Positions 1 through 64,000 of a stretch of DNA of 64,000 nt are shown piece by piece. The stretch spans positions 1-64,000 of the forward strand of contig CACWYC010000006.1 of assembly GCA_902765025.1 (NCBI GenBank), given 5' to 3'. The translations under genes and the position numbers were made by a program. Numbering within the stretch: the first letter of the stretch is position 1; every line of letters starts with the position of its first letter. The notes under the pieces are model-generated. The model saw nothing but the letters and a program-made list of their open reading frames with translations. It had not been told where the DNA came from and ran no database searches. Source of the DNA: Oscillospiraceae bacterium. Its GTDB lineage: Bacteria; Bacillota; Clostridia; Oscillospirales; Oscillospiraceae.

Positions 1-1404
1 ATGGCCTTCACTGGTATTGTACAGATAGGTCAGAGTAGGAACGTTGGTGAACTTCTGGGTGGACTCGTCGTAATTGTAGTACTTCTTCAGGGTCTCGATA
101 GCAGAATCATAGTTGCTCTGAAGAGCATCAGCAGAAACGTCGTAATATCCGACGTAATCTTTGCTGCTGCCTGCATTCTGATAGAACTGAGTCTTTCCGT
201 CAGCATCGGTCAGACCCATGGCAACAAAGGAAGAAGCGGGAACCTGTCCGCCCTGAACGATGCTGTCGCAGATGTAGTTACGGTCGAACAGCAGGCTGAT
301 GGCATTGCGGATCTCTTCGCGGGCCTTTTCAGCATCGGCGCCGGTCAGGCCGGAATCTTCCGGAAGGATATCCTGGTCAACGTTCCAGCAAACATAGTAG
401 GTACCCAGCTGGCCGTCGATCTTTAACTCATCCGGATATTTCTCTTTCAGAGATGCGATTTCGTTGGTAGGAACGTCATCGATCATCTGCCAGTCTCCGT
501 TTTCGAAGTTGGTCAGCATGTTGTTGGCATCATCGGACAGATAGAAGTTGATCTCGGGCATGGTGACTTTATCTTTGTCGATGTAGTTGTCGTTCTTGTC
601 CAGAGTGATCAGACTGTTATGATTCCAGGCAGTCATGACATAAGGACCGTTGCCGATATAGGTAGAAGGATCGGTAGCCCAGTTCTCATTGGAAACCACG
701 TCCTCACGAACAGGCATGTAGGTCGGGAATGCCAGCAGCTCGTTCCAGTAAGGAACCATGTTGATGGTGGTGACTTCCAGAGTCTTATCGTCGACCGCTT
801 TTACATTCAGGGTCGCATCCGGATTAACGGGCTCCTCGATTTCGTTTCCGTCATCGTCTTTCTTGCCCGTGTCCTTCATTTCCCACATATCTGCATAACC
901 GTCAACGACTTCGAACATATATCCGTAGTCGGAAGCGGTATCCGGAGAAGCGGCTCTGTTCCAGGCAAATACGAAATCGGAAGCCGTTACGTCTTTGCCA
1001 TCGGACCATTTCAGTCCGTCACGCAGTTTGTAGGTATAGGTTACGGTTCCGTCAGCATTCTCAACGCCGTCCGGCAGTTCTTCCGCGCAGTCGGGAACGA
1101 TCTCGAGCGCACCGGAATCGTCTTTTTCCCACTTGGCAAGGCCGGAGAACATATGGCTGATCAGGGTCGCGCCGTCTACAGCGCTGTTAAGGGCAGGATC
1201 AAGAGTCTGAGGCTCAGAAGCAAGGCAGACATTAAGTGCCTGTCCGTCGCTGGTGCCTTCAGTTGTGGTACCGGAAGCTTCAGCAGCCGTCGATTCTTCT
1301 GTTGAAGCTTCACCGGTGCTTCCGTTATTCTGAGCAGAATCGCCGCAGGCGGTAAGGCTCAGGATCATTGCTGCACAAAGCAGTATGGCAATGATCTTTT
1401 TCAT
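1..1404 (-). CDS. Peptide ABC transporter substrate-binding lipoprotein (3' end outside window)
   Basis: The gene starts at 1404 and is cut by the left edge, leaving 468 codons. It opens with a signal peptide ending in a lipobox (LSLTAC, lipidated Cys about residue 20), then a Ser/Thr/Glu-rich linker. A family 5 extracellular solute-binding domain follows, with LASEPQTLDPALNS and LRDGLKWSDGKDVTASDFVFAW typical of OppA/DppA proteins. It should capture oligopeptides at the outer face of the membrane. It lies downstream of the opp ATPase genes, beyond a hairpin, so it may be transcribed separately. Its base composition (about 50% GC by eye) and codon choice differ from the 60-65% GC opp genes beside it, which suggests recent acquisition, recombination or an assembly join. 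The family is clear; the peptide specificity is not. Confidence 0.9.
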   Translation of the reverse strand, partial: MKKIIAILLCAAMILSLTACGDSAQNNGSTGEASTEESTAAEASGTTTEGTSDGQALNVCLASEPQTLDPALNSAVDGATLISHMFSGLAKWEKDDSGALEIVPDCAEELPDGVENADGTVTYTYKLRDGLKWSDGKDVTASDFVFAWNRAASPDTASDYGYMFEVVDGYADMWEMKDTGKKDDDGNEIEEPVNPDATLNVKAVDDKTLEVTTINMVPYWNELLAFPTYMPVREDVVSNENWATDPSTYIGNGPYVMTAWNHNSLITLDKNDNYIDKDKVTMPEINFYLSDDANNMLTNFENGDWQMIDDVPTNEIASLKEKYPDELKIDGQLGTYYVCWNVDQDILPEDSGLTGADAEKAREEIRNAISLLFDRNYICDSIVQGGQVPASSFVAMGLTDADGKTQFYQNAGSSKDYVGYYDVSADALQSNYDSAIETLKKYYNYDESTQKFTNVPTLTYLYNTSEGH

Positions 1405-1444
1405 GGTAAGGTTTCTCCTTTCAAATTTTATCTATCTATTCAAA

Positions 1445-1476
1445 CCGTCTCAGGCTTTCCCTATAGTCTGAGACGG
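1445..1476 (-). terminator. Hairpin after the opp operon
   Basis: A perfect 9-bp inverted repeat (CCGTCTCAG / CTGAGACGG) lies 17 bases past the stop of the last opp ATPase gene. On the minus strand it is followed by TTTGAATAG, a weak U-tract. It probably ends or attenuates opp transcription before the second binding-protein gene. Confidence 0.6.
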
Positions 1477-1493
1477 AAAGAATCAAAATAAGA

Positions 1494-2537
1494 TCAATCG
1501 TTGATCTCTTCTGCCAGATGGCAGGCAACGAAGTGTCCTTTGGACAGTTCTTTAAACTCGGGCATACTTTCCGAGCAGACGGGCTTTGCGTAAGGGCATC
1601 TGGTGTGGAAAGGGCAGCCGCTCGGCGCATGCAGAGGGCTGGGGATCTCTCCTGTCAGCTGGACCCTTTTATTGGCCCTGGCCGTTTTGGGATCCGGCAC
1701 GGGCACTGCGGAGATCAGCGCCTTGGAATAAGGATGCAGGGGATGATCGTAGATGGCGCTCTTTGGGGCGATCTCCACCATCTTGCCCAGGTACATGACG
1801 CCCACGGTGTCGGAGATGTGCTCCACCACGGACAGGTCGTGGGAGATGAAGAGGTAGGTCAGGCCGAAGTTCTTCTGCAGCTCACGGAGCAGGTTGATGA
1901 TCTGGGCCTGGATGGACACGTCCAGGGCGGACACGGGCTCATCGCACAGGATGAACTCGGGCTTCAGCGCCAGGGCCCGGGCGATGCAGATGCGCTGGCG
2001 CTGGCCGCCGGAGAACTCGTGGGGATACCGGTCCTTGTGGAACTCCTGGAGGCCGCACTGCTTCATGATGTCGGTGATATAATCATCGAACTCCGCGGCG
2101 GGGACGATATTGTGCTCACGGACGGCCTCGCCGATGATCTCGCCCACGGGCAGGCGGGGAGACAGGCTGGAATAGGGGTCCTGGAAGATGATTTGCAGCT
2201 TGGGGCGCAGCTTGCGCAGCTCGCTGCTGCTGAGGGAGAAGATGTCCTGGCCGTTGAACAGCACCTGGCCGGAGGTCTTGTCGTGGAGGCGGAGGATGGT
2301 GCGGCCGATGGTGCTCTTGCCGCAGCCGGACTCGCCCACCAGGCCCATGGTGGTGCCCCGCTTGATGTGGAAGCTGACGCCGTCCACCGCCTTGACCTGG
2401 CCCACGGTGCGGCCGAAGAAGCCGCCCTTGATGGGGAAGTATTTCACCAGGTTCTTTACTTCCAGCAAATAGTCCTCGCCGTCCACGGTGGGGATGGCCT
2501 GGTTCTCCCGGAGGTCATTCTGATTGGTATTGGACAT
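1494..2537 (-). CDS. oppF: Oligopeptide ABC transporter ATP-binding protein, OppF type
   Basis: This 347-aa cytoplasmic ATPase would power peptide import with its OppD-like partner. It has Walker [10 protein letters not shown] (68-76), the signature FSGGQRQR (175-182), Walker B FILCDEP (195-201) and the H-loop ISHDLS. The C-terminal oligopeptide-transporter domain carries four cysteines (308, 314, 321, 339). Cysteines at comparable positions bind a [4Fe-4S] cluster in some DppD homologues; whether they do so here is inference. The start lies 2 bases after the stop of the upstream ATPase gene, so the two are probably translationally coupled. The last roughly 250 bases of the gene look less GC-rich than the rest. 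Confidence 0.92.
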   Translation of the reverse strand: MSNTNQNDLRENQAIPTVDGEDYLLEVKNLVKYFPIKGGFFGRTVGQVKAVDGVSFHIKRGTTMGLVGESGCGKSTIGRTILRLHDKTSGQVLFNGQDIFSLSSSELRKLRPKLQIIFQDPYSSLSPRLPVGEIIGEAVREHNIVPAAEFDDYITDIMKQCGLQEFHKDRYPHEFSGGQRQRICIARALALKPEFILCDEPVSALDVSIQAQIINLLRELQKNFGLTYLFISHDLSVVEHISDTVGVMYLGKMVEIAPKSAIYDHPLHPYSKALISAVPVPDPKTARANKRVQLTGEIPSPLHAPSGCPFHTRCPYAKPVCSESMPEFKELSKGHFVACHLAEEIND

Positions 2538-2539
2538 GC

Positions 2540-3688
2540 TTACTTGGCCTCCTTCCCGTCAAAACGATAGCAGCTGACAAAGTGGGTGTCGGAAATCTGG
2601 ATTTCCTTGGGATATTCGCCGCTGCACTGCTCCACGCACATCTCGCAGCGGTCGCGGAAGTAGCAGTACTTGGGCATGTTGATGGGGTTGGGCACCTTGC
2701 CGGGGATGGAATAGAGCTCATCCACCTTTTTGCCCACCACGGGCTTGGAGTTCATCAGGCCGATGGTGTAGGGATGGGCGGGATGATAGAAGATGTCCTC
2801 CGCGGTGCCCTTTTCCACCACGCGGCCGGCGTACATGACCACCACGTAGTCCGCCATCTCGGCGATGACGCCCAGGTCGTGGGTGATGAACATGATGGAG
2901 GAGTTGGTCTTGTTCTTGAGCTGACGGAGCAGGTCCAGAATCTGGGCCTGGATGGTCACATCCAGGGCGGTGGTGGGCTCGTCGGCGATGATGATGCGGG
3001 GGTTGCAGGCCAGGGCCATGGCGATGACCACGCGCTGGCGCATACCGCCGGACAACTCGTGGGGGTACATGCGGTACACGCCCTCGCTGTTGGCGATGCC
3101 CACCATCTCCAGCAGCTCGATGGTGCGGGCCTTGAACTGCTCCTCGGTGCGGTGATCGTCGTCGTGGAGCTTCAGCACCTCCTCAATCTGCTCGCCGATG
3201 CGGAACACGGGGTTGAGGGCGGTCATGGGCTCCTGGAAAATCATGGACACGTAGTTGCCCCGCAGCTTCTGCATGACGGAGTTGGGGGCCTTGGTGACAT
3301 CGTAGGCCTTGTCGCCGCCGATGTTGAGGCGGATTTCGCCCTCCACGGTCTGGCCCTGGGGCCGCTGCAGCAGCTGCATCAGGGACAGGCTGGTGACGCT
3401 CTTGCCGCAGCCGGACTCGCCCACCACGCCCACGGTCTTGCCGATGGGCACGTTGAAGCTGACGCCGTCTACGGCCCGGACCACGCCGGTGTCGGTGAAG
3501 AAGTAGCTGTGGAGATTATCGAACTCCACGGCGTTATTGGGGTCGTGCATCTTGGTGAGATACTCGGACTCGGGCACGTTCTTGCGCTTGCGGGCCTTTT
3601 CGTAGGCGTTGGTAATCTTGCGGTTCTCGCGGGAGATACGCCGGGACTCTTTTGCGGAGAGATAACCGTCATTCTTTTTCTTTGCCAT
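2540..3688 (-). CDS. oppD: Oligopeptide ABC transporter ATP-binding protein, OppD type
   Basis: This 382-aa ATPase is the second nucleotide-binding subunit of the peptide importer. It has Walker A GESGCGKS, signature ELSGGMRQR, Walker [13 protein letters not shown] and a C-terminal cysteine-rich oligopeptide domain ([15 protein letters not shown]). About 50 charged residues ([20 protein letters not shown] and onward) precede the ABC domain, which is longer than usual for OppD and may be a tail contacting the membrane or permease. The start at 3688 has an AGGAGG-type ribosome site. It lies between the permease gene oppC and oppF in the same operon. Confidence 0.92.
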
Positions 3689-3701
3689 TTCGCGTACCTC
3701 C

Positions 3702-5309
3702 TTATCGCTTCATCTTGGGGTCGAAGGCGTCACGCAGGCCATCGCCCACCAGGTTGAACGCCAGCACCGTCAGCAGGATGCAGATACCGGCGGGAATCCA
3801 GATGAACCAGTAGTTCTGCAGCACGAAGGTGTTATTCACGTCGTTGATGATATTGCCCCAGGAGGCGAAGGGGAACTTGACGCCCAGGCCCAGGAAGCTG
3901 AGGGTGGCCTCGATGAGGATGGTGCTGCCGATGCCCATGGTGCAGGACACGATGAGCTGGGGGATGACATTGGGCACCAGGTGCTTGAAGATGCGGCGGG
4001 ACACCCGCAGGCCGCTGGCCTCGGTGGCCACCATGAACTCCTGCTCACGCAGGCCCAGAATCTGGCCGCGGACCAGGCGGGCCATGCCGGGCCAGCCCAG
4101 GAAGCCCAGAATCAGCATCAGGTACAGCATGCGGATCTGGGGATCGACGCCCATGGTGTCCATGGCGGCGCCCAGGATGATGATGATGGGGGTGGAGGGG
4201 ATACAATAGAAAATATCCACGATACGCATGATGAGGAAGTCCACCCACTTGCCGAAGTAGCCGGCAAGGCCGCCCAGGATCACGCCGATGATGAGGGAGA
4301 TCAGCTCCACGATGAAGCCGATGACCAGGGACACCCGGCCGCCGTACATCAGGCGGGTCAGCATGTCCATGCCGTTACGGTCGGTGCCCAGCCAGTGCTT
4401 GGCGGAGGGGGCGGCGTAGCGGTCGTAGGTGCGGGTGGCGGTCTCCTGGCGCACCACCCAGTTCTTCACGTCGGGCTTATAGTCGATGAAATACTCGCTC
4501 TCGCCGTTTTCATCGGTGAAGGTGAACTTATCCGCGCCGCTCTCCAGGGCGATAACGAGCTGTTCCTGGAAGTCACGGCTGAGGAAGATGTCGGGGGAGA
4601 TGGGGTTGATGACGTAGCGGCTGACGAAGGCAACCTCCTCACCGCCCTTTTCCACCACGCCGCCCTCGGCGATGGTGTACTGCTCGCCACCCAGCTCAAA
4701 GGCGTTCTCGTCGTTGGTGTACGCCTTCAGGGTGGCGAACACCAGGTCGAAGGGCAGCTTCTGGCCCTCCACGCTGGAGGTGACCACGTCCTTGTAGCCG
4801 ATGCCCACCAGGGTGGCCTGGCCGTCGGTGGTGACGGAGTAGAAATCCTCGCCCTCACGGTTGACGTGGTAGGTGGTGTCACGGTAGGTGACGGCGTCCT
4901 GGCCGGTGGTAACGGCCAGCACCACCTGGGCCTGGATGGCGGAGTCGAACTTGGCGTCGCCGGAGGCCAGGAAGCGGAAGTCGTTATTCCGGACGGCGCC
5001 GGCGTACTCCTTCTTCTGGATGGTCTCGGTGTAGAAGAGCTGGTCCTCGGCATAGGGGGAGATGACGCCGCCCAGGAAGGAGAACAGGAACATGACGGCC
5101 AGAATCACCAGGCCCACCACGGCGATGCGGTTGCGGAAGAACCGCTTGGCCACCATGGCGCCGGGGGACAGCACCTTGACGCGGCGGTCGTCGTTGAGGG
5201 AATACTCCTCCTCGGAGGCGGCGGTGGTGTCCACCGCAGTCTGGGCCTCGGCCTGCTCGTTGAGCTTGCTCGCCAGGATGTCGTTTTTATCTTTATCGTT
5301 GAATTTCAT
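3702..5309 (-). CDS. oppC: Oligopeptide ABC transporter permease, OppC type, with large extracytoplasmic insert
   Basis: This 535-aa permease is far longer than the roughly 300 aa usual for OppC. An N-terminal cytoplasmic segment and TM1 (about 60-85, VVGLVILAVMFLFSFLGGV) are followed by a polar insert of about 200 residues (about 90-290) with no membrane segment. The standard DppC core then follows (HWLGTDRNGMDMLTRLMYGG, further TM helices, and an EAA loop around EASGLRVSRRIFKHLVPN). The insert should lie outside the cell, where it could contact the binding protein. The gene sits between oppB and oppD. The permease assignment is firm; the role of the insert is unknown. Confidence 0.9.
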   Translation of the reverse strand: MKFNDKDKNDILASKLNEQAEAQTAVDTTAASEEEYSLNDDRRVKVLSPGAMVAKRFFRNRIAVVGLVILAVMFLFSFLGGVISPYAEDQLFYTETIQKKEYAGAVRNNDFRFLASGDAKFDSAIQAQVVLAVTTGQDAVTYRDTTYHVNREGEDFYSVTTDGQATLVGIGYKDVVTSSVEGQKLPFDLVFATLKAYTNDENAFELGGEQYTIAEGGVVEKGGEEVAFVSRYVINPISPDIFLSRDFQEQLVIALESGADKFTFTDENGESEYFIDYKPDVKNWVVRQETATRTYDRYAAPSAKHWLGTDRNGMDMLTRLMYGGRVSLVIGFIVELISLIIGVILGGLAGYFGKWVDFLIMRIVDIFYCIPSTPIIIILGAAMDTMGVDPQIRMLYLMLILGFLGWPGMARLVRGQILGLREQEFMVATEASGLRVSRRIFKHLVPNVIPQLIVSCTMGIGSTILIEATLSFLGLGVKFPFASWGNIINDVNNTFVLQNYWFIWIPAGICILLTVLAFNLVGDGLRDAFDPKMKR

Positions 5310-5327
5310 CGTGGCATCCTCCCCTCG

Positions 5328-6314
5328 TTAAGACAGACGGACCCGGGGGTCCACCACCGCGTACAGCAGGTCGGCAATCAGGTTGCCCAGCAGCGTGAGA
5401 ATGGCGATAAAGGCCAGGTAGAACATGGAGAACGGGATGTCGCCGCCCACCATGGCGTTGTAAGACGTGTAGCCGATGCCGGGGATGGCATAGAGGGTCT
5501 CGGTGATGAGGGCGCCGGAGAACAGGCCCGGCAGGGAGCCGCCCAGGATGGTGACCAGGGGGATGAGGGTGTTGCGGAAGGCGTGCTTATAGATGACGGT
5601 GTGCTCATCCAGGCCCTTGGCCCGGGCGGTGCGGATATAGTCGGCGCTCATGACCTCCAGCATATTGGTGCGGGTATAGCGCATAAGGCCGCCGATGGAC
5701 AGCACCACCAGCGTGACGATGGGCAGCACCAAATGGTGGGCCTTATCCAAAAACTGGCCCATGGGGGACAGGCGCTCGTAGTTGCGGCCCACCAGGCCGA
5801 ACAGGTCGAACCAGCCCAGCTTCACGCTGAACACCAGCTTCAAAAGGGAGGCGAAGAAGAAGGTGGGCAGGGAGATACCGGCCAGGGCAACGATGGACAC
5901 GGTATAGTCGGTGACGGAATACTGCTTGGTAGCCGCCAGAATACCCAGGGGAATGGAGATGATGATCTCGAAGAACATGACGATGAGGCCCATCCAGAAG
6001 GACAACCACACGGTGTCATGGAACTTCTCGATGACAGGCACGGTATAGAACCAGCTGTCGCCGTGATTGCCGGTGATGAAGTTGCCCAGCCAGCCGAAAT
6101 AGCCGGCCAGATAGCCCTTATCCATACCATACTGGGCCTCCAACTGGGCCAGCCACTCCTGATAGGTCTTGGAGCCGGGGCGCTGGGACATCTGCCGGGC
6201 CACGTTCTCCAGATAAGAGGTGGGCAGGCAGCGCAGGATGATATAGATCACCAGCATCACGAAGAAAAAGATGAGGGCGGAATAAAGCAGACGCTTTATG
6301 ATGTATTTATGCAT
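5328..6314 (-). CDS. oppB: Oligopeptide ABC transporter permease, OppB type
   Basis: This is the first of the two membrane subunits of the peptide importer (328 aa). It starts MHKYIIKRLLYSALIFFFVML, with a classic first TM helix. It has the binding-protein-dependent transport core, with the EAA-type loop around IRTARAKGLDEHTVIYKHAFRNTL and a C-terminal end (LIADLLYAVVDPRVRLS) matching DppB. I placed the start at 6314 rather than the ATG at 6335 because GGAGGT lies 6 bases upstream of 6314. It is followed 18 bases later by oppC. Confidence 0.92.
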   Translation of the reverse strand: MHKYIIKRLLYSALIFFFVMLVIYIILRCLPTSYLENVARQMSQRPGSKTYQEWLAQLEAQYGMDKGYLAGYFGWLGNFITGNHGDSWFYTVPVIEKFHDTVWLSFWMGLIVMFFEIIISIPLGILAATKQYSVTDYTVSIVALAGISLPTFFFASLLKLVFSVKLGWFDLFGLVGRNYERLSPMGQFLDKAHHLVLPIVTLVVLSIGGLMRYTRTNMLEVMSADYIRTARAKGLDEHTVIYKHAFRNTLIPLVTILGGSLPGLFSGALITETLYAIPGIGYTSYNAMVGGDIPFSMFYLAFIAILTLLGNLIADLLYAVVDPRVRLS

Positions 6315-6362
6315 GGGTTTACCTCCATTCGTCAAGGGTGGGGCGCCGGGATATGCTCAAAT

Positions 6363-6453
6363 CGCCGTATATCAAAAGACGGCTCTTTGGAGGGAGCTGC
6401 CCTTTGATATACGGCGTCGCCGCCGTCCCCGCGGCTTGCGCCGCGGGGACGGC
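6363..6453 (-). promoter_or_regulatory. Double hairpin between oppA and oppB
   Basis: Two perfect 14-bp inverted repeats stand side by side: 6363-6376 with 6403-6416, and 6422-6435 with 6440-6453 (GCCGTCCCCGCGGC stem, 4-base loop). Neither has a U-tract in the minus direction. Their place after the binding-protein gene fits a 3' stabiliser or partial terminator that leaves more oppA message than permease message. Confidence 0.6.
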
Positions 6454-6492
6454 AGACGTTTCGCTGTGTCAGATCAAGCGTTCAGCCTGAAC

Positions 6493-8796
6493 TCAGTTCA
6501 TCTCCAGGTTCTGAATCTCGCTCATCCAGCCATAGAAGGTGGTGATGTCGGGAGTAACAGTAGCCATGTTCACACGCTCGGTGGAGAAGATGATGGCGTT
6601 CTGACGCTGATAGACGGGGGTCTCCACGGCCCAGTCAACCACGATGTCCAGGCAGGCCTTGTACATGGCCTTGCGGTACTCCTGGTTGGTGGTGGCGCGG
6701 GCGTCCATGATCAGCTTATCCAGCTCGGGATCGGCGATGCAGTACTCATAGTTGGAACCGCCCTGGGCAGAGCCGCCCATGGGGTTCTGACCGTCGCGGG
6801 CAGTACCGGCGTTGGCCACGTCAGAGTAGTAAATCTGATACATATCGGGATCCACGGTGGCGCCCCAGGCGGCGGCCCACATATCGACCTGGATGGCGTC
6901 CAGGTTATCCCACAGATCGGAGCTGTTGGTCAGGTCCTTGATGTTCAGCTTGATGCCCAGCTCTTCCAGAGCATTGGCAGCCTCGGTGACGATCATGAAA
7001 GAGGGGTGATCGCCGGTACCGTCGCCGGGAATCCAGAAGGTGTACTCCATCTTGGCGCCCTCGGGAGCAGCGGTGACCTTGCCGTCAGTGACGGTGTAGC
7101 CGGCGGCCTCGAAGTAACCCAGAGCAGCCACCTTGGCGGCAGCGTACTTGGCCTCGGCATCCATATCGGAGGTATAGATGTCATTGCCGTTCACGTCGGT
7201 GGAGAAAGCTACCTTGTAGCCGTCATCGGCGGGACGGGGAGCGGCCCAGGAGGTGTTGGAAATGGGGTAGTTGATGACGGAAGCGCGATCGCCATAGTAG
7301 GAGTCGATGGCCACGTCACGATACACGGCAAAGATGGTGCCGAAGGCCTTACGCAGGTTCTTGGAAGCCTCGGAAGCACCGTCGCCGCCCACGGACACGT
7401 TGATGGCGTTCTGGCCGATGTAGCCGTAGCCCAGGTTGTCCACGGTGTTGGTGGTGATCTTATCGCCGGTCAGCTCGCCGCCGTTGGTCTGCTCGATGGC
7501 GGTGATGTTCTTGTCGGAGAAGGTAGGATCGGTGATGTCGATGGTGCCGGTGACGATACCGTTCAGCTTATCGTCATCGCTGTTGCACTGCACGAAGTTG
7601 ACGTACTTGGTCTTGGGCTCGCCCTGGAAGTAGTTCTCGTTGGCCTCATAGTTGATGACGCCGTTCTCGAACTTGATGAACTTGTAGGGGCCGGCACCCA
7701 TGGGCTGGGTGGTCTTGGCACGGACAGAGCTCAGGTCGCCCTTGGGGAAGCCGAAGGAGTTGTTGTCGTAGTCATACAGGTCCTTGTTGCCGTAGTAGTG
7801 CAGAGGAGCAATGGACACGCCCAGCTGATAGATAGCGGTGGCGTCGACCTTGGTCATGTGCACGCGCAGGCTGTTGTCGCCGGTCTTCTGGATACCGGTG
7901 ATGCTGGCGGCGGACTCACCGGTCTGGATACCGGTGGTGGCGTACTCGTCCAGACCGGGGAACAGGTCCTCGACGGTGGAGCCGGCGTTCTCGGTGTTGA
8001 TCATGCCGGCGACGTCAGCGCCGTAAGCGGCCTCCAGAGCGGCAGCGAACTCCTCGATGGTCTCACCGCCGAAGCCCCAGGCGGAAGCAGCGGCGTTGAT
8101 GTCACCCTCGGCGGCATAGCCGGCGCCCACGCAGTAGTCCACGATCTCCTGGGCCAGAGCGGTGGTAGCGGCGTCATACTTGCCCCAGAAAGCGGTCTGC
8201 TGCTCTTCGGTCCAATAGGTGAAGTCAGTGTTGTCGCGGCCGGCGGCATAGAGCAGGTTCAGCAGGGTGTCCATACCGCTGCGATAGGCCTCCATGCCCT
8301 CGATGGGCTGGGCATACAGGGTGCTGGAACCGTCATAGGTAGGATCGCACAGGACGTACATGGAGAAAATCACGTCGTCCACGGTCAGGGGCTCGCCATC
8401 GGAGAAGACCAGGTCATCGCGCAGAACGAAATCGTAATCCACGGTGCCGTCGGCATTCTCGGTGATGGTCAGGTCAGCGGGACCATAATAGGTATAATCA
8501 GTACCATTATAGTTGATGGTCTCGCCATCGATGCCCTTGAGGATGATGGCGCCGGTACGGTCAGAGGCCAGCAGACCCAGCTGGGTCATAGCCATGGCGT
8601 CCTGATCGTACGCAGTCTGGGAAAAGAAGGGGGAGAACTTGCTGTTGAAGGGGCTGTAGCCGACGGACAGAGTCTTGGCCTCGGCGGGAGCCTCTTCGCC
8701 CTCGTTGCTGGGGGTAGCGGTCTGGCCGCAGCCTGCGAGCAGGGCGACAACCATCACCAGCGCCAAGAGCAGAGACAAAATCTTCTTGGTGTTCAT
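6493..8796 (-). CDS. oppA: Oligopeptide ABC transporter substrate-binding lipoprotein
   Basis: This 767-aa binding protein is the first gene of the opp operon. The signal peptide ends in LLAGC (lipidated Cys22), so the mature protein should be anchored to the outer face of the membrane. The body is a family 5 solute-binding fold (LRDDLVFSDGEPLTVDDVIFSMYV, RVHMTKVDATAIYQLG, ending in FYGWMSEIQNLEMN). At 767 aa it is longer than the usual 530-600 aa; the extra length appears around residues 180-290, inside the first lobe. GGAG lies just upstream of the start at 8796. It delivers peptides to the permease and ATPases encoded downstream. Confidence 0.92.
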   Translation of the reverse strand: MNTKKILSLLLALVMVVALLAGCGQTATPSNEGEEAPAEAKTLSVGYSPFNSKFSPFFSQTAYDQDAMAMTQLGLLASDRTGAIILKGIDGETINYNGTDYTYYGPADLTITENADGTVDYDFVLRDDLVFSDGEPLTVDDVIFSMYVLCDPTYDGSSTLYAQPIEGMEAYRSGMDTLLNLLYAAGRDNTDFTYWTEEQQTAFWGKYDAATTALAQEIVDYCVGAGYAAEGDINAAASAWGFGGETIEEFAAALEAAYGADVAGMINTENAGSTVEDLFPGLDEYATTGIQTGESAASITGIQKTGDNSLRVHMTKVDATAIYQLGVSIAPLHYYGNKDLYDYDNNSFGFPKGDLSSVRAKTTQPMGAGPYKFIKFENGVINYEANENYFQGEPKTKYVNFVQCNSDDDKLNGIVTGTIDITDPTFSDKNITAIEQTNGGELTGDKITTNTVDNLGYGYIGQNAINVSVGGDGASEASKNLRKAFGTIFAVYRDVAIDSYYGDRASVINYPISNTSWAAPRPADDGYKVAFSTDVNGNDIYTSDMDAEAKYAAAKVAALGYFEAAGYTVTDGKVTAAPEGAKMEYTFWIPGDGTGDHPSFMIVTEAANALEELGIKLNIKDLTNSSDLWDNLDAIQVDMWAAAWGATVDPDMYQIYYSDVANAGTARDGQNPMGGSAQGGSNYEYCIADPELDKLIMDARATTNQEYRKAMYKACLDIVVDWAVETPVYQRQNAIIFSTERVNMATVTPDITTFYGWMSEIQNLEMN

Positions 8797-8877
8797 CTTA
8801 AATCTCCTTTTTTCAATTTTTTATTTCATGCGGCAAGCCGCAAGGAATAACGGGTCACTTTTGCGCACAAAGGCCCA

Positions 8878-8926
8878 TTATTTTCTTTCCCACACGGGAA
8901 AGAAAATAAAACAGGGTACCCTGTTT
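8878..8926 (-). terminator. Tandem palindromes with U-tract after the membrane-protein gene
   Basis: An 18-bp palindrome centred on GGTACC (8909-8926) is followed on the minus strand by TATTTTC. It partly overlaps a second perfect 14-bp inverted repeat (8878-8891 with 8896-8909). The position, 17 bases past the stop at 8943, fits a Rho-independent terminator that isolates oppA from the upstream gene. Confidence 0.7.
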
Positions 8927-8942
8927 GGGCACTTGCACGCCT

Positions 8943-9479
8943 TTATTCGGTTGTTTCGGCGGGGATAACCGCCATATCGAAGCGGCGGCGCAGGGCAAAG
9001 AGGGCCGCGCCGCTGCCCAGCAGCGCCGCCGTGGCGCAGAGGGTGGGCAGATGGAGGGGGCCTTGGCCTGTGGCGGCGTACACGATCTGCCCGGCCAGGC
9101 TCACCGCCGCCAGCAGGGCGGCCAGGAAGCTCCAGGGGGCCAGGCGGTCGATTTGATCCCGCCGCTCGTGGGTCAGCTTTTCCCCCAGGGTCAGCAGACG
9201 GACGCACCACTGCACCAGCAGCACCGCCGGCGCGATGGCTAGGGCCAGGGGAATCATCACATACCACGCCCGGAGGACGGGGGCCACCGCCAAAAGCGGC
9301 ACCAGCAGCGATGCGGCGCACAGCGCCACAAGGGCTGCCGCCAGGGGCAGACCGCGGCGGTCACGGGGCAGGACGTAGCGGTAATAATCGCCCACATAGT
9401 CCGCCACCGTGCGGAGACGGCCACGCTCGTCCAGCGCCTCATGCAGTGTATAATCCTTGCTGTATTTTCCGGATAGCAC
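8943..9479 (-). CDS. Small integral membrane protein of unknown function
   Basis: This is a 178-aa protein with a hydrophilic N terminus (SGKYSKDYTLHEALDERGRLRTV) and four predicted membrane helices in two pairs (about residues 47-65 and 72-92, then about 117-137 and 144-163). It ends in an Arg-rich cytoplasmic stretch. I do not recognise a named family. The start is taken as GTG at 9479 because GGAGG lies 6 bases upstream and the only good promoter (-10 at 9561-9566) would start transcription downstream of the alternative ATG at 9569. It is a single-gene unit ending in a clear terminator. Confidence 0.7.
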   Translation of the reverse strand: MLSGKYSKDYTLHEALDERGRLRTVADYVGDYYRYVLPRDRRGLPLAAALVALCAASLLVPLLAVAPVLRAWYVMIPLALAIAPAVLLVQWCVRLLTLGEKLTHERRDQIDRLAPWSFLAALLAAVSLAGQIVYAATGQGPLHLPTLCATAALLGSGAALFALRRRFDMAVIPAETTE

Positions 9480-9560
9480 CGCTGTCCTCCCGCATCGGCG
9501 CAGCCCCGGAGGGATACAGTTCACCCAATCCCGCAGGGGCAGGCGCCGCCATGATGGAGC

Positions 9561-9590
9561 ATTATACAATAAGCCCCGGGCAGATTACAA
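9561..9590 (-). promoter_or_regulatory. Sigma-A type promoter for the membrane-protein gene
   Basis: On the minus strand, TTGTAA (9585-9590) and TATAAT (9561-9566) are separated by 18 bp. It predicts a 5' leader of about 75 nt before the GTG start at 9479. Confidence 0.65.
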
Positions 9591-9639
9591 GCCTAAATCC
9601 GTAATTTTGATGGATTTGTCAAAAATCAGTGAAAAATAA

Positions 9640-11334
9640 CTATGCGTTCAGTGGATTTTCGGCAAGCCAGCGCTGAATGGCGCTGCCCACTTCCTTCATG
9701 CAGCCGGGATCGTAGGGCACCTTCAGCCCGGCGCCGTGGACCAGCTCCTCGAAGGTGCAGGTGCCGCCCTTGTCCACAAAGGCCAGATACCGCTGCCAGG
9801 CGTCGTCCCGGTCACGGAGGTAGGCCATCCAGAACTGGAAGGCCACCGTCTGGGCCATGCAGTAATCAATATAGTAGAAGGGATGCTGGTAGATGTGGAG
9901 CTGGCGCTGCCATCCGGCGCCCCGGCCGTAGAAGGGCAGGTCCTCAAAGTCGTTCCAGGGGCGGTACTTATGCTCCAGCGCCATCCAGACCTCATTGCGC
10001 TGGGCAGGGGTCAGGTCGGGATTCTCATACATGCGGTGCTGGAACTCGTCCACCATGCAGCCGTAGGGGATGAAGGTGAGGGATTCCTCGCAGTGGGCGA
10101 TTTCATACTTGCGGGTGGCGGGGCCGAAAAACAGGTGATGGAAGGGGCTGGTGAGGAACTCCATGCTCATGGAGTGGCATTCGCAGGACTCCATGGTGGG
10201 GCTCATGAGCTGGGGGATGATACCCTTCTGCATGGCCCGCCAGCCGGCGAAGGCGTGGCCCGCCTCGTGGGTCAGCACGTCCACGTCGCCGGAGGTGCCG
10301 TTGAAGTTGGAGAAGATGAAGGGGGAATGGTAGTCGTAAATCTCGGTGCAGTAGCCGCCGGGGGCCTTGCCGTCCTTGCTGAGCACGTCCAGCAGCTCAT
10401 TGTCATACATGTGGTCGATGAAGGTGGCGGTCTCGGGGCTCAGCTTGTGGTACATCTCCAGGCCGGCGGCCAGGATATCGTCGGCGGTGCCCTGGGGGAC
10501 GGGGTTGCCGTCGGGGAAGAGCACCAGGTCGTCGTAGAACTTCAGCTTGTCAAGGCCGATGCGCTGGGCCTGGGCCTCCTTCACCCGGGCCACGATGGGC
10601 ACCAGGTCGGCGGCGATCTGGTCGCGGAAGGCGGCCACCTTGGCGGCGTCGTAGCAGTTGCGGCCCAGACGGTCGTAGGCCAGGGGGATGAAGTTGTCGT
10701 AGCCCATCATGCGGCCCTGGGCGGTGCGGACGTGGATAAGCTCGTCATAGAGCCGATCCAGCTCCTCACGGTGCTGGTCGAAGAAGCGGCCCTCGGCCTC
10801 GGTGGCCGCCTTGCGGACGGCACGGTCGGCGCTCTCCTTGTAGGGGCGCAGCTTGGGCAGGGGCATGGTCTTGCCGTCGAACTCCACCATGGCGGAGGCG
10901 TACAGCTTCTGGTACTCGCTGGTGAGCTTATTCTCCTTTTGAATCAGCTCCACCATCTCGGGCTTGAAGGTGCGGAATTCGATCTCCAGGTTGGTGAAGA
11001 GCAGCTTGCCGAACTTCTCCTCCAGGGCGGGGCGGAAGGGGGAGGACAGCATGGCGGCGTTGATCTCCTGCTCCAGCTCACGGAGGAGGGGGAGATTCTC
11101 GTCGTTGAAGTCGTTCTCCTTGTCGTAGAATTCGTCACGGGTGTCGATGGTGTGGCGGATGTAGGCCAGGTTGCTCATGGTGCTGACGCGGCCGCTGATG
11201 ACGTTGAGCCGGTCGATGGCGGCGATCTGGTCCTCCACCGAGGCGGCGGCGCGCAGGGCGTCGCGGACCTCCGTGAGCTGCTGCTTCAATGCATCGATAT
11301 CCAGACGGGTATAGGGCATTTCGGAAAATTTCAT
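9640..11334 (-). CDS. M3 family oligoendopeptidase (PepF-like)
   Basis: This 564-aa cytoplasmic zinc metallopeptidase would cut short peptides, probably those brought in by the opp system next door. The zinc motif HEAGH is in VLTHEAGHAFAGW, and the third ligand is expected at the Glu in MESCECHSMSMEFL about 25 residues later. Length and layout match the M3 oligoendopeptidase (PepF/M3) family. The start is set at 11334 (MKFSEMPYTRLD) because AGGAGG lies 6 bases upstream; the ATG at 11355 has no site. A consensus promoter lies at 11396-11424, back to back with that of the next peptidase gene. Confidence 0.92.
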   Translation of the reverse strand: MKFSEMPYTRLDIDALKQQLTEVRDALRAAASVEDQIAAIDRLNVISGRVSTMSNLAYIRHTIDTRDEFYDKENDFNDENLPLLRELEQEINAAMLSSPFRPALEEKFGKLLFTNLEIEFRTFKPEMVELIQKENKLTSEYQKLYASAMVEFDGKTMPLPKLRPYKESADRAVRKAATEAEGRFFDQHREELDRLYDELIHVRTAQGRMMGYDNFIPLAYDRLGRNCYDAAKVAAFRDQIAADLVPIVARVKEAQAQRIGLDKLKFYDDLVLFPDGNPVPQGTADDILAAGLEMYHKLSPETATFIDHMYDNELLDVLSKDGKAPGGYCTEIYDYHSPFIFSNFNGTSGDVDVLTHEAGHAFAGWRAMQKGIIPQLMSPTMESCECHSMSMEFLTSPFHHLFFGPATRKYEIAHCEESLTFIPYGCMVDEFQHRMYENPDLTPAQRNEVWMALEHKYRPWNDFEDLPFYGRGAGWQRQLHIYQHPFYYIDYCMAQTVAFQFWMAYLRDRDDAWQRYLAFVDKGGTCTFEELVHGAGLKVPYDPGCMKEVGSAIQRWLAENPLNA

Positions 11335-11395
11335 GCTGTGCCTCCTATGGGTCATTTATTGAAAAATCACTGAAATAGCGCATATTTGTAATATT

Positions 11396-11424
11396 ATTAT
11401 ATAGGAAAGGGGCCGTCAAGTCAA
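11396..11424 (-). promoter_or_regulatory. Consensus sigma-A promoter for the M3 peptidase gene
   Basis: The minus strand reads TTGACT (11419-11424), a 17-bp spacer, then TATAAT (11396-11401), an almost perfect vegetative promoter. Confidence 0.8.
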
Positions 11425-11456
11425 TGGCTCCGGGGCGACGAAAGGGGGCGGAGACA

Positions 11457-11485
11457 TTGACTTTGCCGGCGCCGCGCTATATAAT
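11457..11485 (+). promoter_or_regulatory. Consensus sigma-A promoter for the M18 peptidase gene
   Basis: The plus strand reads TTGACT (11457-11462), a 17-bp spacer, then TATAAT (11480-11485). It is 33 bp from the divergent M3 promoter and has the same -35 hexamer and spacing, so the two peptidase genes are probably both strongly constitutive. Confidence 0.8.
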
Positions 11486-11568
11486 CGTGGCGAAACAGAG
11501 GCCGCACACAAGATATAGCGCTTTATCGCTTCAACGCGGCAAAGAATTTTTTGTAAGGAGACCAGATT

Positions 11569-12843
11569 ATGGAAGCTCTGCTGGACTATATCGCCCAATG
11601 CCCCACCGCGTTCCACACCGCCGGACACAGTGCCGCCCTGTTGGAGGCGGCGGGGTACACACGGCTTGCGGAGACGGAGGAATGGCAGCTCACCCCGGGC
11701 GGGAAGTATTACGTGATGCGCAACGGCTCGTCGGTGATCGCCTTCCGGCTGCCGGAGGGGCGGGTGGCGCGGCTGATGATGGCGGCGGCCCACACCGACA
11801 GTCCCAGCTTTAAGCTCAACGAGGACCCCCAGTTTGCCGGCGTGGGGGTGGAGCGGCTGAGCGTGGAGAAGTACGGCGGCTCCATCTACGCCACGTGGCT
11901 GGACAGGCCCCTGAGCATTGCGGGCCGGGTGCTGGTGCGGACAGAGGGCGGCGTGGAGACCCGGCTGGTGGATTTGCGCCAGCCCTGCGCCGTGATCCCC
12001 AACGTGGCCATTCACATGAACCGGCAGATGAATGAGAAAAACGCCCTGAACCCGGCGGTGGATCTGGTGCCGGTATACGGGCTGGAGGGCTGCGGCAGCC
12101 TGAAAGCGCGGATTGCCGCCGCCGTCGGGGCGGAGGAAAAGGACATTTTGGGGGACGATCTGTTCCTTTACAATCCCCAGCGGGGCGTGGAATGGAACGG
12201 CCTAGTGTCGGCGCCCCGGCTGGACGATTTACAGTGCGCCTACGCCGCGCTGCGCTCTTTGCTGGAGGCGGAGCCGGCGGAGGGCACGGCGGCGGTGTGC
12301 TGCCTGTTTGACAACGAGGAGGTGGGCAGCCAGACGAAGCAGGGGGCGGCGGCGCCCTTCCTGCGCAGCGTGGCGGAGCGGATTGCCGCGTGGAGCGGGG
12401 AGCGGGATTTGACGGCGTGGCTGGCCAGCAGCTTCATGGCCTCCTGCGACAACGCCCACGCCCAGCACCCCAACCACCCGGAGCTGGCGGACAGCCGCCA
12501 CGCCCCACGGATGGGCGGCGGCGTGGTGATTAAGCACAACGCCGCCCAGCATTACACCACCGACGGCGTGTCCGACGCCATTTTCCGCCTGATTTGCGAA
12601 AAGGCGGGGGTGGCGGTGCAGCATTACAATAACCGCGCCGACATGGCGGGGGGCTCCACCCTGGGCAACATCGCCAACACCCAGGTGGCCCTGAACACGG
12701 TGGACGTGGGCTGCGCCCAGCTGGCCATGCATTCCGCCTGGGAGACGGCGGCGGCAAGCGACACCCAGGCCATGGTAAAGGCCCTGACGGCGCTGTATGA
12801 GACGGCGCTGGTCAGCGACGGCAAGGGCGGATACAGCGTGTGA
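11569..12843 (+). CDS. M18 family aminopeptidase
   Basis: This 424-aa cytoplasmic metallo-aminopeptidase (aspartyl aminopeptidase / ApeB family) would release N-terminal residues from peptides. The dinuclear metal-site motifs are visible: MAAAHTDSPSFKL (His and Asp), CLFDNEEVGS (Glu pair), MASCDNAHAQHPNHPE, and the C-terminal MHSAWETA. Length fits the family. AAGGAG lies 9 bases before the ATG at 11569. The gene is divergent from the M3 peptidase gene, so the two cover successive steps of peptide breakdown. Confidence 0.92.
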   Translation: MEALLDYIAQCPTAFHTAGHSAALLEAAGYTRLAETEEWQLTPGGKYYVMRNGSSVIAFRLPEGRVARLMMAAAHTDSPSFKLNEDPQFAGVGVERLSVEKYGGSIYATWLDRPLSIAGRVLVRTEGGVETRLVDLRQPCAVIPNVAIHMNRQMNEKNALNPAVDLVPVYGLEGCGSLKARIAAAVGAEEKDILGDDLFLYNPQRGVEWNGLVSAPRLDDLQCAYAALRSLLEAEPAEGTAAVCCLFDNEEVGSQTKQGAAAPFLRSVAERIAAWSGERDLTAWLASSFMASCDNAHAQHPNHPELADSRHAPRMGGGVVIKHNAAQHYTTDGVSDAIFRLICEKAGVAVQHYNNRADMAGGSTLGNIANTQVALNTVDVGCAQLAMHSAWETAAASDTQAMVKALTALYETALVSDGKGGYSV

Positions 12844-12864
12844 AGAGAAAAAGGAACAACGCAT

Positions 12865-12901
12865 CGCCGCCCGGCGTTCCATTGTGGAAAGCCGGGCGGC
12901 G
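12865..12901. terminator. Bidirectional terminator between convergent genes
   Basis: A perfect 11-bp stem (12865-12875 with 12891-12901) with a 15-base loop is followed on the plus strand by a T-rich run. It lies between the convergent M18 peptidase and E2-like genes. Confidence 0.7.
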
Positions 12902-12906
12902 GATTG

Positions 12907-13797
12907 TTATTCTTTTTCGGGCTTGGGGACGTGGTACTCGCAGCCGGGGTCGAAGCGGACTTGCCTGGGGGGCTGCTCCAGCATCTCCGGGTGCTCCAGG
13001 CAGCGGCGCATATCGTTGAAGAACCGGGCGTAGTGGGCGCCGGAGCAGACCCGCTCGTCCACCACCGCGCCCAGGGGCAGGAACCGCTTCATGCGGCCCT
13101 GGCCGTCCTCCACCACGGCGATTTTCTCGGCAAGGCCCATGCTGAAAAACATGCTGACGTTGCCGAAATTATAGATGTGATGGTTCACATCGTGGAGGCC
13201 GATGGAGGCGGTGTTGGTGATGTACATGCCCACGTGGAAGGGCAGCTCGTCGATGAGGGCGGCGGGGCACAGGCCGTAGCGGTCCAGCAGACGGACGATG
13301 CCCACCACCGCCGTGGGCAGGCCGGGCACCTTGAACAGAACCGACACCAGCTTGTCGATAAACCCGGCGGGCTGGTCGCCCCGCCCGGCGTTCACCGCCG
13401 CTTCCATACGGTCGCGGACGTCATAGATGGTGTCGGTCAGGTCGAAGCGGAACTTCACCACGCTCTCGCCCTCGTCGGCGTCGGCGGGATTTTTCAGAAT
13501 GGTGAGGGCCACGGAGCAGTTGTTGCGGGAATAGTACTGCTTATTCATGATGAAGCGGTTGACCTCGGGATTCTGGCTGACGGCCCGGACGTAGGCCGCC
13601 ACGATGACGTTCATGTGGGAAAACCGCTCCCCATTCTCCGCGGCGTGGGTGCGGATATAGCGGTTCATCTTCTCCAGGTCCACATTGTGCTTCAAAAATA
13701 CCTGGGCGTCGCAGCGCATGGGCATGATATAGGGCGTGATCTGCACGATGGGGTCAATGCCCTTGACGCGGCGGCCGTCGGGTCGTCTTCCAAACAT
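12907..13797 (-). CDS. Stand-alone E2-like acyltransferase homologue lacking the catalytic His
   Basis: This 296-aa protein has the chloramphenicol-acetyltransferase-like fold of the catalytic domain of 2-oxo-acid dehydrogenase E2 subunits. It has no lipoyl domain and no peripheral-subunit-binding domain. Active E2 proteins end with DHRxxDG; here the matching segment reads VVDERVCSGAHYARFF, so His is replaced by Glu and the Asp of DG by Ser. No E1 or E3 gene is nearby. Normal E2 acyl transfer is therefore unlikely; it may bind an acyl donor or do other chemistry. The start is set at 13797 (MFGRRPDGRR) by an AGGAGA site. A paralogue lies at 30911-31798. Confidence 0.75.
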   Translation of the reverse strand: MFGRRPDGRRVKGIDPIVQITPYIMPMRCDAQVFLKHNVDLEKMNRYIRTHAAENGERFSHMNVIVAAYVRAVSQNPEVNRFIMNKQYYSRNNCSVALTILKNPADADEGESVVKFRFDLTDTIYDVRDRMEAAVNAGRGDQPAGFIDKLVSVLFKVPGLPTAVVGIVRLLDRYGLCPAALIDELPFHVGMYITNTASIGLHDVNHHIYNFGNVSMFFSMGLAEKIAVVEDGQGRMKRFLPLGAVVDERVCSGAHYARFFNDMRRCLEHPEMLEQPPRQVRFDPGCEYHVPKPEKE

Positions 13798-13889
13798 ACG
13801 GTTTCTCTCCTTATTCTGCGGCGGCGCACCGCCGGAATCACACAGGAACAATGTAACACAGCCGAGGCGGCGGTGTCAAATTTTTGCCG

Positions 13890-15551
13890 TTATTTTGTGA
13901 GAATTTGTGCCTCGTAGGGCCGGAGGAGGCCCAGGCGAGGGTTGGGATAGTTGCACAGCAGGGGGCGGGTGGCGGCGCTGTGCCAGTCGCCGGGCAGGTC
14001 GCAGGACTGGGGCAGGTGGGAGAAGGAGACCACCACCAGCACACGCTGCCCCCGGTAGGCACGCTCATACATATAAATATGGGGGTGGCGAGGATTATAC
14101 TCCCGGTAGCTGCCCCAGAGAAGGGCCTCATTTTCCTTGCGCAGGCGCAGGCAGGCGCGGTAGAAGTTCAGAATGCTGTCGCCGTCCCGTTCCTCCCTCT
14201 CCACGTTGATGCGGTGGTAATTATGATTGAGGAAGAACCAGGGATTGACGGCGGAGAAGCCGGCGTGGGGGCCGCCGGTCCACTGCATGGGGGTACGGGC
14301 GGAGTCACGGGAGGAGACGTGGATGCGGTGCATCCGCTTCTCCTCCGGCTCATGGCGGTGGAACATGCGGTAGATGTTCTTGGAGGCCACGTCCAGATAC
14401 TGGTCGATGGAGGCCAGGTGGATGTTGGTCATGCCGATTTCCTGGCCCTGGTAGATGAAGGGGCTGCCCTGCTGGAACAGATAGGCCGCCGCCAGAGCCG
14501 TGCCGGACTCCCGCCAGAACAGGGTGCTGCCGTAGCGGCTGATGACCCGGGGATGGTCGTGGTTTTCCAGGTACAGGCAGTTCCACGCCTTGCCATTGAG
14601 GCCGTACTGCCAGCGGGAGAAGGCCTTTTTCAGCTTGCGCAGGGAGAAGGGATGGTGGAGGTACTCGGTGAGGAAGCAGTCCGCCGACATGGCGTCGAAC
14701 TGGATGATCATATCCAGCACCCGGTCACGGCCCTTGATATACCGCAGGGCGGAGCTCACGCCGGTCATGGGGGCCTCGCCGATCTGGATGGCGCCGTACT
14801 CCCTGGCCACCGCCCGGAACTGGGAGAGGTAGGGGATGATGTTGGGGCCGTCCTTATAGTAGGGCATGCCGTTGATCACCGGCAGGCCGGGGATGCCGTC
14901 GGGCAGGCGGGGGTCCTTGGAGATGAAGGTGATGACATCCTCCCGGAAGCCGTCTACCCCCAGTTCCAGCCAGAAGCGCATGATGTTGCAAATCTCCTGC
15001 CGCACGGCGGGGTTATCCATGTTCAAATCCGCCTGCTTTTTGTCGAAGAGGTGGAGGTAATACTGGCCCCGGACGTCGTCATATTCCCAGGCCGAACCGG
15101 CAAACTGGCTGGACCAGTTGTTGGGGGGCAGACGGCGGCCGTGGCGCATTTTGCCGTCGCGCCAGATGTAGTAGTCCCGGTAGGGATTGTCGCCCCCCTT
15201 GCGGCTCTCCTGGAACCAATGGTGCTCGTCGGAGGTGTGGTTGATGACCAGATCGAGAATCACCTTGAGGCCCAGGGCGTGGGCCTTGTCCAGCACCTTT
15301 TGAAACTGTGCCAGGGTGCCGTAGTCGGGGTGGATGTTGCGGTAGTCGGACACGTCATAGCCGTAGTCGGCGTTGGGGGAGGGATAGAGGGGGCTGAACC
15401 AGATGGCGTCCACCCCCAGGGACTGGATATAGTCCAGCTTATCGTACACGCCGTACAAATCGCCGATGCCGTCGCCGTTGCCGTCGCAGAAGCTGCGAAC
15501 CCAAATCTGATAGAAGCTCATGGAGCGGAAATCCGGCTGTTTTTTTGCCAT
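13890..15551 (-). CDS. GH13 alpha-glucosidase (oligo-1,6-glucosidase / trehalose-6-phosphate hydrolase type)
   Basis: This 553-aa cytoplasmic glycoside hydrolase would split short alpha-glucosides. All four GH13 conserved regions are present: DLVINHTS, DGFREDVITF (nucleophile Asp), IGEAP (acid/base Glu) and ENHDHPR (transition-state Asp). The opening, MSFYQIWVRSFCDGNGDGIG, is typical of the oligo-1,6-glucosidase group. The start at 15551 (MAKKQPDF) has a GGTGAGG-like site; an upstream ATG at 15593 lacks one. No sugar transporter or PTS gene adjoins it, so the substrate is not indicated by context. Isomaltose-type sugars are the default guess. Confidence 0.88.
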   Translation of the reverse strand: MAKKQPDFRSMSFYQIWVRSFCDGNGDGIGDLYGVYDKLDYIQSLGVDAIWFSPLYPSPNADYGYDVSDYRNIHPDYGTLAQFQKVLDKAHALGLKVILDLVINHTSDEHHWFQESRKGGDNPYRDYYIWRDGKMRHGRRLPPNNWSSQFAGSAWEYDDVRGQYYLHLFDKKQADLNMDNPAVRQEICNIMRFWLELGVDGFREDVITFISKDPRLPDGIPGLPVINGMPYYKDGPNIIPYLSQFRAVAREYGAIQIGEAPMTGVSSALRYIKGRDRVLDMIIQFDAMSADCFLTEYLHHPFSLRKLKKAFSRWQYGLNGKAWNCLYLENHDHPRVISRYGSTLFWRESGTALAAAYLFQQGSPFIYQGQEIGMTNIHLASIDQYLDVASKNIYRMFHRHEPEEKRMHRIHVSSRDSARTPMQWTGGPHAGFSAVNPWFFLNHNYHRINVEREERDGDSILNFYRACLRLRKENEALLWGSYREYNPRHPHIYMYERAYRGQRVLVVVSFSHLPQSCDLPGDWHSAATRPLLCNYPNPRLGLLRPYEAQILTK

Positions 15552-15631
15552 GTGTGCCTCACCCCTTGTGTAAATTCCCCTATATTCTATCACATTGTCG
15601 AAAAAAGGAAAGAGCCGGGGTGCGAAAAAGC

Positions 15632-15661
15632 TTGACTTTTCGTTATTCTCATGTGAGAATA
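15632..15661 (+). promoter_or_regulatory. modA promoter overlapped by an inverted-repeat operator
   Basis: TTGACT (15632-15637) with a 17-bp spacer leads to a weak -10, GAGAAT (15655-15660). An 8+8 bp perfect inverted repeat (TATTCTCA-TG-TGAGAATA, 15644-15661) covers the spacer and the -10. That placement fits a repressor site, possibly for molybdate control of the mod operon. The regulator is not in the window, and the sequence is not one I recognise as the E. coli ModE box. Confidence 0.5.
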
Positions 15662-15706
15662 GCCCTGTCAGAGGATACTATTATATATGAATGGGAGGAC
15701 GGAACG

Positions 15707-16570
15707 ATGAAACGCTGTGTGGCATGGATGATGGCGCTGGTGATGGTACTGGCCCTGGCGGGCTGCGGGGCAAAGCCGACGGAGACGCCGCAGCAGGAAG
15801 CCCAGCCGGAGCAGGAAGCGCTGCCGGAGCAGGTGACGCTGACGGTGTTCGCCGCGGCGTCGCTGCAGGAGACGGTGACGGAGATCGTGGAGATGTACAA
15901 AGCCGTGGCCCCGGAGGTGACGGTGGTGTGCAGCTTCGACTCCTCCGGCACGCTGAAAACCCAGATCCAGGAGGGGGCGGCATGCGACCTGTTTATCTCC
16001 GCCGCACCCAAGCAGATGAACGCCCTGGACGGTTCCAGGGACGCCGACCACGGCAACCCCGATGGGCTGGACTTCGTGCGGCAGGGCAGCCGGGTGGACC
16101 TGCTGGAGAACAAGGTGGCCCTGTCCGTGGCCGAGGGCCGGGGGGCGGGCATCGCCTCCTTTGACGACCTGGCGGCGGCGCTGCGGGAGAGCACGGTGCT
16201 GCTGGCCATGGGCAACAGCGACGTGCCGGTGGGCCAGTACACCCAGAAGATTTTTGACTACTACGGCCTGAACGAGGAGGAGCTGGCGGCGGCGGGCTGC
16301 CTGACCTACGGCTCCAACGTGAAGGAGGTCACCTCCCAGGTGGCAGAGGCGTCGGTGGACTGCGGCATCATCTACGCCACGGACGCCTTCTCCGCAGGGC
16401 TGCCCATCACCGACACCGCCACGGCGGAGATGTGCGGGCAGGTCATCTACCCGGCGGCGGTGCTGCAAACGTCAGAGCATCCCGAGGCGGCCCAGGCGTT
16501 CCTGGACTACCTGCGCTCGGAGGAGGCGGGGGCGGTATTTGCCGGTGTGGGCTTTACGCCTCTTGGTTGA
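15707..16570 (+). CDS. modA: Molybdate ABC transporter substrate-binding lipoprotein
   Basis: This 287-aa protein would capture molybdate (or tungstate) outside the cell. It has a signal peptide ending in ALAGC (Cys20) and a Glu/Gln/Pro linker. The ModA fold shows the usual landmarks: VFAAASLQETVTEI, CSFDSSGTLKTQIQEGAACDLFISAA, and SQVAEASVDCGIIYATDAF. The start is at 15707, 8 bases after GGGAGG. modB and modC follow after a hairpin with a T-run. The linkage to molybdenum-cofactor genes supports molybdate as the ligand. Confidence 0.93.
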   Translation: MKRCVAWMMALVMVLALAGCGAKPTETPQQEAQPEQEALPEQVTLTVFAAASLQETVTEIVEMYKAVAPEVTVVCSFDSSGTLKTQIQEGAACDLFISAAPKQMNALDGSRDADHGNPDGLDFVRQGSRVDLLENKVALSVAEGRGAGIASFDDLAAALRESTVLLAMGNSDVPVGQYTQKIFDYYGLNEEELAAAGCLTYGSNVKEVTSQVAEASVDCGIIYATDAFSAGLPITDTATAEMCGQVIYPAAVLQTSEHPEAAQAFLDYLRSEEAGAVFAGVGFTPLG

Positions 16571-16601
16571 CACCGGGGCAAAACCGCGATATGATTTTAT
16601 T

Positions 16602-16635
16602 GGGCAGGTATGGGCTTTCCCGCCTGCCCTTTTTT
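16602..16635 (+). terminator. Intrinsic terminator between modA and modB
   Basis: GGGCAGG (16602-16608) pairs with CCTGCCC (16623-16629), an inner GGG/CCC pairing extends the stem, and six T residues follow. Since modB begins only 25 bases later with no evident promoter, this probably acts as a partial terminator that gives excess modA transcript. Confidence 0.7.
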
Positions 16636-16660
16636 CAACAGAGAAAGGCAGGTGGGCGAT

Positions 16661-17323
16661 ATGGATTGGTTCCCCCTTTGGAACTCGCTGCGGATTGCGG
16701 CGGTCAGCACGGCCATCGTGTTCTTCGCCGGCATCGCCCTGGCCTATTACGCGGCCCGGCTGCCCCGGCTGGTGAAAGGCGTGGTGGACGTGATTCTCAC
16801 GCTGCCGCTGGTGCTGCCGCCTACGGTGGTGGGCTATTTGCTGCTGCGGCTTTTGGGGCCGCGGCGCATTCTCGGCGCGTGGGCGCTGCGGGTGCTGGGG
16901 CTGCGGCTCACCATGACGTGGTGGTCCGCCATCATCGCCACGGCGGTGGTGGTGTTCCCGCTGATGTACCGCACCGCCCGGGGGGCCTTTGAGTCCTTTG
17001 ACGAGACCCTTGCCCAGGCGGGGAAGACGTTGGGCCTATCCAACACCTACATTTTCTGGCGGATTCGGATGCCGGTGTGCCGGCAGGGAATTCTGGCGGG
17101 GACGGTGCTGACCTTCGCCCGGGCGTTGGGGGAGTACGGCGCCACCAGCATGATTGCCGGGTACACGCCGGGGCGGACGGCCACCGTGTCCACCACCGTG
17201 TATCAGCTGTGGCGGACGGACAATGACGCTATGGCGCTGCGGTGGGTGCTGGTGAACGTGGCCATCTCCGCCGCCGTGCTTCTGGCGGTAAACCTGCTGG
17301 AGCGGCGAAAGGGGGCGGTGTAA
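16661..17323 (+). CDS. modB: Molybdate ABC transporter permease
   Basis: This is a 220-aa inner-membrane subunit with about five TM helices. It has the EAA-type coupling loop AGKTLGLSNTYIFWRIRMPVC and the ModB signature FARALGEYGATSMIAG. The start is set at 16661 (MDWFPLWNSLRI), which has a GGTGG-like site; the longer reading from 16610 begins inside the terminator stem. It lies directly before modC, whose ATG follows the modB stop with no gap. Confidence 0.92.
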   Translation: MDWFPLWNSLRIAAVSTAIVFFAGIALAYYAARLPRLVKGVVDVILTLPLVLPPTVVGYLLLRLLGPRRILGAWALRVLGLRLTMTWWSAIIATAVVVFPLMYRTARGAFESFDETLAQAGKTLGLSNTYIFWRIRMPVCRQGILAGTVLTFARALGEYGATSMIAGYTPGRTATVSTTVYQLWRTDNDAMALRWVLVNVAISAAVLLAVNLLERRKGAV

Positions 17324-18355
17324 ATGTCTCTTGTGGTAGACATGGAAAAGCGGCTGCCCGGCTTCACGCTGAAGATGGCGTTTGCCGCCGAAAACGAGAC
17401 GCTGGCCCTGCTGGGGGCCTCCGGCAGTGGCAAGAGCATGACGCTCAAATGCATCGCCGGCATCGTGACCCCCGACCGGGGCCACATCGAGGTGGACGGG
17501 CGGGTGCTGTTCGATTCGGATTCGCGCATCAATCTGCCGCCGCAGCAGCGGCGGGTGGGGTATCTCTTTCAGCAATACGCCCTGTTCCCCCACATGACGG
17601 CCCGGCAGAACCTGCTGTGCGGCGTCCGGAGCGACAAAAAGCGCTCCGGGGCCCAAGCGGACGGTATGCTGGCCACCCTGGGGCTGACGGCGGCGGCGGA
17701 CAAGCTGCCCGCCCAGCTCTCCGGCGGCGAGCAGCAGCGCATCGCCCTGGGGCGGATATTGCTGAACGAGCCGGACATTCTATTGCTGGACGAGCCTTTT
17801 TCGGCCCTGGACAGCCATTTGCGCTTTGCGCTGGAGGGGGAGCTGCGGCGCACCATCCGGGCCTTCGGCAAGACGGTGGTGCTGGTGTCCCACGACAGGG
17901 ACGAGGCCTATCGCCTCAGCGACACCATGGCCCTGGTGGAAAACGGACACGTCACCGCCCGGGGGACGAAGGAGGCTATTTTTGCCCAGCCCCGCACACG
18001 CTCCGGCGCGGCGCTGACGGGCTGCAAGAACCTCTCCCCCATCACCCTTTTGCCGGACGGGCGGATTTGGGCCACGGACTGGGGCGTGACCCTGGCGGCG
18101 GGAACCGTACCGGAGGCGGCGCGGTACGTGGGGATACGGATGCACGCGGTGCAGTACGGCCCCGGGGAGAACGAGATACACGGCGCGGTGACGGAGGTGG
18201 TGGAAAACCCCTTCTCCTGCACGGTAATGGTGCAGCCCCAGGGCGGGAAAAAGCCCCTTGGCTGGGAAGTGGATAAAGATTGGTGGCGCGGCCACGGGGC
18301 GGACAGCGTAACGCTGCACCTGCCCAAGGATGCGCTGCTGCTGCTGGAGGAATAA
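17324..18355 (+). CDS. modC: Molybdate ABC transporter ATP-binding protein
   Basis: This 343-aa ATPase energises molybdate import. It has Walker A LLGASGSGKSMTLK, signature LSGGEQQRIALGR, Walker B ILLLDEPFSALD and H-loop VLVSHDRDEAYRL. A C-terminal segment of about 110 residues resembles the TOBE/molybdate-binding regulatory domain of ModC. The ATG abuts the modB stop, so the genes are translationally coupled. Confidence 0.93.
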   Translation: MSLVVDMEKRLPGFTLKMAFAAENETLALLGASGSGKSMTLKCIAGIVTPDRGHIEVDGRVLFDSDSRINLPPQQRRVGYLFQQYALFPHMTARQNLLCGVRSDKKRSGAQADGMLATLGLTAAADKLPAQLSGGEQQRIALGRILLNEPDILLLDEPFSALDSHLRFALEGELRRTIRAFGKTVVLVSHDRDEAYRLSDTMALVENGHVTARGTKEAIFAQPRTRSGAALTGCKNLSPITLLPDGRIWATDWGVTLAAGTVPEAARYVGIRMHAVQYGPGENEIHGAVTEVVENPFSCTVMVQPQGGKKPLGWEVDKDWWRGHGADSVTLHLPKDALLLLEE

Positions 18356-18357
18356 GC

Positions 18358-19374
18358 ATGAAAAAAGTACAGGTGGAAAAAGCGGTGGGCATGACGCTGT
18401 GCCACGACATCACCGCCATGCGGGACGGCTTCAAGGGCGCCGCCTTCCGGCGGGGCCACGTGATTACGGAAGAGGACGTGCCCAAGCTGCTGGATCTGGG
18501 CAAGCGGACGGTGTTCATCTGGGAGGCGGAGGCCGGGGAGCTCCACGAGGAGGACTGCGCGGCGCGCCTCGCGGCCATGGCCCCGGTGGAGGGGGCCCAT
18601 TATGAGGGGCCCTCCGAGGGAAAGATGCTGCTCATCGCCCACCGGGAGGGGCTTTTCCGGGTGGACAGGGAATTGCTCTCCGCCATCAACCACATCGGCG
18701 ACATCACCATCGCCACCCTCCCCGACCACTACCCGGTGAAGCCGGGGGCAAGGCTGGCCTCCATGCGGATTGTGCCGCTGGTGACGAAGGAGCAGCAGAT
18801 CATCGACGCCGAGGCGCTGTGCAAGGGCAAAAGACTGCTGGATTTGCGGCCCTACGGCCACAGGAACGTGGGTGTGATTATCACGGGGTCGGAGATTTAC
18901 ACAGGGCGGATTCAGGACAAGTTCCAGCCGGTGATTCGGAAGAAATTGTCCCGGTTTGACGCGGATATTCTGGGCTGCACCGTGTGCGACGACGATTTGG
19001 ACATGATTGTGGGCGCCGCCCGGGGCTATCTGGACCGGGGGGCGGATTTCCTCATCTTCACAGGGGGCATGTCGGTGGACCCGGACGACCTGACCCCCAC
19101 CGCCATCCGAGCCCTGGGGGCGGACATCATCACCCACGGCGTGCCCGCCCAGCCGGGGAACATGACGCTGGTGGCCTACCTGGGCGGCGTGCCCATTTTA
19201 GGCGTGCCGGGGGCGGCCATCAGCCTGCCCACCACGGTGCTGGACGTGCTGCTGCCCCAGATTTTTACAGGCGACCCCATGACGAAAGAGGATTTGCTGC
19301 GGCTGGGAGACGGCGGCCTTTGCCAGATGTGCCCGGCGTGCCATTACCCCAACTGCACCTTTGGCAGGTATTGA
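18358..19374 (+). CDS. Molybdopterin-binding protein (MoeA/MoaB-like domain)
   Basis: This 338-aa protein lies 2 bases after modC with a GGAGG site. The N terminus (KKVQVEKAVGMTLCHDIT) resembles clostridial MoeA-like proteins. The C-terminal half carries the MoCF/MoaB fold (VIITGSEIYTGRIQDKFQPV, TGGMSVDPDDLTP). It lacks the full MoeA domain set. The end is cysteine-rich (CQMCPACHYPNCTFGRY), which could bind metal. A role in molybdenum insertion or cofactor handling is likely from the family and from its position between modC and moaA. The exact step is uncertain. Confidence 0.82.
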   Translation: MKKVQVEKAVGMTLCHDITAMRDGFKGAAFRRGHVITEEDVPKLLDLGKRTVFIWEAEAGELHEEDCAARLAAMAPVEGAHYEGPSEGKMLLIAHREGLFRVDRELLSAINHIGDITIATLPDHYPVKPGARLASMRIVPLVTKEQQIIDAEALCKGKRLLDLRPYGHRNVGVIITGSEIYTGRIQDKFQPVIRKKLSRFDADILGCTVCDDDLDMIVGAARGYLDRGADFLIFTGGMSVDPDDLTPTAIRALGADIITHGVPAQPGNMTLVAYLGGVPILGVPGAAISLPTTVLDVLLPQIFTGDPMTKEDLLRLGDGGLCQMCPACHYPNCTFGRY

Positions 19375-19375
19375 G

Positions 19376-20326
19376 ATGAAGGATTCGATCGGACGTGAAA
19401 TCACCTATCTGCGCCTCTCGGTGACGGATTTGTGCAACCTGCGGTGCCGCTACTGTATGCCGGAGGCGGGCGTTCAAAAGCGGCCCCACGGCGAAATGCT
19501 GACCCAGGACGAGATGGTGGCGGCAGTGCGGGCGGCGGCCCGGCTGGGGGTGCGCAAGCTACGGCTCACCGGCGGCGAGCCGCTGGTGAAGCCGGGCATC
19601 GTGGACCTATGCCGCCGGTGCGCCGCGGTGGAGGGCATCGAAGAGGTGTGCCTCACCACCAACGGCACGCTGCTGCCGCCCCTGGCGGAGGCCCTGCGAG
19701 AGGCGGGGGTCAGCCGGGTGAACATCAGCCTGGACACCCTGCAGCCCCAGCGCTACCGCGCCATCACCCGGCGGGGGGAGTTGCGGGAGGCTTTGGCAGG
19801 CGTGGAAAGCGCTGTCAGGGCCGGGTTTCGGCAGGTGAAAATCAACGCCGTTTTGATGGGCGGCGTCAACGACGACGAGATACCCGACCTGGCGGAACTG
19901 ACGAGAACGCTGGGGGTGGACGTGCGGTTCATCGAGCTGATGCCCATGGTGGACGGCGCCTTCGGCCCAGCCAGCTTCGTGCCGGGGACGGCGGTGCTGC
20001 GCGCGTTGCCCGACTTGCAAGAGGAAACCGCCGACGGCGGCGTGGCCAGGCTCTACCGCCTGTCCGGGGCGGCAGGCCGGGTGGGGCTCATCAGCCCGGT
20101 GCACGACAGCTTTTGCCACCGGTGCAACCGGCTGCGGATTACCGCCGACGGCATGGTGAAGCCCTGCCTCCACAGCGCCGGGGAGTTCCCCTTAAAGGGA
20201 CTGACGGAGGCGGAGATGGCGCAGCAGCTCCGCCGGGCCATTGACGCCAAGCCCGTGGCCCACGGCGACCTGACCTGCGGCTGCATAAGCGGCGCAGGCC
20301 GGGCCATGAACGAAATCGGAGGATAA
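19376..20326 (+). CDS. moaA: GTP 3',8-cyclase (molybdenum cofactor step 1)
   Basis: This 316-aa radical-SAM enzyme would turn GTP into 3',8-cyclo-GTP, the first step of molybdopterin synthesis. The SAM [4Fe-4S] motif is CNLRCRYC. The C-terminal second cluster site is CHRCNRLRI with a further Cys in VKPCLHSAG. The chain ends in Gly-Gly, a feature known to matter for MoaA activity. The start at 19376 is one base after the stop of the preceding gene. moaC follows 3 bases later. Confidence 0.94.
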   Translation: MKDSIGREITYLRLSVTDLCNLRCRYCMPEAGVQKRPHGEMLTQDEMVAAVRAAARLGVRKLRLTGGEPLVKPGIVDLCRRCAAVEGIEEVCLTTNGTLLPPLAEALREAGVSRVNISLDTLQPQRYRAITRRGELREALAGVESAVRAGFRQVKINAVLMGGVNDDEIPDLAELTRTLGVDVRFIELMPMVDGAFGPASFVPGTAVLRALPDLQEETADGGVARLYRLSGAAGRVGLISPVHDSFCHRCNRLRITADGMVKPCLHSAGEFPLKGLTEAEMAQQLRRAIDAKPVAHGDLTCGCISGAGRAMNEIGG

Positions 20327-20329
20327 GCC

Positions 20330-20812
20330 ATGGAACTGACCCATTTTGACCCCCAGGGCAACGCCCGGATGGTGGACGTGGGGGGAAAAGCCCCCTCCCG
20401 CCGCATCGCCACGGCGGCGGCCCGGGTGCTGGTGAACGACGACACCTTTGCCCTCATCCGCCGCGGCGGCGTGAAAAAGGGGGACGTGCTGACGGTGGCC
20501 CAGCTGGCCGCCATTATGGGGGCGAAACGGACGCCGGACTTGATTCCACTGTGCCACCCCATTCCACTGGAAAAAATCGAGGCCAGATTGTGGCTGGACG
20601 AGAAAAAAAAGAGCGTGGAGATTGAAACCACCGTGGCCACCGACGGCAAGACCGGGGTGGAGATGGAGGCGCTGACCGGCGCCGCCGCCGCGGCGCTGAC
20701 GGTGTACGACATGTGCAAGGCGGTGCAGCGGGACATGGTGATTGCGGACGTGCGGCTGCTGGCAAAGTCCGGCGGCGTACACGGCGACTACCGGAGGGAG
20801 GACCAGGTATGA
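20330..20812 (+). CDS. moaC: Cyclic pyranopterin monophosphate synthase
   Basis: This 160-aa cytoplasmic enzyme acts straight after MoaA to form cPMP. The family motifs are present: ARMVDVGGKAPSRRIATA, KRTPDLIPLCHPIPLEKI and VYDMCKAVQRDM. Length matches the family. GGAGG precedes the ATG at 20330, and the stop overlaps the start of the next gene (ATGA). Confidence 0.95.
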   Translation: MELTHFDPQGNARMVDVGGKAPSRRIATAAARVLVNDDTFALIRRGGVKKGDVLTVAQLAAIMGAKRTPDLIPLCHPIPLEKIEARLWLDEKKKSVEIETTVATDGKTGVEMEALTGAAAAALTVYDMCKAVQRDMVIADVRLLAKSGGVHGDYRREDQV

Positions 20813-21714
20813 GCGGCTACACAGCGGCGGTGATCACCGTCAGCGACAAGGGATATCAGGGCCTGCGGCAGGACACCAGCGGGCCGGCGCTTTGCGCCAT
20901 GCTGGCCGGGGCCGGGTATCGGGTGATACACACGGCGCTGGTGCCGGACGAGGGGGTGCAGATCGCCGCCGCCCTCACCTACTGCGCCGACACGTTGGAG
21001 GCAGCCTTGATACTCACCACCGGAGGCACCGGGTTTTCGCCCCGGGACATCACGCCGGAGGCCACCCTCTCCGTGGCGGAGCGGCTGTGCCCCGGCATCG
21101 CCGAGGCCATGCGCGCCGAGAGCCTGAAAATCACCCCCAGAGGGTGCCTGTCCCGGGGCGTGGCCGCCCTGCGGAAGCGCAGCCTCATTGTGAACCTGCC
21201 CGGCAGTGAGAAGGCGGCAAGGGAGAATCTTGCCGCCGTGCTGGACGCCCTGGGCCACGGCATTGAAATGCTGCGCTCCCAGGGCAGCGCCGACTGCGCC
21301 GCTACGGCGCAGGTCGCCCGGCCTGCGCCGCCCTCGGCGGACGATTGGCTGCGGCAGGCCAAGGCGGAGGCGGCAGCGTCAGGCATCGGCATGTATCTCC
21401 TCCACAACGGCGTGGTGCGCGCCACGGCCCGGGCCGCTGTCCGGGAGGGACAGGAGGCCCCTGACGTGGCCGGGATGTGGTTCGACTACGACGAAGAAAA
21501 AGCGGAGGCCGCGGCCGAAAAGGCCCGGCAGCTGCCCGGCATTGGGCTGGTGCGCTGGTGGATGAACCGGGGGCAGCTTCGGGTGGGCGACGACATCATG
21601 TACGTGCTGGTGGGGGGCGACACCCGGCCCCACGTGCTTTCGGCATTGGAAACGCTGGTGGGGGAATTGAAAACCAACTGCGTCACCGAGCGGGAACAAT
21701 TTCTCCCCCAATAA
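20809..21714 (+). CDS. MogA/MoaB domain fused to a MoaE-like domain
   Basis: In this 301-aa fusion, residues 1-165 match MogA/MoaB molybdopterin adenylyltransferase (VITVSDKGYQGLRQDTSG, LTTGGTGFSPRDITPEAT, NLPGSEKAA). Residues about 180-300 resemble MoaE, the large subunit of molybdopterin synthase (GLVRWWMNRGQLRVGDD, then VLSALETLVGELKTN). Of the two MoaE lysines, the one in ELKTN seems kept while the second appears to be Arg (TEREQF). No moaD gene, which encodes the sulphur carrier partner, is present in this cluster. The MogA assignment is firm; the activity of the MoaE-like half is uncertain. Start 20809 overlaps the moaC stop. Confidence 0.78.
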   Translation: MSGYTAAVITVSDKGYQGLRQDTSGPALCAMLAGAGYRVIHTALVPDEGVQIAAALTYCADTLEAALILTTGGTGFSPRDITPEATLSVAERLCPGIAEAMRAESLKITPRGCLSRGVAALRKRSLIVNLPGSEKAARENLAAVLDALGHGIEMLRSQGSADCAATAQVARPAPPSADDWLRQAKAEAAASGIGMYLLHNGVVRATARAAVREGQEAPDVAGMWFDYDEEKAEAAAEKARQLPGIGLVRWWMNRGQLRVGDDIMYVLVGGDTRPHVLSALETLVGELKTNCVTEREQFLPQ

Positions 21715-21766
21715 GTCATATTTTCAATAAAAAGCCCCCAAAAGGGGACGGAAAGAGGTCGGCAAT

Positions 21767-23446
21767 ATGATCTCCATACAGGGAAAAGGCGCCAGCGTGG
21801 GCATCGCGGTGGGCCAGCTGCAATTTTTACGCCGGGAGGAGCAGACGGTGGAGCGCCACACCGGGGGCGACCCCTACCGGGAGTGGCTGCGGTTTACCGC
21901 CGCACGGGACAAGGCGGTGGAGGAGCTGGCGGCGCTGGAGCAGCAGGCCAAGGACGAGGCGGGAGACGACGCCGCCCGGTTCTTTGAAATCCACCAGATC
22001 ATGGCACGGGACCCGGACTACGCCCAGGCCATTTCGGAGCTGATTCACAGCCAGCGGCTGAACGCCGAGGCGGCGGTGGCGGACGTGGCGGAGCAGTTCG
22101 CCGCCATGTTTGCCGCCATGGACGACGCCTATCTCCGGGAGCGCAGCGCCGACGTGAAGGACGTGTCCGACAGGATATTGGCGGCCCTCACCGGCGTGGA
22201 GCGGTCACGGCCCGACTTTGACGGCCCGGTGGTGCTGGCGGCGGACGACCTGGCCCCCAGCGAGACCATGCAGCTGGACAAGCGGAAGATTCTGGCCTTC
22301 GTCACCACCGGCGGCTCCGGGGCCAGCCACACCGCCATTCTGGCCCGCACCATGGGCATACCCGCCATTGTGGCCATCGGCGACACGCTGCGGCCGGAAT
22401 ACGAGGGCCGGGAGGTCATCGTGGACGGCGGCAGCGGCACACTGGTGCTGGACCCGGACGAGGCCATGCGGGAGCGGATGCTGAAGCGGCAGCAGCGGCA
22501 GCGGAAAAAGCTGCAATCCCTGCGGCAATTAAAGGCCCTGCCCTCCGTCACCGCCGACGGGCAGAAGGTGCAGATTTGCTGCAACATCGGCACCCCTGCC
22601 GACGTGTACCCGGTGCTGGAAAACGGCGGCGAGGGCATTGGCCTCTTCCGCAGCGAGGTATTGTTTCTCCACCGCAGCCAGATCCCCGGAGAGGACGAGC
22701 AGTTTGACGCCTACAAGCGGGTGCTGTCCGCCATGGGGGGCAAGGAAGTGGTGATACGCACGCTGGACGTGGGGGCCGACAAATGCCCGCCCAGCATGGT
22801 GCTGCCCGCCGAGGCCAACCCCGCCCTGGGCACCCGGGGACTGCGGCTGTGCCTGAACCGGCCCGACCTTTTCCGCACCCAGCTAAGGGCGCTGTACCGG
22901 GCCTCGGCCTACGGCACGCTGAGCATCCTATTCCCCATGGTGACCTCCGTGTGGGAGGTGAAGGAGGCGCGGAAGCTGTGCCGCCAGGTGACGGACGAGC
23001 TGCGGGCCCAGGGCGTGCCTTTCGCCGAAAACGTGGCGGTGGGCGTGATGATTGAAACCCCGGCGGCGGCGCTGGTCAGCGACAGACTGGCCAAGGTGGC
23101 GGACTTCTTCTGCCTGGGCACCAACGACCTGACCCAGTACACCCTGGCCTGCGACCGGCAGAACAGCGACCTGGGCCGTTTCTACAACTCCCGCCACCCG
23201 GCGGTGCTGCGGCTGGTGAAGCTGGTGGCGGAAAACGCCAGAGAGAACGGCATCCGGTGCAGCATCTGCGGCGAGCTGGCGGCGGAAACCGACCTGACGG
23301 AGACCTTCCTGGCCCTGGGCATCGAGCAGTTCTCCGTGGCCCCGGGCGCGGTGCTGCCCCTGCGGGAGAAGGTGCGCGCTATCGACGTGTCCCAGGTGCG
23401 GCAGCGGGTGATAGACGGCCTGATGAGCGATACCATTCCGCTGTAA
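21767..23446 (+). CDS. ptsI: Phosphoenolpyruvate-protein phosphotransferase (PTS enzyme I)
   Basis: This 559-aa enzyme would transfer phosphate from PEP to HPr to start PTS sugar uptake. The layout is standard: an HPr-binding helical domain, the phospho-His swivel motif GGSGASHTAILAR, and a PEP-binding barrel (GLFRSEVLFL, CLGTNDLTQYTLACDR, SICGELAAE with the catalytic Cys). Length fits. HPr and EII genes are absent from the window, and the upstream neighbours are molybdenum genes, so it may be a separate unit; a 50-base gap with a GGAAAGAGG site precedes it. Confidence 0.93.
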   Translation: MISIQGKGASVGIAVGQLQFLRREEQTVERHTGGDPYREWLRFTAARDKAVEELAALEQQAKDEAGDDAARFFEIHQIMARDPDYAQAISELIHSQRLNAEAAVADVAEQFAAMFAAMDDAYLRERSADVKDVSDRILAALTGVERSRPDFDGPVVLAADDLAPSETMQLDKRKILAFVTTGGSGASHTAILARTMGIPAIVAIGDTLRPEYEGREVIVDGGSGTLVLDPDEAMRERMLKRQQRQRKKLQSLRQLKALPSVTADGQKVQICCNIGTPADVYPVLENGGEGIGLFRSEVLFLHRSQIPGEDEQFDAYKRVLSAMGGKEVVIRTLDVGADKCPPSMVLPAEANPALGTRGLRLCLNRPDLFRTQLRALYRASAYGTLSILFPMVTSVWEVKEARKLCRQVTDELRAQGVPFAENVAVGVMIETPAAALVSDRLAKVADFFCLGTNDLTQYTLACDRQNSDLGRFYNSRHPAVLRLVKLVAENARENGIRCSICGELAAETDLTETFLALGIEQFSVAPGAVLPLREKVRAIDVSQVRQRVIDGLMSDTIPL

Positions 23447-23464
23447 TCTCCCATAAAAAGCGCA

Positions 23465-23500
23465 AAAACACCCTCTTTTCTTGGGAAAAGGGGGTGTTTT
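23465..23500. terminator. Bidirectional terminator after ptsI
   Basis: AAAACACCC (23465-23473) pairs with GGGTGTTTT (23492-23500), and the inner CTTTTC / GAAAAG pairs extend the stem. A/T runs on both sides suit both strands. It lies between the convergent ptsI and amidohydrolase genes. Confidence 0.75.
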
Positions 23501-23512
23501 ATTATGGATTTA

Positions 23513-25084
23513 TTACAGGATTTTGCCGGGTGTGGCGGCGGTGAGGGCGCCGCGGCGGAGGACGATGGCGCCGTTTACCACCACGGTGTCCATGCCCGTC
23601 GGGAATTGGTCGGGATGGGCGTAGGTGCCGGTCTCATGGAGCCGCTCGGGGTCGAAGATATTGATGTCGGCGGCGAAGCCGGGGCGCAGCGCTCCCCTGC
23701 CCCGCAGGTGCAGCGCGGCGGCGGGGGCGGCGGTCATGCGGTGGATGGCCTGGGGCAGGGTCAGCACCTTATCGCCCAACACATACTTCTCGATGGCCCG
23801 GACGAAGGTGCCGTACAGCCGGGGATGCGGACGGCCGGAGGTGGGATAGGTACTGTCGGAGATGAGGGACACGGCGGAGGAGCGGAGAATGGCGGCGATG
23901 TCCTCCTCGGCGGCGATGAAGTCCACCATGGCGATGTCGCCGCCCTCGAATATCAGCAGGTCGAAGGCGCAGTCGGCCTCTGGTTTGCCCTGGATGGCGG
24001 CGATTTCCGCCACGGATTTGCCGATAAAGGGCTGGTGTTCCGTCTTTTGGAGGGAGGTGAGGTAGATATTCTCCCAGCCCATGAGGGCGACGATATTGTT
24101 ATAATCCTCCGCCGTCCGGAGCCGCTGCTTCACATGGGCCCGGCAGGCCGGGTCCGCCAGGCGGCGGCAGATGGCCTCCGCCCCGCCTTGCAGCACCTCC
24201 GGCGGCAGCACGTGGAGCAGCTGGGTGGAGCCGGCGGTGTAGGGGTACACGTCCCAGGATACGTCCATGCCATCCCGGCGGGCCTCTTCCAGCATGGCAA
24301 GCACAGCGGGGATTTTTTTGCCCCAGTTGGCCTTGCCGATGGCCTTTAAGTGGCTGATATGGAGGGGGCAGCGGAGGGCACGGGCCACGGTGAGCATCTC
24401 CGCCACGGATTTGTCCACATTGGTGCCCTCGTCCCGGGTGTGGACGGTGAGGGGGATGGATGTGTTTTGGAGGGGCGCCAGGGCGCGAATCAATTCGTCG
24501 GTGGTATAGTAGCATTCCGGGGCGTAGCCCAGACCCAGGGACACGCCCAGGGCGCCGTCGGAGAGGGCGGACTCCATTTGGCGGTGGAGTTGGCGGTACT
24601 GGTCATCGGTCAGGGGGCCGTCCGCCAGGCCCGCCGCGTCCGCCCGGAGCACGCCGCCGCCCACCAGTGTGCCCACGTTGAGGGGCAGGGGCGGCAGGGC
24701 GGCGCAGTAGGCCGCCATGGTGTGGGTGGGGGCGTCGCCCTGGCCGATGATGGGGGAGAGATAGTCTAAAATCTCCCGGCGGTGGGCGGGGCCGAAGGGG
24801 GCGGCGGACATGCCGCAGTTGCCGTTGATAACGGTGGTGAGGCCCTGGCGCAGCTCGATTTCCCCGAAGCCGGGGCGCAGGGCGGCCAGGTCGCCGTGGC
24901 GGTGGACGTCGATGAAGCCGGGGGTCACCGCCATGCCCCGGGCGTCTATCTCCCGGGCAGCGTCGCCATTAAGATGGGGGCCGATGGCGGCGATGACGCC
25001 CTCCGCCACCGCCACATCGGCGGCGAAGCCGTCGCTTTCCGACCCGTCATAGACGGTGCCGCCCCGTATCAGAATGTCCCACAT
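23513..25084 (-). CDS. N-acyl-D-amino-acid deacylase family amidohydrolase
   Basis: This 523-aa metal-dependent amidohydrolase of the D-aminoacylase group would remove acyl groups from D-amino acids or cleave related amides. The opening DILIRGGTVYDGSE leads to the metal motif PGFIDVHRHGD. Also visible are TTVINGNCG (D-aminoacylase-type metal Cys), HISHLKAIG and the late Asp in ISDSTYP. Length fits. I chose 25084 over the ATG at 25093 because the latter abuts GGAG without spacing. Substrate range within the family is wide, so D-amino-acid release is inferred from the family only. Confidence 0.85.
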   Translation of the reverse strand: MWDILIRGGTVYDGSESDGFAADVAVAEGVIAAIGPHLNGDAAREIDARGMAVTPGFIDVHRHGDLAALRPGFGEIELRQGLTTVINGNCGMSAAPFGPAHRREILDYLSPIIGQGDAPTHTMAAYCAALPPLPLNVGTLVGGGVLRADAAGLADGPLTDDQYRQLHRQMESALSDGALGVSLGLGYAPECYYTTDELIRALAPLQNTSIPLTVHTRDEGTNVDKSVAEMLTVARALRCPLHISHLKAIGKANWGKKIPAVLAMLEEARRDGMDVSWDVYPYTAGSTQLLHVLPPEVLQGGAEAICRRLADPACRAHVKQRLRTAEDYNNIVALMGWENIYLTSLQKTEHQPFIGKSVAEIAAIQGKPEADCAFDLLIFEGGDIAMVDFIAAEEDIAAILRSSAVSLISDSTYPTSGRPHPRLYGTFVRAIEKYVLGDKVLTLPQAIHRMTAAPAAALHLRGRGALRPGFAADINIFDPERLHETGTYAHPDQFPTGMDTVVVNGAIVLRRGALTAATPGKIL

Positions 25085-25135
25085 GGCGCTCATCTCCTTT
25101 TTTCACCATTATAGCACCGCCGAAAAGAATGGCAA

Positions 25136-25161
25136 GGGCGGGACGCCGAAGCATCCCGCCC
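25136..25161 (-). terminator. Hairpin after tldE
   Basis: A perfect 8-bp stem GGGCGGGA / TCCCGCCC (25136-25143, 25154-25161) lies 17 bases beyond the tldE stop, with a loose T-rich stretch later on the minus strand. It is a probable terminator. Confidence 0.5.
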
Positions 25162-25177
25162 ATCGGAACACGTTTTT

Positions 25178-26476
25178 CTATTTGCCGGAGACGGTGACGC
25201 CCTCGCACTTCACGTAGGGGAACACGCTGTCGCCGCTGCACACCGCCTCGCGGCTGACGGCGGTGACGGAGCGGAACAGGTCCAGCAGATTACAGGAAAT
25301 CATGGTCTCGTTGACGGCGCCCACGATTTTGCCGTGGCGGATGAGGAAGCTGTTCTTCGCCACGCCGGAGAGCTCGCCGTTGGCCCCGGGGTGGCCGCCG
25401 GAGAAGCCGCCCACCAGCAGGCCGCAGTCGATGGAGGCAATCATGTCGGAAAGGCTATCGTCGCCGGGCTCCATGATGGGGGTGGCGCCGTCGTTGGGGG
25501 TGACGGGGCGGCCCGACTTGCCCGCGGCGTACAAATCCAGGCAGTGGCTGCGGAGAACACCCTTTTCGATGAGCTTGACCTCCCGGCTCAAAAAGCCGTC
25601 GGAGGTGAAGGGGTCCCGCTCGGCAAGGCGCTCATCGTCCACCGCCAGGCGCAGCGTCACCTTGTCGGAGGCCACGGCCTTGCCGATGCTGTCCCGCCAG
25701 AGGCTGGTGCCGGCCATGATGACGTTGCCGCTCATGGCCACGTCCACCAGCATGGCGGCGGCATACTGGGCAAGGGCGGGGGTCATGATGATGGGGCCCA
25801 CGAACTTGTCTTCGATGGCGGCGGTTGTCAGGCTGTCCTGGGCGTCCCGGAGGGCCTGGGCCACGTTGCCCAGGGCCATGATGGGGGTATCCAGGTCACG
25901 GAAGGCCACGGCGGCGTCGTGGAAGCCGGTGGTGCGCGCGCCGTCATTGCCGGCGAACTCCAACACCACGTGGTACACGCCGTCGAAATTCTCAAAGGCG
26001 GTGCCGTTGTGGTTGGCGTAGAGGGTGTGGGTGGCGGTATGGTCGGCAATCATGGCCATCAGCTTCACCCGGGGGTAGTCACGTTCCACGGCGGCAAGGA
26101 ACTCGGTGAGCCGGTCGTAGAACCGGGGCATATCCGGGGCGAAGGGGCCGTTATGGAAGGTGTGGGCGCCCTGGCAGGGGGCAATGGCGTTGGCCTCGTC
26201 GGCCTGGGAGGACTCTGCCGAGGCCATGGCGCTTTGGGCCAGGGCGGACAGACCTTCGTCGCTTAAATCGTTGCCGGAGGCGGCGCCCTTGCGGCCCTCC
26301 GTCAGCACGGTGAGGGCGGCGCCGTGGTCAAAGGTGGTGCGGTAGAGGGAGAACTGGTCGTTCTCCGTGTTCAGCTCCTGCTTTTCCCGGGTGAAGACGG
26401 TGGCGCTGAAGCCTTGGGCGCCGGTCTCCGCCGCCAGACGGCACAGGGCGTCGGACGTTTTTTTCAAATCAACCAT
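25178..26476 (-). CDS. tldE: TldE/PmbA family protease subunit
   Basis: This 432-aa protein is the non-catalytic-type partner of TldD in the modulator-of-DNA-gyrase family. TldD/TldE heterodimers trim unfolded or modified peptides. Family signs are the N-terminal FSATVFTREKQELNTEN, VLEFAGNDGARTTGF and the C-terminal LVGGFSGGHPGANGELSGVAKNSFL region. The start at 26476 has an AAAGGAGGG site. It lies 15 bases after tldD, so the two form an operon. What they process here is unknown; no peptide precursor gene is seen. Confidence 0.85.
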   Translation of the reverse strand: MVDLKKTSDALCRLAAETGAQGFSATVFTREKQELNTENDQFSLYRTTFDHGAALTVLTEGRKGAASGNDLSDEGLSALAQSAMASAESSQADEANAIAPCQGAHTFHNGPFAPDMPRFYDRLTEFLAAVERDYPRVKLMAMIADHTATHTLYANHNGTAFENFDGVYHVVLEFAGNDGARTTGFHDAAVAFRDLDTPIMALGNVAQALRDAQDSLTTAAIEDKFVGPIIMTPALAQYAAAMLVDVAMSGNVIMAGTSLWRDSIGKAVASDKVTLRLAVDDERLAERDPFTSDGFLSREVKLIEKGVLRSHCLDLYAAGKSGRPVTPNDGATPIMEPGDDSLSDMIASIDCGLLVGGFSGGHPGANGELSGVAKNSFLIRHGKIVGAVNETMISCNLLDLFRSVTAVSREAVCSGDSVFPYVKCEGVTVSGK

Positions 26477-26491
26477 TGTATGACCCTCCTT

Positions 26492-27877
26492 TTATCGGCC
26501 GCCGATGAGGATGCGGCAGCGCATCTCCGGGCCGCCCATGCCCACGGGCATGGGCTGCTTTTTGCCGCAGAAGCCGCTGGACGACCAGGTGATGTTGTCG
26601 GACACCATGTCCACGGTGCGCAGCATGTCGAAGGCCACGCCGGACACGGTGGTGTCCAGCAGGGCGCGGCCCAGCTTGCCCTTCTTGATCTCGTAGCCCA
26701 GGGACACGCCGAACATGAACTCGCCGGTCAAATCGGCCTGGCCGTTGGAGCTGTCGATGAGGTAATAGCCGTCGTCGATGGAGGCGATCATGTCCTCCAG
26801 GCGGCTGGCACCGGGGAGGATGCAGGTGTTGCGCATACGGATGAGGGGCTCGTCGTTGTAGAGCCACGCCCTGGCGTTGCCCGCCGGGGCCACGCCGTAC
26901 CGCGCCGCGCTCTGGCGGCTGTTCATGTAGCCGGTGAGGATGCCGTTTTCAATCAGCATGGCGTCGGTGGCGGGGGTGCCCTCATCGTCCAGGTAGACGG
27001 GCAGGGGCGTGGGGGCGCCGAAGGCGGTGTGTGCGAAGTCCACCAGCGTCACCAGGTCGGAGGCCACACGCTTATGGAGCATGGGGCCGGCCACGCTGCC
27101 GCCCTGCACCAGGTCGGCCTCCACGGTGTGGCCCACGGCCTCATGGGCCAGCATGCCGCCCATCATGCCGCCTAAAATCACGGTCTTTTCCCCGGCCTCG
27201 GCGTAGACGCCCTCCCGCTTGGCCATAAGGTGCTGATAGAGGGCATCGATGGCCTCGTAATACACGGTTTCATCGGCAAAATGGTCCTCGAAGCTGCCGT
27301 AGCCCCCGAAGGCCCGGAACAGCTCCACCGGGGCGCCGGACGTGCTCTCCGCCGTCAGGAAGACGTAGAGGTAGCAGCGGGGATAGGTGACGTGGCCGGA
27401 GGCGGCGTCGGAGGCGCAGATGATCTTATCCTGGGAGTCCTCGGTGTAGATGACACGGCGGCTGATGAGGTTGGGGTAGGTCTTGGCGAGGTAATCGTCA
27501 AGGCGGTGGCACAGGTCGATGATCCGCTTCTGCTCGCAGTCCACGATGGGGCGGCAGGGGGGAATGGGGTTGGCGGACAGGGCGGGATAGATGACGCCGG
27601 GGGCGGCGGCGCGGTGGGCCAGGAAAACGGCGTTGTCCGTGGCGGCGCGGAGGACGGCACGGGCGTCCTCCGCCGTGTAGAGGGCGGTGGAGGCGAAGCC
27701 GTAGGCCCCGTTTTTAGCCACCCGGGCGCTGACGCCCCGGCTCTCGCTGCGGGCGTTCTGCACCAGGTTGCCCTGCAGCAGCATGACGCGGCGGCTGCGG
27801 TTCTCGTGGCCCCGCAGCACCGTCTGGACGCCATCGGCGAAGCAGGCGGCCTGGGGGGTGATGATATCAGTGAGCAT
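26492..27877 (-). CDS. tldD: TldD metallopeptidase
   Basis: This 461-aa catalytic subunit has the zinc motif HEAVGH in GMLAHEAVGHTVEADL, a later Cys-rich glycine segment (SSNGQADLTGEFMFGVSLGYEI) and the C-terminal WSSSGFCGKKQPMPVG typical of TldD. It should form a barrel with TldE and degrade short peptides inside it. I set the start at 27877 (MLTDIITPQAAC), 8 bases after AAAGGAG; the upstream ATG at 27952 has no site. Followed directly by tldE. Confidence 0.9.
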   Translation of the reverse strand: MLTDIITPQAACFADGVQTVLRGHENRSRRVMLLQGNLVQNARSESRGVSARVAKNGAYGFASTALYTAEDARAVLRAATDNAVFLAHRAAAPGVIYPALSANPIPPCRPIVDCEQKRIIDLCHRLDDYLAKTYPNLISRRVIYTEDSQDKIICASDAASGHVTYPRCYLYVFLTAESTSGAPVELFRAFGGYGSFEDHFADETVYYEAIDALYQHLMAKREGVYAEAGEKTVILGGMMGGMLAHEAVGHTVEADLVQGGSVAGPMLHKRVASDLVTLVDFAHTAFGAPTPLPVYLDDEGTPATDAMLIENGILTGYMNSRQSAARYGVAPAGNARAWLYNDEPLIRMRNTCILPGASRLEDMIASIDDGYYLIDSSNGQADLTGEFMFGVSLGYEIKKGKLGRALLDTTVSGVAFDMLRTVDMVSDNITWSSSGFCGKKQPMPVGMGGPEMRCRILIGGR

Positions 27878-27991
27878 GGCGAATCTCCTTTGGTGATACT
27901 CCTGCCCCGAAAAAACAGGACAGGGCGGGTCTTTTCCCGGACAGTATACCACGGCGGGGCGAAAGGGGCAAGATAGCGGGCGAAAAATGGG

Positions 27992-28028
27992 AAAAGGCGG
28001 CCATCGCGCGGTGCGACGGTCGCCTTTT
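27992..28028 (-). terminator. Terminator after the anti-sigma gene
   Basis: AAAAGGCG (27992-27999) pairs with CGCCTTTT (28021-28028), with most of the interior also pairing. It lies 22 bases past the stop of the RsgI-like gene. Confidence 0.65.
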
Positions 28029-28049
28029 CAGAGGGGGTAAACGGGTCTA

Positions 28050-28781
28050 TTACGGCTGGGGCGGGGCGGGGGGATTGCTCCCCATGGGGGGATTGGCCCC
28101 GAAACCGTTTTGCCCCATATCGGCTTGCCCGAAATCGTTTTGGGCGAAATTGCCCTGGGTGAAATCGTTTGCCATGGGGGGATTGGGGGCGTTGTCCCGG
28201 GCCCACTGGCGGGCGGCGGTGACGCCGTGGGCGTGGGCCTCCTCCACCTGGCGGGGCGTGACGGCCACCGCGGCGGCGGGGACGCCGTTTTGGCTCTCCA
28301 CCGTGTCACGGAGCTGGCGGCACAGCGTTTCGGCGTGGGTCTCGCCGCCGGAGGCGCTGATGAGCACGCCCTCGGGGGACACCCTGCCGCTTTGCTGCAG
28401 CGCCTCCACCGTGGCGGACACGGCGTCGGACACCTTGCGGTGGCGCAATCTCCCTTCCCCCACCTGGCGGAGGGTGGCGGCCCCGGCCTCGTCCACCGCC
28501 TGGACGGACAGGACGCGGTCGAAGCAGTTGATGGTGTACTCCACGGCGCCGACGCTGTCCAGGCTGACGGTGCCGGCGGGGGTGGCGTAGGCCACGGTGC
28601 CCAGGCTCAGCAGCAGCGTGAGGGCCGCAGCCAGGGCCGCCACGCCCCGGCGGGTCATGCGGGGCGAGAGCGGCACCTGCTGGCCGATGGCATAGTGCCT
28701 GTCCCGGATGCGGCGGACGGCGCCCCGGTCATCCAGCACGGCGGCATAGGCGCCCTGCCGGTCTACGACGATTCCTTTCAT
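28050..28781 (-). CDS. rsgI: RsgI-like anti-sigma factor with Met/Asn/Gly-rich extracytoplasmic tail
   Basis: This is a 243-aa single-pass membrane protein. The N-terminal 40 residues (KGIVVDRQGAYAAVLDDRGAV) match the RsgI anti-sigma domain that binds SigI. A TM helix spans about 46-66. The outside part holds a globular segment of about 130 residues (VEYTINCFDRVLSV, RVSPEGVLISASGGETHAE) and a disordered tail from about 200 with repeated NPPM, NDFGQ and DMGQNGFG units. It lacks the carbohydrate-binding modules known in cellulolytic clostridia, so the signal it senses is unknown. Its ATG overlaps the sigma gene stop by 4 bases (ATGA), the usual sigI-rsgI coupling. Confidence 0.82.
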   Translation of the reverse strand: MKGIVVDRQGAYAAVLDDRGAVRRIRDRHYAIGQQVPLSPRMTRRGVAALAAALTLLLSLGTVAYATPAGTVSLDSVGAVEYTINCFDRVLSVQAVDEAGAATLRQVGEGRLRHRKVSDAVSATVEALQQSGRVSPEGVLISASGGETHAETLCRQLRDTVESQNGVPAAAVAVTPRQVEEAHAHGVTAARQWARDNAPNPPMANDFTQGNFAQNDFGQADMGQNGFGANPPMGSNPPAPPQP

Positions 28782-29515
28782 TGTTCCGCCTCCCGGGTGA
28801 TGAATTTCAAATGGGACGCCAGGCCGGGATAGTCGCCGGCCAGGACGGTGACCGCCATGAGGATGTATTTGCGGTAGCGGTCCAGGGTCTTTTTATCCAC
28901 GCCGCTGTGCGCGCTGACGGCCTTCACCGGCAGGGTGCGGCTGTGGCGGAGCTGGGAGAGCAGCAGGGGGCTTTCCAGAATGGTGCGGACGGCCCGGGCG
29001 CAGCTGCGCCGGGTCTTTTCCTGCCGGAGGGAGCAGTCGGCGAGGTCGAAGAAGCGGAAGCCGTATTGCGCCAACTCGCGGCTGACCTCCGCAATCTCCC
29101 GGTGCAACTCCGCCGGGTCATTTTGCTGGCTCGCACTGGCCACGGCGGCGGCCACGCCCAGGGTGTCCTCCTCGCTGTCGCCGGTGAAGGCGTAGGGGGA
29201 GACGGACACCTCCTGCTGATAGCGGCGGTTCCGGCGGTAGTAGTCGATCAAATCCCGGCGGATCAGCGTGGCGGCAAAGGGGAGGAAATCGCCCCGGGTG
29301 GGGGAATAGTCGTCCACCGCCCGGGAAAAGGCCCACAGGGCGATGGACCACTCGTCGTCGCTGCGGGTGACGAAGCGGCGGCAGGCCACGCTGGCGGTGC
29401 GGAGAATCAGGGCCTCGTGCTCCTGAATCAGTTCTTCCCGGGCCCGGCGGTCATCGGCGGCCCGGAGGGCCAGGGCGTTGACGGCGTTATCCATGGCGTT
29501 GACGGGTTTTTCCAT
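28778..29515 (-). CDS. sigI: SigI-family RNA polymerase sigma factor
   Basis: This 245-aa sigma factor has region 2 around EWSIALWAFSRAVDDYSPTRGDFLPFAATLIRRDLIDYYR and a C-terminal SigI-type DNA-binding part (HSGVDKKTLDRYRKYILMAVTVL). It would direct polymerase to a small regulon when released by the RsgI-like protein encoded immediately downstream. The start at 29515 (MEKPVNAM) has AAAGGAGGG at good spacing; the ATG at 29533 is inside that site region. The Met-rich secreted protein gene upstream on the same strand may be a target. Confidence 0.85.
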   Translation of the reverse strand: MEKPVNAMDNAVNALALRAADDRRAREELIQEHEALILRTASVACRRFVTRSDDEWSIALWAFSRAVDDYSPTRGDFLPFAATLIRRDLIDYYRRNRRYQQEVSVSPYAFTGDSEEDTLGVAAAVASASQQNDPAELHREIAEVSRELAQYGFRFFDLADCSLRQEKTRRSCARAVRTILESPLLLSQLRHSRTLPVKAVSAHSGVDKKTLDRYRKYILMAVTVLAGDYPGLASHLKFITREAEQ

Positions 29516-29538
29516 ACCGCTCCCTCCTTTCATAGCTT

Positions 29539-29567
29539 GGGGGGCGGAGGCAAGCTCTCCGCCCCCC
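29539..29567 (-). promoter_or_regulatory. GC-rich hairpin upstream of sigI
   Basis: An 11-bp perfect stem (29539-29549 with 29557-29567, 7-base loop) lies between the secreted-protein stop at 29619 and the sigI start. It has no U-tract, so it is more likely a processing or readthrough-control element than a full terminator. Confidence 0.45.
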
Positions 29568-29618
29568 TGTTGTGGGCTATGATAGAGGGATAAGCTGAAT
29601 TGTAACTGAAATCAGCCT

Positions 29619-30746
29619 TTATTTTTTGGAAAACAGATTAGAGAACCAGTTGGCGATGCGCTGGAAGAAGTTGGGCTGGCTGGTCTCGACCTGGGGTTGG
29701 GTGTCCACGGGGCCGTTCTGGCCCAGGTCACCATTCTGGCCCATCTGGCCACGGCCGCCGAACTGGCCGCCCATCTGGCCGCCCATGCCGCCCATGCCGG
29801 CGTCGAAGGCCACGCCGCCGTTGTTGGTCAGGTCGAAGTCATCGGACAGGTAGTAGCTGCCCACGAAGTCGATGCCCGCCTCGCCGCCGTTATAGGCGCT
29901 GTTGATGACGGCGCTGCCGGAGATGAGGTTGATGCCGTTTTTGGCGTTGCCGTTGACGGTGAGGGTGCCATTTCCGGTGATGACGCAGTCGGCCCCGGCC
30001 TTTACCTTGATGGCGGCGCCGTCGAAGGCGTCGGCCACGGCGGCGTCGGTGGAAGTCTCGTCGTCGGGGTTTTCGTTGTCGGTGAGGGTAACGGTGCCGG
30101 AGATGACCACCTTCACCTGGCTTTCCTTATTGATGGAGAGGGTGGCGCCGGTGGTGCTGGTGAGATCCAGATTCTCCAGAATCAGCACCACGCCGGTGAC
30201 GCCCTTCTTGACGGTGATGTTGCCATCCGCAGCCTTGCCGGTGATGAGATAGGTGCCGGGCTCGGTAATCTTAATGTCGCTGTTGGCGTCGGAGACGGTG
30301 ATCTTGGTGGCGGCGGCGCGGTTCACCGCCAGATCGGCGGCGGAGTTGGTGGTCTCGCCCTCCGCCACCTCGCTGGGGCTGTCGGCGGAGGTGTACTGGC
30401 CCATGCCGCCCATCATGCCGCCCATTTGGCCGCCCATGCCGCCGGGCATCTGGCCGTCCATCTGGGGCATTTCGCCGGTGGGCATCTCACCCATCTGGGG
30501 CATTTCGCCGGAGGGCATCTGGCCCATCTGGGGCATTTCACCCATCTGGGGCATCTGGCCGTTCCTGCCGGGCATCTGGCCCATCTGACCGCCGGGGCCG
30601 CCCCGGCCCATCTGGCCCATGGGGCCGCCCATTTGCAGCTGGGGGGCGGTGGCGGCGGTGTTGGTATTGCTCTCCGCCAGGGCGGGGACGGTGGCGGCGC
30701 ACAACACGGCCGCCGCGCAGCATGCAGCAATCCATTTCTTTTTCAT
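29619..30746 (-). CDS. Secreted Met/Gly/Gln-repeat protein with DUF4353-type beta-helix domain
   Basis: This 375-aa exported protein has a signal peptide (MKKKWIAACCAAAVLCAATV, cleaved after ALA). Residues about 40-118 are low-complexity repeats of MPQMGEMP, MPSGEMPQ and GGQMGGMMGG. Residues about 140-325 look like the carbohydrate-binding DUF4353 beta-solenoid (ITEPGTYLITGKAADGNITV, LDLTSTTGATLSINKE, GAAIKVKAGADCVITGNGTL). A second Met/Gly stretch follows. It ends in an amphipathic helix (NFFQRIANWFSNLFSKK) that may touch the membrane. Regular MxxM spacing could bind Cu(I) or scavenge oxidants, but this is untested. sigI and rsgI follow on the same strand. Confidence 0.78.
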   Translation of the reverse strand: MKKKWIAACCAAAVLCAATVPALAESNTNTAATAPQLQMGGPMGQMGRGGPGGQMGQMPGRNGQMPQMGEMPQMGQMPSGEMPQMGEMPTGEMPQMDGQMPGGMGGQMGGMMGGMGQYTSADSPSEVAEGETTNSAADLAVNRAAATKITVSDANSDIKITEPGTYLITGKAADGNITVKKGVTGVVLILENLDLTSTTGATLSINKESQVKVVISGTVTLTDNENPDDETSTDAAVADAFDGAAIKVKAGADCVITGNGTLTVNGNAKNGINLISGSAVINSAYNGGEAGIDFVGSYYLSDDFDLTNNGGVAFDAGMGGMGGQMGGQFGGRGQMGQNGDLGQNGPVDTQPQVETSQPNFFQRIANWFSNLFSKK

Positions 30747-30878
30747 AACGTGTACCTCCTTGTATGGCGGGCGGGGCCCGGGGGCTCCGCGTGGGTGACG
30801 GTTTCGTTTTGCCGTTTCACCTAATATTACGGAGGCGGGGCGGAAAAAAGTGGGGTCGCGGGGAAAATTTTTTGAAAA

Positions 30879-30905
30879 AATCTGCGGAGGGGCGCTCCGC
30901 AGATT
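30879..30905 (-). terminator. Terminator after the second E2-like gene
   Basis: AATCTGCGGA pairs with TCCGCAGATT (30879-30888, 30896-30905), followed on the minus strand by TTTTC. It starts 6 bases after the gene's stop: a strong intrinsic terminator. Confidence 0.8.
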
Positions 30906-30910
30906 CGTTT

Positions 30911-31798
30911 TTATTCATATTGGAAGCCGCTGGGCTGGCCCAGGGGCTGGTCCAGCAGCTCCGGGTGGGCAAAGATGTGCTTCATCAGCCGCAGGCTGCG
31001 GGCGAAGTAGAAGCCGTCGGCAATGCGCTCGTCCAGCGTGGCGCCGAAGTCGATGACGTCGCGGATGGCCTTGGTGCCGTCGGGCATCACCATCTCCTCC
31101 TTGTGGAGGGTGCCCACGGTGACCATGACGCTGTTGGTGCCGTAGTTATTGAGATGGTGGTACACCGCCGGGGCCTTGATGCTGCCCAGGTTGGAGCAGA
31201 GGATGGTGGTGTAATTGGGGTCGCCCTCGGTGAGCACCTTGGGGTTGATGCCCCAGAAGTCCAGATAGCGGATGATGCGGATGGCCAGCATCAGGATGGG
31301 CCGGGGCAGCTTGGCAAAGCCGTCCAGCAGCGCGTCCACGCCGCCGGTGGAGGTCTCGCTCCTGCGGGTCTCCTTCACATCCCCCACGATTTTGCGGGAG
31401 ACAGTGTCCAGGGTGTCGTCATCCTTGGGCACCAGCACCATCAGCGACTCCTCGCCGCCGTCGGAGAAGCGGCGCTTCACCACGAAGCTGATGCTGATTT
31501 CGTCCCGCTCATACATGCGGTAGCCCTGGATGAAGCGGTTCATCTTGGGCCGCTCCCGGACCATGCGGGCCATGGACATAATCATGCAGTGGAACACAGT
31601 GGTCTTGAACTCCGGGTGCTGGGCGTTCTTTTGTTCCAGATATTGGAGCAGCTCCGTGGCGTCCAGCTTGTCATTTAAGTACACCTCGCAGTCGGTGCGC
31701 TTGGGCATCAGGTAGGCCATGACGGTCTGGAGGCCGGGGGCCTTCACCCAGCGGCCGTCCCGCCGGTCGCCCCATTTGCGCTTTTTCGTCTCGCTCAT
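30911..31798 (-). CDS. Second stand-alone E2-like acyltransferase homologue lacking the catalytic His
   Basis: This 295-aa protein is a paralogue of the one at 12907-13797. Both open with a basic segment (KRKWGDRRDGRWVKAP here), then an E2 catalytic-domain fold without lipoyl or subunit-binding domains. The HxxxDG catalytic motif is here ATLDERIADGFYFARS: the DG is kept but His is replaced by Glu. It lies 12 bases after the DNPH1-like gene and shares its operon. Normal acyl transfer from lipoamide is unlikely. Function unknown. Confidence 0.75.
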   Translation of the reverse strand: MSETKKRKWGDRRDGRWVKAPGLQTVMAYLMPKRTDCEVYLNDKLDATELLQYLEQKNAQHPEFKTTVFHCMIMSMARMVRERPKMNRFIQGYRMYERDEISISFVVKRRFSDGGEESLMVLVPKDDDTLDTVSRKIVGDVKETRRSETSTGGVDALLDGFAKLPRPILMLAIRIIRYLDFWGINPKVLTEGDPNYTTILCSNLGSIKAPAVYHHLNNYGTNSVMVTVGTLHKEEMVMPDGTKAIRDVIDFGATLDERIADGFYFARSLRLMKHIFAHPELLDQPLGQPSGFQYE

Positions 31799-31810
31799 AG
31801 TAAAATCCTC

Positions 31811-32242
31811 TCAATCGTTGGCGTTTTCCCGCAAAGCGGACAGAATTTCGTCCAGTACGGGGTAGATATCCGCCTCTTTTTCGTAGGGGTGGATGTGGAA
31901 GTAGGGGTCGCCGGTGAGCATGGCGGAGAGCTGGGTCTTGGTGCGGTCATAGAAAATATGGCAGGGGATGCCCCGGGCCTCGGCGTAGGCCAGCTCGTAG
32001 CCCACCCCCAGGGAGGGGCAGGTACACTCGGCGATGACGGCGGCGCTGCGGCGGAGCCAGGCGGTGTCCTGGTCATAGATGGCGCCGTCCCCCGCCCTGC
32101 CCTGCTCTAAAAGATTCAGCTCCGGACGGCCCACGTGCTCGGTGAGGACGGCGTCGGTGCGCTGCAAGTAGGCGATGAGCCGCTGATAGAGGGCCGCGTC
32201 CACACGGCCGCCCCGGATGGAGCCGGCGAAATAGAGATCCAT
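31811..32242 (-). CDS. DNPH1/Rcl-like 2'-deoxynucleoside 5'-phosphate N-hydrolase
   Basis: This 143-aa cytoplasmic protein is of the nucleoside 2-deoxyribosyltransferase superfamily. MDLYFAGSIRGGR, VLTEHVG, DQDTAWLRRSAAVIAECTCPSLGVGYEL align closely with the mammalian DNPH1 (Rcl) pattern, including the catalytic-type Glu/Asp and the phosphate-binding GSIRGG. It would split the glycosidic bond of deoxynucleoside monophosphates, possibly as nucleotide-pool cleaning. The start is set at 32242 by GGGGGAGG; the longer reading from 32311 has no family match in its first 23 residues. It is co-transcribed with the E2-like gene. Confidence 0.82.
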   Translation of the reverse strand: MDLYFAGSIRGGRVDAALYQRLIAYLQRTDAVLTEHVGRPELNLLEQGRAGDGAIYDQDTAWLRRSAAVIAECTCPSLGVGYELAYAEARGIPCHIFYDRTKTQLSAMLTGDPYFHIHPYEKEADIYPVLDEILSALRENAND

Positions 32243-32340
32243 GTTGTTTCCTCCCCCGGTTGGGATGATATTGCCGCTGTTTACTGTACCACGATTTCCC
32301 GCCGGGCACAATGCAAAATTATATTAAAAACGGCAAAAAT

Positions 32341-32365
32341 CGCCCCCGGCGTGAAACCGGGGGCG
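32341..32365 (-). terminator. Terminator after butyrate kinase
   Basis: CGCCCCCGG pairs with CCGGGGGCG (32341-32349, 32357-32365, 7-base loop). On the minus strand ATTTTTGCC follows. It lies 25 bases beyond the buk stop. Confidence 0.8.
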
Positions 32366-32390
32366 ACGCTATGCCATTTTCAGCCAGTTT

Positions 32391-33449
32391 TTAATAGGAC
32401 TTCGCCTGCTCCTCGCCCCGGAGGACACGGAGGGCCGCCTGGGCCAGGGCCAGCAGCTCGTCCTCGCCGGGGTAGACGGTGATGGGGGCAATCCAGCCCA
32501 CCATGTCGGTGAGGGCGCGGACCGTCTTTTCGCTGTACGCGATGCCGCCGGTGAGGATAATTTGATCCACTTTTCCCTTCATGGCGGCGGCCATGGCGCC
32601 GATCTCCTTGCCGATCTGGTAGTGGAAGGCGTCCATCACCAGGCGGGTGTCGGGGTCGGTGCGCTGTTGCAGGGCGCGGACGTCGGTGGAGCCGGTGTAG
32701 GCCACCAGTCCGCCGCCGCCGGTGAGCATCCGGCGCACCTCCGCATGGGTGTACGCCCCGGAGAAGCACTTCTCCACCAGCTCGCCGCAGGGCAGGCTGC
32801 CGGAACGCTCCGGGGAGAAGGGACCCTCGCCGTCCAGGGCGTTCTGGGTGTCCACCACACGGCCGCCCACATGGGCACCCACGCTGACGCCGCCGCCCAT
32901 GTGGCAGACGATGAGATTCAATTCCTCATAGGGCCGGCCCACCTCACGGGCGTACCGCCGGGCCACGGCCTTCTGGTTCAGGGCGTGGAACTTGGAGCGG
33001 CGGGGCACCGCCGGATGGCCGGAGAGGCGGGCCACGTCCCACAGCTCATCCACCACAGGGGGGTCCGCCACGAAGGAGGGGATGGACAGCTCATCGCCAA
33101 TCTCCCGGGCGATGAGGGCGCCCAGGTTGGAGGCGTGCTGGCCCTGGGCCCCGGCCACGCAGTCCCGCAGCAGGGCGTCGGTGGTGCGGTAGGTGCCGCC
33201 GCTGACAGGGGCCAGCATACCGCCCCGGCCGCAGACGGCGCTGAGGGTATGGACGTCGAAGCCCTTTTCCGCCAGGGCGTCCAGCACCAGGCCGCGGCGC
33301 CACGTCTTTTGCTCCGGGATGGAGGCAAAGGCGGCAATCTCCGCGGCGGTGTGGCGCAGGGTTTTGTCAAAGAGCAGGGTCTCGTCCTCAAATACGCCGA
33401 TTTTGGTGGACGTGGAGCCGGGATTGACCACAAGGATGAAATGGGACAT
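32391..33449 (-). CDS. buk: Butyrate kinase
   Basis: This 352-aa ASKHA-fold kinase converts acyl phosphate and ADP to acid and ATP. Typical butyrate-kinase segments are [59 protein letters not shown] and [10 protein letters not shown]. The length and VNPGSTSTK favour Buk over acetate kinase, although branched-chain acyl phosphates are also possible substrates. The start at 33449 has AAAGGAGG. No phosphotransbutyrylase gene is adjacent; the gene stands alone with its own promoter and terminator. It would provide substrate-level ATP from acyl-CoA. Confidence 0.9.
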
Positions 33450-33505
33450 GGGGAACTCCTCCTTTGATGGGTTGGGTGTGCGATATATCACGATAAATAT
33501 GGACT

Positions 33506-33534
33506 ATTATACATGATTCGCCCGCCGGTTGCAA
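33506..33534 (-). promoter_or_regulatory. Sigma-A promoter for buk
   Basis: On the minus strand, TTGCAA (33529-33534), a 17-bp spacer, then TATAAT (33506-33511). It starts just past the stop of the exonuclease gene. Confidence 0.7.
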
Positions 33535-33537
33535 GGG

Positions 33538-34287
33538 CTACGCCAGCTCCAGCACCACGGGGCAGTGGTCGCTGCCCATGACCTCGGTGCGGATATGGGC
33601 GCCGGCCAGGCGGGGGCGGAGGGAATCGGAGGTGAGGAAATAGTCGATGCGCCAGCCGGCGTTGTTGGCCCGGGCGTTGAAGCGGAAGCTCCACCAGGAG
33701 TAGCACACGGCGTCGGGGTTCAAATACCGGAAGGTGTCGGTGAAACCGCTTTGGAGCAGGGTCGTCATCTTGGCCCGCTCCTCGTCGGAAAAGCCGGGGT
33801 TCATGCGGTTGGTTTTGGGGTTTTTGATGTCGATCTCCTCATGGGCCACATTGAGGTCGCCGCAGTAGATGACCGGCTTTTTGGCGTCCAGGGACAGTAA
33901 ATATTCCCGCAGATCGTCCTCCCACTGCATGCGGTAGGGCAGGCGGGCCAGGCCGTCCTTGCTGTTGGGGGTGTAGCAGCAGACCAGGTAGTAGTCCGGG
34001 TACTCGCAGGTGATGAGGCGGCCCTCGTGGCGGTGTTCGTCGCCGCCGAAGTCGTAGGTGACGGCAAGGGGCTCTTCACGGCTAAAGACGGCGGTGCCGG
34101 AGTAGCCCTTTTTGTCGGCGCTGTGGAAATAGACGTGGTAGTCCGGCAGATCCAGCGACACCTGATCGGCGGTGCACTTGGTCTCCTGCAGGCAGATCAC
34201 GTCCGGCGACTCCCAGCGCAGATAGTCCAGAAAGCCTTTATTGAGGCAGGCGCGAAGGCCGTTGACGTTCCAGGACACGAATTTCAT
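33538..34287 (-). CDS. exoA: Exodeoxyribonuclease III / AP endonuclease
   Basis: This 249-aa DNA-repair nuclease cuts at abasic sites. All ExoIII motifs are there: SWNVNGLRA, CLQETKC (metal Glu), CGDLNVAHEEID (Asp and Asn) and GSDHCPV (catalytic Asp-His). Start 34287 has AAAGGAGG and matches the family N terminus MKFVSWNVNG; upstream in-frame residues are spurious and cross the divergent metS promoter. Length is standard. Confidence 0.95.
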   Translation of the reverse strand: MKFVSWNVNGLRACLNKGFLDYLRWESPDVICLQETKCTADQVSLDLPDYHVYFHSADKKGYSGTAVFSREEPLAVTYDFGGDEHRHEGRLITCEYPDYYLVCCYTPNSKDGLARLPYRMQWEDDLREYLLSLDAKKPVIYCGDLNVAHEEIDIKNPKTNRMNPGFSDEERAKMTTLLQSGFTDTFRYLNPDAVCYSWWSFRFNARANNAGWRIDYFLTSDSLRPRLAGAHIRTEVMGSDHCPVVLELA

Positions 34288-34349
34288 GGGCAAGCCCTCC
34301 TTTTTCCCCACCATGCTACCACAAATCGGGGCAAAAGTACACGGATTTA

Positions 34350-34378
34350 TTGACAAAAGTGACGCTTTGCGATATGAT
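34350..34378 (+). promoter_or_regulatory. Sigma-A promoter of the metS T-box transcript
   Basis: TTGACA (34350-34355), a 17-bp spacer, then TATGAT (34373-34378), directly upstream of the T-box leader. Confidence 0.8.
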
Positions 34379-34389
34379 ACCAAAACGAG

Positions 34390-34650
34390 TGAAAGGCAAT
34401 GATGGGAAGAGTAACCGGTGGGCGACGCCACAGAGAGTCCGGCGCGGTGGGAGCGGACGCGGAGGAAACCGGTGAACATGGCCCCGGAGCCATCCGGCTG
34501 AGCGCAGACGCAAGGTCGGGTCGGGCGCGCCCGTTACAGCGTGGGAGTGTGGCAGCACTCCGCGAGGCCCTTTTGCGCGAGCAGGGGGCGAAGCAAGGTG
34601 GTATCGCGGCTTTCGCCGCCCTTGACGATGGCGTCGGGGGCGGTTTTTTT
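34390..34650 (+). promoter_or_regulatory. T-box riboswitch (methionine) controlling metS
   Basis: The leader has the T-box order. A structured stem I with AGAGAG early on carries a candidate specifier loop GGTGAACATG with AUG at 34478-34480. The T-box element AAGGTGGTATCGCGG lies at 34595-34609. A terminator stem follows (34616-34621 with 34638-34643 and flanking pairs) with seven T residues (34644-34650). Uncharged tRNA-Met should stabilise the antiterminator and turn on metS. The T-box element and terminator are clear; the exact stem I fold was not computed. Confidence 0.88.
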
Positions 34651-34732
34651 GCGGGTATCATCCCCCCTTCCCCGGCGCAAGCTAATACATTGTATATAGT
34701 ATATTTGCCCCCGGGCAGAAAAGGAGACTTTT

Positions 34733-36694
<1,962 letters not shown>

Positions 36695-36699
36695 CGGAC

Positions 36700-37476
36700 A
36701 TGGCAGCCCTTCTCTTCGACACCCATGCCCACTACGACGACGAGGCCTTTGACGCGGACCGGGAGGCCCTGTTGGCATCCATGCCCGGCCGGGGCGTGGG
36801 CCGCATCGTCAACCCCGGCTGCACCCTGGCGTCCTCCCGGCAGGCGGTGGCGCTGGCGGCGCGGTTTGACCACGTGTACGCCGCCGTGGGCATCCACCCG
36901 GAGAACTGCGGCGACTATCAGCCGCCTTTCATCGAGGAATTGCGCTCTCTGGCAAAACAACCCAAGGTAGTGGCCATCGGGGAAATCGGGCTGGACTACT
37001 ACTGGGCGGAGAACCCGCCCCGGGAATTACAGCACCGGGTGCTGCGTAACCAGCTGGCCCTGGCGGCGGAATTGGAGTTGCCCGTCATCATCCACGACCG
37101 GGACGCCCACGCCGACACCCTGGCCATCGTCCGGGAGTTCCCCCGGGTGACGGGGGTGTTCCACTGCTTCGCAGGCTCCGTGGAGATGGGCCGGGAATTG
37201 GTGGAGATGGGGTGGTATTTGGGCTTCAACGGGGCCGCCACCTTCAAAAACGCCCGGAAGGCCCCGGAGGTCATCGCCGACGCGCCTCTTTCCCGGCTGG
37301 TCATCGAGACCGACAGTCCCTACCTCACCCCGGTGCCCTACCGGGGGCAGCGGAACGACTCGGGCTACGTCCGCCTGGTGGCGGAGCGCATCGCCGCCAT
37401 CCGGGGGATGGCGGTGGAGGAGGTCATCCGGATAACGTGGGAAAACGGGTGCAGGCTGTTTAAGATGGACATTTGA
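36700..37476 (+). CDS. tatD: TatD family deoxyribonuclease
   Basis: This 258-aa TIM-barrel metal hydrolase has family motifs DTHAHYDDEAF, IGEIGLDYYW, VIIHDRDAH, GVFHCFAGS and VIETDSPYLTP. TatD proteins are 3'-5' DNA exonucleases. The gene sits directly after metS, an arrangement common in Bacillota, and is probably read from the metS transcript. A GTG at 36688 overlapping the metS stop is an alternative start; I prefer the ATG 5 bases past that stop because it fits the family N terminus, but no clear ribosome site decides it. Confidence 0.9.
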   Translation: MAALLFDTHAHYDDEAFDADREALLASMPGRGVGRIVNPGCTLASSRQAVALAARFDHVYAAVGIHPENCGDYQPPFIEELRSLAKQPKVVAIGEIGLDYYWAENPPRELQHRVLRNQLALAAELELPVIIHDRDAHADTLAIVREFPRVTGVFHCFAGSVEMGRELVEMGWYLGFNGAATFKNARKAPEVIADAPLSRLVIETDSPYLTPVPYRGQRNDSGYVRLVAERIAAIRGMAVEEVIRITWENGCRLFKMDI

Positions 37477-37494
37477 AAACAGGTTGTTCCCGCT

Positions 37495-37640
37495 GTAGGG
37501 GCGCTTCAAGAAGCGCCCGGGCAGCGCAGCCTGACAGCTGCCAAAAACGATGGGCGAATTCGTAAAGCGTATCGCGAATTCGCCCATCCTTTATCGTAAT
37601 GGCAGCAGTTGCCGCCGGGCGATTCGTGAATCGCCCCTAC
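37495..37640. repeat. MITE-like palindromic element with GTAGGGGCG ends
   Basis: The 146-bp element is bounded by GTAGGGGCG (37495-37503) and CGCCCCTAC (37632-37640). Inside are short hairpins at each end (GGGCGCTTC / GAAGCGCCC; GGGCGATTC / GAATCGCCC) and a perfect 14-bp inverted repeat (37549-37562 with 37575-37588) at the centre. No ORF is credible. It fills the gap between tatD and the next promoter and may also end tatD transcription. Confidence 0.65.
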
Positions 37641-37689
37641 GAGGCAGAGTACACTTTCGCAAACGCACACCATTTTAAGGTCATTTCTA

Positions 37690-37718
37690 TTTACAAATGG
37701 TAATATTTTTGCTATAAT
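37690..37718 (+). promoter_or_regulatory. Sigma-A promoter for the XRE regulator and lepA
   Basis: TTTACA (37690-37695), a 17-bp spacer, then TATAAT (37713-37718), 42 bases upstream of the regulator start. Confidence 0.75.
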
Positions 37719-37760
37719 CTACCCGCTGTATTCAATATAGAGAGAAATCAGGTGACTGAC

Positions 37761-38423
37761 ATGACAGATTTTTCCCGCACGCTGAGCCTGCTGCGGCAGG
37801 AGACGGGGATTTCCCAGCGGAAGGCCGCCCGCGAATTGGGCATCTCCCAGGCCCTTTTGAGCCACTATGAAAACGGCATCCGGGAGCCGGGGCTGGCGTT
37901 TGTGGCCAAGGTGTGCGACTTTTACCACGTGTCCGCCGACTATCTGCTGGGCCGCACGTCCAGCCGGGACGGGGCCATGATCGAGGCGGGCGACCTGTAC
38001 GACGCCAGCGACGAGAAGAGCACCCTGCGGGGCAGCATCATGGCCACGCTGCAAAAGAAGCTGGTGGTGAACACCGCCGGGGTGCTGTTCGACCTGCTGG
38101 GCCGCAGCGGCAGCCGGGAGGCCGTCACCGCCGCGGGCGACTATTTGAGCGCGGCGCTCTACCAGCTGCTGCGGCAGCTCTACCGCCGGGGCGGCGGCAA
38201 CGAGGATTTATTTGCCCTGGACGGCCCCGCCTTTGACGGCGGCGCGGTGGCGGCGGATATGTTTTTAAGCCGGGTGAAGTTCAGCCGGGCACTGGCGCAG
38301 TGCGAGGCCGTGCCCGACATGAGCTCCCACACCCTCACCGACGCGCCGGGGGTGGGCCAGAGCGTGGCCCAGGTGCTGCACAATACCGATGAACGCGCCA
38401 AGGCGCGGATGGAGGACGAATAA
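37761..38423 (+). CDS. XRE-family transcriptional regulator
   Basis: This 220-aa protein has an N-terminal Cro/CI helix-turn-helix (residues about 5-60: [38 protein letters not shown]) with the common VSADYLLGR ending. The rest is a helical domain of about 150 residues without a motif I recognise; it may sense a ligand or dimerise. AGGTG lies 7 bases before the ATG at 37761, better placed than for the ATG at 37752. It sits 2 bases before lepA, so the two are co-transcribed; regulation of lepA by this protein is possible but not shown. Confidence 0.82.
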
Positions 38424-38425
38424 CC

Positions 38426-40234
38426 ATGTTTGACCAGAGCAAGATCCGCAATTTTTCTATCATCGCCCACATTGACCACGGCAAATCCACCCTGGCCGAC
38501 CGGCTTTTGGAGAAGTGCAACGCCGTGACGGAGCGGGAGATGGCCGACCAGCTGTTGGACAACATGGACCTGGAGCGGGAGCGGGGCATCACCATCAAGA
38601 GCCGGGCGGTGCATCTGCTCTACACCGCCAAGGACGGCGAGACCTACGCATTGAACCTCATCGACACCCCGGGCCACGTGGACTTCAACTACGAGGTGAG
38701 CCGGTCCCTGGCGGCCTGCGAGGGGGCGGTGCTGGTGGTGGACGCCACCCAGGGCGTGGAGGCCCAGACGCTGGCCAACACGTACCTGGCCATGGAGCAC
38801 GATCTGGAGATCCTGCCGGTATTCAACAAGATCGACCTGCCCGCCGCCGACCCCATGAAGGCCAAGCAGGAGGTGGAGGACATCATCGGCCTGCCCGCCC
38901 TGGAGGCGCCGGAGATCTCCGCCAAGCTGGGGCTGAACATCGACGCCGTGCTGGAGGACATCGTGCAGAACATCCCCGCCCCCCACGGCGATCCCGACGC
39001 GCCCTTGCAGGCGCTGGTGTTTGACAGCCAGTATGACCCCTACGTGGGCGTGGTGGTGTATTTCTGCATCAAGCAGGGCACCATCCGCCGGGGGCAGACC
39101 ATCCGCCTGATGGCCAGCGGCGCGGAGTACACCATTCTGGAATGCGGCTACTTAAAGCCCCTGGGCAACGAGCCAACGGAGGCGCTGCAGGCCGGGGAGG
39201 TGGGCTATTTCACCGCCAGCATCAAGAACGTGAAGGATACCCAGGTGGGCGACACCATCACCGACGCCGTCCGGCCCGCCGACGCCCCCCTGCCCGGGTA
39301 TCGGCCCGCCCAGAGCATGGTGTACTGCGGCATCTACACCGAGGACGGCAGCAAGTACCCCGACCTGCGGGACGCGCTGGAGAAGCTGCAATTGAACGAC
39401 GCCTCCCTTACCTTCGAGCCGGAGAGCTCGGTGGCGCTGGGCTTCGGCTTCCGCTGCGGCTTTTTGGGGATGCTCCACATGGAGATCATCCAGGAGCGGC
39501 TGGAGCGGGAGTTCAATCTGGATCTGGTGACCACGCTGCCCAACGTCATCTACCACGTGTACAAGGCCGACGGCGCCATGGTGCGGGTGGACAACCCCCA
39601 CAATTACCCCGACCCCGGCACCATCGAGCACGCCGAGGAGCCCTACGTGAAGGTGTCCATCATCACGCCCCAGGACTACGTGGGCAACATCATGCCCATG
39701 TGTCAGGATCGGCGGGGGGAGTTCAAGGATATGCAGTATCTGGACACCCATCTGGTGGAGCTGCACTACCAGATGCCCCTGAACGAGATCATCTATGACT
39801 TTTTCGACACCCTGAAGGCCAACACCAAGGGCTACGCCAGTCTGGACTATGAGCTGTCCGGCTACCGCACCAGCGAGCTGGTGAAGGTGGACTTGCTGCT
39901 CAACGGCGACGGCGTGGACGCCCTCAGCTTCATCGCCCACCGGGACAAGGCCTATGCCCGTGCCCGGCGGCTGTGCGAGAAGCTGAAGGAGAACATCCCC
40001 CGGCAGCTGTTCGAGGTGCCCATTCAGGCCACCATCGGCGGGCGGATCATCGCCCGGGAGACGGTGAAGGCCATGCGAAAGGACGTGCTGGCCAAGTGCT
40101 ACGGCGGCGATATCACCCGGAAAAAGAAGCTGCTGGAGAAGCAGAAAGAGGGCAAGAAGAAGATGCGGAATCTGGGCACGGTGCAGGTGCCGACAGAGGC
40201 GTTTATGGCCGTGCTGAAGCTGGATAGCGATTGA
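38426..40234 (+). CDS. lepA: Elongation factor 4 (LepA)
   Basis: This 602-aa translational GTPase acts on ribosomes, by known reports promoting back-translocation or initiation-stage assembly. It has G1 [10 protein letters not shown]2 around RGITIKS, G3 DTPGHVDF, G4 NKIDLP, and the LepA-specific C-terminal domain with [22 protein letters not shown]. Length is normal. GGAGG lies in the 3' end of the upstream gene, 10 bases before the ATG. Confidence 0.97.
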
Positions 40235-40235
40235 T

Positions 40236-40275
40236 AAAAGATGTCGGACACCTTAAGCGGTATCCGACATCTTTT
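40236..40275. terminator. Bidirectional terminator after lepA
   Basis: AAAGATGTCGGA (from 40237) pairs with TCCGACATCTTT (to 40274) around a 14-base loop, followed by TTTT and preceded by AAAA. It separates lepA from the convergent lipoprotein gene. Confidence 0.8.
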
Positions 40276-40284
40276 CATTTCAGA

Positions 40285-41118
40285 TCAAGAGTAGTCAAAA
40301 ATCTGCTTTGTGTCTCTAATCTCCAAAGCGTTACGGAGGTTGGTGTTGTAGTAGTCATCTTCATAGCCGTATTCATCCTGAACCACAAGATGATCAGGCT
40401 GATTCTTCCATTTGAAATGCATTCCGTATGACCAACTGTCGCTGCCTGCATGGTATGTAATTATTGCAACATCGTTCAGTGTACCCGATTCTATCTTGAC
40501 TCGGTCACATGTTCCGTCACCGTTACCGTCTACGAAGCGATAAACATATCCTTCATCAAAGTCAATGATATAGTAGATGGTATATGACCCGCCTCTGCTC
40601 TTATAGGCGTATATGCCCGTATTTCCTTTTTTAGCTGCTGCGCTGTCGTTAGTCGTATAGGACAGGGCATTTTTGGTATTGTCAGTTGTCGCATTCGCGT
40701 CATCCGGACTAACAGGGTTTTCTTCTGCGTTATTCGCCGCCGGCGTTACGTTTTCAGACTTTGTGCTTTCGCCAGGCGCCTCCGCATCATCTCGGGCAGG
40801 AAAAGTGTGATAGCGGATGACAACTTCCGCATCTTGAGGAAACCATTTGGATGTGGTGAATTCCGTTTCACCGTCAATAGAAACCTCTTTCACTTCTCCA
40901 TCCTCATTCAGCCATCCAAATATCAAGTCTTCCACTTTTTCCAGCTGAATATTGTCAAAGCCACTCTTTTTGAACACCTTTTCAACGTCAGTATAGTTTT
41001 TGCCTTTAGCCGTGCTTGAGGAATAGGGGGGCTGTATTTCACCTTCATGTCTCTGTGTGCATCCTGTGAATAATATGAAAAGGCCTATCATACAAAGGAG
41101 AAATATTCTATTTTTCAT
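40285..41118 (-). CDS. Lipoprotein of unknown function in a less GC-rich segment
   Basis: This is a 277-aa lipoprotein: the signal peptide ends in LFTGC (Cys20). Residues 40-105 (NYTDVEKVFKKSGFDNIQLEKVEDLIFGWLNEDGEVKEVSIDGE) form a small domain also common in clostridial membrane proteins, somewhat PASTA-like. An Asn/Asp/Thr linker follows. A C-terminal beta-rich domain (about 165-275, YIIDFDEGYVYRFVDGNGDGTCDRVKI) contains an EF-hand-like DGNGDGTCD loop that might bind calcium. The segment has clearly lower GC than its surroundings. It is divergent from a small XRE regulator, with an operator-like palindrome between. Function unknown. Confidence 0.75.
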   Translation of the reverse strand: MKNRIFLLCMIGLFILFTGCTQRHEGEIQPPYSSSTAKGKNYTDVEKVFKKSGFDNIQLEKVEDLIFGWLNEDGEVKEVSIDGETEFTTSKWFPQDAEVVIRYHTFPARDDAEAPGESTKSENVTPAANNAEENPVSPDDANATTDNTKNALSYTTNDSAAAKKGNTGIYAYKSRGGSYTIYYIIDFDEGYVYRFVDGNGDGTCDRVKIESGTLNDVAIITYHAGSDSWSYGMHFKWKNQPDHLVVQDEYGYEDDYYNTNLRNALEIRDTKQIFDYS

Positions 41119-41138
41119 CTTGTCCTCCTGCAGTTAGG

Positions 41139-41158
41139 ATTAACCGATATTGGTTAAT
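41139..41158. promoter_or_regulatory. Operator-like palindrome between the lipoprotein and XRE genes
   Basis: The 20-bp sequence ATTAACCGATATTGGTTAAT is palindromic except for one central wobble pair. It lies between the two divergent starts and next to the lipoprotein promoter, so it is a good candidate binding site for the small XRE protein. Confidence 0.55.
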
Positions 41159-41161
41159 GTT

Positions 41162-41190
41162 AATATACACCATATTCGGATAACATTCAA
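41162..41190 (-). promoter_or_regulatory. Promoter of the lipoprotein gene
   Basis: On the minus strand, TTGAAT (41185-41190), a 17-bp spacer, then TATATT (41162-41167). Confidence 0.6.
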
Positions 41191-41213
41191 GTGGAAAGTG
41201 AGGCTTGAATGTT

Positions 41214-41435
41214 ATGATTTCATATGCCCGTCTTTGGGAAACCATGAAGAAACGCGGTGTCTCTCAATATGCCCTTATTAAGCGTTATAACATCAGCCCC
41301 GCGCAAATAACGCGGCTTAAACGCAACGAGAGCGTAAGTACACATACGATTGATACATTTTGTCATATTCTCCGGTGCCATGTGGAAGATATTATGGAGT
41401 TTATTGATGATTACGAGGATGGAGACGCGTTATAG
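41214..41435 (+). CDS. Small Cro/CI-type (XRE) DNA-binding protein
   Basis: This 73-aa protein is almost entirely one helix-turn-helix domain (LWETMKKRGVSQYALIKRYNISPAQITRLKRNESVSTHTI) with the CHILRCHVEDIMEF ending common in small phage-like or ICE-borne regulators. Start ATG 41214 has GTGAGG 10 bases upstream; a TTG at 41205 is an alternative. It is divergent from the lipoprotein gene, shares its lower GC and probably controls it through the palindrome at 41139-41158. Confidence 0.8.
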   Translation: MISYARLWETMKKRGVSQYALIKRYNISPAQITRLKRNESVSTHTIDTFCHILRCHVEDIMEFIDDYEDGDAL

Positions 41436-41446
41436 AGGATAAAATG

Positions 41447-42030
41447 TAGGGGAAGGGCTCTGCTCCTCCCTTTTTTCGTATTTCGCCGGGGTAAGGGCGG
41501 AGCAGAGCCCCGCCCCTACGAAACAATATGATACCCTTTACCATCTACCCAGCCCTTGTGGTGATCGATGCTTGGGCAACCGGGCCGCCGGGGCGGCGGC
41601 CCCTACGATGGGTTGTCGATGACGGTGCCTTGCAACCGGGGTTGGCGGATGTCGGTGGCCGGGGTGGCGGGACACATAGGTCCCGCCCTACGAAGGGAGG
41701 GGCCGTTTCTCCGTAGGGCGGGACCTATGTGTCCCGCCTTTCGGGGCGGGGTAATCGGAACGGTTTTGTTGGTTGCGGATGGATTGGGGTTTGGTTGTAG
41801 GGGAGGACGACTCTGTCCTCCCCCGCCTGGGTGCGATAACGCAAAGGGGGCGGACAGAGTCGTCCGCCCCTACGAATGGTTGCCGAGGTCGTGTATCATG
41901 CAACCGACATCGGCGGTTATTGCTGCCTGGGTACGGGCGCGACCTGAAGCGCCCCTACGATGTTGGGCGATGGCGGGGGCCGTTCAACCGGATGCGGCGG
42001 GACACATAGGCCCCGCCGCCTGGCTTTTTC
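41447..42030. repeat. Cluster of GTAGGG-ended palindromic repeats
   Basis: This 598-bp gene gap is filled with palindromic units. One spans 41447-41520, with ends GTAGGGG and CCCCTAC and arms GGGCTCTGCTCC / GGAGCAGAGCCC. A perfect 27-bp inverted repeat pairs 41666-41692 with 41712-41738. Another unit spans about 41797-41872, with arms GGACGACTCTGTCC / GGACAGAGTCGTCC. Single hairpins sit near 41580-41608 and 41940-41960. Ends are conserved while the cores vary. ORFs across this region are by-products of the repeats. Confidence 0.75.
41683..41970 (+). repeat. Direct repeat copy A flanking the XRE-beta-helix gene
   Basis: About 288 bp are repeated in the same orientation at 42921-43210, by eye about nine bases in ten identical and including the unique-looking stretch GTTGGTTGCGGATGGATTGG and two palindromic units. 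The two copies bracket the gene at 42034-42780. Confidence 0.75.
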
Positions 42031-42033
42031 TAT

Positions 42034-42780
42034 TCATTCATCGTCCTGCCAGACGCGGCCCTTCACGCCGGCGCAGAACACGCTGTCGCCGGCGGTAACG
42101 TTGCCCTCCACATGGCCGCAGCGCACCTCGTCCCCGGCGGACACGCTGCCGCCCACGTCTTCGCAGTCGACGCTGTCGCCGGCGGTAACGCCGCCGCCTA
42201 CGTTGCCGCAGCTGACGCTGTCGCCGGCGGTGACGCTGCCGCCTACATCGCCGCAGCGCACGCTGTCCTCCGCATGAACGTCGCCGCTCACCGTGGCGCT
42301 CTCGCACAGCACGCTGCCCTGGGCGTAGATGCTTCCCACCACGTCACCGCTGTAATGCAGCTCGATAGTCGGCGCGCCCACGTCCAGGTGGATTGGCCCG
42401 ATCTGGACGCCCCTGCCGGTGCTCCTGTCGCCGAACTGCACCATGTGGCGGCCCACGTAGCACACTGCCCGCAGCGCCCCGTCGTCGGGCCAGGGCAGCT
42501 CGCCGATCTCCAATCCCGCCGGTCTCTCGTCGGTCTGCGCCGTGTCCTGCGCCGGCTCCTCCACCGGCGCGGGGGTCTCCCGGCCGAACAGCGCGTCGAT
42601 AGTGACGCCGAATACGTCCGCCAGCGCCGGCAGCAGCATGATGTCCGGGCAGCACTGGTCGCTCTCCCATTTGCTGACGGCCTGGTTGGTGACACCCAGT
42701 TTCTGGGCCAGGCCCTCCTGCGTCAGCCACTGGGCCTTGCGGTACGCGGCGATGCGCTCGCCGAAATAGATCTGTTCCAT
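42034..42780 (-). CDS. XRE regulator fused to a bactofilin-like beta-helix with a cysteine ladder
   Basis: In this 248-aa fusion, residues about 1-62 are a Cro/CI helix-turn-helix (LTQEGLAQKLGVTNQAVSKWESD). After an acidic Pro/Glu linker comes a beta-strand domain, and from about 155 a repeat domain. Its 15-residue units, e.g. CGDVGGSVTAGDSVS, recur four times, each starting with Cys, like polymer-forming bactofilin rungs. A right-handed beta-helix would stack the cysteines on one edge, suitable for metal, Fe-S or disulphide chemistry (inference). I prefer start 42780 over the ATG at 42789, which overlaps the AAAGGATGGAG site. It is isolated between direct repeats. Confidence 0.78.
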   Translation of the reverse strand: MEQIYFGERIAAYRKAQWLTQEGLAQKLGVTNQAVSKWESDQCCPDIMLLPALADVFGVTIDALFGRETPAPVEEPAQDTAQTDERPAGLEIGELPWPDDGALRAVCYVGRHMVQFGDRSTGRGVQIGPIHLDVGAPTIELHYSGDVVGSIYAQGSVLCESATVSGDVHAEDSVRCGDVGGSVTAGDSVSCGNVGGGVTAGDSVDCEDVGGSVSAGDEVRCGHVEGNVTAGDSVFCAGVKGRVWQDDE

Positions 42781-42899
42781 ATGCTCCATCCTTTCCCGGC
42801 AGCGCCGGCTGTGTGGTCGCGACTCTGGCTTTCAGTATAGCGGCGGCAGCGCAAAATGCAAGGTTTTCGTGGTTGGAACGGCTTTCCAACCGACGGTTG

Positions 42900-43285
42900 G
42901 AAAGGAAAACCGGGGGAAACCCGCCCTACGAAGGGCGGAGCTGTTTCTCCGTAGGGCGGGACCTGCGTGTCCCGCCTTTCGGGGTGGGGTATTCTGAACG
43001 GTTTTGTTGGTTGCGGATGGATTGGGGTTTGGTTGTAGGGGAGGACGACTCTGTCCTCCCCGGCCCGGGTACGATAACGCAAAGGGGGCGGACAGAGTCG
43101 TCCGCCCCTACGAATGGTTACCGAGGCCGTGCATCATGCAACCGACATCGGCGGTTATTGTTACCGGGGTACGGGCCGCCGGGGGCGTCGGCCCCTACGG
43201 TGTTGGACGAGGCCAGGTGGCGTTTATCCGGCCTTGGCGGTGGCCGCCGCGTGGAATGCGGGCGCTTCTTGAAGCGCCCCTACGA
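42900..43285. repeat. Second cluster of GTAGGG-ended palindromic repeats
   Basis: The gap between the XRE fusion and the hypA operon end holds the same units as 41.45-42.0 kb: hairpins at about 42949-42980, 43035-43060 with 43085-43112, 43170-43200 and 43258-43284 (GGGCGCTTC core). No supported gene is present. Confidence 0.75.
42921..43210 (+). repeat. Direct repeat copy B flanking the XRE-beta-helix gene
   Basis: This is the second copy of the repeat at 41683-41970, same orientation. Copy B differs most in its last unit, where a GCCGCCGGGGG core replaces the short GACCTGAAGC of copy A. Confidence 0.75.
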
Positions 43286-43290
43286 ACAAC

Positions 43291-43320
43291 CCCCTCGCCA
43301 GCCTGTTGGGTGGCGAGGGG
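43291..43320 (-). terminator. Terminator at the end of the hypA operon
   Basis: CCCCTCGCCA (43291-43300) and TGGCGAGGGG (43311-43320) form a perfect 10-bp stem 8 bases beyond the stop of the small ORF. It is flanked by AAAA on the upstream minus-strand side and a short TT-rich run after it. Confidence 0.65.
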
Positions 43321-43328
43321 TTTTCTGT

Positions 43329-43508
43329 TTACTTTTTCTCTTTCAACAGCATGGCTTCGATTATGGCCCGGTCTTTGGGGTCGATATCGTCGCGTTTGCG
43401 GTCAAAGAAGTCCTCGATGACGCCCAGGTGGACGCCGGTCTTATAGTTGATCTTGTAGTTGATGACGCCCAGCTCGTCTTTCAGCCGGCGCAGCGCTTCA
43501 TTCTCCAT
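43329..43508 (-). CDS. Small protein (59 aa) coupled to hypA
   Basis: An ORF of 59 residues starts with ATG at 43508, 4 bases after AAGGAG-ACAAAA spacing begins, and overlaps the end of hypA by 11 bases. The sequence opens MENEALRRLKDELGVINYKI and ends AIIEAMLLKEKK; it is charged and likely helical, with the central segment GVHLGVIEDFFDRKRDDIDP. I do not recognise a family. The good ribosome site, the overlap and the terminator just beyond support a real gene, the last of the operon. It may be an accessory or adaptor for the proteins encoded upstream. Confidence 0.68.
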   Translation of the reverse strand: MENEALRRLKDELGVINYKINYKTGVHLGVIEDFFDRKRDDIDPKDRAIIEAMLLKEKK

Positions 43509-43872
43509 TTTTGTCTCCTTCCCGGGTGTCTTCCACCTCGATTTGCTTGATGTTCATCTCATTCCCCTGCTGGAGCCAGGTGTTGCCGCTGCCGCAATGG
43601 GGGCAGGTTTTGCCGTATTGGACGGTGGGGTAGGTCTGCTTGCAGTCGTCGCACCAGGTGACGGCGGGAATCTCCTCGCACAGCAGCTTGGCCCCGTCAA
43701 ACAGCGGGAATTTCTTGGTGTACCAGTTCCAATAGTCGTACAGGTAGGAGGTGACGATGCCGGACACCTCGCCGAATTCCAGGGTGACGGAGTGAATCTT
43801 CGCCACGTGGTTTTCCTCCGCGATGCGGGAGACCTGCTTGACCACGTAGTTGACTAAGCCCAGTTCGTGCAT
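43498..43872 (-). CDS. hypA: Nickel metallochaperone HypA
   Basis: This 124-aa protein starts with Met-His-Glu (His2 is the known nickel ligand) and carries the structural zinc site CDDCKQ ... CPHCGS. In known systems HypA passes nickel to hydrogenase or urease precursors, working with HypB. The C-terminal roughly 18 residues (NIKQIEVEDTREGDKNGE) form a charged tail. It lies 9 bases after a large Fe-S flavoprotein gene, in the operon that also encodes HypB, but no hydrogenase structural gene or hypCDEF is in the window. Confidence 0.9.
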   Translation of the reverse strand: MHELGLVNYVVKQVSRIAEENHVAKIHSVTLEFGEVSGIVTSYLYDYWNWYTKKFPLFDGAKLLCEEIPAVTWCDDCKQTYPTVQYGKTCPHCGSGNTWLQQGNEMNIKQIEVEDTREGDKNGE

Positions 43873-43881
43873 GGCCCGTCC

Positions 43882-46656
43882 TCAGTCGGCCTTGCCGGAG
43901 ACCTTGTGCTTCAAAATCTTCACGGCACGCTTGGGCAGGTAGGCGCCGATGGCCTTGAACTTGTCCTCGGCGGGGATCATCTTGGAGTAGGCGTCGCCCA
44001 TGTTGCGGATCAGGTGGATGGCGTCGAACTTGCACTGGACGGTGCACATGCCGCAGCCCAGGCACTTGTTGGTGTCCACCACGCTGCGGCCGCAGCTCAG
44101 GCAGCGGCTGGCCTCGGACTTGATCTGCTCCTCGGTGAAGATGAGGCGCTCATCGTGCATGGTGCGGGCCTTGGCGGCGTCGGTGCCCTTGACGGCGCGG
44201 CGGGGCTTATTTTTGGCCTCGTCGGGCAGGACGATGTCGTCCTTATTGAGGGAGGCAAAGTGGCGGGTGTTGCGGTGGATGGTCAGGCTCTGGCCCTCGT
44301 TGACGAAGCGGTGGAGGGACACGGCGCCCTCACGGCCGGCGGCCAGGGCGTCCACCACGAACTTCTGACCGGTGTAGACGTCGCCGCCCACGAAGATGTC
44401 GGGCTCGGCGGTCTGGAGGGTGACGGGGTCGGCAATGGCGATGCCGTTGGGGCGGAATTCCACCTTGGTATCTTTCAGCAGCTCCTTCCACTCCACCTTC
44501 TGGCCGATGCAGTACAGCACGGTGGTGCAGGACTCAAAAGCGGTGTCGTTATCGTCAAACTTCGGATCGAAGCGGCCCTCGGCGTTCTTGACGCTGAGGC
44601 AGCGGCGGAAGTGGATGCCGGTGGCCTTACCGTCCTCGGTGTCGATGGCGGTCTGGCCCCAGCCAGCGTGGATGGTGACGCCGTCGGCCTTGCACAGCTC
44701 CTGGTCCTCCTCGCCCATGGGCATATCCTCGTACTGCTCCAGGCAGTAGAGCTGGACGCTCTCCGCGCCCTGGCGGATGGCGGTGCGGGCCACGTCGGCG
44801 CCGATGTTGCCGCCGCCGATGACCACCACGTTGCCGCTGAGGGGCTGGGCCTTGCCGGCATTGACGGACTTGATGTAGTCCACGCCGGGCATGACGTTCA
44901 CGGCATCGTCGCCGGGGACATTCAGCTTGCCGCCGTACTGCAGGCCCACGGCCACGAAGAAGCCCTTGAAGCCCTGGTCGCGGAGCTGCTGGATGGTGAC
45001 ATCCTTGCCCACCTCCACGCCGCAGCGGAACTCCACGCCCATCTCACGCAGCACGTCGATCTCGGCGTTGACCACGTCCTTTTCCAGGCGGAAGTTGGGG
45101 ATGCCGGTGACCATCATGCCGCCGGGGACAGCGTCCTTTTCAAACACCACGGGGGAATAGCCCTCGATGGCCAGGAAGTAGGCGCAGGAGAGGCCCGCGG
45201 GGCCGGAGCCGATGATGGCGATCTTCTGGTCGAACTTCTCGCGGGTGGAGGAGTTCATGGGCGGGACATAGTGGTGCTCCGCCTTCAAATCCTGGGCGGC
45301 GATGAACTGCTTGATATCGTCGATGGCCAGGGCCTCGTCCACGGTGCCGCGGGTGCACTCGTCCTCGCAGTACTTGCGGCAGATGGCGCCGCAGACGGCG
45401 GGGAAGGGATTGTCCTTCTTGATGAGCTCCAACGCCTCCCGGTACTTGCCCTCGCCGGCCAGCTTGATATAGCCCTGGATGCCGATGTGCAGGGGGCAGG
45501 CGGCCTTGCAGGGGGCGGTGCCGGTGGGCCAGGTCTGGATGACGCCGTTCTCGTTCTTATAATTCCAGTTCCACTTGTCCTCGCCCCAGACGTTGTTGTC
45601 GGGCAGGGGCTGCTTGGGATACTCCACCTCGCCGTGGCTGGTGCACAGCTTCTGGCCCAGGCGGACGGCGCCGGCGGGACATACCTCCACGCACTTGCCG
45701 CAGGCTACGCAGTTCTCCGGCGTGACCTGGGCGGTGTAGGCGGAGCGGGACATATTGGGGGTGTTGAAAAGCTGGGAGGTGCGCAGGGCGTTGCACACGC
45801 CCACGGCGCAGTTGCACAGGCCGAAAATCTTATTCTCGCCGTCGATGTTGGTAATCTGGTGGACGTAGCCCCGCTCCTCGGCCTTGTGGAGAATCTCCAT
45901 GGCCTCATCATAGGTGATGTCGTGGCCCATGCCGGTCTCGCGGCAGTAGTCGGCAAAGTCGCCCACGCCGATGCACCAATACTGCTCGATGTCGCCGGAG
46001 CCCTCGCCCCGGATGCGCTGCTGCTTGCGGCAGGAGCAGATGCCCACGCCGATGTGGCCCTCGTACTTCTTCAGCCAGTGGCTCAAATGCTCCACGGGCA
46101 GGGACTCACAGTTGGCGGGAATGGCCTGCTCCACGGGGATGACGTGCATGCCGATGCCGGCGCCGCCGGGAGGCACCATCTGGGTGATGCCCGCCAGAGG
46201 CAGGTAGGTCATGCGCTCAAAGAAGTCGGCCACCTGGGGGGTGACGGGGGAGATCTCGGGGCGCATGGTCATGATCTCGGCGCTGCCGGGGACGAACATA
46301 TCCAGCACCCAGCGCTTCTCATGGTTGGGGTTCTTGCCGTCCAGATTTTCGAAATGCCACTCCACCAGACTGGCCTGGCACAGGGCCTCCAGCACCAGCG
46401 CAAGGCGCTCGTCATCCAGACCGGACAGGGCCTTGAGCTGGGCGAAGGTCTTGGGCTTGCGCTTGCCCATTTGCAGGGCCACGTCCAGGCAGTCGTCGGC
46501 CACGTCTTTGCCGTAGCGGCGCTCGGCGTACTGGAGGCCGCAGTCGATGCCCCAATACTCGGGGGACTCGGTGGACATCTTCTCCAGGCCAAGGAGAATC
46601 TCCTTGCGGTCGGTGATGATTTTACCTAATTTGAAAATTTTTTCGTCGCGGGTCAT
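43882..46656 (-). CDS. Multi-cluster Fe-S/FAD oxidoreductase (GltD/NfnB-type core), copy 2
   Basis: This 924-aa protein is probably cytoplasmic. Residues 1-200 resemble a helical/winged-helix region. Residues 205-290 hold CSCR (207-210), Cys228 and CNC...C (281-288), a cysteine pattern of a putative Fe-S domain in anaerobes. A ferredoxin-like site CVACGKCVEVC follows at 316-326. A GltD-type N-terminal cluster region (CKAAC 383-387, then Cys 422-434) leads into the FAD motif IIGSGPAGLS (481-490) and a NAD(P)-binding GGGNIGAD. The C terminus adds CLSCGR ... CLGCGMCTVQC. It probably moves electrons between NAD(P)H and ferredoxin or a partner. Start 46656 has AAAGGAG. Paralogue of the next gene upstream. 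Confidence 0.82.
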   Translation of the reverse strand: MTRDEKIFKLGKIITDRKEILLGLEKMSTESPEYWGIDCGLQYAERRYGKDVADDCLDVALQMGKRKPKTFAQLKALSGLDDERLALVLEALCQASLVEWHFENLDGKNPNHEKRWVLDMFVPGSAEIMTMRPEISPVTPQVADFFERMTYLPLAGITQMVPPGGAGIGMHVIPVEQAIPANCESLPVEHLSHWLKKYEGHIGVGICSCRKQQRIRGEGSGDIEQYWCIGVGDFADYCRETGMGHDITYDEAMEILHKAEERGYVHQITNIDGENKIFGLCNCAVGVCNALRTSQLFNTPNMSRSAYTAQVTPENCVACGKCVEVCPAGAVRLGQKLCTSHGEVEYPKQPLPDNNVWGEDKWNWNYKNENGVIQTWPTGTAPCKAACPLHIGIQGYIKLAGEGKYREALELIKKDNPFPAVCGAICRKYCEDECTRGTVDEALAIDDIKQFIAAQDLKAEHHYVPPMNSSTREKFDQKIAIIGSGPAGLSCAYFLAIEGYSPVVFEKDAVPGGMMVTGIPNFRLEKDVVNAEIDVLREMGVEFRCGVEVGKDVTIQQLRDQGFKGFFVAVGLQYGGKLNVPGDDAVNVMPGVDYIKSVNAGKAQPLSGNVVVIGGGNIGADVARTAIRQGAESVQLYCLEQYEDMPMGEEDQELCKADGVTIHAGWGQTAIDTEDGKATGIHFRRCLSVKNAEGRFDPKFDDNDTAFESCTTVLYCIGQKVEWKELLKDTKVEFRPNGIAIADPVTLQTAEPDIFVGGDVYTGQKFVVDALAAGREGAVSLHRFVNEGQSLTIHRNTRHFASLNKDDIVLPDEAKNKPRRAVKGTDAAKARTMHDERLIFTEEQIKSEASRCLSCGRSVVDTNKCLGCGMCTVQCKFDAIHLIRNMGDAYSKMIPAEDKFKAIGAYLPKRAVKILKHKVSGKAD

Positions 46657-46701
46657 TTGGTGCTCTCCTTTCAAAATGGGGAAATTTGGCTCGGGAAAAA
46701 A

Positions 46702-49515
46702 TTACTGCTCCGTGGGATAATCGGATTTGCCGGTGATCTTTTTCTTGAGAATCTTCATGCCGCGTTTCAGGGCGTAGGGGGCCACCACCTTCATCATCTC
46801 CTCGGCGGTGTGCATGTCGCTGGCGGCAGGCAAGTCACGGGTGAGGTGGATGGCGTCGAACTGGCAGCGGGTGGTACACAGGCCGCAGCCGATGCACTGG
46901 TTCAAATCCACGGTGGTGGCGCCGCACTTGAGGCACCGCCCCGCCTCCCGCTTCACCTGCTCCTCGGTGAGGGGCAGACGGAGATCGTCGAAGGTGGCGG
47001 TGGCGTCGCCGGCGCGGAGGCCGGGCATCTGGCGCTGGGCGTTGTCGTAGCTCTCCACCAGGATGTCGTCCCGATCCAGCTCGATGAAGGTGCGCAGGTC
47101 GCGGCCGATGGTCAGGCTCTGGCCGGGGTGGACGTAGCGGTTGATGGACACGGCGGCCTCACGGCCGGCGGCGATGGCGTCGATGACGAACTTCTGGCCG
47201 GTGTACACGTCGCCGCCCACAAAGACGTCGCTCTCGCCGGTTTGCAGCGTGACGGGGTCGGCCTGGATGGTGCCGTTTAAGCGGTAGGCCACCTTGGTGC
47301 CCTTCAAAAGGTCGCCGTGGTCGGGGCGCTGGCCGATGCAGTAGAGCACCGTGTCGCACTTCTGGGAGAGGGTGTCGTTATCGTCAAACTTGGGGTCGAA
47401 GCGGCCCTCCGCGTTCTTGACGCTGGTGCAGCGGCGGAAGTGGATGGCGGTGGCCTTACCGTCCTCGGTATCGATGGCGGTCTGGCCCCAGCCGGCGTGG
47501 ATGGTGATGCCGTCGCGCTCCACGTCCTCCCGGTCCTCGGGGCCCATGGGCATATGGTCGTAGTCCTCCAGGCAGTAGAGATCCACCTTGGCGGCCCCGG
47601 CCCGGACGGCGGTGCGGGCGATGTCGGCCGCGATGTTGCCGCCGCCGATAACCACCACGCTGCCGCTCAAACGCTGGGTGCTGTCCTGGTTGATACGGCG
47701 GGCAAAGGCGATGCCGGGGATGACGCCCTGGGCGTCGTCGCCGGGGATGCCCAGCTTGCCGCCGCTCTGGAGGCCGGTGGCGATGAAGAAGGCCTTGTAG
47801 CCCTGGGCGCGAAGCTGGTCAAGGGTGACGTCACGGCCCACGTCCACGCCGCAGCGAATCTCCGCGCCCATGCGGCGGATGATGTCGATTTCCGCTTCGA
47901 TGACCTTTTTCTCCAAACGGAAGTTGGGGATGCCGTTCATCAGCATGCCGCCGGGGCGCTGCTCCCGGTCAAACACGGTGACGGGGTAGCCCTCCTGGCG
48001 GAGATAGTAGGCGCAGCTCAGGCCCGCAGGGCCGGCGCCGATGACGGCGATGGGGAAGTCCGTCCACTGCTGGCCCTCCATGTTCTGGCACTTGGGGACG
48101 TAATTTTCGGGATGCTGAAGCTCCCACTGGGCCAGGAATTTTTTGATTTCATCGATGGCCACAGGCTTATCGATGGTGCCCCGGGTGCAGCGGTCCTCGC
48201 AGCGGCGGTTGCACACCGCGCCGCAGACGGCGGGGAAGGGGTTATCCTGGCGGATGAGGCGGATGGCCTCGTCATTGCGGCCCTCGGCGGCCATGCGGAT
48301 ATAGCCCTGGACGGCCAGATGGGCGGGGCAGGCAGTCTTGCAGGGGGCGGTGCCGGAGTCGTAGCAGTTCAGCTTATTGTGATCGCGGTAATCCCGATCC
48401 CAGCGGTCGGGGCCCCACACGTTGTCGTCGGGCAGGTCGTGCATGGGGTACATGACCTTGGAGCCGTCCTTGCGGCACAGCTTCTGGCCTAAGCGGGCGG
48501 CGCCGGCGGGACATACCTCCACGCACTTGCCGCACCCCACGCACTTCTCCGCGTCCACATGGGCGCGGTAGGCGCTGCGGGACATATTGGGGGTGTTGAA
48601 CAGCTGGGAGGTACGCAGGCCGTAGCAGCTGCCGGGGGAGCAGTTGCAGATGCCCACGATGCGGTCTGGGCCGTCCAGATTGGTGATCTGGTGGACGTAG
48701 CCCTTTTCCTCGGCACGCCGGATGATTTCCATGGCCTCTTCCCGGGTGATGTAATGGGCGTCCTTGCCGGACTCCACCAGGAACTCGGCGATGTCCCCCA
48801 GGCCGATGCACATATAGCCCTCGATGTCGCCCACGCCCTCGCCCCGGACCCGCTGGGCCTTGCGGCAGGCGCAGACCATGGCGCAGAACTTGTCGTACTT
48901 TTGCAGCCAGTGGCTCAAATGCTCCACGCTTACCGAGGTGGAGGCGCCGTCGATGGCCTGCTCCACGGGGATGACGTGCATGCCGATGCCGGCGCCGCCG
49001 GGGGGCACCAGCTTGGCCGCCAGTTCCAGCGGCTCCTGGGGGGCCAGGTTGAACATGGTGGCCACCTCGGGGTTGGTGTCGGTGAGGGTGGGATGCTCCA
49101 CCATGTACTCGCCGGAGCCCACCACCCATTTGGGAATCCAGTACTGGATGTGCTGGTCGGGGTTATCCCGGTTCTGCTCGATGATGCCGATCCACAGCAG
49201 GTGGTCGATCATCTTCTGGGCCTCGGCCTCGCTCATGTGGTTGGCCTGGGCCAGCCAGGCGGTGGTGCGGCCGGTGCGGCGCTTTTGGAAGCTGATCATG
49301 AATTTGACCTCATCCTTGGTCAGCAGCCGGTCCAGAATCCAGAAATCCATGTGGTTTTCCTTCATGCCGCCGGGGAGCTTGCGGGGGATGTTGTCGGTAA
49401 TCATGCGGGAGAGCTTCAAAAGCAGCTTTTTCTTCTCGGGGTCGTCGCAGTGATGGTCGGTAACGGGGTAGTCGCGCTCATTGACGTGAATCATGGGATT
49501 GACTTCTTTTACCAT
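46702..49515 (-). CDS. Multi-cluster Fe-S/FAD oxidoreductase (GltD/NfnB-type core), copy 1
   Basis: This 937-aa paralogue of the protein at 43882-46656 has the same order. It runs from an N-terminal helical region through MVCACRKAQR and GICNCSPGSC (putative Fe-S domain), the ferredoxin site CVGCGKCVEVC, the GltD-like CKTACP region, FAD motif VIGAGPAGLS and NAD(P) motif GGGNIAAD to the C-terminal CLKCGATTVDLNQCIGCGLC. Differences lie mainly in the first 100 residues, which suggests different partners or a heterodimer. Start 49515 (MVKEVNPMIHV) follows GGAGAGAGGG. It lies 29 bases after hypB and 45 bases before the second copy. Confidence 0.82.
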   Translation of the reverse strand: MVKEVNPMIHVNERDYPVTDHHCDDPEKKKLLLKLSRMITDNIPRKLPGGMKENHMDFWILDRLLTKDEVKFMISFQKRRTGRTTAWLAQANHMSEAEAQKMIDHLLWIGIIEQNRDNPDQHIQYWIPKWVVGSGEYMVEHPTLTDTNPEVATMFNLAPQEPLELAAKLVPPGGAGIGMHVIPVEQAIDGASTSVSVEHLSHWLQKYDKFCAMVCACRKAQRVRGEGVGDIEGYMCIGLGDIAEFLVESGKDAHYITREEAMEIIRRAEEKGYVHQITNLDGPDRIVGICNCSPGSCYGLRTSQLFNTPNMSRSAYRAHVDAEKCVGCGKCVEVCPAGAARLGQKLCRKDGSKVMYPMHDLPDDNVWGPDRWDRDYRDHNKLNCYDSGTAPCKTACPAHLAVQGYIRMAAEGRNDEAIRLIRQDNPFPAVCGAVCNRRCEDRCTRGTIDKPVAIDEIKKFLAQWELQHPENYVPKCQNMEGQQWTDFPIAVIGAGPAGLSCAYYLRQEGYPVTVFDREQRPGGMLMNGIPNFRLEKKVIEAEIDIIRRMGAEIRCGVDVGRDVTLDQLRAQGYKAFFIATGLQSGGKLGIPGDDAQGVIPGIAFARRINQDSTQRLSGSVVVIGGGNIAADIARTAVRAGAAKVDLYCLEDYDHMPMGPEDREDVERDGITIHAGWGQTAIDTEDGKATAIHFRRCTSVKNAEGRFDPKFDDNDTLSQKCDTVLYCIGQRPDHGDLLKGTKVAYRLNGTIQADPVTLQTGESDVFVGGDVYTGQKFVIDAIAAGREAAVSINRYVHPGQSLTIGRDLRTFIELDRDDILVESYDNAQRQMPGLRAGDATATFDDLRLPLTEEQVKREAGRCLKCGATTVDLNQCIGCGLCTTRCQFDAIHLTRDLPAASDMHTAEEMMKVVAPYALKRGMKILKKKITGKSDYPTEQ

Positions 49516-49544
49516 TTCCCTCTCTCCTCTCGCCGTGGGCGATT

Positions 49545-50213
49545 TTATTTCTTCCACTCCGCCACCTGGCGGCGCAGCCAGTCGGTCCAGGCGTCCATGC
49601 CCTCCCCGGTCTTGGCGGAGATGGGGAAAATGGGCAGGCCGGGATGGCGCATATGGGCGTACTCGGTGAGCTTATCCAAATCGAAGTCAAAATAGGGCAG
49701 GACGTCGATTTTATTGATAATCAGCACGTCCGCCACCTCGAACATGAGGGGGTATTTCAGGGGCTTGTCGTGGCCCTCGGGGACGGAGAGGATGACGGCG
49801 TTCTTCACGGCGCCGGTGTCAAACTCCGCGGGGCACACCAGGTTGCCCACATTCTCCAGCACCACCAGGTCCAAATCCTCGGTGCCGAACTCGGTGAGGC
49901 CCTGGCGGGTCATGTCCGCGTCCAGGTGGCACATGCCGCCGGTGTGGAGCTGGATGGAGCGGGCGCCGGTGGCGGCGATGGCGGCGGCGTCCACGTCGGA
50001 GTCGATGTCCGCCTCCATGACGCCGATGGAAAGGTCGTCCTTCAGCGCGGCGATGGTGCGCTTGAGGGTGCTGGTCTTGCCGGAGCCGGGAGAGGACATG
50101 AGGTTCAGCAGGAAGGTGCCCTGCTGCTTGAGCTGCCGGCGCAGACGGTCGGCGTCGGCGTTATTGTCGGCAAAGATGCTCTCTTTCAGCTCGATGATGC
50201 GGATGGATTCCAT
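49545..50213 (-). CDS. hypB: Nickel-insertion GTPase HypB
   Basis: This 222-aa SIMIBI-class GTPase has Walker A MSSPGSGKTS, the metal-site GGMCHLDADMT (Cys-His), ENVGNLVCPAEFD, and NKIDVLPYFDFDL. It lacks the N-terminal CxxCGC motif and His-rich tail of the E. coli and Rhizobium types, as in many short HypB proteins. It should load nickel with HypA by GTP hydrolysis. Start 50213 has AAGGAG; the gene begins 4 bases after the thioesterase stop, so it is in one operon with acyl-chain enzymes, an unusual context. Confidence 0.9.
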   Translation of the reverse strand: MESIRIIELKESIFADNNADADRLRRQLKQQGTFLLNLMSSPGSGKTSTLKRTIAALKDDLSIGVMEADIDSDVDAAAIAATGARSIQLHTGGMCHLDADMTRQGLTEFGTEDLDLVVLENVGNLVCPAEFDTGAVKNAVILSVPEGHDKPLKYPLMFEVADVLIINKIDVLPYFDFDLDKLTEYAHMRHPGLPIFPISAKTGEGMDAWTDWLRRQVAEWKK

Positions 50214-50217
50214 GGTA

Positions 50218-50931
50218 TTACTCCTTATCATTATACTGCAAACTCATGCGGAAGCAGGGGCGGTCCGTCTCCCCGGAGAGGAAGATGCGCTCCCCCTCCC
50301 TGCCCCACCGGACGCATAGCGTCTCGCCCCGGCGCGCCTCCGAGAGGTACTCCACCTGGATGGCCCGGGGGACTGCGGGGCCGGGCAGATTGTCCTCCAC
50401 TACGTCAAAATAGCGGGTGTTGTTCATGTGGCCGTTGATGTCCACGTAGCTGTAAGGCACGGTGAAGGTGAAGGACTCCGTAGTGGGGATGGGCACGATT
50501 TTGGGCAGCAGGGGCAGCTCGCCGCCCCGCTTCACGCCGGGGATGGCCACGCCGTACTCCTCCGGGAAGGCCACCGAGCGGCTCTCCGCGTCCATCAGCG
50601 TCCACACGGCGCTGGCGCGGAGCAGCACGTTCCCCGCCTCGTCGGTCATCTCGTCATACCGGGGGAACAGGACACGCAGGGTGTCGCCGGGCCAGGAGGT
50701 GTGGACGATGCGCTCATCATATGCCGGCATACGGGCAATCTCCACATACTGGCGGCCCACCACCCACAAAAGGCCCCGGTCCAGCGTCTTGTCCCGGCCC
50801 ATGCCCAGGGACTCGGTGTGGCGGATGGCGGCGTTTTGCAGCAGGGCGAAAAGGGTGGACGTGCGCAGCCGGCGGCAGCAGTCCACATGCTGGCTGCCCA
50901 GCAGCAGCTCCCGGCGGTAGCAATCAACCAT
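50218..50931 (-). CDS. Acyl-ACP thioesterase (FatA/FatB-like double hotdog)
   Basis: This 237-aa enzyme would release fatty acids from acyl carrier protein. Two hotdog halves are visible: the first with LLQNAAIRHTESLGMG and LLWVVGRQYVEIARMP, the second with the catalytic-type segment DINGHMNNTRYFD (Asp164, Asn166, His168), the hallmark of plant and bacterial acyl-ACP thioesterases. Length fits bacterial members. It overlaps the ACP gene by 8 bases and precedes hypB by 4. With the ligase and ACP it could form an activate-modify-release cycle for fatty acids. Confidence 0.87.
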   Translation of the reverse strand: MVDCYRRELLLGSQHVDCCRRLRTSTLFALLQNAAIRHTESLGMGRDKTLDRGLLWVVGRQYVEIARMPAYDERIVHTSWPGDTLRVLFPRYDEMTDEAGNVLLRASAVWTLMDAESRSVAFPEEYGVAIPGVKRGGELPLLPKIVPIPTTESFTFTVPYSYVDINGHMNNTRYFDVVEDNLPGPAVPRAIQVEYLSEARRGETLCVRWGREGERIFLSGETDRPCFRMSLQYNDKE

Positions 50932-51175
50932 TGGGTAGCCGCTTCTCGATGGCGTCGATGACCTGGCCCAGGGTGGACAGCTTGCTCCACTGGCGGTTGG
51001 GAATGCGGACGTCGAACTCCGCCTCCAGGCGGCAGATGACCAGAATGAAGTTCATGGAGTCCATGCCCATGTCGGTGTTGACCACGGTGTCCTCCTGCAA
51101 GTCCACGCCCTCCAGCTCGGGGACGCTGTCGTAAATCACCTTTTTGGTGCGCTCTAAAATCTCACTCCTGGTCAT
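50924..51175 (-). CDS. Acyl carrier protein (dedicated)
   Basis: This 83-aa ACP has the phosphopantetheine Ser at residue 40 in DMGMDSMNF, where most ACPs have DSL. It is acidic and helical, as expected. The next helix (LEAEFDVRIPNRQWSKL) is usual for ACPs of secondary or accessory pathways. The start at 51175 has GGAAGG; the gene overlaps both the ligase (14 bases) and thioesterase (8 bases) genes. It probably carries acyl groups loaded by the neighbouring ligase and is not the primary fatty-acid-synthesis ACP. Confidence 0.88.
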   Translation of the reverse strand: MTRSEILERTKKVIYDSVPELEGVDLQEDTVVNTDMGMDSMNFILVICRLEAEFDVRIPNRQWSKLSTLGQVIDAIEKRLPNG

Positions 51176-52523
51176 AGCCGATCCTTCCTTTCAATTCCCA
51201 GCGTTTTACCTTGCCGGTGGCGGTGCGGGGCAAGGGCTGCGTCTGGCGCAAAATGGCGGCAATCTGCTGGCCACGGGGCCGGGCGGCCTGGTAGGGTGCC
51301 AGGCACTGCCAAAGCTGCTCGTCGCTGCGCTCTTCGCCGTAGAGGGCCAGGGCCACCCGGCCCCGGTGGAGCACCAGGGCGAAGTCGCCGCCCCCCAGGA
51401 GAGCGGCCAGCTCCCCCTCGCACTCCGGCAGGAACTGCTTGGTGCCGTCGGGGAGCACCAGCACGTCTTTTTTGCGGCCGATCACGTGCAAAAGGCCCTT
51501 GTCGTCCATCACGCCCAGGTCGCCGGTGCGCAGCACGCCGGTCTGGATGGCGATGTCGGTGTCGATGGGCCGCTTATAATAGCCCTGCATCAGGCAGGTG
51601 GGTGCGTAGACCAATATCTCCCCGTCCTCGGCCAGGGTGACGGTGTCGTCAGGGCAGACGGTCATGGCGTAGGGCTCATCGCCCAGGGACAATGCCACGC
51701 CGGAGCTGGTCTCCGTAAGGCCGTAGCCGAAGCTGACCCGGACGCCGGTGGCCCGGGCGGCCTCCAACAGGGAGGCGGGGCAGTCCCCCGCGCCCACCAG
51801 CACCAGCCGGAGGCCGGGGTTCAGCGCCTGCTGCCGCAGCAAAAAGCCCAGCAGCAGCGGCACCGCCGCCAACGCCGTGGGGCGGAAGAAGGCGCAGTCG
51901 TCCAGATAGTGGCGGCGGCCCCGGCCCAGGGCCACGCAGGCGCCGCAGGAGAGGCCCCAGAGAAGGCCGCACACGAAGCCGAACACATGGCACAGAGGCA
52001 GCTGGCACAGCAGCACGTCGCCGCTCTCCAACGGCAGCAGGGCGCCGCCGTTATAGGCGCTGGCGCAGAGGCTGCGCTCCGTCAGCACCACCGCCTTGGA
52101 CTGGGAGGTGGTGCCGGAGGTGAAGAAGAGGAGCTTGCCCGCGCCGTCCTTAACACCGCCATGGAGAGTGGGGGTCAGGCTCTCCACCAAATCCACATCG
52201 CCCCAGAGCCGGTCTACGTCGGTATACTCCAGCAGGCCCGGCAGCTTTTCCTCGGGGGTGTCCTCGTCCAGAAGCACCACCTGAATACCCGCCAGCACGG
52301 CGCCGAAGATGGTGAGCACGCACTCCACGGTGCCGTCGGTGAACACGCCCAGGCAGGTGCAGCCGCTGCGGCGCAGCGCCTCCGAGCGGGCCTCCGCCGT
52401 GGTGAGCAGCGTGAGATAGTCCATGGTCTCCACCCGGCCGGCGCGCTCATACCGCAGGGCGGGGGCCTCCGGGGTGGTGCGGGCATAGTGGGTCAGCAGC
52501 TCGGCAAAGTCGAAAAAGCGCAT
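51162..52523 (-). CDS. AMP-forming acyl ligase (fatty acyl-ACP/CoA synthetase family)
   Basis: This 453-aa ANL-superfamily adenylating enzyme has P-loop FFTSGTTSQSKAV (133-145), YGLTETSS (267-274), TGDLG (333-337) and the C-terminal catalytic Lys in TGKVKRWEL (Lys438). It would activate a carboxylic acid as acyl-AMP and pass it to a thiol, here most likely the ACP encoded directly downstream. It is shorter than typical fatty acyl-CoA ligases (500-560 aa). Substrate is inferred as a fatty acid from the thioesterase and isomerase neighbours. First gene of the operon; GGGAGGG precedes the ATG at 52523. Confidence 0.85.
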   Translation of the reverse strand: MRFFDFAELLTHYARTTPEAPALRYERAGRVETMDYLTLLTTAEARSEALRRSGCTCLGVFTDGTVECVLTIFGAVLAGIQVVLLDEDTPEEKLPGLLEYTDVDRLWGDVDLVESLTPTLHGGVKDGAGKLLFFTSGTTSQSKAVVLTERSLCASAYNGGALLPLESGDVLLCQLPLCHVFGFVCGLLWGLSCGACVALGRGRRHYLDDCAFFRPTALAAVPLLLGFLLRQQALNPGLRLVLVGAGDCPASLLEAARATGVRVSFGYGLTETSSGVALSLGDEPYAMTVCPDDTVTLAEDGEILVYAPTCLMQGYYKRPIDTDIAIQTGVLRTGDLGVMDDKGLLHVIGRKKDVLVLPDGTKQFLPECEGELAALLGGGDFALVLHRGRVALALYGEERSDEQLWQCLAPYQAARPRGQQIAAILRQTQPLPRTATGKVKRWELKGRIGYDQE

Positions 52524-52598
52524 GAATACGGCCCTCCCGATGGTGTCTTTTGCCCCCGGCGTCCATTTGGGCGCAAGCGGGGAGTCTACTTAATAAAG

Positions 52599-52626
52599 AG
52601 TATAGCATATCCCGGCGGTAATGCAA
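52599..52626 (-). promoter_or_regulatory. Promoter of the ligase-ACP-thioesterase-hyp operon
   Basis: On the minus strand, TTGCAT (52621-52626), a 16-bp spacer, then TATACT (52599-52604). The leader to the ligase start is about 70 nt. Confidence 0.6.
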
Positions 52627-52671
52627 AGACAGATTTTCGCTTTTTTTACAAAAAATGATGCAATTCGCATT

Positions 52672-52717
52672 TTGGTGTGATACAATTACACCAAGAGTTG
52701 TGAAGACGGCTTCACAA
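52672..52717 (+). promoter_or_regulatory. Two operator-like palindromes and extended -10 upstream of the isomerase gene
   Basis: A 23-bp palindrome (TTGGTGT ... ACACCAA, 52672-52694) overlaps an extended -10, TGATACAAT (52678-52686). A second perfect palindrome (TTGTGAAG / CTTCACAA, 52698-52717) follows at once, before the GAGGAGG ribosome site. This layout fits repressor control of the plus-strand arm, perhaps by a fatty-acid-responsive regulator encoded elsewhere. Confidence 0.6.
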
Positions 52718-52740
52718 TAACACATGAGGAGGTTCTCAGC

Positions 52741-54132
52741 ATGGATAAGAATATTCGCATCTGCATCATCGGCGGCGGCCCCGCCGGCCTTTCCGCCGGC
52801 ATGTACCTGGAGAAGAAGGGGTACGAGAACTACACCATCCTGGAGAAGAACGACCGGGTGGGCGGCAAGTGCTGGTCGCCCCACTACAACGGTCGGCGCT
52901 ACGAGATGGGCGCCATCATGGGCGTGCCCTCTTACTACGCCGTGAAGGACGTGGAGGATTTCTGCGGCATCACCCACGACGGCCCCAAGCTGAACCGCAA
53001 CTACAAGGACAAGACCGGCAAGGTCATCGAGCCCTTTGAGCCCAAGAAGAACATTCTCAAGATCCCCCGGCTGCTGAAAATGAAGAAGCAGCTCAAGGTG
53101 TTCGGCGAGCTGCTGGAGACCAAGTACAAGGGCTACGATATCAACGGCCACCGGGGCGTGGCGGAGGGCCGGTACGACGGCTTCGCCGTGACGCCGGGCC
53201 GTGAGCCCGTCCAGGGCGAGAACCCCAACCTGAAAGATCTGTGCCTGCCCTTTGCCGAGTTCTGCCGCAAGAACGGCGTGGAGCTGGTACAGGACATCTG
53301 GATCGGGCCCTACACCTCCTTCGGCTACGGCTATTTCGACGAGATTCCCGCCGCCTACGTGCTGAAATATCTGGACTTCCAGACCACCATGAACTTCGTG
53401 AAGGTGAATCTGTGGACCTGGAAGGAGGGCACCCAGTACATCTGGGAGCAGCTCAACGCCCATTTGAAGAACCCCGCCCGGCTGGGCAGCGCCATCTCCG
53501 CCGTGGAGCGCCGGGACGGCAAGGTGTACGTCACCGTCAACGGCCAGGTGGAGGAGTATGACAAGATCATCGTCACCGCGCCGCTGTACGTGCCCAACAA
53601 GGAGAGCCGCAGCGACGGCCTGGTGGGCATGGTGGACTACTTCGACGCCCGGGAGGACGAGAAGACCCTGTTCAGCAAGATCGACTACGAGCGCTACGAC
53701 GTGCTGGCCGTGGAGACCAAGCCCGAGGATCACCCGGAGATCAGCTACTACGTGTTCGACAACATGGTGAAGGAGCGGCTGGGCCACCTGATGGTGTATT
53801 ATCGCCGGTGGAAGGACACGGTGGACCAGATCATCACCACCTACGCCCTGCGCAAGCACAAGGATATGGCGGAGGTGCCCTACGACAAGTGCCGCCAGAT
53901 GGTGCTGGACGACCTGAAGACCATGCGCAACCCCGCCTCCAACGTAATCAACGAGTGGTCGGTGTACTACTTCCCCCACGTCTTCTCCGCCGACTATGCC
54001 GACGGCTGGTACGACAAGGTGGAGGCCATGCAGGGCAAATACGACACCTTCTATGCCGGCGAGATCATGTCCTTCGGCGACATGGACGAGACGGCGGAGT
54101 ACTCCCGCGAGCTGGTGGAGCGCTTCTTCTAA
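52741..54132 (+). CDS. Polyunsaturated fatty acid double-bond isomerase (PAI family)
   Basis: This 463-aa flavoprotein begins with the FAD motif CIIGGGPAGLSAG. It matches, as I recall its sequence, the Cutibacterium acnes polyenoic fatty acid isomerase, which turns linoleate into trans-10,cis-12 conjugated linoleate. Near-identical stretches include GRRYEMGAIMGVPSY, PAAYVLKYLDF and FYAGEIMSFG. The C. acnes active-site residues I recall (Arg88, Phe168, Phe193) align with Arg86, Phe194 and Phe219 here. It is about 40 residues longer, mostly at 95-165. Regiochemistry may differ. It lies first in the plus-strand arm, divergent from an acyl-ligase/ACP operon. Confidence 0.88.
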   Translation: MDKNIRICIIGGGPAGLSAGMYLEKKGYENYTILEKNDRVGGKCWSPHYNGRRYEMGAIMGVPSYYAVKDVEDFCGITHDGPKLNRNYKDKTGKVIEPFEPKKNILKIPRLLKMKKQLKVFGELLETKYKGYDINGHRGVAEGRYDGFAVTPGREPVQGENPNLKDLCLPFAEFCRKNGVELVQDIWIGPYTSFGYGYFDEIPAAYVLKYLDFQTTMNFVKVNLWTWKEGTQYIWEQLNAHLKNPARLGSAISAVERRDGKVYVTVNGQVEEYDKIIVTAPLYVPNKESRSDGLVGMVDYFDAREDEKTLFSKIDYERYDVLAVETKPEDHPEISYYVFDNMVKERLGHLMVYYRRWKDTVDQIITTYALRKHKDMAEVPYDKCRQMVLDDLKTMRNPASNVINEWSVYYFPHVFSADYADGWYDKVEAMQGKYDTFYAGEIMSFGDMDETAEYSRELVERFF

Positions 54133-54144
54133 TCTCACTTATTT

Positions 54145-54173
54145 GAGGGGCGCAGCTTTGCGCCCCTCCTTTT
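54145..54173 (+). terminator. Terminator or attenuator between the isomerase and the flavoprotein gene
   Basis: GAGGGGCGCA (54145-54154) pairs perfectly with TGCGCCCCTC (54159-54168) around a 4-base loop, followed by CTTTT. No clear promoter follows, so partial readthrough would give more isomerase than the downstream enzymes. Confidence 0.7.
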
Positions 54174-54226
54174 ACTTGTTCTGCCGTGGCGACGCCGTGG
54201 GGAACACAATGAAAGAGGGAACGAAC

Positions 54227-55756
54227 ATGAAATTTTACCGAGACCACTATGACGTGATTGTCATCGGCGGGGCTCTGGCGGGCTTGAGCGCGGCGCTGAT
54301 GCTGGCCGACAAGGGCAAGAGCGTGCTGGTGCTGGAGCGCCATAACCTGCCCGGCGGCCTGGCCACCAGCTACGTCCGGGGCGGCATCGAAATCGAGGCC
54401 ACCCTCCACGAGATGATGTCCATCGGCGAGAAGAACAACCGGCTGAAGGTGGGCAAGTTCTTCGACGATATGGGCGTGGACATCGACTGGCTGAAGGTGC
54501 CGGAGGCCTACCACGCCTCCCTGCCGGGGCTGGAGGTGACGCTGCACCCGGGGCTGGAGACCTTCGCCCGGGAGGTGGACGGCGCCGTGCCCGGCACCTA
54601 CGATAAGGTGCTGGCGGTGTTGCAGCTGTGCGACAGGGTGTTCAACAGTGTGAATGAATTGAGCATCCACCCCATGAGCAAGCCCCAGATGCTGTTGAAG
54701 CACCCCGACTTTGTGAAAACCGCCGGCTACTCCACCCAGGAGGTGCTGGACACCTTCGGCCTGCCCCAGAAGGCGCTTGACCTGCTGGCCCCCTACTGGA
54801 TTTACGTGGGCACCGGGTTCCGGGAGCTGCCGTTTACCATCTTCTCCGTGCTGATGGCGGACTACGTGGGCTACGGCTCCTACATCCCCAAGAAATTGAG
54901 CCACGAGATGAGCCTGAAAATGGCGGAGCGGGCGGAGGCCATGGGCGTGCAGATCGAGTACCGCCAGCACGTGGACAAGATTCTGGTGAAGGACGGCCAG
55001 GCCTGCGGCGTGCGCACCGCTCGCGGCGACGAGATTTACGGCGACTACGTCATCTCCTCCGCCTACCCCAACAGCGTGTACACCCACATGATTGAGCCCG
55101 CCGACGCCGTGCCCCCCGAGGCCATCAAGATGGTGAACGGGCGGCGGCTGAGCCTGACGGCCTTTTCGGTGGTGATGATTCTGGACAGACCCGCCGAAGA
55201 GCTGGGCATCAAAGATTACAGCGTATTCCGGGGCGACACCATGGACACCGACAAGCTGTATGGCGAGCTGAAGGGCCTGGGGCCCTACCGCTACCTCACC
55301 TGCATCTGCCACAACCTGGGCAACCCCGGCGTGACCCCGGAGGGCACCTGCTCCTACTCCATCACCACCCTGCCCCGGGTGGAGGGGTGGAAAACCGTGT
55401 CCGCCGACGACTACGACAGGGTGAAGCACGAGGTGGCCCGGCAGATGATTGACACCATGAGCGACTATCTGGGGGTCAACCTGCTGGATCACATTCTGGA
55501 AATCGTCATTGAGACGCCCATGACCGTGGCCCACTACACAGGCATGTGGAACGGCTGCATCTACGGCTACGCCCACACCATGGAGGACCACATTGTGGCC
55601 CGGCTGCAGACGGCGGAGGCGGAGCGGTTTATCCGGCATCTGGAATTCTCCGGCGCCCACCAGATCAGCGGCGACGGCATGGGCCCCGCCGTGACCAACG
55701 GACGCAAGGCGGCGAAAAACGTACTGGACACCATGGCAGAGGAGGCGGCGAAATGA
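54227..55756 (+). CDS. CrtI/RetSat-type FAD oxidoreductase (candidate fatty-acid saturase)
   Basis: This 509-aa flavoprotein of the phytoene desaturase / retinol saturase superfamily has FAD motif DVIVIGGALAGLSAALMLADKG followed by ERHNLPGGLATSYVRGG. The C-terminal FAD segment is SGAHQISGDGMGPAVTNGRKAAKN. It has no signal peptide or clear membrane helix. Family members remove or add double bonds in long hydrophobic chains; next to a PUFA isomerase and an electron-supplying reductase, saturation of an isomerised fatty acid is my inference. Start 54227 has AGAGGG 8 bases upstream. Its stop overlaps the start of the reductase gene (ATGA), so the two products are probably made together. Confidence 0.8.
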   Translation: MKFYRDHYDVIVIGGALAGLSAALMLADKGKSVLVLERHNLPGGLATSYVRGGIEIEATLHEMMSIGEKNNRLKVGKFFDDMGVDIDWLKVPEAYHASLPGLEVTLHPGLETFAREVDGAVPGTYDKVLAVLQLCDRVFNSVNELSIHPMSKPQMLLKHPDFVKTAGYSTQEVLDTFGLPQKALDLLAPYWIYVGTGFRELPFTIFSVLMADYVGYGSYIPKKLSHEMSLKMAERAEAMGVQIEYRQHVDKILVKDGQACGVRTARGDEIYGDYVISSAYPNSVYTHMIEPADAVPPEAIKMVNGRRLSLTAFSVVMILDRPAEELGIKDYSVFRGDTMDTDKLYGELKGLGPYRYLTCICHNLGNPGVTPEGTCSYSITTLPRVEGWKTVSADDYDRVKHEVARQMIDTMSDYLGVNLLDHILEIVIETPMTVAHYTGMWNGCIYGYAHTMEDHIVARLQTAEAERFIRHLEFSGAHQISGDGMGPAVTNGRKAAKNVLDTMAEEAAK

Positions 55757-56937
55757 AGGTAAAAGGCTTTTTGAAGGACGTGGGCGGCGCGTCCCGTGTC
55801 ACCAAGGCACGGCTGGCGGCCTTCGAACAGGCGTCCTCCACCCCGGTGCGGACCGACCCCATCGGCGACGTGGCCCGGGAGTGGCACCCCGGCAAGCTGG
55901 ACATGGTGGTGACGGACATCCGGGACGCCTCCAAGACCGCCAAGACGGTGCGGTTTGAAAAGGTGGGCGGCGGCAAGCTGCCTCCCTTCTACGCGGGCCA
56001 GTTCATGGTGGTGGACTTCCCCATGGGCGACAGCCTCATCTCCCGGCCCTACTCCATCTCCTCCGCCCCCTGGCAGGCACGGCAGGAAAAGGGCTTTGTG
56101 GAGATCACCGTGCGCCGCTCCAAAGGCGACGGCTTCATCTGCGACCACATCAACGACAACGTAAAGGTGGGCGACACCTTCCGCTGCCTCATCGGCTGCG
56201 GACAGTTCTACTACGAGCCCCTGCGGGACGCCAAACACGTGGTGGCCCTGGCCGGCGGCGTGGGCATCACCCCCTTTGCCTCCATGGCCCGGGAGGTGGC
56301 CCACGGCACGCTGGACATGGATCTGACCATCCTCTACGGCTCTGTGGCCTCCGACGACATCACCCTCCACGATGAACTCTCGGCGCTGGAGGGGGAGCAC
56401 GTCCACGTCGTCCACGTGCTGTCCGGCGACGAGCCAGACTGGCAGGGCGAGCGGGGCTTTTTGACGGCGGAGCTGATCCGCAAGTATTCCGCCCCCGACA
56501 CCACCTATTTCATCTGCGGCCCCCAGGTGATGTACCGCTTCCTCCGGGAGGAGCTGAAAAAGCTGGACATCCCCCAGCGGCGGGTGCGGTTTGAGGTGTT
56601 CGGCCAGGCCAAGGACATCACCGCCTTCCCCGGCTATCCCCAGGAGTGCCGGGATAAGACCTATCAGCTCACCGTGCGGCGGGGCATCCACGAGGACGTG
56701 ATTCCCGCCAAGGCCACGGAGAGCCTGGTGGTGGCCCTGGAACGGGCGGGCATCCGCATCGAGACCGGGTGCCGCAGCGGCGAATGCGGCTTCTGCCGCA
56801 CCAAGGTGCTGTCAGGCAGCGTGTACGTCTGCCCGGAGAACGACGGCCGCCGGGCCGCCGACAAGGATTTCGGCTATGTCCACGCCTGCGCCGCCTATCC
56901 CACGTCGGATGTGGTGATTAAGATACCGATTGAATAA
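55753..56937 (+). CDS. FAD/NAD(P)-binding reductase with C-terminal [2Fe-2S] ferredoxin domain
   Basis: In this 394-aa reductase, after a leader of about 45 residues, a ferredoxin-NADP reductase-type FAD domain carries RPYSISSAP. The nucleotide domain has LAGGVGITPFASM and FICGPQVMYRF. The C-terminal plant-type ferredoxin domain has CRSGECGFC plus a fourth Cys in HACAAYP. The chain would take electrons from NAD(P)H through FAD to [2Fe-2S] and on to a partner. Overlap of its start (55753) with the preceding stop makes the CrtI/RetSat-type flavoprotein the likely partner. The arm ends in a strong terminator. Confidence 0.86.
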   Translation: MKVKGFLKDVGGASRVTKARLAAFEQASSTPVRTDPIGDVAREWHPGKLDMVVTDIRDASKTAKTVRFEKVGGGKLPPFYAGQFMVVDFPMGDSLISRPYSISSAPWQARQEKGFVEITVRRSKGDGFICDHINDNVKVGDTFRCLIGCGQFYYEPLRDAKHVVALAGGVGITPFASMAREVAHGTLDMDLTILYGSVASDDITLHDELSALEGEHVHVVHVLSGDEPDWQGERGFLTAELIRKYSAPDTTYFICGPQVMYRFLREELKKLDIPQRRVRFEVFGQAKDITAFPGYPQECRDKTYQLTVRRGIHEDVIPAKATESLVVALERAGIRIETGCRSGECGFCRTKVLSGSVYVCPENDGRRAADKDFGYVHACAAYPTSDVVIKIPIE

Positions 56938-56955
56938 TGTACGTTCTGTGATAAA

Positions 56956-56992
56956 CGGCCTGCGCCCCGTTTGGGGCGCAGGCCGTTTTGTT
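56956..56992 (+). terminator. Terminator of the isomerase-flavoprotein-reductase arm
   Basis: A perfect 13-bp stem (56956-56968 with 56973-56985, loop GTTT) is followed by TTTTGTT. It begins 18 bases after the reductase stop. Confidence 0.85.
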
Positions 56993-56994
56993 GC

Positions 56995-57590
56995 GGAATG
57001 ATATTGTTTGTGGGGGCGGGCCGCCGGGGCGGCGGCCCCTACGGCGTAATCATAACGGCATCGGTTTTCATTGTAGGGGCGCTTCACGAAGCGCCCGCTT
57101 GCGGGTTGGCAATGATGATAAAGGGAATCGTTGATTTGGCAAGGGGCACAATATTCTCCGTAGGGGCGGGGCTCTGCTCCGCCCGTGCCCCGGCGGTCAG
57201 CGGAAAGGGGGCGGACAGAGTCGTCCGCCCCTACGAAGGTTTTTGCAGCCATATGCCATTCATTCGGCGTGGGCGGGCGGCGCGGCCTGGGTGTCGGGCG
57301 CAGCGTGAATCGCTCCCGCGGAGATACGGCGCAGGTTGTTCGTAGGGCGGCACCTGTGTGTGCCGCCCTGCCGGTTGGCGGGTTTGACAAAAGGCGGGTT
57401 GGACGCAAACGCTTGCCTTGATTCCGTAGGGGCCGACGACCCGGCGGCCCGCCTGAGCGGCGCCGAATCTATTGAAAGGCACCGTTGGTTGCGGACGGTC
57501 ACCGTCATCGCGTACCATTCACCCGCCATTTGCGCCGTTCGTTCCCGTGTCCGGCGCGCCGAGGTCGTCGCGCCCTACGACGCCATTGCG
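56995..57590. repeat. Third cluster of GTAGGG-ended palindromic repeats
   Basis: The roughly 600-bp stretch between the reductase and ppdK holds more units: hairpins at about 57015-57042 (GGCCGCC core), 57074-57099 (GCGCTTC core), 57161-57237, 57342-57367 (GGCGGCACC core) and 57425-57452. In 57161-57237 the left arm has the GGGGCTCTGCTCC core but the right arm has the GGACAGAGTCGTCC core, a mosaic unit. No credible gene is seen. Confidence 0.7.
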
Positions 57591-57593
57591 CAA

Positions 57594-57627
57594 AAACAGC
57601 ACCGTGCCTGGCGGCACGGTGCTGTTT
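57594..57627 (-). terminator. Terminator after ppdK
   Basis: AAACAGCACCGTGCC pairs with GGCACGGTGCTGTTT (57594-57608, 57613-57627), with TTTTTG following on the minus strand. It lies 32 bases past the ppdK stop. Confidence 0.85.
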
Positions 57628-57659
57628 CTTGCTTTATGAGGTGGGAGGTTTTTCAGCGT

Positions 57660-60536
57660 TTACTTGCTGTTCTTCTCCTCGCCGTAGGTCTTCTTGGCCT
57701 CGTTCCAGCCGGCCTTCAGGCTCTTGAAGCCGGCGGACAGCACGTCCATCAGCTCGTCGGCGGCCAGGTTGGCGCTGTTCTGGAGCTGGGCGGCGGCGTC
57801 TTTCAGCACGGCCTTGGCGGCGTTGATCTTCTCATTGACCTGATCGCCGTCCAGGTTCAGCTTGTCGGCCACGGCGTCGATGACCTCCTCCACCTTGGCC
57901 TCCTTGCTCTCGGCGGCCTTGATGGCAGCCTGGGCGGCAGCCAGACGGGCGATGGGCACGCGGAAGGGGCTGCAGGACACGTAGTCCAGGCCGGCGTTGT
58001 GGCAGAACTCCACGCTGGCGGGGTCGCCGCCCTGCTCGCCGCAGATGCCCAGGTGCAGGTCGGGGCGGGTCTGACGGCCCAGCTTGGCGGCCATCTTGAC
58101 CAGCTTGCCCACGCCGTCCTGATCCAGCTTGGCGAAGGGATCGTTCTCATAGATCTTGCGATCGTAGTAAGCGCCCAGGAACTTGCCGGCGTCGTCACGG
58201 CTGAAGCCGAAGGTCATCTGGGTCAGGTCGTTGGTGCCGAAGGAGAAGAACTCGGCCTCCTTGGCGATCTCATCGGCGGTGATGGCGGCACGGGGGATCT
58301 CGATCATGGTGCCCACCAGGTACTTCATGGTCACGCCGGCAGCGGCCAGCTCCTCATCGGCGGTCTTGCAGACCACGTCCTTGACGAACTTCAGCTCCTT
58401 CACCTCGCCCACCAGCGGGATCATGATCTCGGGCTGCATATTCCAGTCGGGATGACGGTTCTGGACGTTGATGGCGGCGCGGATGACGGCGCGGGTCTGC
58501 ATCTCGGCGATCTCGGGATAGGTGACCGCCAGACGGCAGCCGCGGTGGCCCATCATGGGGTTGAACTCGTGGAGGCCGGCGATGATGGCCTTGATGTCGG
58601 CCACGCTCTTGCCCTGGGTCTGGGCCAGCAGCTCGATGTCACGCTCCTCGGTGGGCACGAACTCGTGCAGGGGGGGATCCAGGAAGCGGATGGTGACGGG
58701 GCAGCCCTCCATGGCCTCATAGATGCCCTCGAAGTCGCCCTGCTGCATGGGCATCAGCTTGGCCAGAGCCGCCTTGCGCTCCTCCACGGTGTCGGCGCAG
58801 ATCATCTCGCGGATGGCGGCGATGCGCTCGCCCTCGAAGAACATATGCTCGGTGCGGCACAGGCCGATGCCCTGGGCGCCCAGGGAGCGGGCACGGGCGG
58901 CGTCGGCGGGGGTGTCGGCGTTGGTGCGGACCTGGAGGCGGCGATACTTGTCGGCCCAGTCCATCACGGTCTTGAAGTTGCCGGAAACGGTGGCCTCCAC
59001 GGTGGGCAGGGCGCCGTCATAGATGTTGCCGGTGGAGCCGTCCAGGCTCAGCCAGTCGCCCTCGTGGTAGGTCTTGCCGGCCAGGGTGAACTGCTTATTG
59101 GCCTCGTCCATATTGATGGCGGAGCAGCCGGACACACAGCACTTGCCCATGCCGCGGGCCACCACGGCGGCGTGAGAGGTCATGCCGCCACGGACGGTCA
59201 GGATGCCCTGGGCGGCCTTCATGCCCTCGATGTCCTCGGGAGAGGTCTCCAGACGGACCAGCACCACCTTCTCGCCCCGCTCGGCCCAGGCCTTGGCGTC
59301 CTCGGCGGAGTAGACGATCTTGCCGCAGGCGGCGCCGGGGGAGGCGGGCAGGGCCTTGCCGATGGGGGTGGCCTCCTTCAGGGCCTTGGCGTCAAACTGG
59401 GGATGGAGCAGGGTGTCCAGGTTGCGGGGGTCAATCATGGCCACGGCCTGCTGCTCGGTGATCATGCCCTCGGCCACCAGGTCGCAGGCGATCTGCAGAG
59501 CGGCGGAAGCGGTGCGCTTACCGTTGCGGCACTGGAGCATATACAGCTTGCCGTGCTCCACGGTGAACTCCATGTCCTGCATATCGCGGTAATGGTCTTC
59601 CAGAATGTGGCAGACCTTGACGAACTCGTCATAGGCCTCGGGGAACTTCTCGGCCATCTCGGAGATGGGCATGGGGGTGCGCACGCCGGCCACCACGTCC
59701 TCGCCCTGGGCGTTGGTCAGGAACTCGCCCATCAGCTTCTTCTCGCCGGTGGCGGGGTCACGGGTGAAGGCCACGCCGGTACCGCAGTCGTCGCCCATAT
59801 TGCCGAAGGCCATGGACTGGACGTTGACGGCGGTGCCCCAGGAATAGGGGATGTCGTTATCACGGCGATAGACGTTGGCGCGGGGGTTGTCCCAGGAACG
59901 GAACACGGCCTTGATGGCGCCCACCAGCTGCTCCTTGGGGTCGGTGGGGAAATCGGAGCCGATCTTGGCCTTGTACTCGGCCTTGAACTGCATGGCCAGC
60001 TCCTTCAGGTCCTCGGCGGTCAGCTCCACGTCCTGGGTGACGCCGCGGTCGGCCTTCATCTTGTCGATGAGCTGCTCGAAATACTTCTTGCCCACCTCCA
60101 TGACCACGTCGGAATACATCTGGATGAAACGGCGGTAGCAGTCCCAAGCCCAGCGGGGATTGTTGGACTTGCGGGCGATGACGTCCACCACTTCCTCATT
60201 GAGGCCCAGGTTCAGGATGGTGTCCATCATGCCGGGCATGGAGGCCCGGGCGCCGGAGCGGACGGACACCAGCAGAGGATTCTCCAGATCGCCGAACTTC
60301 TTGCCGGTGATCTCCTCCATCTTCTCGATGTAGGTCATGATCTCGGCCATGATGCTGTCGTTGATCTGGCGGCCGTCCTCGTAATACTTGGTGCAGGCCT
60401 CGGTGGTGATGGTGAAGCCCTGGGGCACGGGCAGGCCGATGTTGGTCATCTCCGCCAGGTTGGCACCCTTGCCGCCCAGCAGCTCACGCATCTTGGCGTT
60501 GCCCTCGGTAAAGAGATAGCAATACTTCTTGCTCAT
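57660..60536 (-). CDS. ppdK: Pyruvate, phosphate dikinase with extra C-terminal helical tail
   Basis: This 958-aa enzyme interconverts pyruvate + ATP + Pi and PEP + AMP + PPi, used in anaerobes for PPi-linked glycolysis or gluconeogenesis. It has the ATP-grasp part (GGKGANLAEM, SGARASMPGMMDT), the phospho-His domain GGMTSHAAVVARGMGKCC, and the PEP barrel (FFSFGTNDLTQMTFGFSRDD, ICGEQGGDP). Typical enzymes of about 875 aa end near VPIARLAAAQAAI. Here about 85 Ala/Lys/Glu-rich residues follow (KVEEVIDAVADKLNLD, INAAKAVLKDAAAQ), probably helical. The start at 60536 has GGAGGATAACC. Confidence 0.94.
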   Translation of the reverse strand: MSKKYCYLFTEGNAKMRELLGGKGANLAEMTNIGLPVPQGFTITTEACTKYYEDGRQINDSIMAEIMTYIEKMEEITGKKFGDLENPLLVSVRSGARASMPGMMDTILNLGLNEEVVDVIARKSNNPRWAWDCYRRFIQMYSDVVMEVGKKYFEQLIDKMKADRGVTQDVELTAEDLKELAMQFKAEYKAKIGSDFPTDPKEQLVGAIKAVFRSWDNPRANVYRRDNDIPYSWGTAVNVQSMAFGNMGDDCGTGVAFTRDPATGEKKLMGEFLTNAQGEDVVAGVRTPMPISEMAEKFPEAYDEFVKVCHILEDHYRDMQDMEFTVEHGKLYMLQCRNGKRTASAALQIACDLVAEGMITEQQAVAMIDPRNLDTLLHPQFDAKALKEATPIGKALPASPGAACGKIVYSAEDAKAWAERGEKVVLVRLETSPEDIEGMKAAQGILTVRGGMTSHAAVVARGMGKCCVSGCSAINMDEANKQFTLAGKTYHEGDWLSLDGSTGNIYDGALPTVEATVSGNFKTVMDWADKYRRLQVRTNADTPADAARARSLGAQGIGLCRTEHMFFEGERIAAIREMICADTVEERKAALAKLMPMQQGDFEGIYEAMEGCPVTIRFLDPPLHEFVPTEERDIELLAQTQGKSVADIKAIIAGLHEFNPMMGHRGCRLAVTYPEIAEMQTRAVIRAAINVQNRHPDWNMQPEIMIPLVGEVKELKFVKDVVCKTADEELAAAGVTMKYLVGTMIEIPRAAITADEIAKEAEFFSFGTNDLTQMTFGFSRDDAGKFLGAYYDRKIYENDPFAKLDQDGVGKLVKMAAKLGRQTRPDLHLGICGEQGGDPASVEFCHNAGLDYVSCSPFRVPIARLAAAQAAIKAAESKEAKVEEVIDAVADKLNLDGDQVNEKINAAKAVLKDAAAQLQNSANLAADELMDVLSAGFKSLKAGWNEAKKTYGEEKNSK

Positions 60537-60592
60537 TGGTTATCCTCCATCAAAAATAATTGTTCAGGAACCTTCTTTTGTACAGCCCCAAT

Positions 60593-60621
60593 ATTATAAG
60601 GTCTTTTACCACCAAAGGCAA
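60593..60621 (-). promoter_or_regulatory. Promoter of ppdK
   Basis: On the minus strand, TTGCCT (60616-60621), a 17-bp spacer, then TATAAT (60593-60598). Confidence 0.65.
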
Positions 60622-60696
60622 GGGGGATTTTTCGTTTTTCGCCCCGGTTTCGCCGGAATTTTTGGGTTTTGGAGGGCGAATGGACGGTTTTCCCTC

Positions 60697-60726
60697 TTGC
60701 GGCAGAGGGCAAAATTATGCTATACT
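60697..60726 (+). promoter_or_regulatory. Promoter of the holB-ricT operon
   Basis: TTGCGG (60697-60702), an 18-bp spacer, then TATACT (60721-60726), about 50 bases upstream of the holB start. Confidence 0.55.
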
Positions 60727-60775
60727 GCTTGTATTATATACTGGGAGGGGTATCGGAACCCCGCAGGAGGCAGGT

Positions 60776-61630
60776 ATGGCGACCACTGCACCGCTACAAG
60801 AGTCCTTCATCCGCCGGGTGCGCTCGGCGGCGGCGAGCCATACCCTGAGCCACGCCATCATCCTCACCGGCACCGGCGACCTGGTGGAGGCGGCCCGGTT
60901 TGTGGCGGCGGCCCACCTGTGCCGGGAAGACGGCGCGCCCTGCCTTGCGTGCAACAGCTGCCGCAAGGTGAGGGAGGGCATCCACCCGGACGTGATCACC
61001 GTGCAGGACACGGAGCACAAGGAGCTGACGGTGGAGACGATGCGGCAACTGAAACAGGACGTGTACGTGCAGCCCAACGAGGGGCAGCGGAAGGTGTACC
61101 TCTTCGCCGACTGTCAGCAGCTCAACGAGCGGGACCAGAACGTGCTGCTGAAAATCGTGGAGGAGGGGCCGCCCTACGCGGCTTTCCTGTTCTGCGCGGC
61201 GTCGTCCCACGGCCTGCTGCCCACGGTGCGGTCACGGTGCGTGGAGCTGAAGCTGCGGGGCGACGAGGCCGCCGCCGACCTGACGGAGGCATCCGCCCTG
61301 TGCCGCGCCATCGCCGGGAAAAAGGCCACCGGTCTTGCCGAGTACCTCTGCGGCCTGGAAAACCGCCGCATCAAGCGGGAGGAGCTGCGGCCCCTCTTGC
61401 AGGGAGCGTGGCAGATTGCGGCGGAGGCCCTTTTGCAGCGGCGGGGCAAGGTGCCCGACGACGCCCTTGCGCCCTACACCGACACCCTCTCCCCTTTGAC
61501 CGACACCGCGCTGCGGCGCACCGAGGAAGTGCTGCGGCGCCTGGCGGCGGAATGTGAAACCAACGTAGGCCCCGGCCACGTGCTGGGAGCGCTATTGAGC
61601 CATATCCAACAGGAGGTTTACCGAAGATGA
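60776..61630 (+). CDS. holB: DNA polymerase III delta-prime subunit
   Basis: This 284-aa clamp-loader subunit has the zinc module as CREDGAPCLACNSCRKV, followed by HPDVITVQ, LFADCQQLNERDQNVLLKIVEEGP and the sensor-like LLPTVRSRC. The Walker A is degenerate (LTGTGDLVEAAR), as expected for delta-prime, which does not hydrolyse ATP. Start 60776 has AGGAGG; the longer reading from 60560 lacks family match. The gene is followed by ricT with a 4-base overlap, a common arrangement in Bacillota. Confidence 0.88.
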   Translation: MATTAPLQESFIRRVRSAAASHTLSHAIILTGTGDLVEAARFVAAAHLCREDGAPCLACNSCRKVREGIHPDVITVQDTEHKELTVETMRQLKQDVYVQPNEGQRKVYLFADCQQLNERDQNVLLKIVEEGPPYAAFLFCAASSHGLLPTVRSRCVELKLRGDEAAADLTEASALCRAIAGKKATGLAEYLCGLENRRIKREELRPLLQGAWQIAAEALLQRRGKVPDDALAPYTDTLSPLTDTALRRTEEVLRRLAAECETNVGPGHVLGALLSHIQQEVYRR

Positions 61631-62949
61631 CAACCGTGATTTCCGTGCGCTTTCGCAGCGGAACGAAGAACTATTATTTTGACCCCAAGGACCTGGTGAT
61701 CGCCCCGGGCCAGGACGTGATTGTGGAGACGGCCCAGGGCGCGGAGATCGCCCAGTGCGTGGAGGGCAACCACGACGTGCGGGACGAGACGGTGGTGAAG
61801 CCGCTGCGGCAGGTGCTGCGCATCGCCACGGAGAACGACCACCGCACCGCCGAGTACAACCGCAAGCGGGAGGACGAGGCCTTCGACATCTGCCAGAAGA
61901 AAATCACCCAGCACGGCCTGGACATGAAGCTGGTGCGGGTGGAGTGCAGCTTTGACGGCAGCAAAATCCTCTTTTTCTTCACCGCCGACGGGCGGGTGGA
62001 TTTCCGGGACCTGGTGAAGGACCTGGCAGGCGTGTTCCGCAGCCGCATCGAGCTGCGGCAGATCGGCGTGCGGGACGAGGCCAAGATGCTGGGCGGACTG
62101 GGCATCTGCGGCAGACCCTTCTGCTGCAACGCCTACATGGACGACTTTGTGCCCGTGTCCATCAAGATGGCCAAGACCCAGAATCTCAGCCTGAACCCCA
62201 CCAAGATCAGCGGCACCTGCGGCAGGCTGATGTGCTGCCTGAAATACGAGCAGGACGCCTATGAGGACGCCATCCGCCGGATGCCCAAAAACGAGTCCTT
62301 CGTGGTGACGCCCGACGGGCCGGGCAACGTGTCCGACGTGAACCTGCTGAAGGAGACGGTGAACGTTCGGCTGGACGGCCAGAGCGACAGCCCCAAGTGC
62401 TACCACAACTGCGAGGTGTGCGTGCTGCGCAACGGCAAGGGCAGCCGGGACGGCATCGCCGTGCCGGACAAGTGGCCGGAGCGGTACGTGGAGCGGGACG
62501 GTGAGGACGGTCAGGACGAGCTGGCCATTGCGCCGCTGTTCTCCGACATGACCGAGGAGGAGGAACAGGCGGCACGCTCCGCCCGGCGCCGCCGCAGCCG
62601 GGGCGGCAAGGGCCGCGCCCCCCAGGCCGCGGAAAAGCGGGAGGAAAAGCCCGCCGCCGAGAAGCCCAACGACGCCCCCCGGCAGGAGGGCGAGAAGGCC
62701 GAGGGCGCCAAGCGCCGCCGCAGCCGGGGCGGCAGAGGCCGGGGCGGCGAGAGCCGCCAGAACGAGCCCCGCGCCAACGCCACCCAGAATGGCGGCGAAA
62801 AGGCGGCTGAGAAGCCCCAGCGCCGCGACGCCAACGCCCCCCAGAACGGTGAGGGCGGGGAGGCCCGGCAGGGCAGCGCCCGCCGCCGCTACCGGGGGCC
62901 CCGCCGCCGGGGCGGCAAGGGCGGCAGCGGTGCCGCCGCCGAGGAATAA
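61627..62949 (+). CDS. ricT: PSP1-domain protein RicT with Arg/Gly-rich tail
   Basis: This 440-aa protein has residues 1-290 matching RicT (YaaT), a partner of RicA/RicF that tunes RNase Y-dependent mRNA processing. The cysteine pairs CGRPFCC and CGRLMCC are the conserved Fe-S ligands. From about 318 the chain is unlike most RicT proteins: about 120 residues with three basic clusters (RRRRSRGGKGR, RRRSRGGRGRGG, RRRYRGPRRRGGKGG) separated by Ala/Glu/Pro/Asn linkers. This disordered RGG-type tail probably binds RNA. ATGA overlap with holB. Confidence 0.87.
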   Translation: MTTVISVRFRSGTKNYYFDPKDLVIAPGQDVIVETAQGAEIAQCVEGNHDVRDETVVKPLRQVLRIATENDHRTAEYNRKREDEAFDICQKKITQHGLDMKLVRVECSFDGSKILFFFTADGRVDFRDLVKDLAGVFRSRIELRQIGVRDEAKMLGGLGICGRPFCCNAYMDDFVPVSIKMAKTQNLSLNPTKISGTCGRLMCCLKYEQDAYEDAIRRMPKNESFVVTPDGPGNVSDVNLLKETVNVRLDGQSDSPKCYHNCEVCVLRNGKGSRDGIAVPDKWPERYVERDGEDGQDELAIAPLFSDMTEEEEQAARSARRRRSRGGKGRAPQAAEKREEKPAAEKPNDAPRQEGEKAEGAKRRRSRGGRGRGGESRQNEPRANATQNGGEKAAEKPQRRDANAPQNGEGGEARQGSARRRYRGPRRRGGKGGSGAAAEE

Positions 62950-62955
62950 GCGGGC

Positions 62956-63801
62956 ATGGGTAAGTTTTCAGGCGTACTCATCGCCAGCGATTTTGACAAC
63001 ACACTGGTCTACACCGAGGAGGCGCTGCGGCTGGGGCTGCCTACGCCGCCCATGAGCGACGCCAACCGGCAGGCCATCCAGGACTTTATGGCCCAGGGCG
63101 GCATCTTTTCCATCGCCACGGGCCGGGCCCTGCCCGCCTTTGCCCCGGTGTGGCGGGACATCCCCATGAACGGGCCCACGGTGCTGTTCAACGGCGCCGC
63201 CATCTACGATTTTCCCACGGCTACCTATCTGTATAAAGCCTTTTTACCGGAGGCGGTGCGGCCCTGCGTGCAGCAGGTGCTGGACGCCTTCCCCCAGGCG
63301 GCGGTGGAGATTTACCACGACGACAACAACATCCACGCCGTCCATCCCAACGACCTGACGGAGCAGCACGTACATCTGACCCACGCCCCTACCGTGACGG
63401 CACCCAGTGTGGAGGACGTGCCCTCCCCGTTCAGCAAGGCGCTGTTCGAGGTGCCGTGTGAGGATTTGCAGGCGGTGGTGGACTACATCCGAAGCCAGCC
63501 CTGGAGCGCGGGGTATGAGGTGATTCCCAGCAGCGAGCACCTGGTGGAGCTGACGGCCAAGGGAGCCAACAAGGGCGGCATGGTGCTGCGCCTGGCGGAA
63601 ATGCTGGGCATCGACCGCCGCCACGTGTACTGCGCCGGCGACCACGCCAACGACGTGCCCATGCTGACGGCGGCGGCCCGGGGCTTTGCGCCGGTCAACG
63701 CCATCGAGGAGGTCAGGCGACTGCCGGACATCCATATTTTACCGGATGCAAGGCAGGACGCCGTGGCCGCCATGATTGGGGAATTACATAAAATCTATTG
63801 A
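62956..63801 (+). CDS. HAD-superfamily Cof-type phosphatase
   Basis: This 281-aa cytoplasmic hydrolase has motif I SDFDNTL (nucleophile Asp), a type IIB cap, the Lys motif AKGANKGGMVLRLAE and motif IV AGDHANDVPML. Cof-type enzymes dephosphorylate sugar phosphates, flavin precursors or pyridoxal phosphate; the substrate cannot be read from sequence. It lies 6 bases after ricT and is probably in the same operon. Confidence 0.88.
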   Translation: MGKFSGVLIASDFDNTLVYTEEALRLGLPTPPMSDANRQAIQDFMAQGGIFSIATGRALPAFAPVWRDIPMNGPTVLFNGAAIYDFPTATYLYKAFLPEAVRPCVQQVLDAFPQAAVEIYHDDNNIHAVHPNDLTEQHVHLTHAPTVTAPSVEDVPSPFSKALFEVPCEDLQAVVDYIRSQPWSAGYEVIPSSEHLVELTAKGANKGGMVLRLAEMLGIDRRHVYCAGDHANDVPMLTAAARGFAPVNAIEEVRRLPDIHILPDARQDAVAAMIGELHKIY

Positions 63802-63853
63802 TTGCCCGCCGCCGCCAAGGCCGTTTGGCCCAAGGCGTTCACAGTTTTTTTAC

Positions 63854-63882
63854 TTGACGCTCCCCGGCAAAGGCGCTAAGAT
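63854..63882 (+). promoter_or_regulatory. Promoter of the last, partial gene
   Basis: TTGACG (63854-63859), a 17-bp spacer, then TAAGAT (63877-63882), 41 bases before the ATG at 63924. Confidence 0.6.
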
Positions 63883-63923
63883 GACAGAAGTGATTTTTTA
63901 CCATTTTAAGTGAGATTCTTACC

Positions 63924-64000
63924 ATGAAGCAAACTTCAGGACAGAATACAAAAGCATATGCGTCCCAGGGCAAGCGCACCGCCCCGGGCAAGCGGGCCGC
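63924..64000 (+). CDS. Start of an unidentified gene (cut by window end)
   Basis: ATG at 63924 opens a frame that stays open for 25 codons to the window edge: a basic, polar N terminus (MKQTSGQNTKAYASQGKR). A promoter lies just upstream, and AGTGAG lies 9 bases before the ATG. Too short to assign. Confidence 0.45.
   Translation, partial: MKQTSGQNTKAYASQGKRTAPGKRA

Follow-up and report, generated by a model that had tools for sequence, protein, structure and literature searches.

The locus described here raises the question of what a bacterium of the Oscillospiraceae does with a polyunsaturated fatty acid (PUFA) isomerase, and whether the conjugated linoleic acid (CLA) that such an enzyme would form is an end product or an intermediate. 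The gene concerned (P0001) lies in a stretch of 64,000 nucleotides, referred to below as the window, and encodes a homologue of the PUFA double-bond isomerase of the skin bacterium C. acnes (PAI). That rumen clostridial MAGs carry PAI genes was reported in 2023 (PMC10019597); P0001 alone is an already known sort of gene, and the new part is its gene setting. From the gene content we consider it probable that this setting is a cluster for fatty-acid biohydrogenation, in which PAI would form a conjugated diene that would then be reduced by IsrA-type proteins and/or by the products of two neighbouring genes, P0002 and P0003.

The isomerase and its relatives

The reading frame of P0001 is open over all 463 codons, with a strong Shine-Dalgarno sequence (AGGAGG) just 5′ of the start, and near-identical orthologues exist. 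When the PDB was searched with phmmer, the top match was 2b9w (E-value 7e-136, query residues 2-463), which is the C. acnes PAI under the PDB label 'putative aminooxidase'. The second-best match (E-value 1.9e-9) covers mainly the FAD motif, and amine oxidases other than 2b9w are matched over short stretches, again mainly this motif. In the pairwise alignment with 2b9w, 229 of the 420 aligned residues are identical (54.5%) and the FAD motif is kept. The close homology to PAI that had been proposed from the sequence alone is thereby borne out over the full length, and the stretches cited for it (GRRYEMGAIMGVPSY, PAAYVLKYLDF and FYAGEIMSFG) have the same letters in both proteins. The same reading had placed three active-site residues, and these are all present and in register: Arg86, Phe194 and Phe219 align with Arg88, Phe168 and Phe193 of PAI, which we take to be the active-site residues, and they are invariant across 82 sequences (80 retrieved orthologues, C. 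acnes and P0001 itself). This homology gives good support to the prediction that P0001 is a PAI-type FAD isomerase of fatty-acid double bonds, and a trans-10,cis-12 regiochemistry is plausible by analogy with the C. acnes enzyme.

An insertion relative to PAI had been put at about 40 residues within 95-165, which was too high: the extra sequence in this region comes to 3 + 3 + 22 residues (~28 in all). The main insert is of 22 aa (~139-160), with further inserts of 12 aa and 2 aa downstream. The 22-aa insert is present in 81/81 rumen sequences and absent from C. acnes PAI, and is a fixed trait of the rumen clade, not a peculiarity of P0001. Such an insert, together with the richness of the grass-fed rumen in alpha-linolenate (PMC6037716), would fit a PAI homologue that has drifted in substrate or regiochemistry (e.g. 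towards cis-9,trans-11 products or towards alpha-linolenate) with the help of the insert; the retention of the three Arg/Phe residues in every sequence argues the other way, and we regard drift of this kind as unlikely.

A scan of GTDB species genomes gave 335 relatives of P0001, the best 80 of which (84-99% identical) form the orthologue set. The MAGs that hold these best 80 carry the labels Oscillospiraceae, Lachnospiraceae, Ruminococcaceae, Coriobacteriaceae, Mogibacterium or Sphaerochaetaceae; their record titles mostly name a rumen MAG series or a ruminant gut compartment. Among 398 evenly sampled genomes of the phylum, a close homologue occurs in the window genome only, and four further genomes carry homologues at 32-34%. 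Matches to PAI in a plasmid collection reach only 25-28%.

Layout and conservation of the cluster

P0001 is the first plus-strand gene of a divergent locus and is followed by P0002 and P0003, and the opposite arm runs on the minus strand from 52523 down to 43498 in the order ligase, ACP, thioesterase, HypB, two IsrA-type proteins and HypA (Table 1). Several of the genes overlap, namely P0002/P0003 (4 nt), P0004/P0005 (14 nt), P0005/P0006 (8 nt) and P0006/P0007 (14 nt). For P0008, a start at Met15 (base 49515) is more likely.

Table 1. Features of the divergent locus, with positions in the window.
Feature	Position	Strand	Description	Details
P0010	43498..43872	-	HypA nickel metallochaperone	PF01155, 110 bits
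P0009	43882..46656	-	IsrA-type oxidoreductase 2	longest ORF 43882-46674; CxC + ferredoxin motifs
P0008	46702..49557	-	IsrA-type oxidoreductase 1, candidate conjugated-diene reductase	PF14691 + PF07992 + extra Fer4
P0007	49545..50231	-	HypB nickel-insertion GTPase	TIGR00073, 242.8 bits, above cut-off
P0006	50218..50931	-	FatA/FatB-type acyl-ACP thioesterase	PF01643 + PF20791
P0005	50924..51175	-	acyl carrier protein (ACP)	PF00550; DSM phosphopantetheine motif
P0004	51162..52523	-	AMP-forming acyl ligase, candidate acyl-ACP synthetase	453 aa; PF00501, 127 bits
Promoter region	52524..52740		divergent promoter region	217 bp; palindrome TTGTGAAG-ACGG-CTTCACAA
P0001	52741..54132	+	PAI homologue, FAD-dependent PUFA double-bond isomerase	463 aa
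Hairpin	54145..54168	+	terminator-like, between PAI and P0002	GC-rich; 10-bp stem, 8 GC pairs, T-rich tail
P0002	54227..55756	+	carotenoid-isomerase/retinol-saturase-like FAD protein, candidate polyene isomerase or saturase	509 aa
P0003	55753..56937	+	NAD(P)H-type FAD + 2Fe-2S reductase	394 aa; Pfam FAD_binding_6, NAD_binding_1, Fer2

Conservation was assessed in 80 loci, which were picked for their similarity to PAI; almost all of them are MAG contigs, and they are not independent of one another. As fully covered we count 40 loci, in which 7 kb or more is present on each side of PAI. P0002 adjoins PAI in nearly all of the 80. Homologues of P0002 and P0003 are found in every one of the fully covered loci (40/40), the ligase, ACP and thioesterase each in 39/40, IsrA-type genes within ~10 kb of PAI in 27/40, and HypA and HypB each in 16/40. 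Where the arrangement could be judged, an IsrA-type gene starts at most 1.7 kb 3′ of the reductase gene and on the same strand in 34 of 63 loci.

This company bears on two readings other than biohydrogenation. The earlier and simpler one is that of a stand-alone CLA-forming isomerase amid unrelated neighbours, and in one study C. acnes PAI alone is reported to yield trans-10,cis-12-CLA in foreign hosts (PMC2885616); the synteny in the 80 loci and the independent linkage of PAI and IsrA in distant lineages (see below) make this highly improbable. The other is that the cluster builds a special acyl chain, with the PUFA being isomerised and loaded on ACP to give a conjugated or trans product for lipids or signalling, for which the near universal ligase-ACP-thioesterase trio and the fact that P0002 is as similar to isomerases as to reductases would speak. 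We consider it quite improbable: no acyltransferase or elongation gene was found among the conserved core genes, the thioesterase implies release, the several flavin and Fe-S redox proteins imply net reduction, and the near confinement to ruminant-gut MAGs suits dietary PUFA.

Candidate reductases

For biohydrogenation, which remains our preferred reading, the cluster offers two sets of candidate reductases. The first is P0002 with P0003. The best NCBIfam match of P0002 is TIGR02730 (carot_isom) at 112.7 bits, and because this is far below the equivalog cut-off (586.9), P0002 is not classed as CrtISO, with which it shares fold and best HMM match. Its AF2 model (pLDDT 85) matches 4rep, a gamma-carotene desaturase (E-value 2e-26, TM 0.78-0.81), and the modelled fold is that of CrtI/CrtISO/RetSat, i.e. 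carotenoid-desaturase-like. Carotenoid genes were not found in the examined P0002 neighbourhood, and just 3/398 genomes of the phylum have a P0002 homologue at E<=1e-60. The reduction of a conjugated polyene with FAD is the reaction of retinol saturase; P0002 itself could be a saturase, and P0003 is the probable source of its electrons.

Because this pair is nearly universal in the fully covered loci and IsrA is nearby in 27/40, P0002-P0003 may be the main reductase of the conjugated diene, within the same pathway, and the IsrA-type proteins would then perform a second step, from the monoene to stearate, or use other dienes as substrates. The modelled fold and the rarity of P0002 homologues in the phylum sample agree with such a division, as does the view that the CLA and vaccenate reductases of B. 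proteoclasticus are probably separate enzymes (PMC9626764). It is harder to reconcile with the occurrence of IsrA in all PAI-positive genomes tested, and with a human faecal PAI-IsrA-HypA operon and distant neighbourhoods that have no recognisable P0002 or P0003 (both described below). On balance, we think this assignment rather unlikely.

The second set, and the one to which we would most readily assign the reduction, consists of P0008 and P0009, which are GltD-like proteins (951 and 930 aa); both have an N-terminal domain that lacks annotation, the domains PF14691 and PF07992, and two additional 4Fe-4S motifs. This agrees with the published description of IsrA, the putative isoprene reductase of Acetobacterium wieringae (VUZ27132.1, clade 9 oxidoreductases), which has ~900 aa, an unannotated N-terminal part of ~270 aa, the same two domains and extra motifs, a site of six cysteines whose CxC motifs are at 180/182 and 254/256, and adjoining HypA/HypB (PMC10134865). 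Compared through the published positions, the CxC motifs (213/215 and 287/289) and ferredoxin motif (322) of P0009 are offset constantly by 33 from 180/254/289 of IsrA; in P0008 the CxC motifs are at 229/231 and 304/306, so that their spacing in the two proteins is 74-75 residues. The Cys6 site of P0008 (C229, C231, C250, C304, C306 and C311) is (near-)invariant in 27 homologues. For residues 1-330 of P0008, neither Pfam nor the PDB gave a sequence match above cut-off, and in a fold search only the Nfn/GltD-like half matched. Unlike the Acetobacterium system, the window has a fatty-acid isomerase and an ACP system as neighbours, two paralogues and no separate isr ferredoxin.

In the tree, the P0008 type is a clade with 37 entries (SH-aLRT 100), from PAI-cluster loci exclusively, including one from a Spirochaetota MAG. 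The IsrA proteins of two loci (L018 and L084) are of a divergent type, at 42-49% to P0008, and their branch lies between the rumen types and those of the Bacillota that adjoin PAI-like genes.

Like isoprene and 1,3-butadiene, the product of PAI is a conjugated diene. The isoprene-induced IsrA of Acetobacterium is a putative conjugated-diene reductase (PMC10134865, PMC12509576), 'putative' being the term that its own paper uses of the activity (PMC10134865). The same paper proposes that IsrA homologues hydrogenate conjugated C=C bonds, with terpenes suggested, and places an oleate hydratase gene near an IsrA homologue in A. woodii (PMC10134865).

The nickel chaperones have their expected signatures, P0007 (HypB) the nickel residues CHxnC (Cys101-His102 and Cys133) and P0010 (HypA) an MHE start and two CxxC. 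Because neither the large subunit of [NiFe]-hydrogenase (PF00374) nor urease (PF00449) was found in the window genome (G000, 97.9% complete), HypA and HypB are without their usual clients. By the same absence, stand-alone hydrogenase or urease maturation is ruled out as the role of HypAB.

PAI and IsrA beyond the window

Full-length IsrA homologues were found in 40/40 PAI-positive genomes tested, and the 13 that have no IsrA within ~10 kb of PAI all hold one elsewhere; among other sampled genomes of the phylum, 7/397 have a full-length match (Fisher p ~1e-49, a value overstated owing to the relatedness of the genomes). Within the genus of the window, IsrA is present in 6/6 PAI-positive and 7/19 PAI-negative genomes (p = 0.01).

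The association is also seen at greater distance. PAI-like proteins of 22-33% identity lie in an IsrA neighbourhood in five genomes from three other families (three of the genomes being of one family); they keep Arg88 and Phe193, have Phe or Tyr at the position of Phe168, and are accompanied by IsrA, by HypA, HypB or both, and by a DUF5692 protein or another membrane protein resembling it. These neighbourhoods would represent another form of the module, and an older one. They are the Bacillota loci L117, L118, L119, L124 and L125, with DUF5692 confirmed in L117, and they also hold a ~350-aa HTH protein whose closest Pfam domains are transposase-type HTH. At a further locus (L120, genome G061), a PAI-like gene adjoins a DUF5692-like membrane protein and this HTH gene; full-length IsrA was not found in this genome of 6.8 Mb.

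On the human faecal contig MT836859.1 (L135), positions 1972-6574 are a compact operon of PAI (55% to P0001), 13 bp, IsrA, 3 bp and HypA. P0002 and P0003 were not recognisable in the stretches read of this operon and of the distant PAI-like/IsrA neighbourhoods. The contig was deposited as 'UNVERIFIED: Bacteriophage sp.', and the operon is flanked by a GH20 hexosaminidase and an M42 peptidase; because the other genes look bacterial, the phage label is probably wrong.

Because several genomes hold IsrA and HypAB without a PAI neighbour (G206, G181 and the Actinobacteria G682, G692, G713 and G756), IsrA is not exclusive to PAI chemistry. A Subdoligranulum variabile plasmid (OY725877.1, L128; a 267-kb human-gut record typed as mobilizable) carries HypB-IsrA-HypA-DUF5692 at 7208-12131, without PAI.

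A proposed pathway

In the pathway that we propose, P0001 would use FAD to shift a double bond of the free cis-9,cis-12 acid (linoleate), giving a conjugated diene, probably trans-10,cis-12, which the ligase P0004 would probably load on the dedicated ACP P0005. The conjugated diene would be reduced to a trans-monoene, perhaps to stearate, most likely by P0008/P0009, with HypA/HypB serving their Cys6 metal site, and alternatively or additionally by P0002 fed by P0003; the thioesterase P0006 would probably free the more saturated acid from its carrier. For the cell, the benefit would lie in PUFA detoxification and an electron sink. The isomerase step rests on strong homology, and from the conserved gene company we infer the later steps, including substrate, step order, the division of labour between reductases, the role of the carrier and the involvement of nickel. 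The substrates of PAI being free acids, this pathway gives no account of the ACP step.

Candidate conjugated-diene reductases accompany the PAI gene in its conserved cluster, and this makes CLA a probable intermediate of the pathway, not its end product. The sequence-only reading had predicted CLA formation; this is probably right as a step, but its likely purpose was missed. A wider claim, to which we give slightly less than an even chance, is that IsrA-type proteins are nickel-dependent conjugated-fatty-acid reductases, and that PAI, IsrA and HypAB, together with a RetSat-like protein and a shuttle formed by ACP, make up a complete biohydrogenation machinery that has spread horizontally among the anaerobes of the ruminant and human gut.

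Relation to known systems and significance

The cluster is a new assembly of known families. P0001 shares with C. acnes PAI the features given above, but has the 22-aa and 12-aa insertions and sits in a redox/ACP/nickel-chaperone cluster. The dairy-cow study likewise has PAI homologues in MAGs of the Lachnospiraceae and Oscillospiraceae, one of which correlated with milk trans-10,cis-12-18:2, whereas cluster, reductase, IsrA, HypAB and ACP genes go unmentioned in the available part of that paper (PMC10019597). The CLA operon of Lactobacillus plantarum (CLA-HY/DH/DC/ER) is also a gut-bacterial route of PUFA conversion via CLA, but its chemistry is hydratase-based, and oleate hydratase (PF06100) was not found in the window genome. 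In a limited search of the open-licence literature, no paper was found that links IsrA to fatty-acid biohydrogenation, describes the PAI-IsrA-ACP cluster or assigns reductase genes to the PAI-type biohydrogenation route.

Rumen biohydrogenation governs the saturation of milk and meat fat, and the cluster may be its long-missing genetic basis. If the wider claim above holds, the genes so far lacking for the reductive half of the process would be supplied, and the IsrA family, which is widespread but functionally orphan, would gain a class of natural substrates, for which conjugated fatty acids are suggested here. In dairy cows, trans-10,cis-12-CLA is associated with low milk fat (PMC10019597). 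A cluster with candidate reductases makes the genetic basis of biohydrogenation a directly testable question, and provides gene markers for MAG and milk-fat studies.

Putative regulatory features

The palindrome of the divergent promoter region shows no conservation beyond the species. Two adjacent inverted repeats, GGTGT...ACACC and TTGTGAAGACGGCTTCACAA, lie in the same region at 52650-52735, the second of which is not kept in other species; they are a possible operator. Terminator-like sites occur across the region at a frequency near chance, and the hairpin between PAI and P0002 may uncouple the expression of the two genes, setting the ratio of isomerase to reductase.
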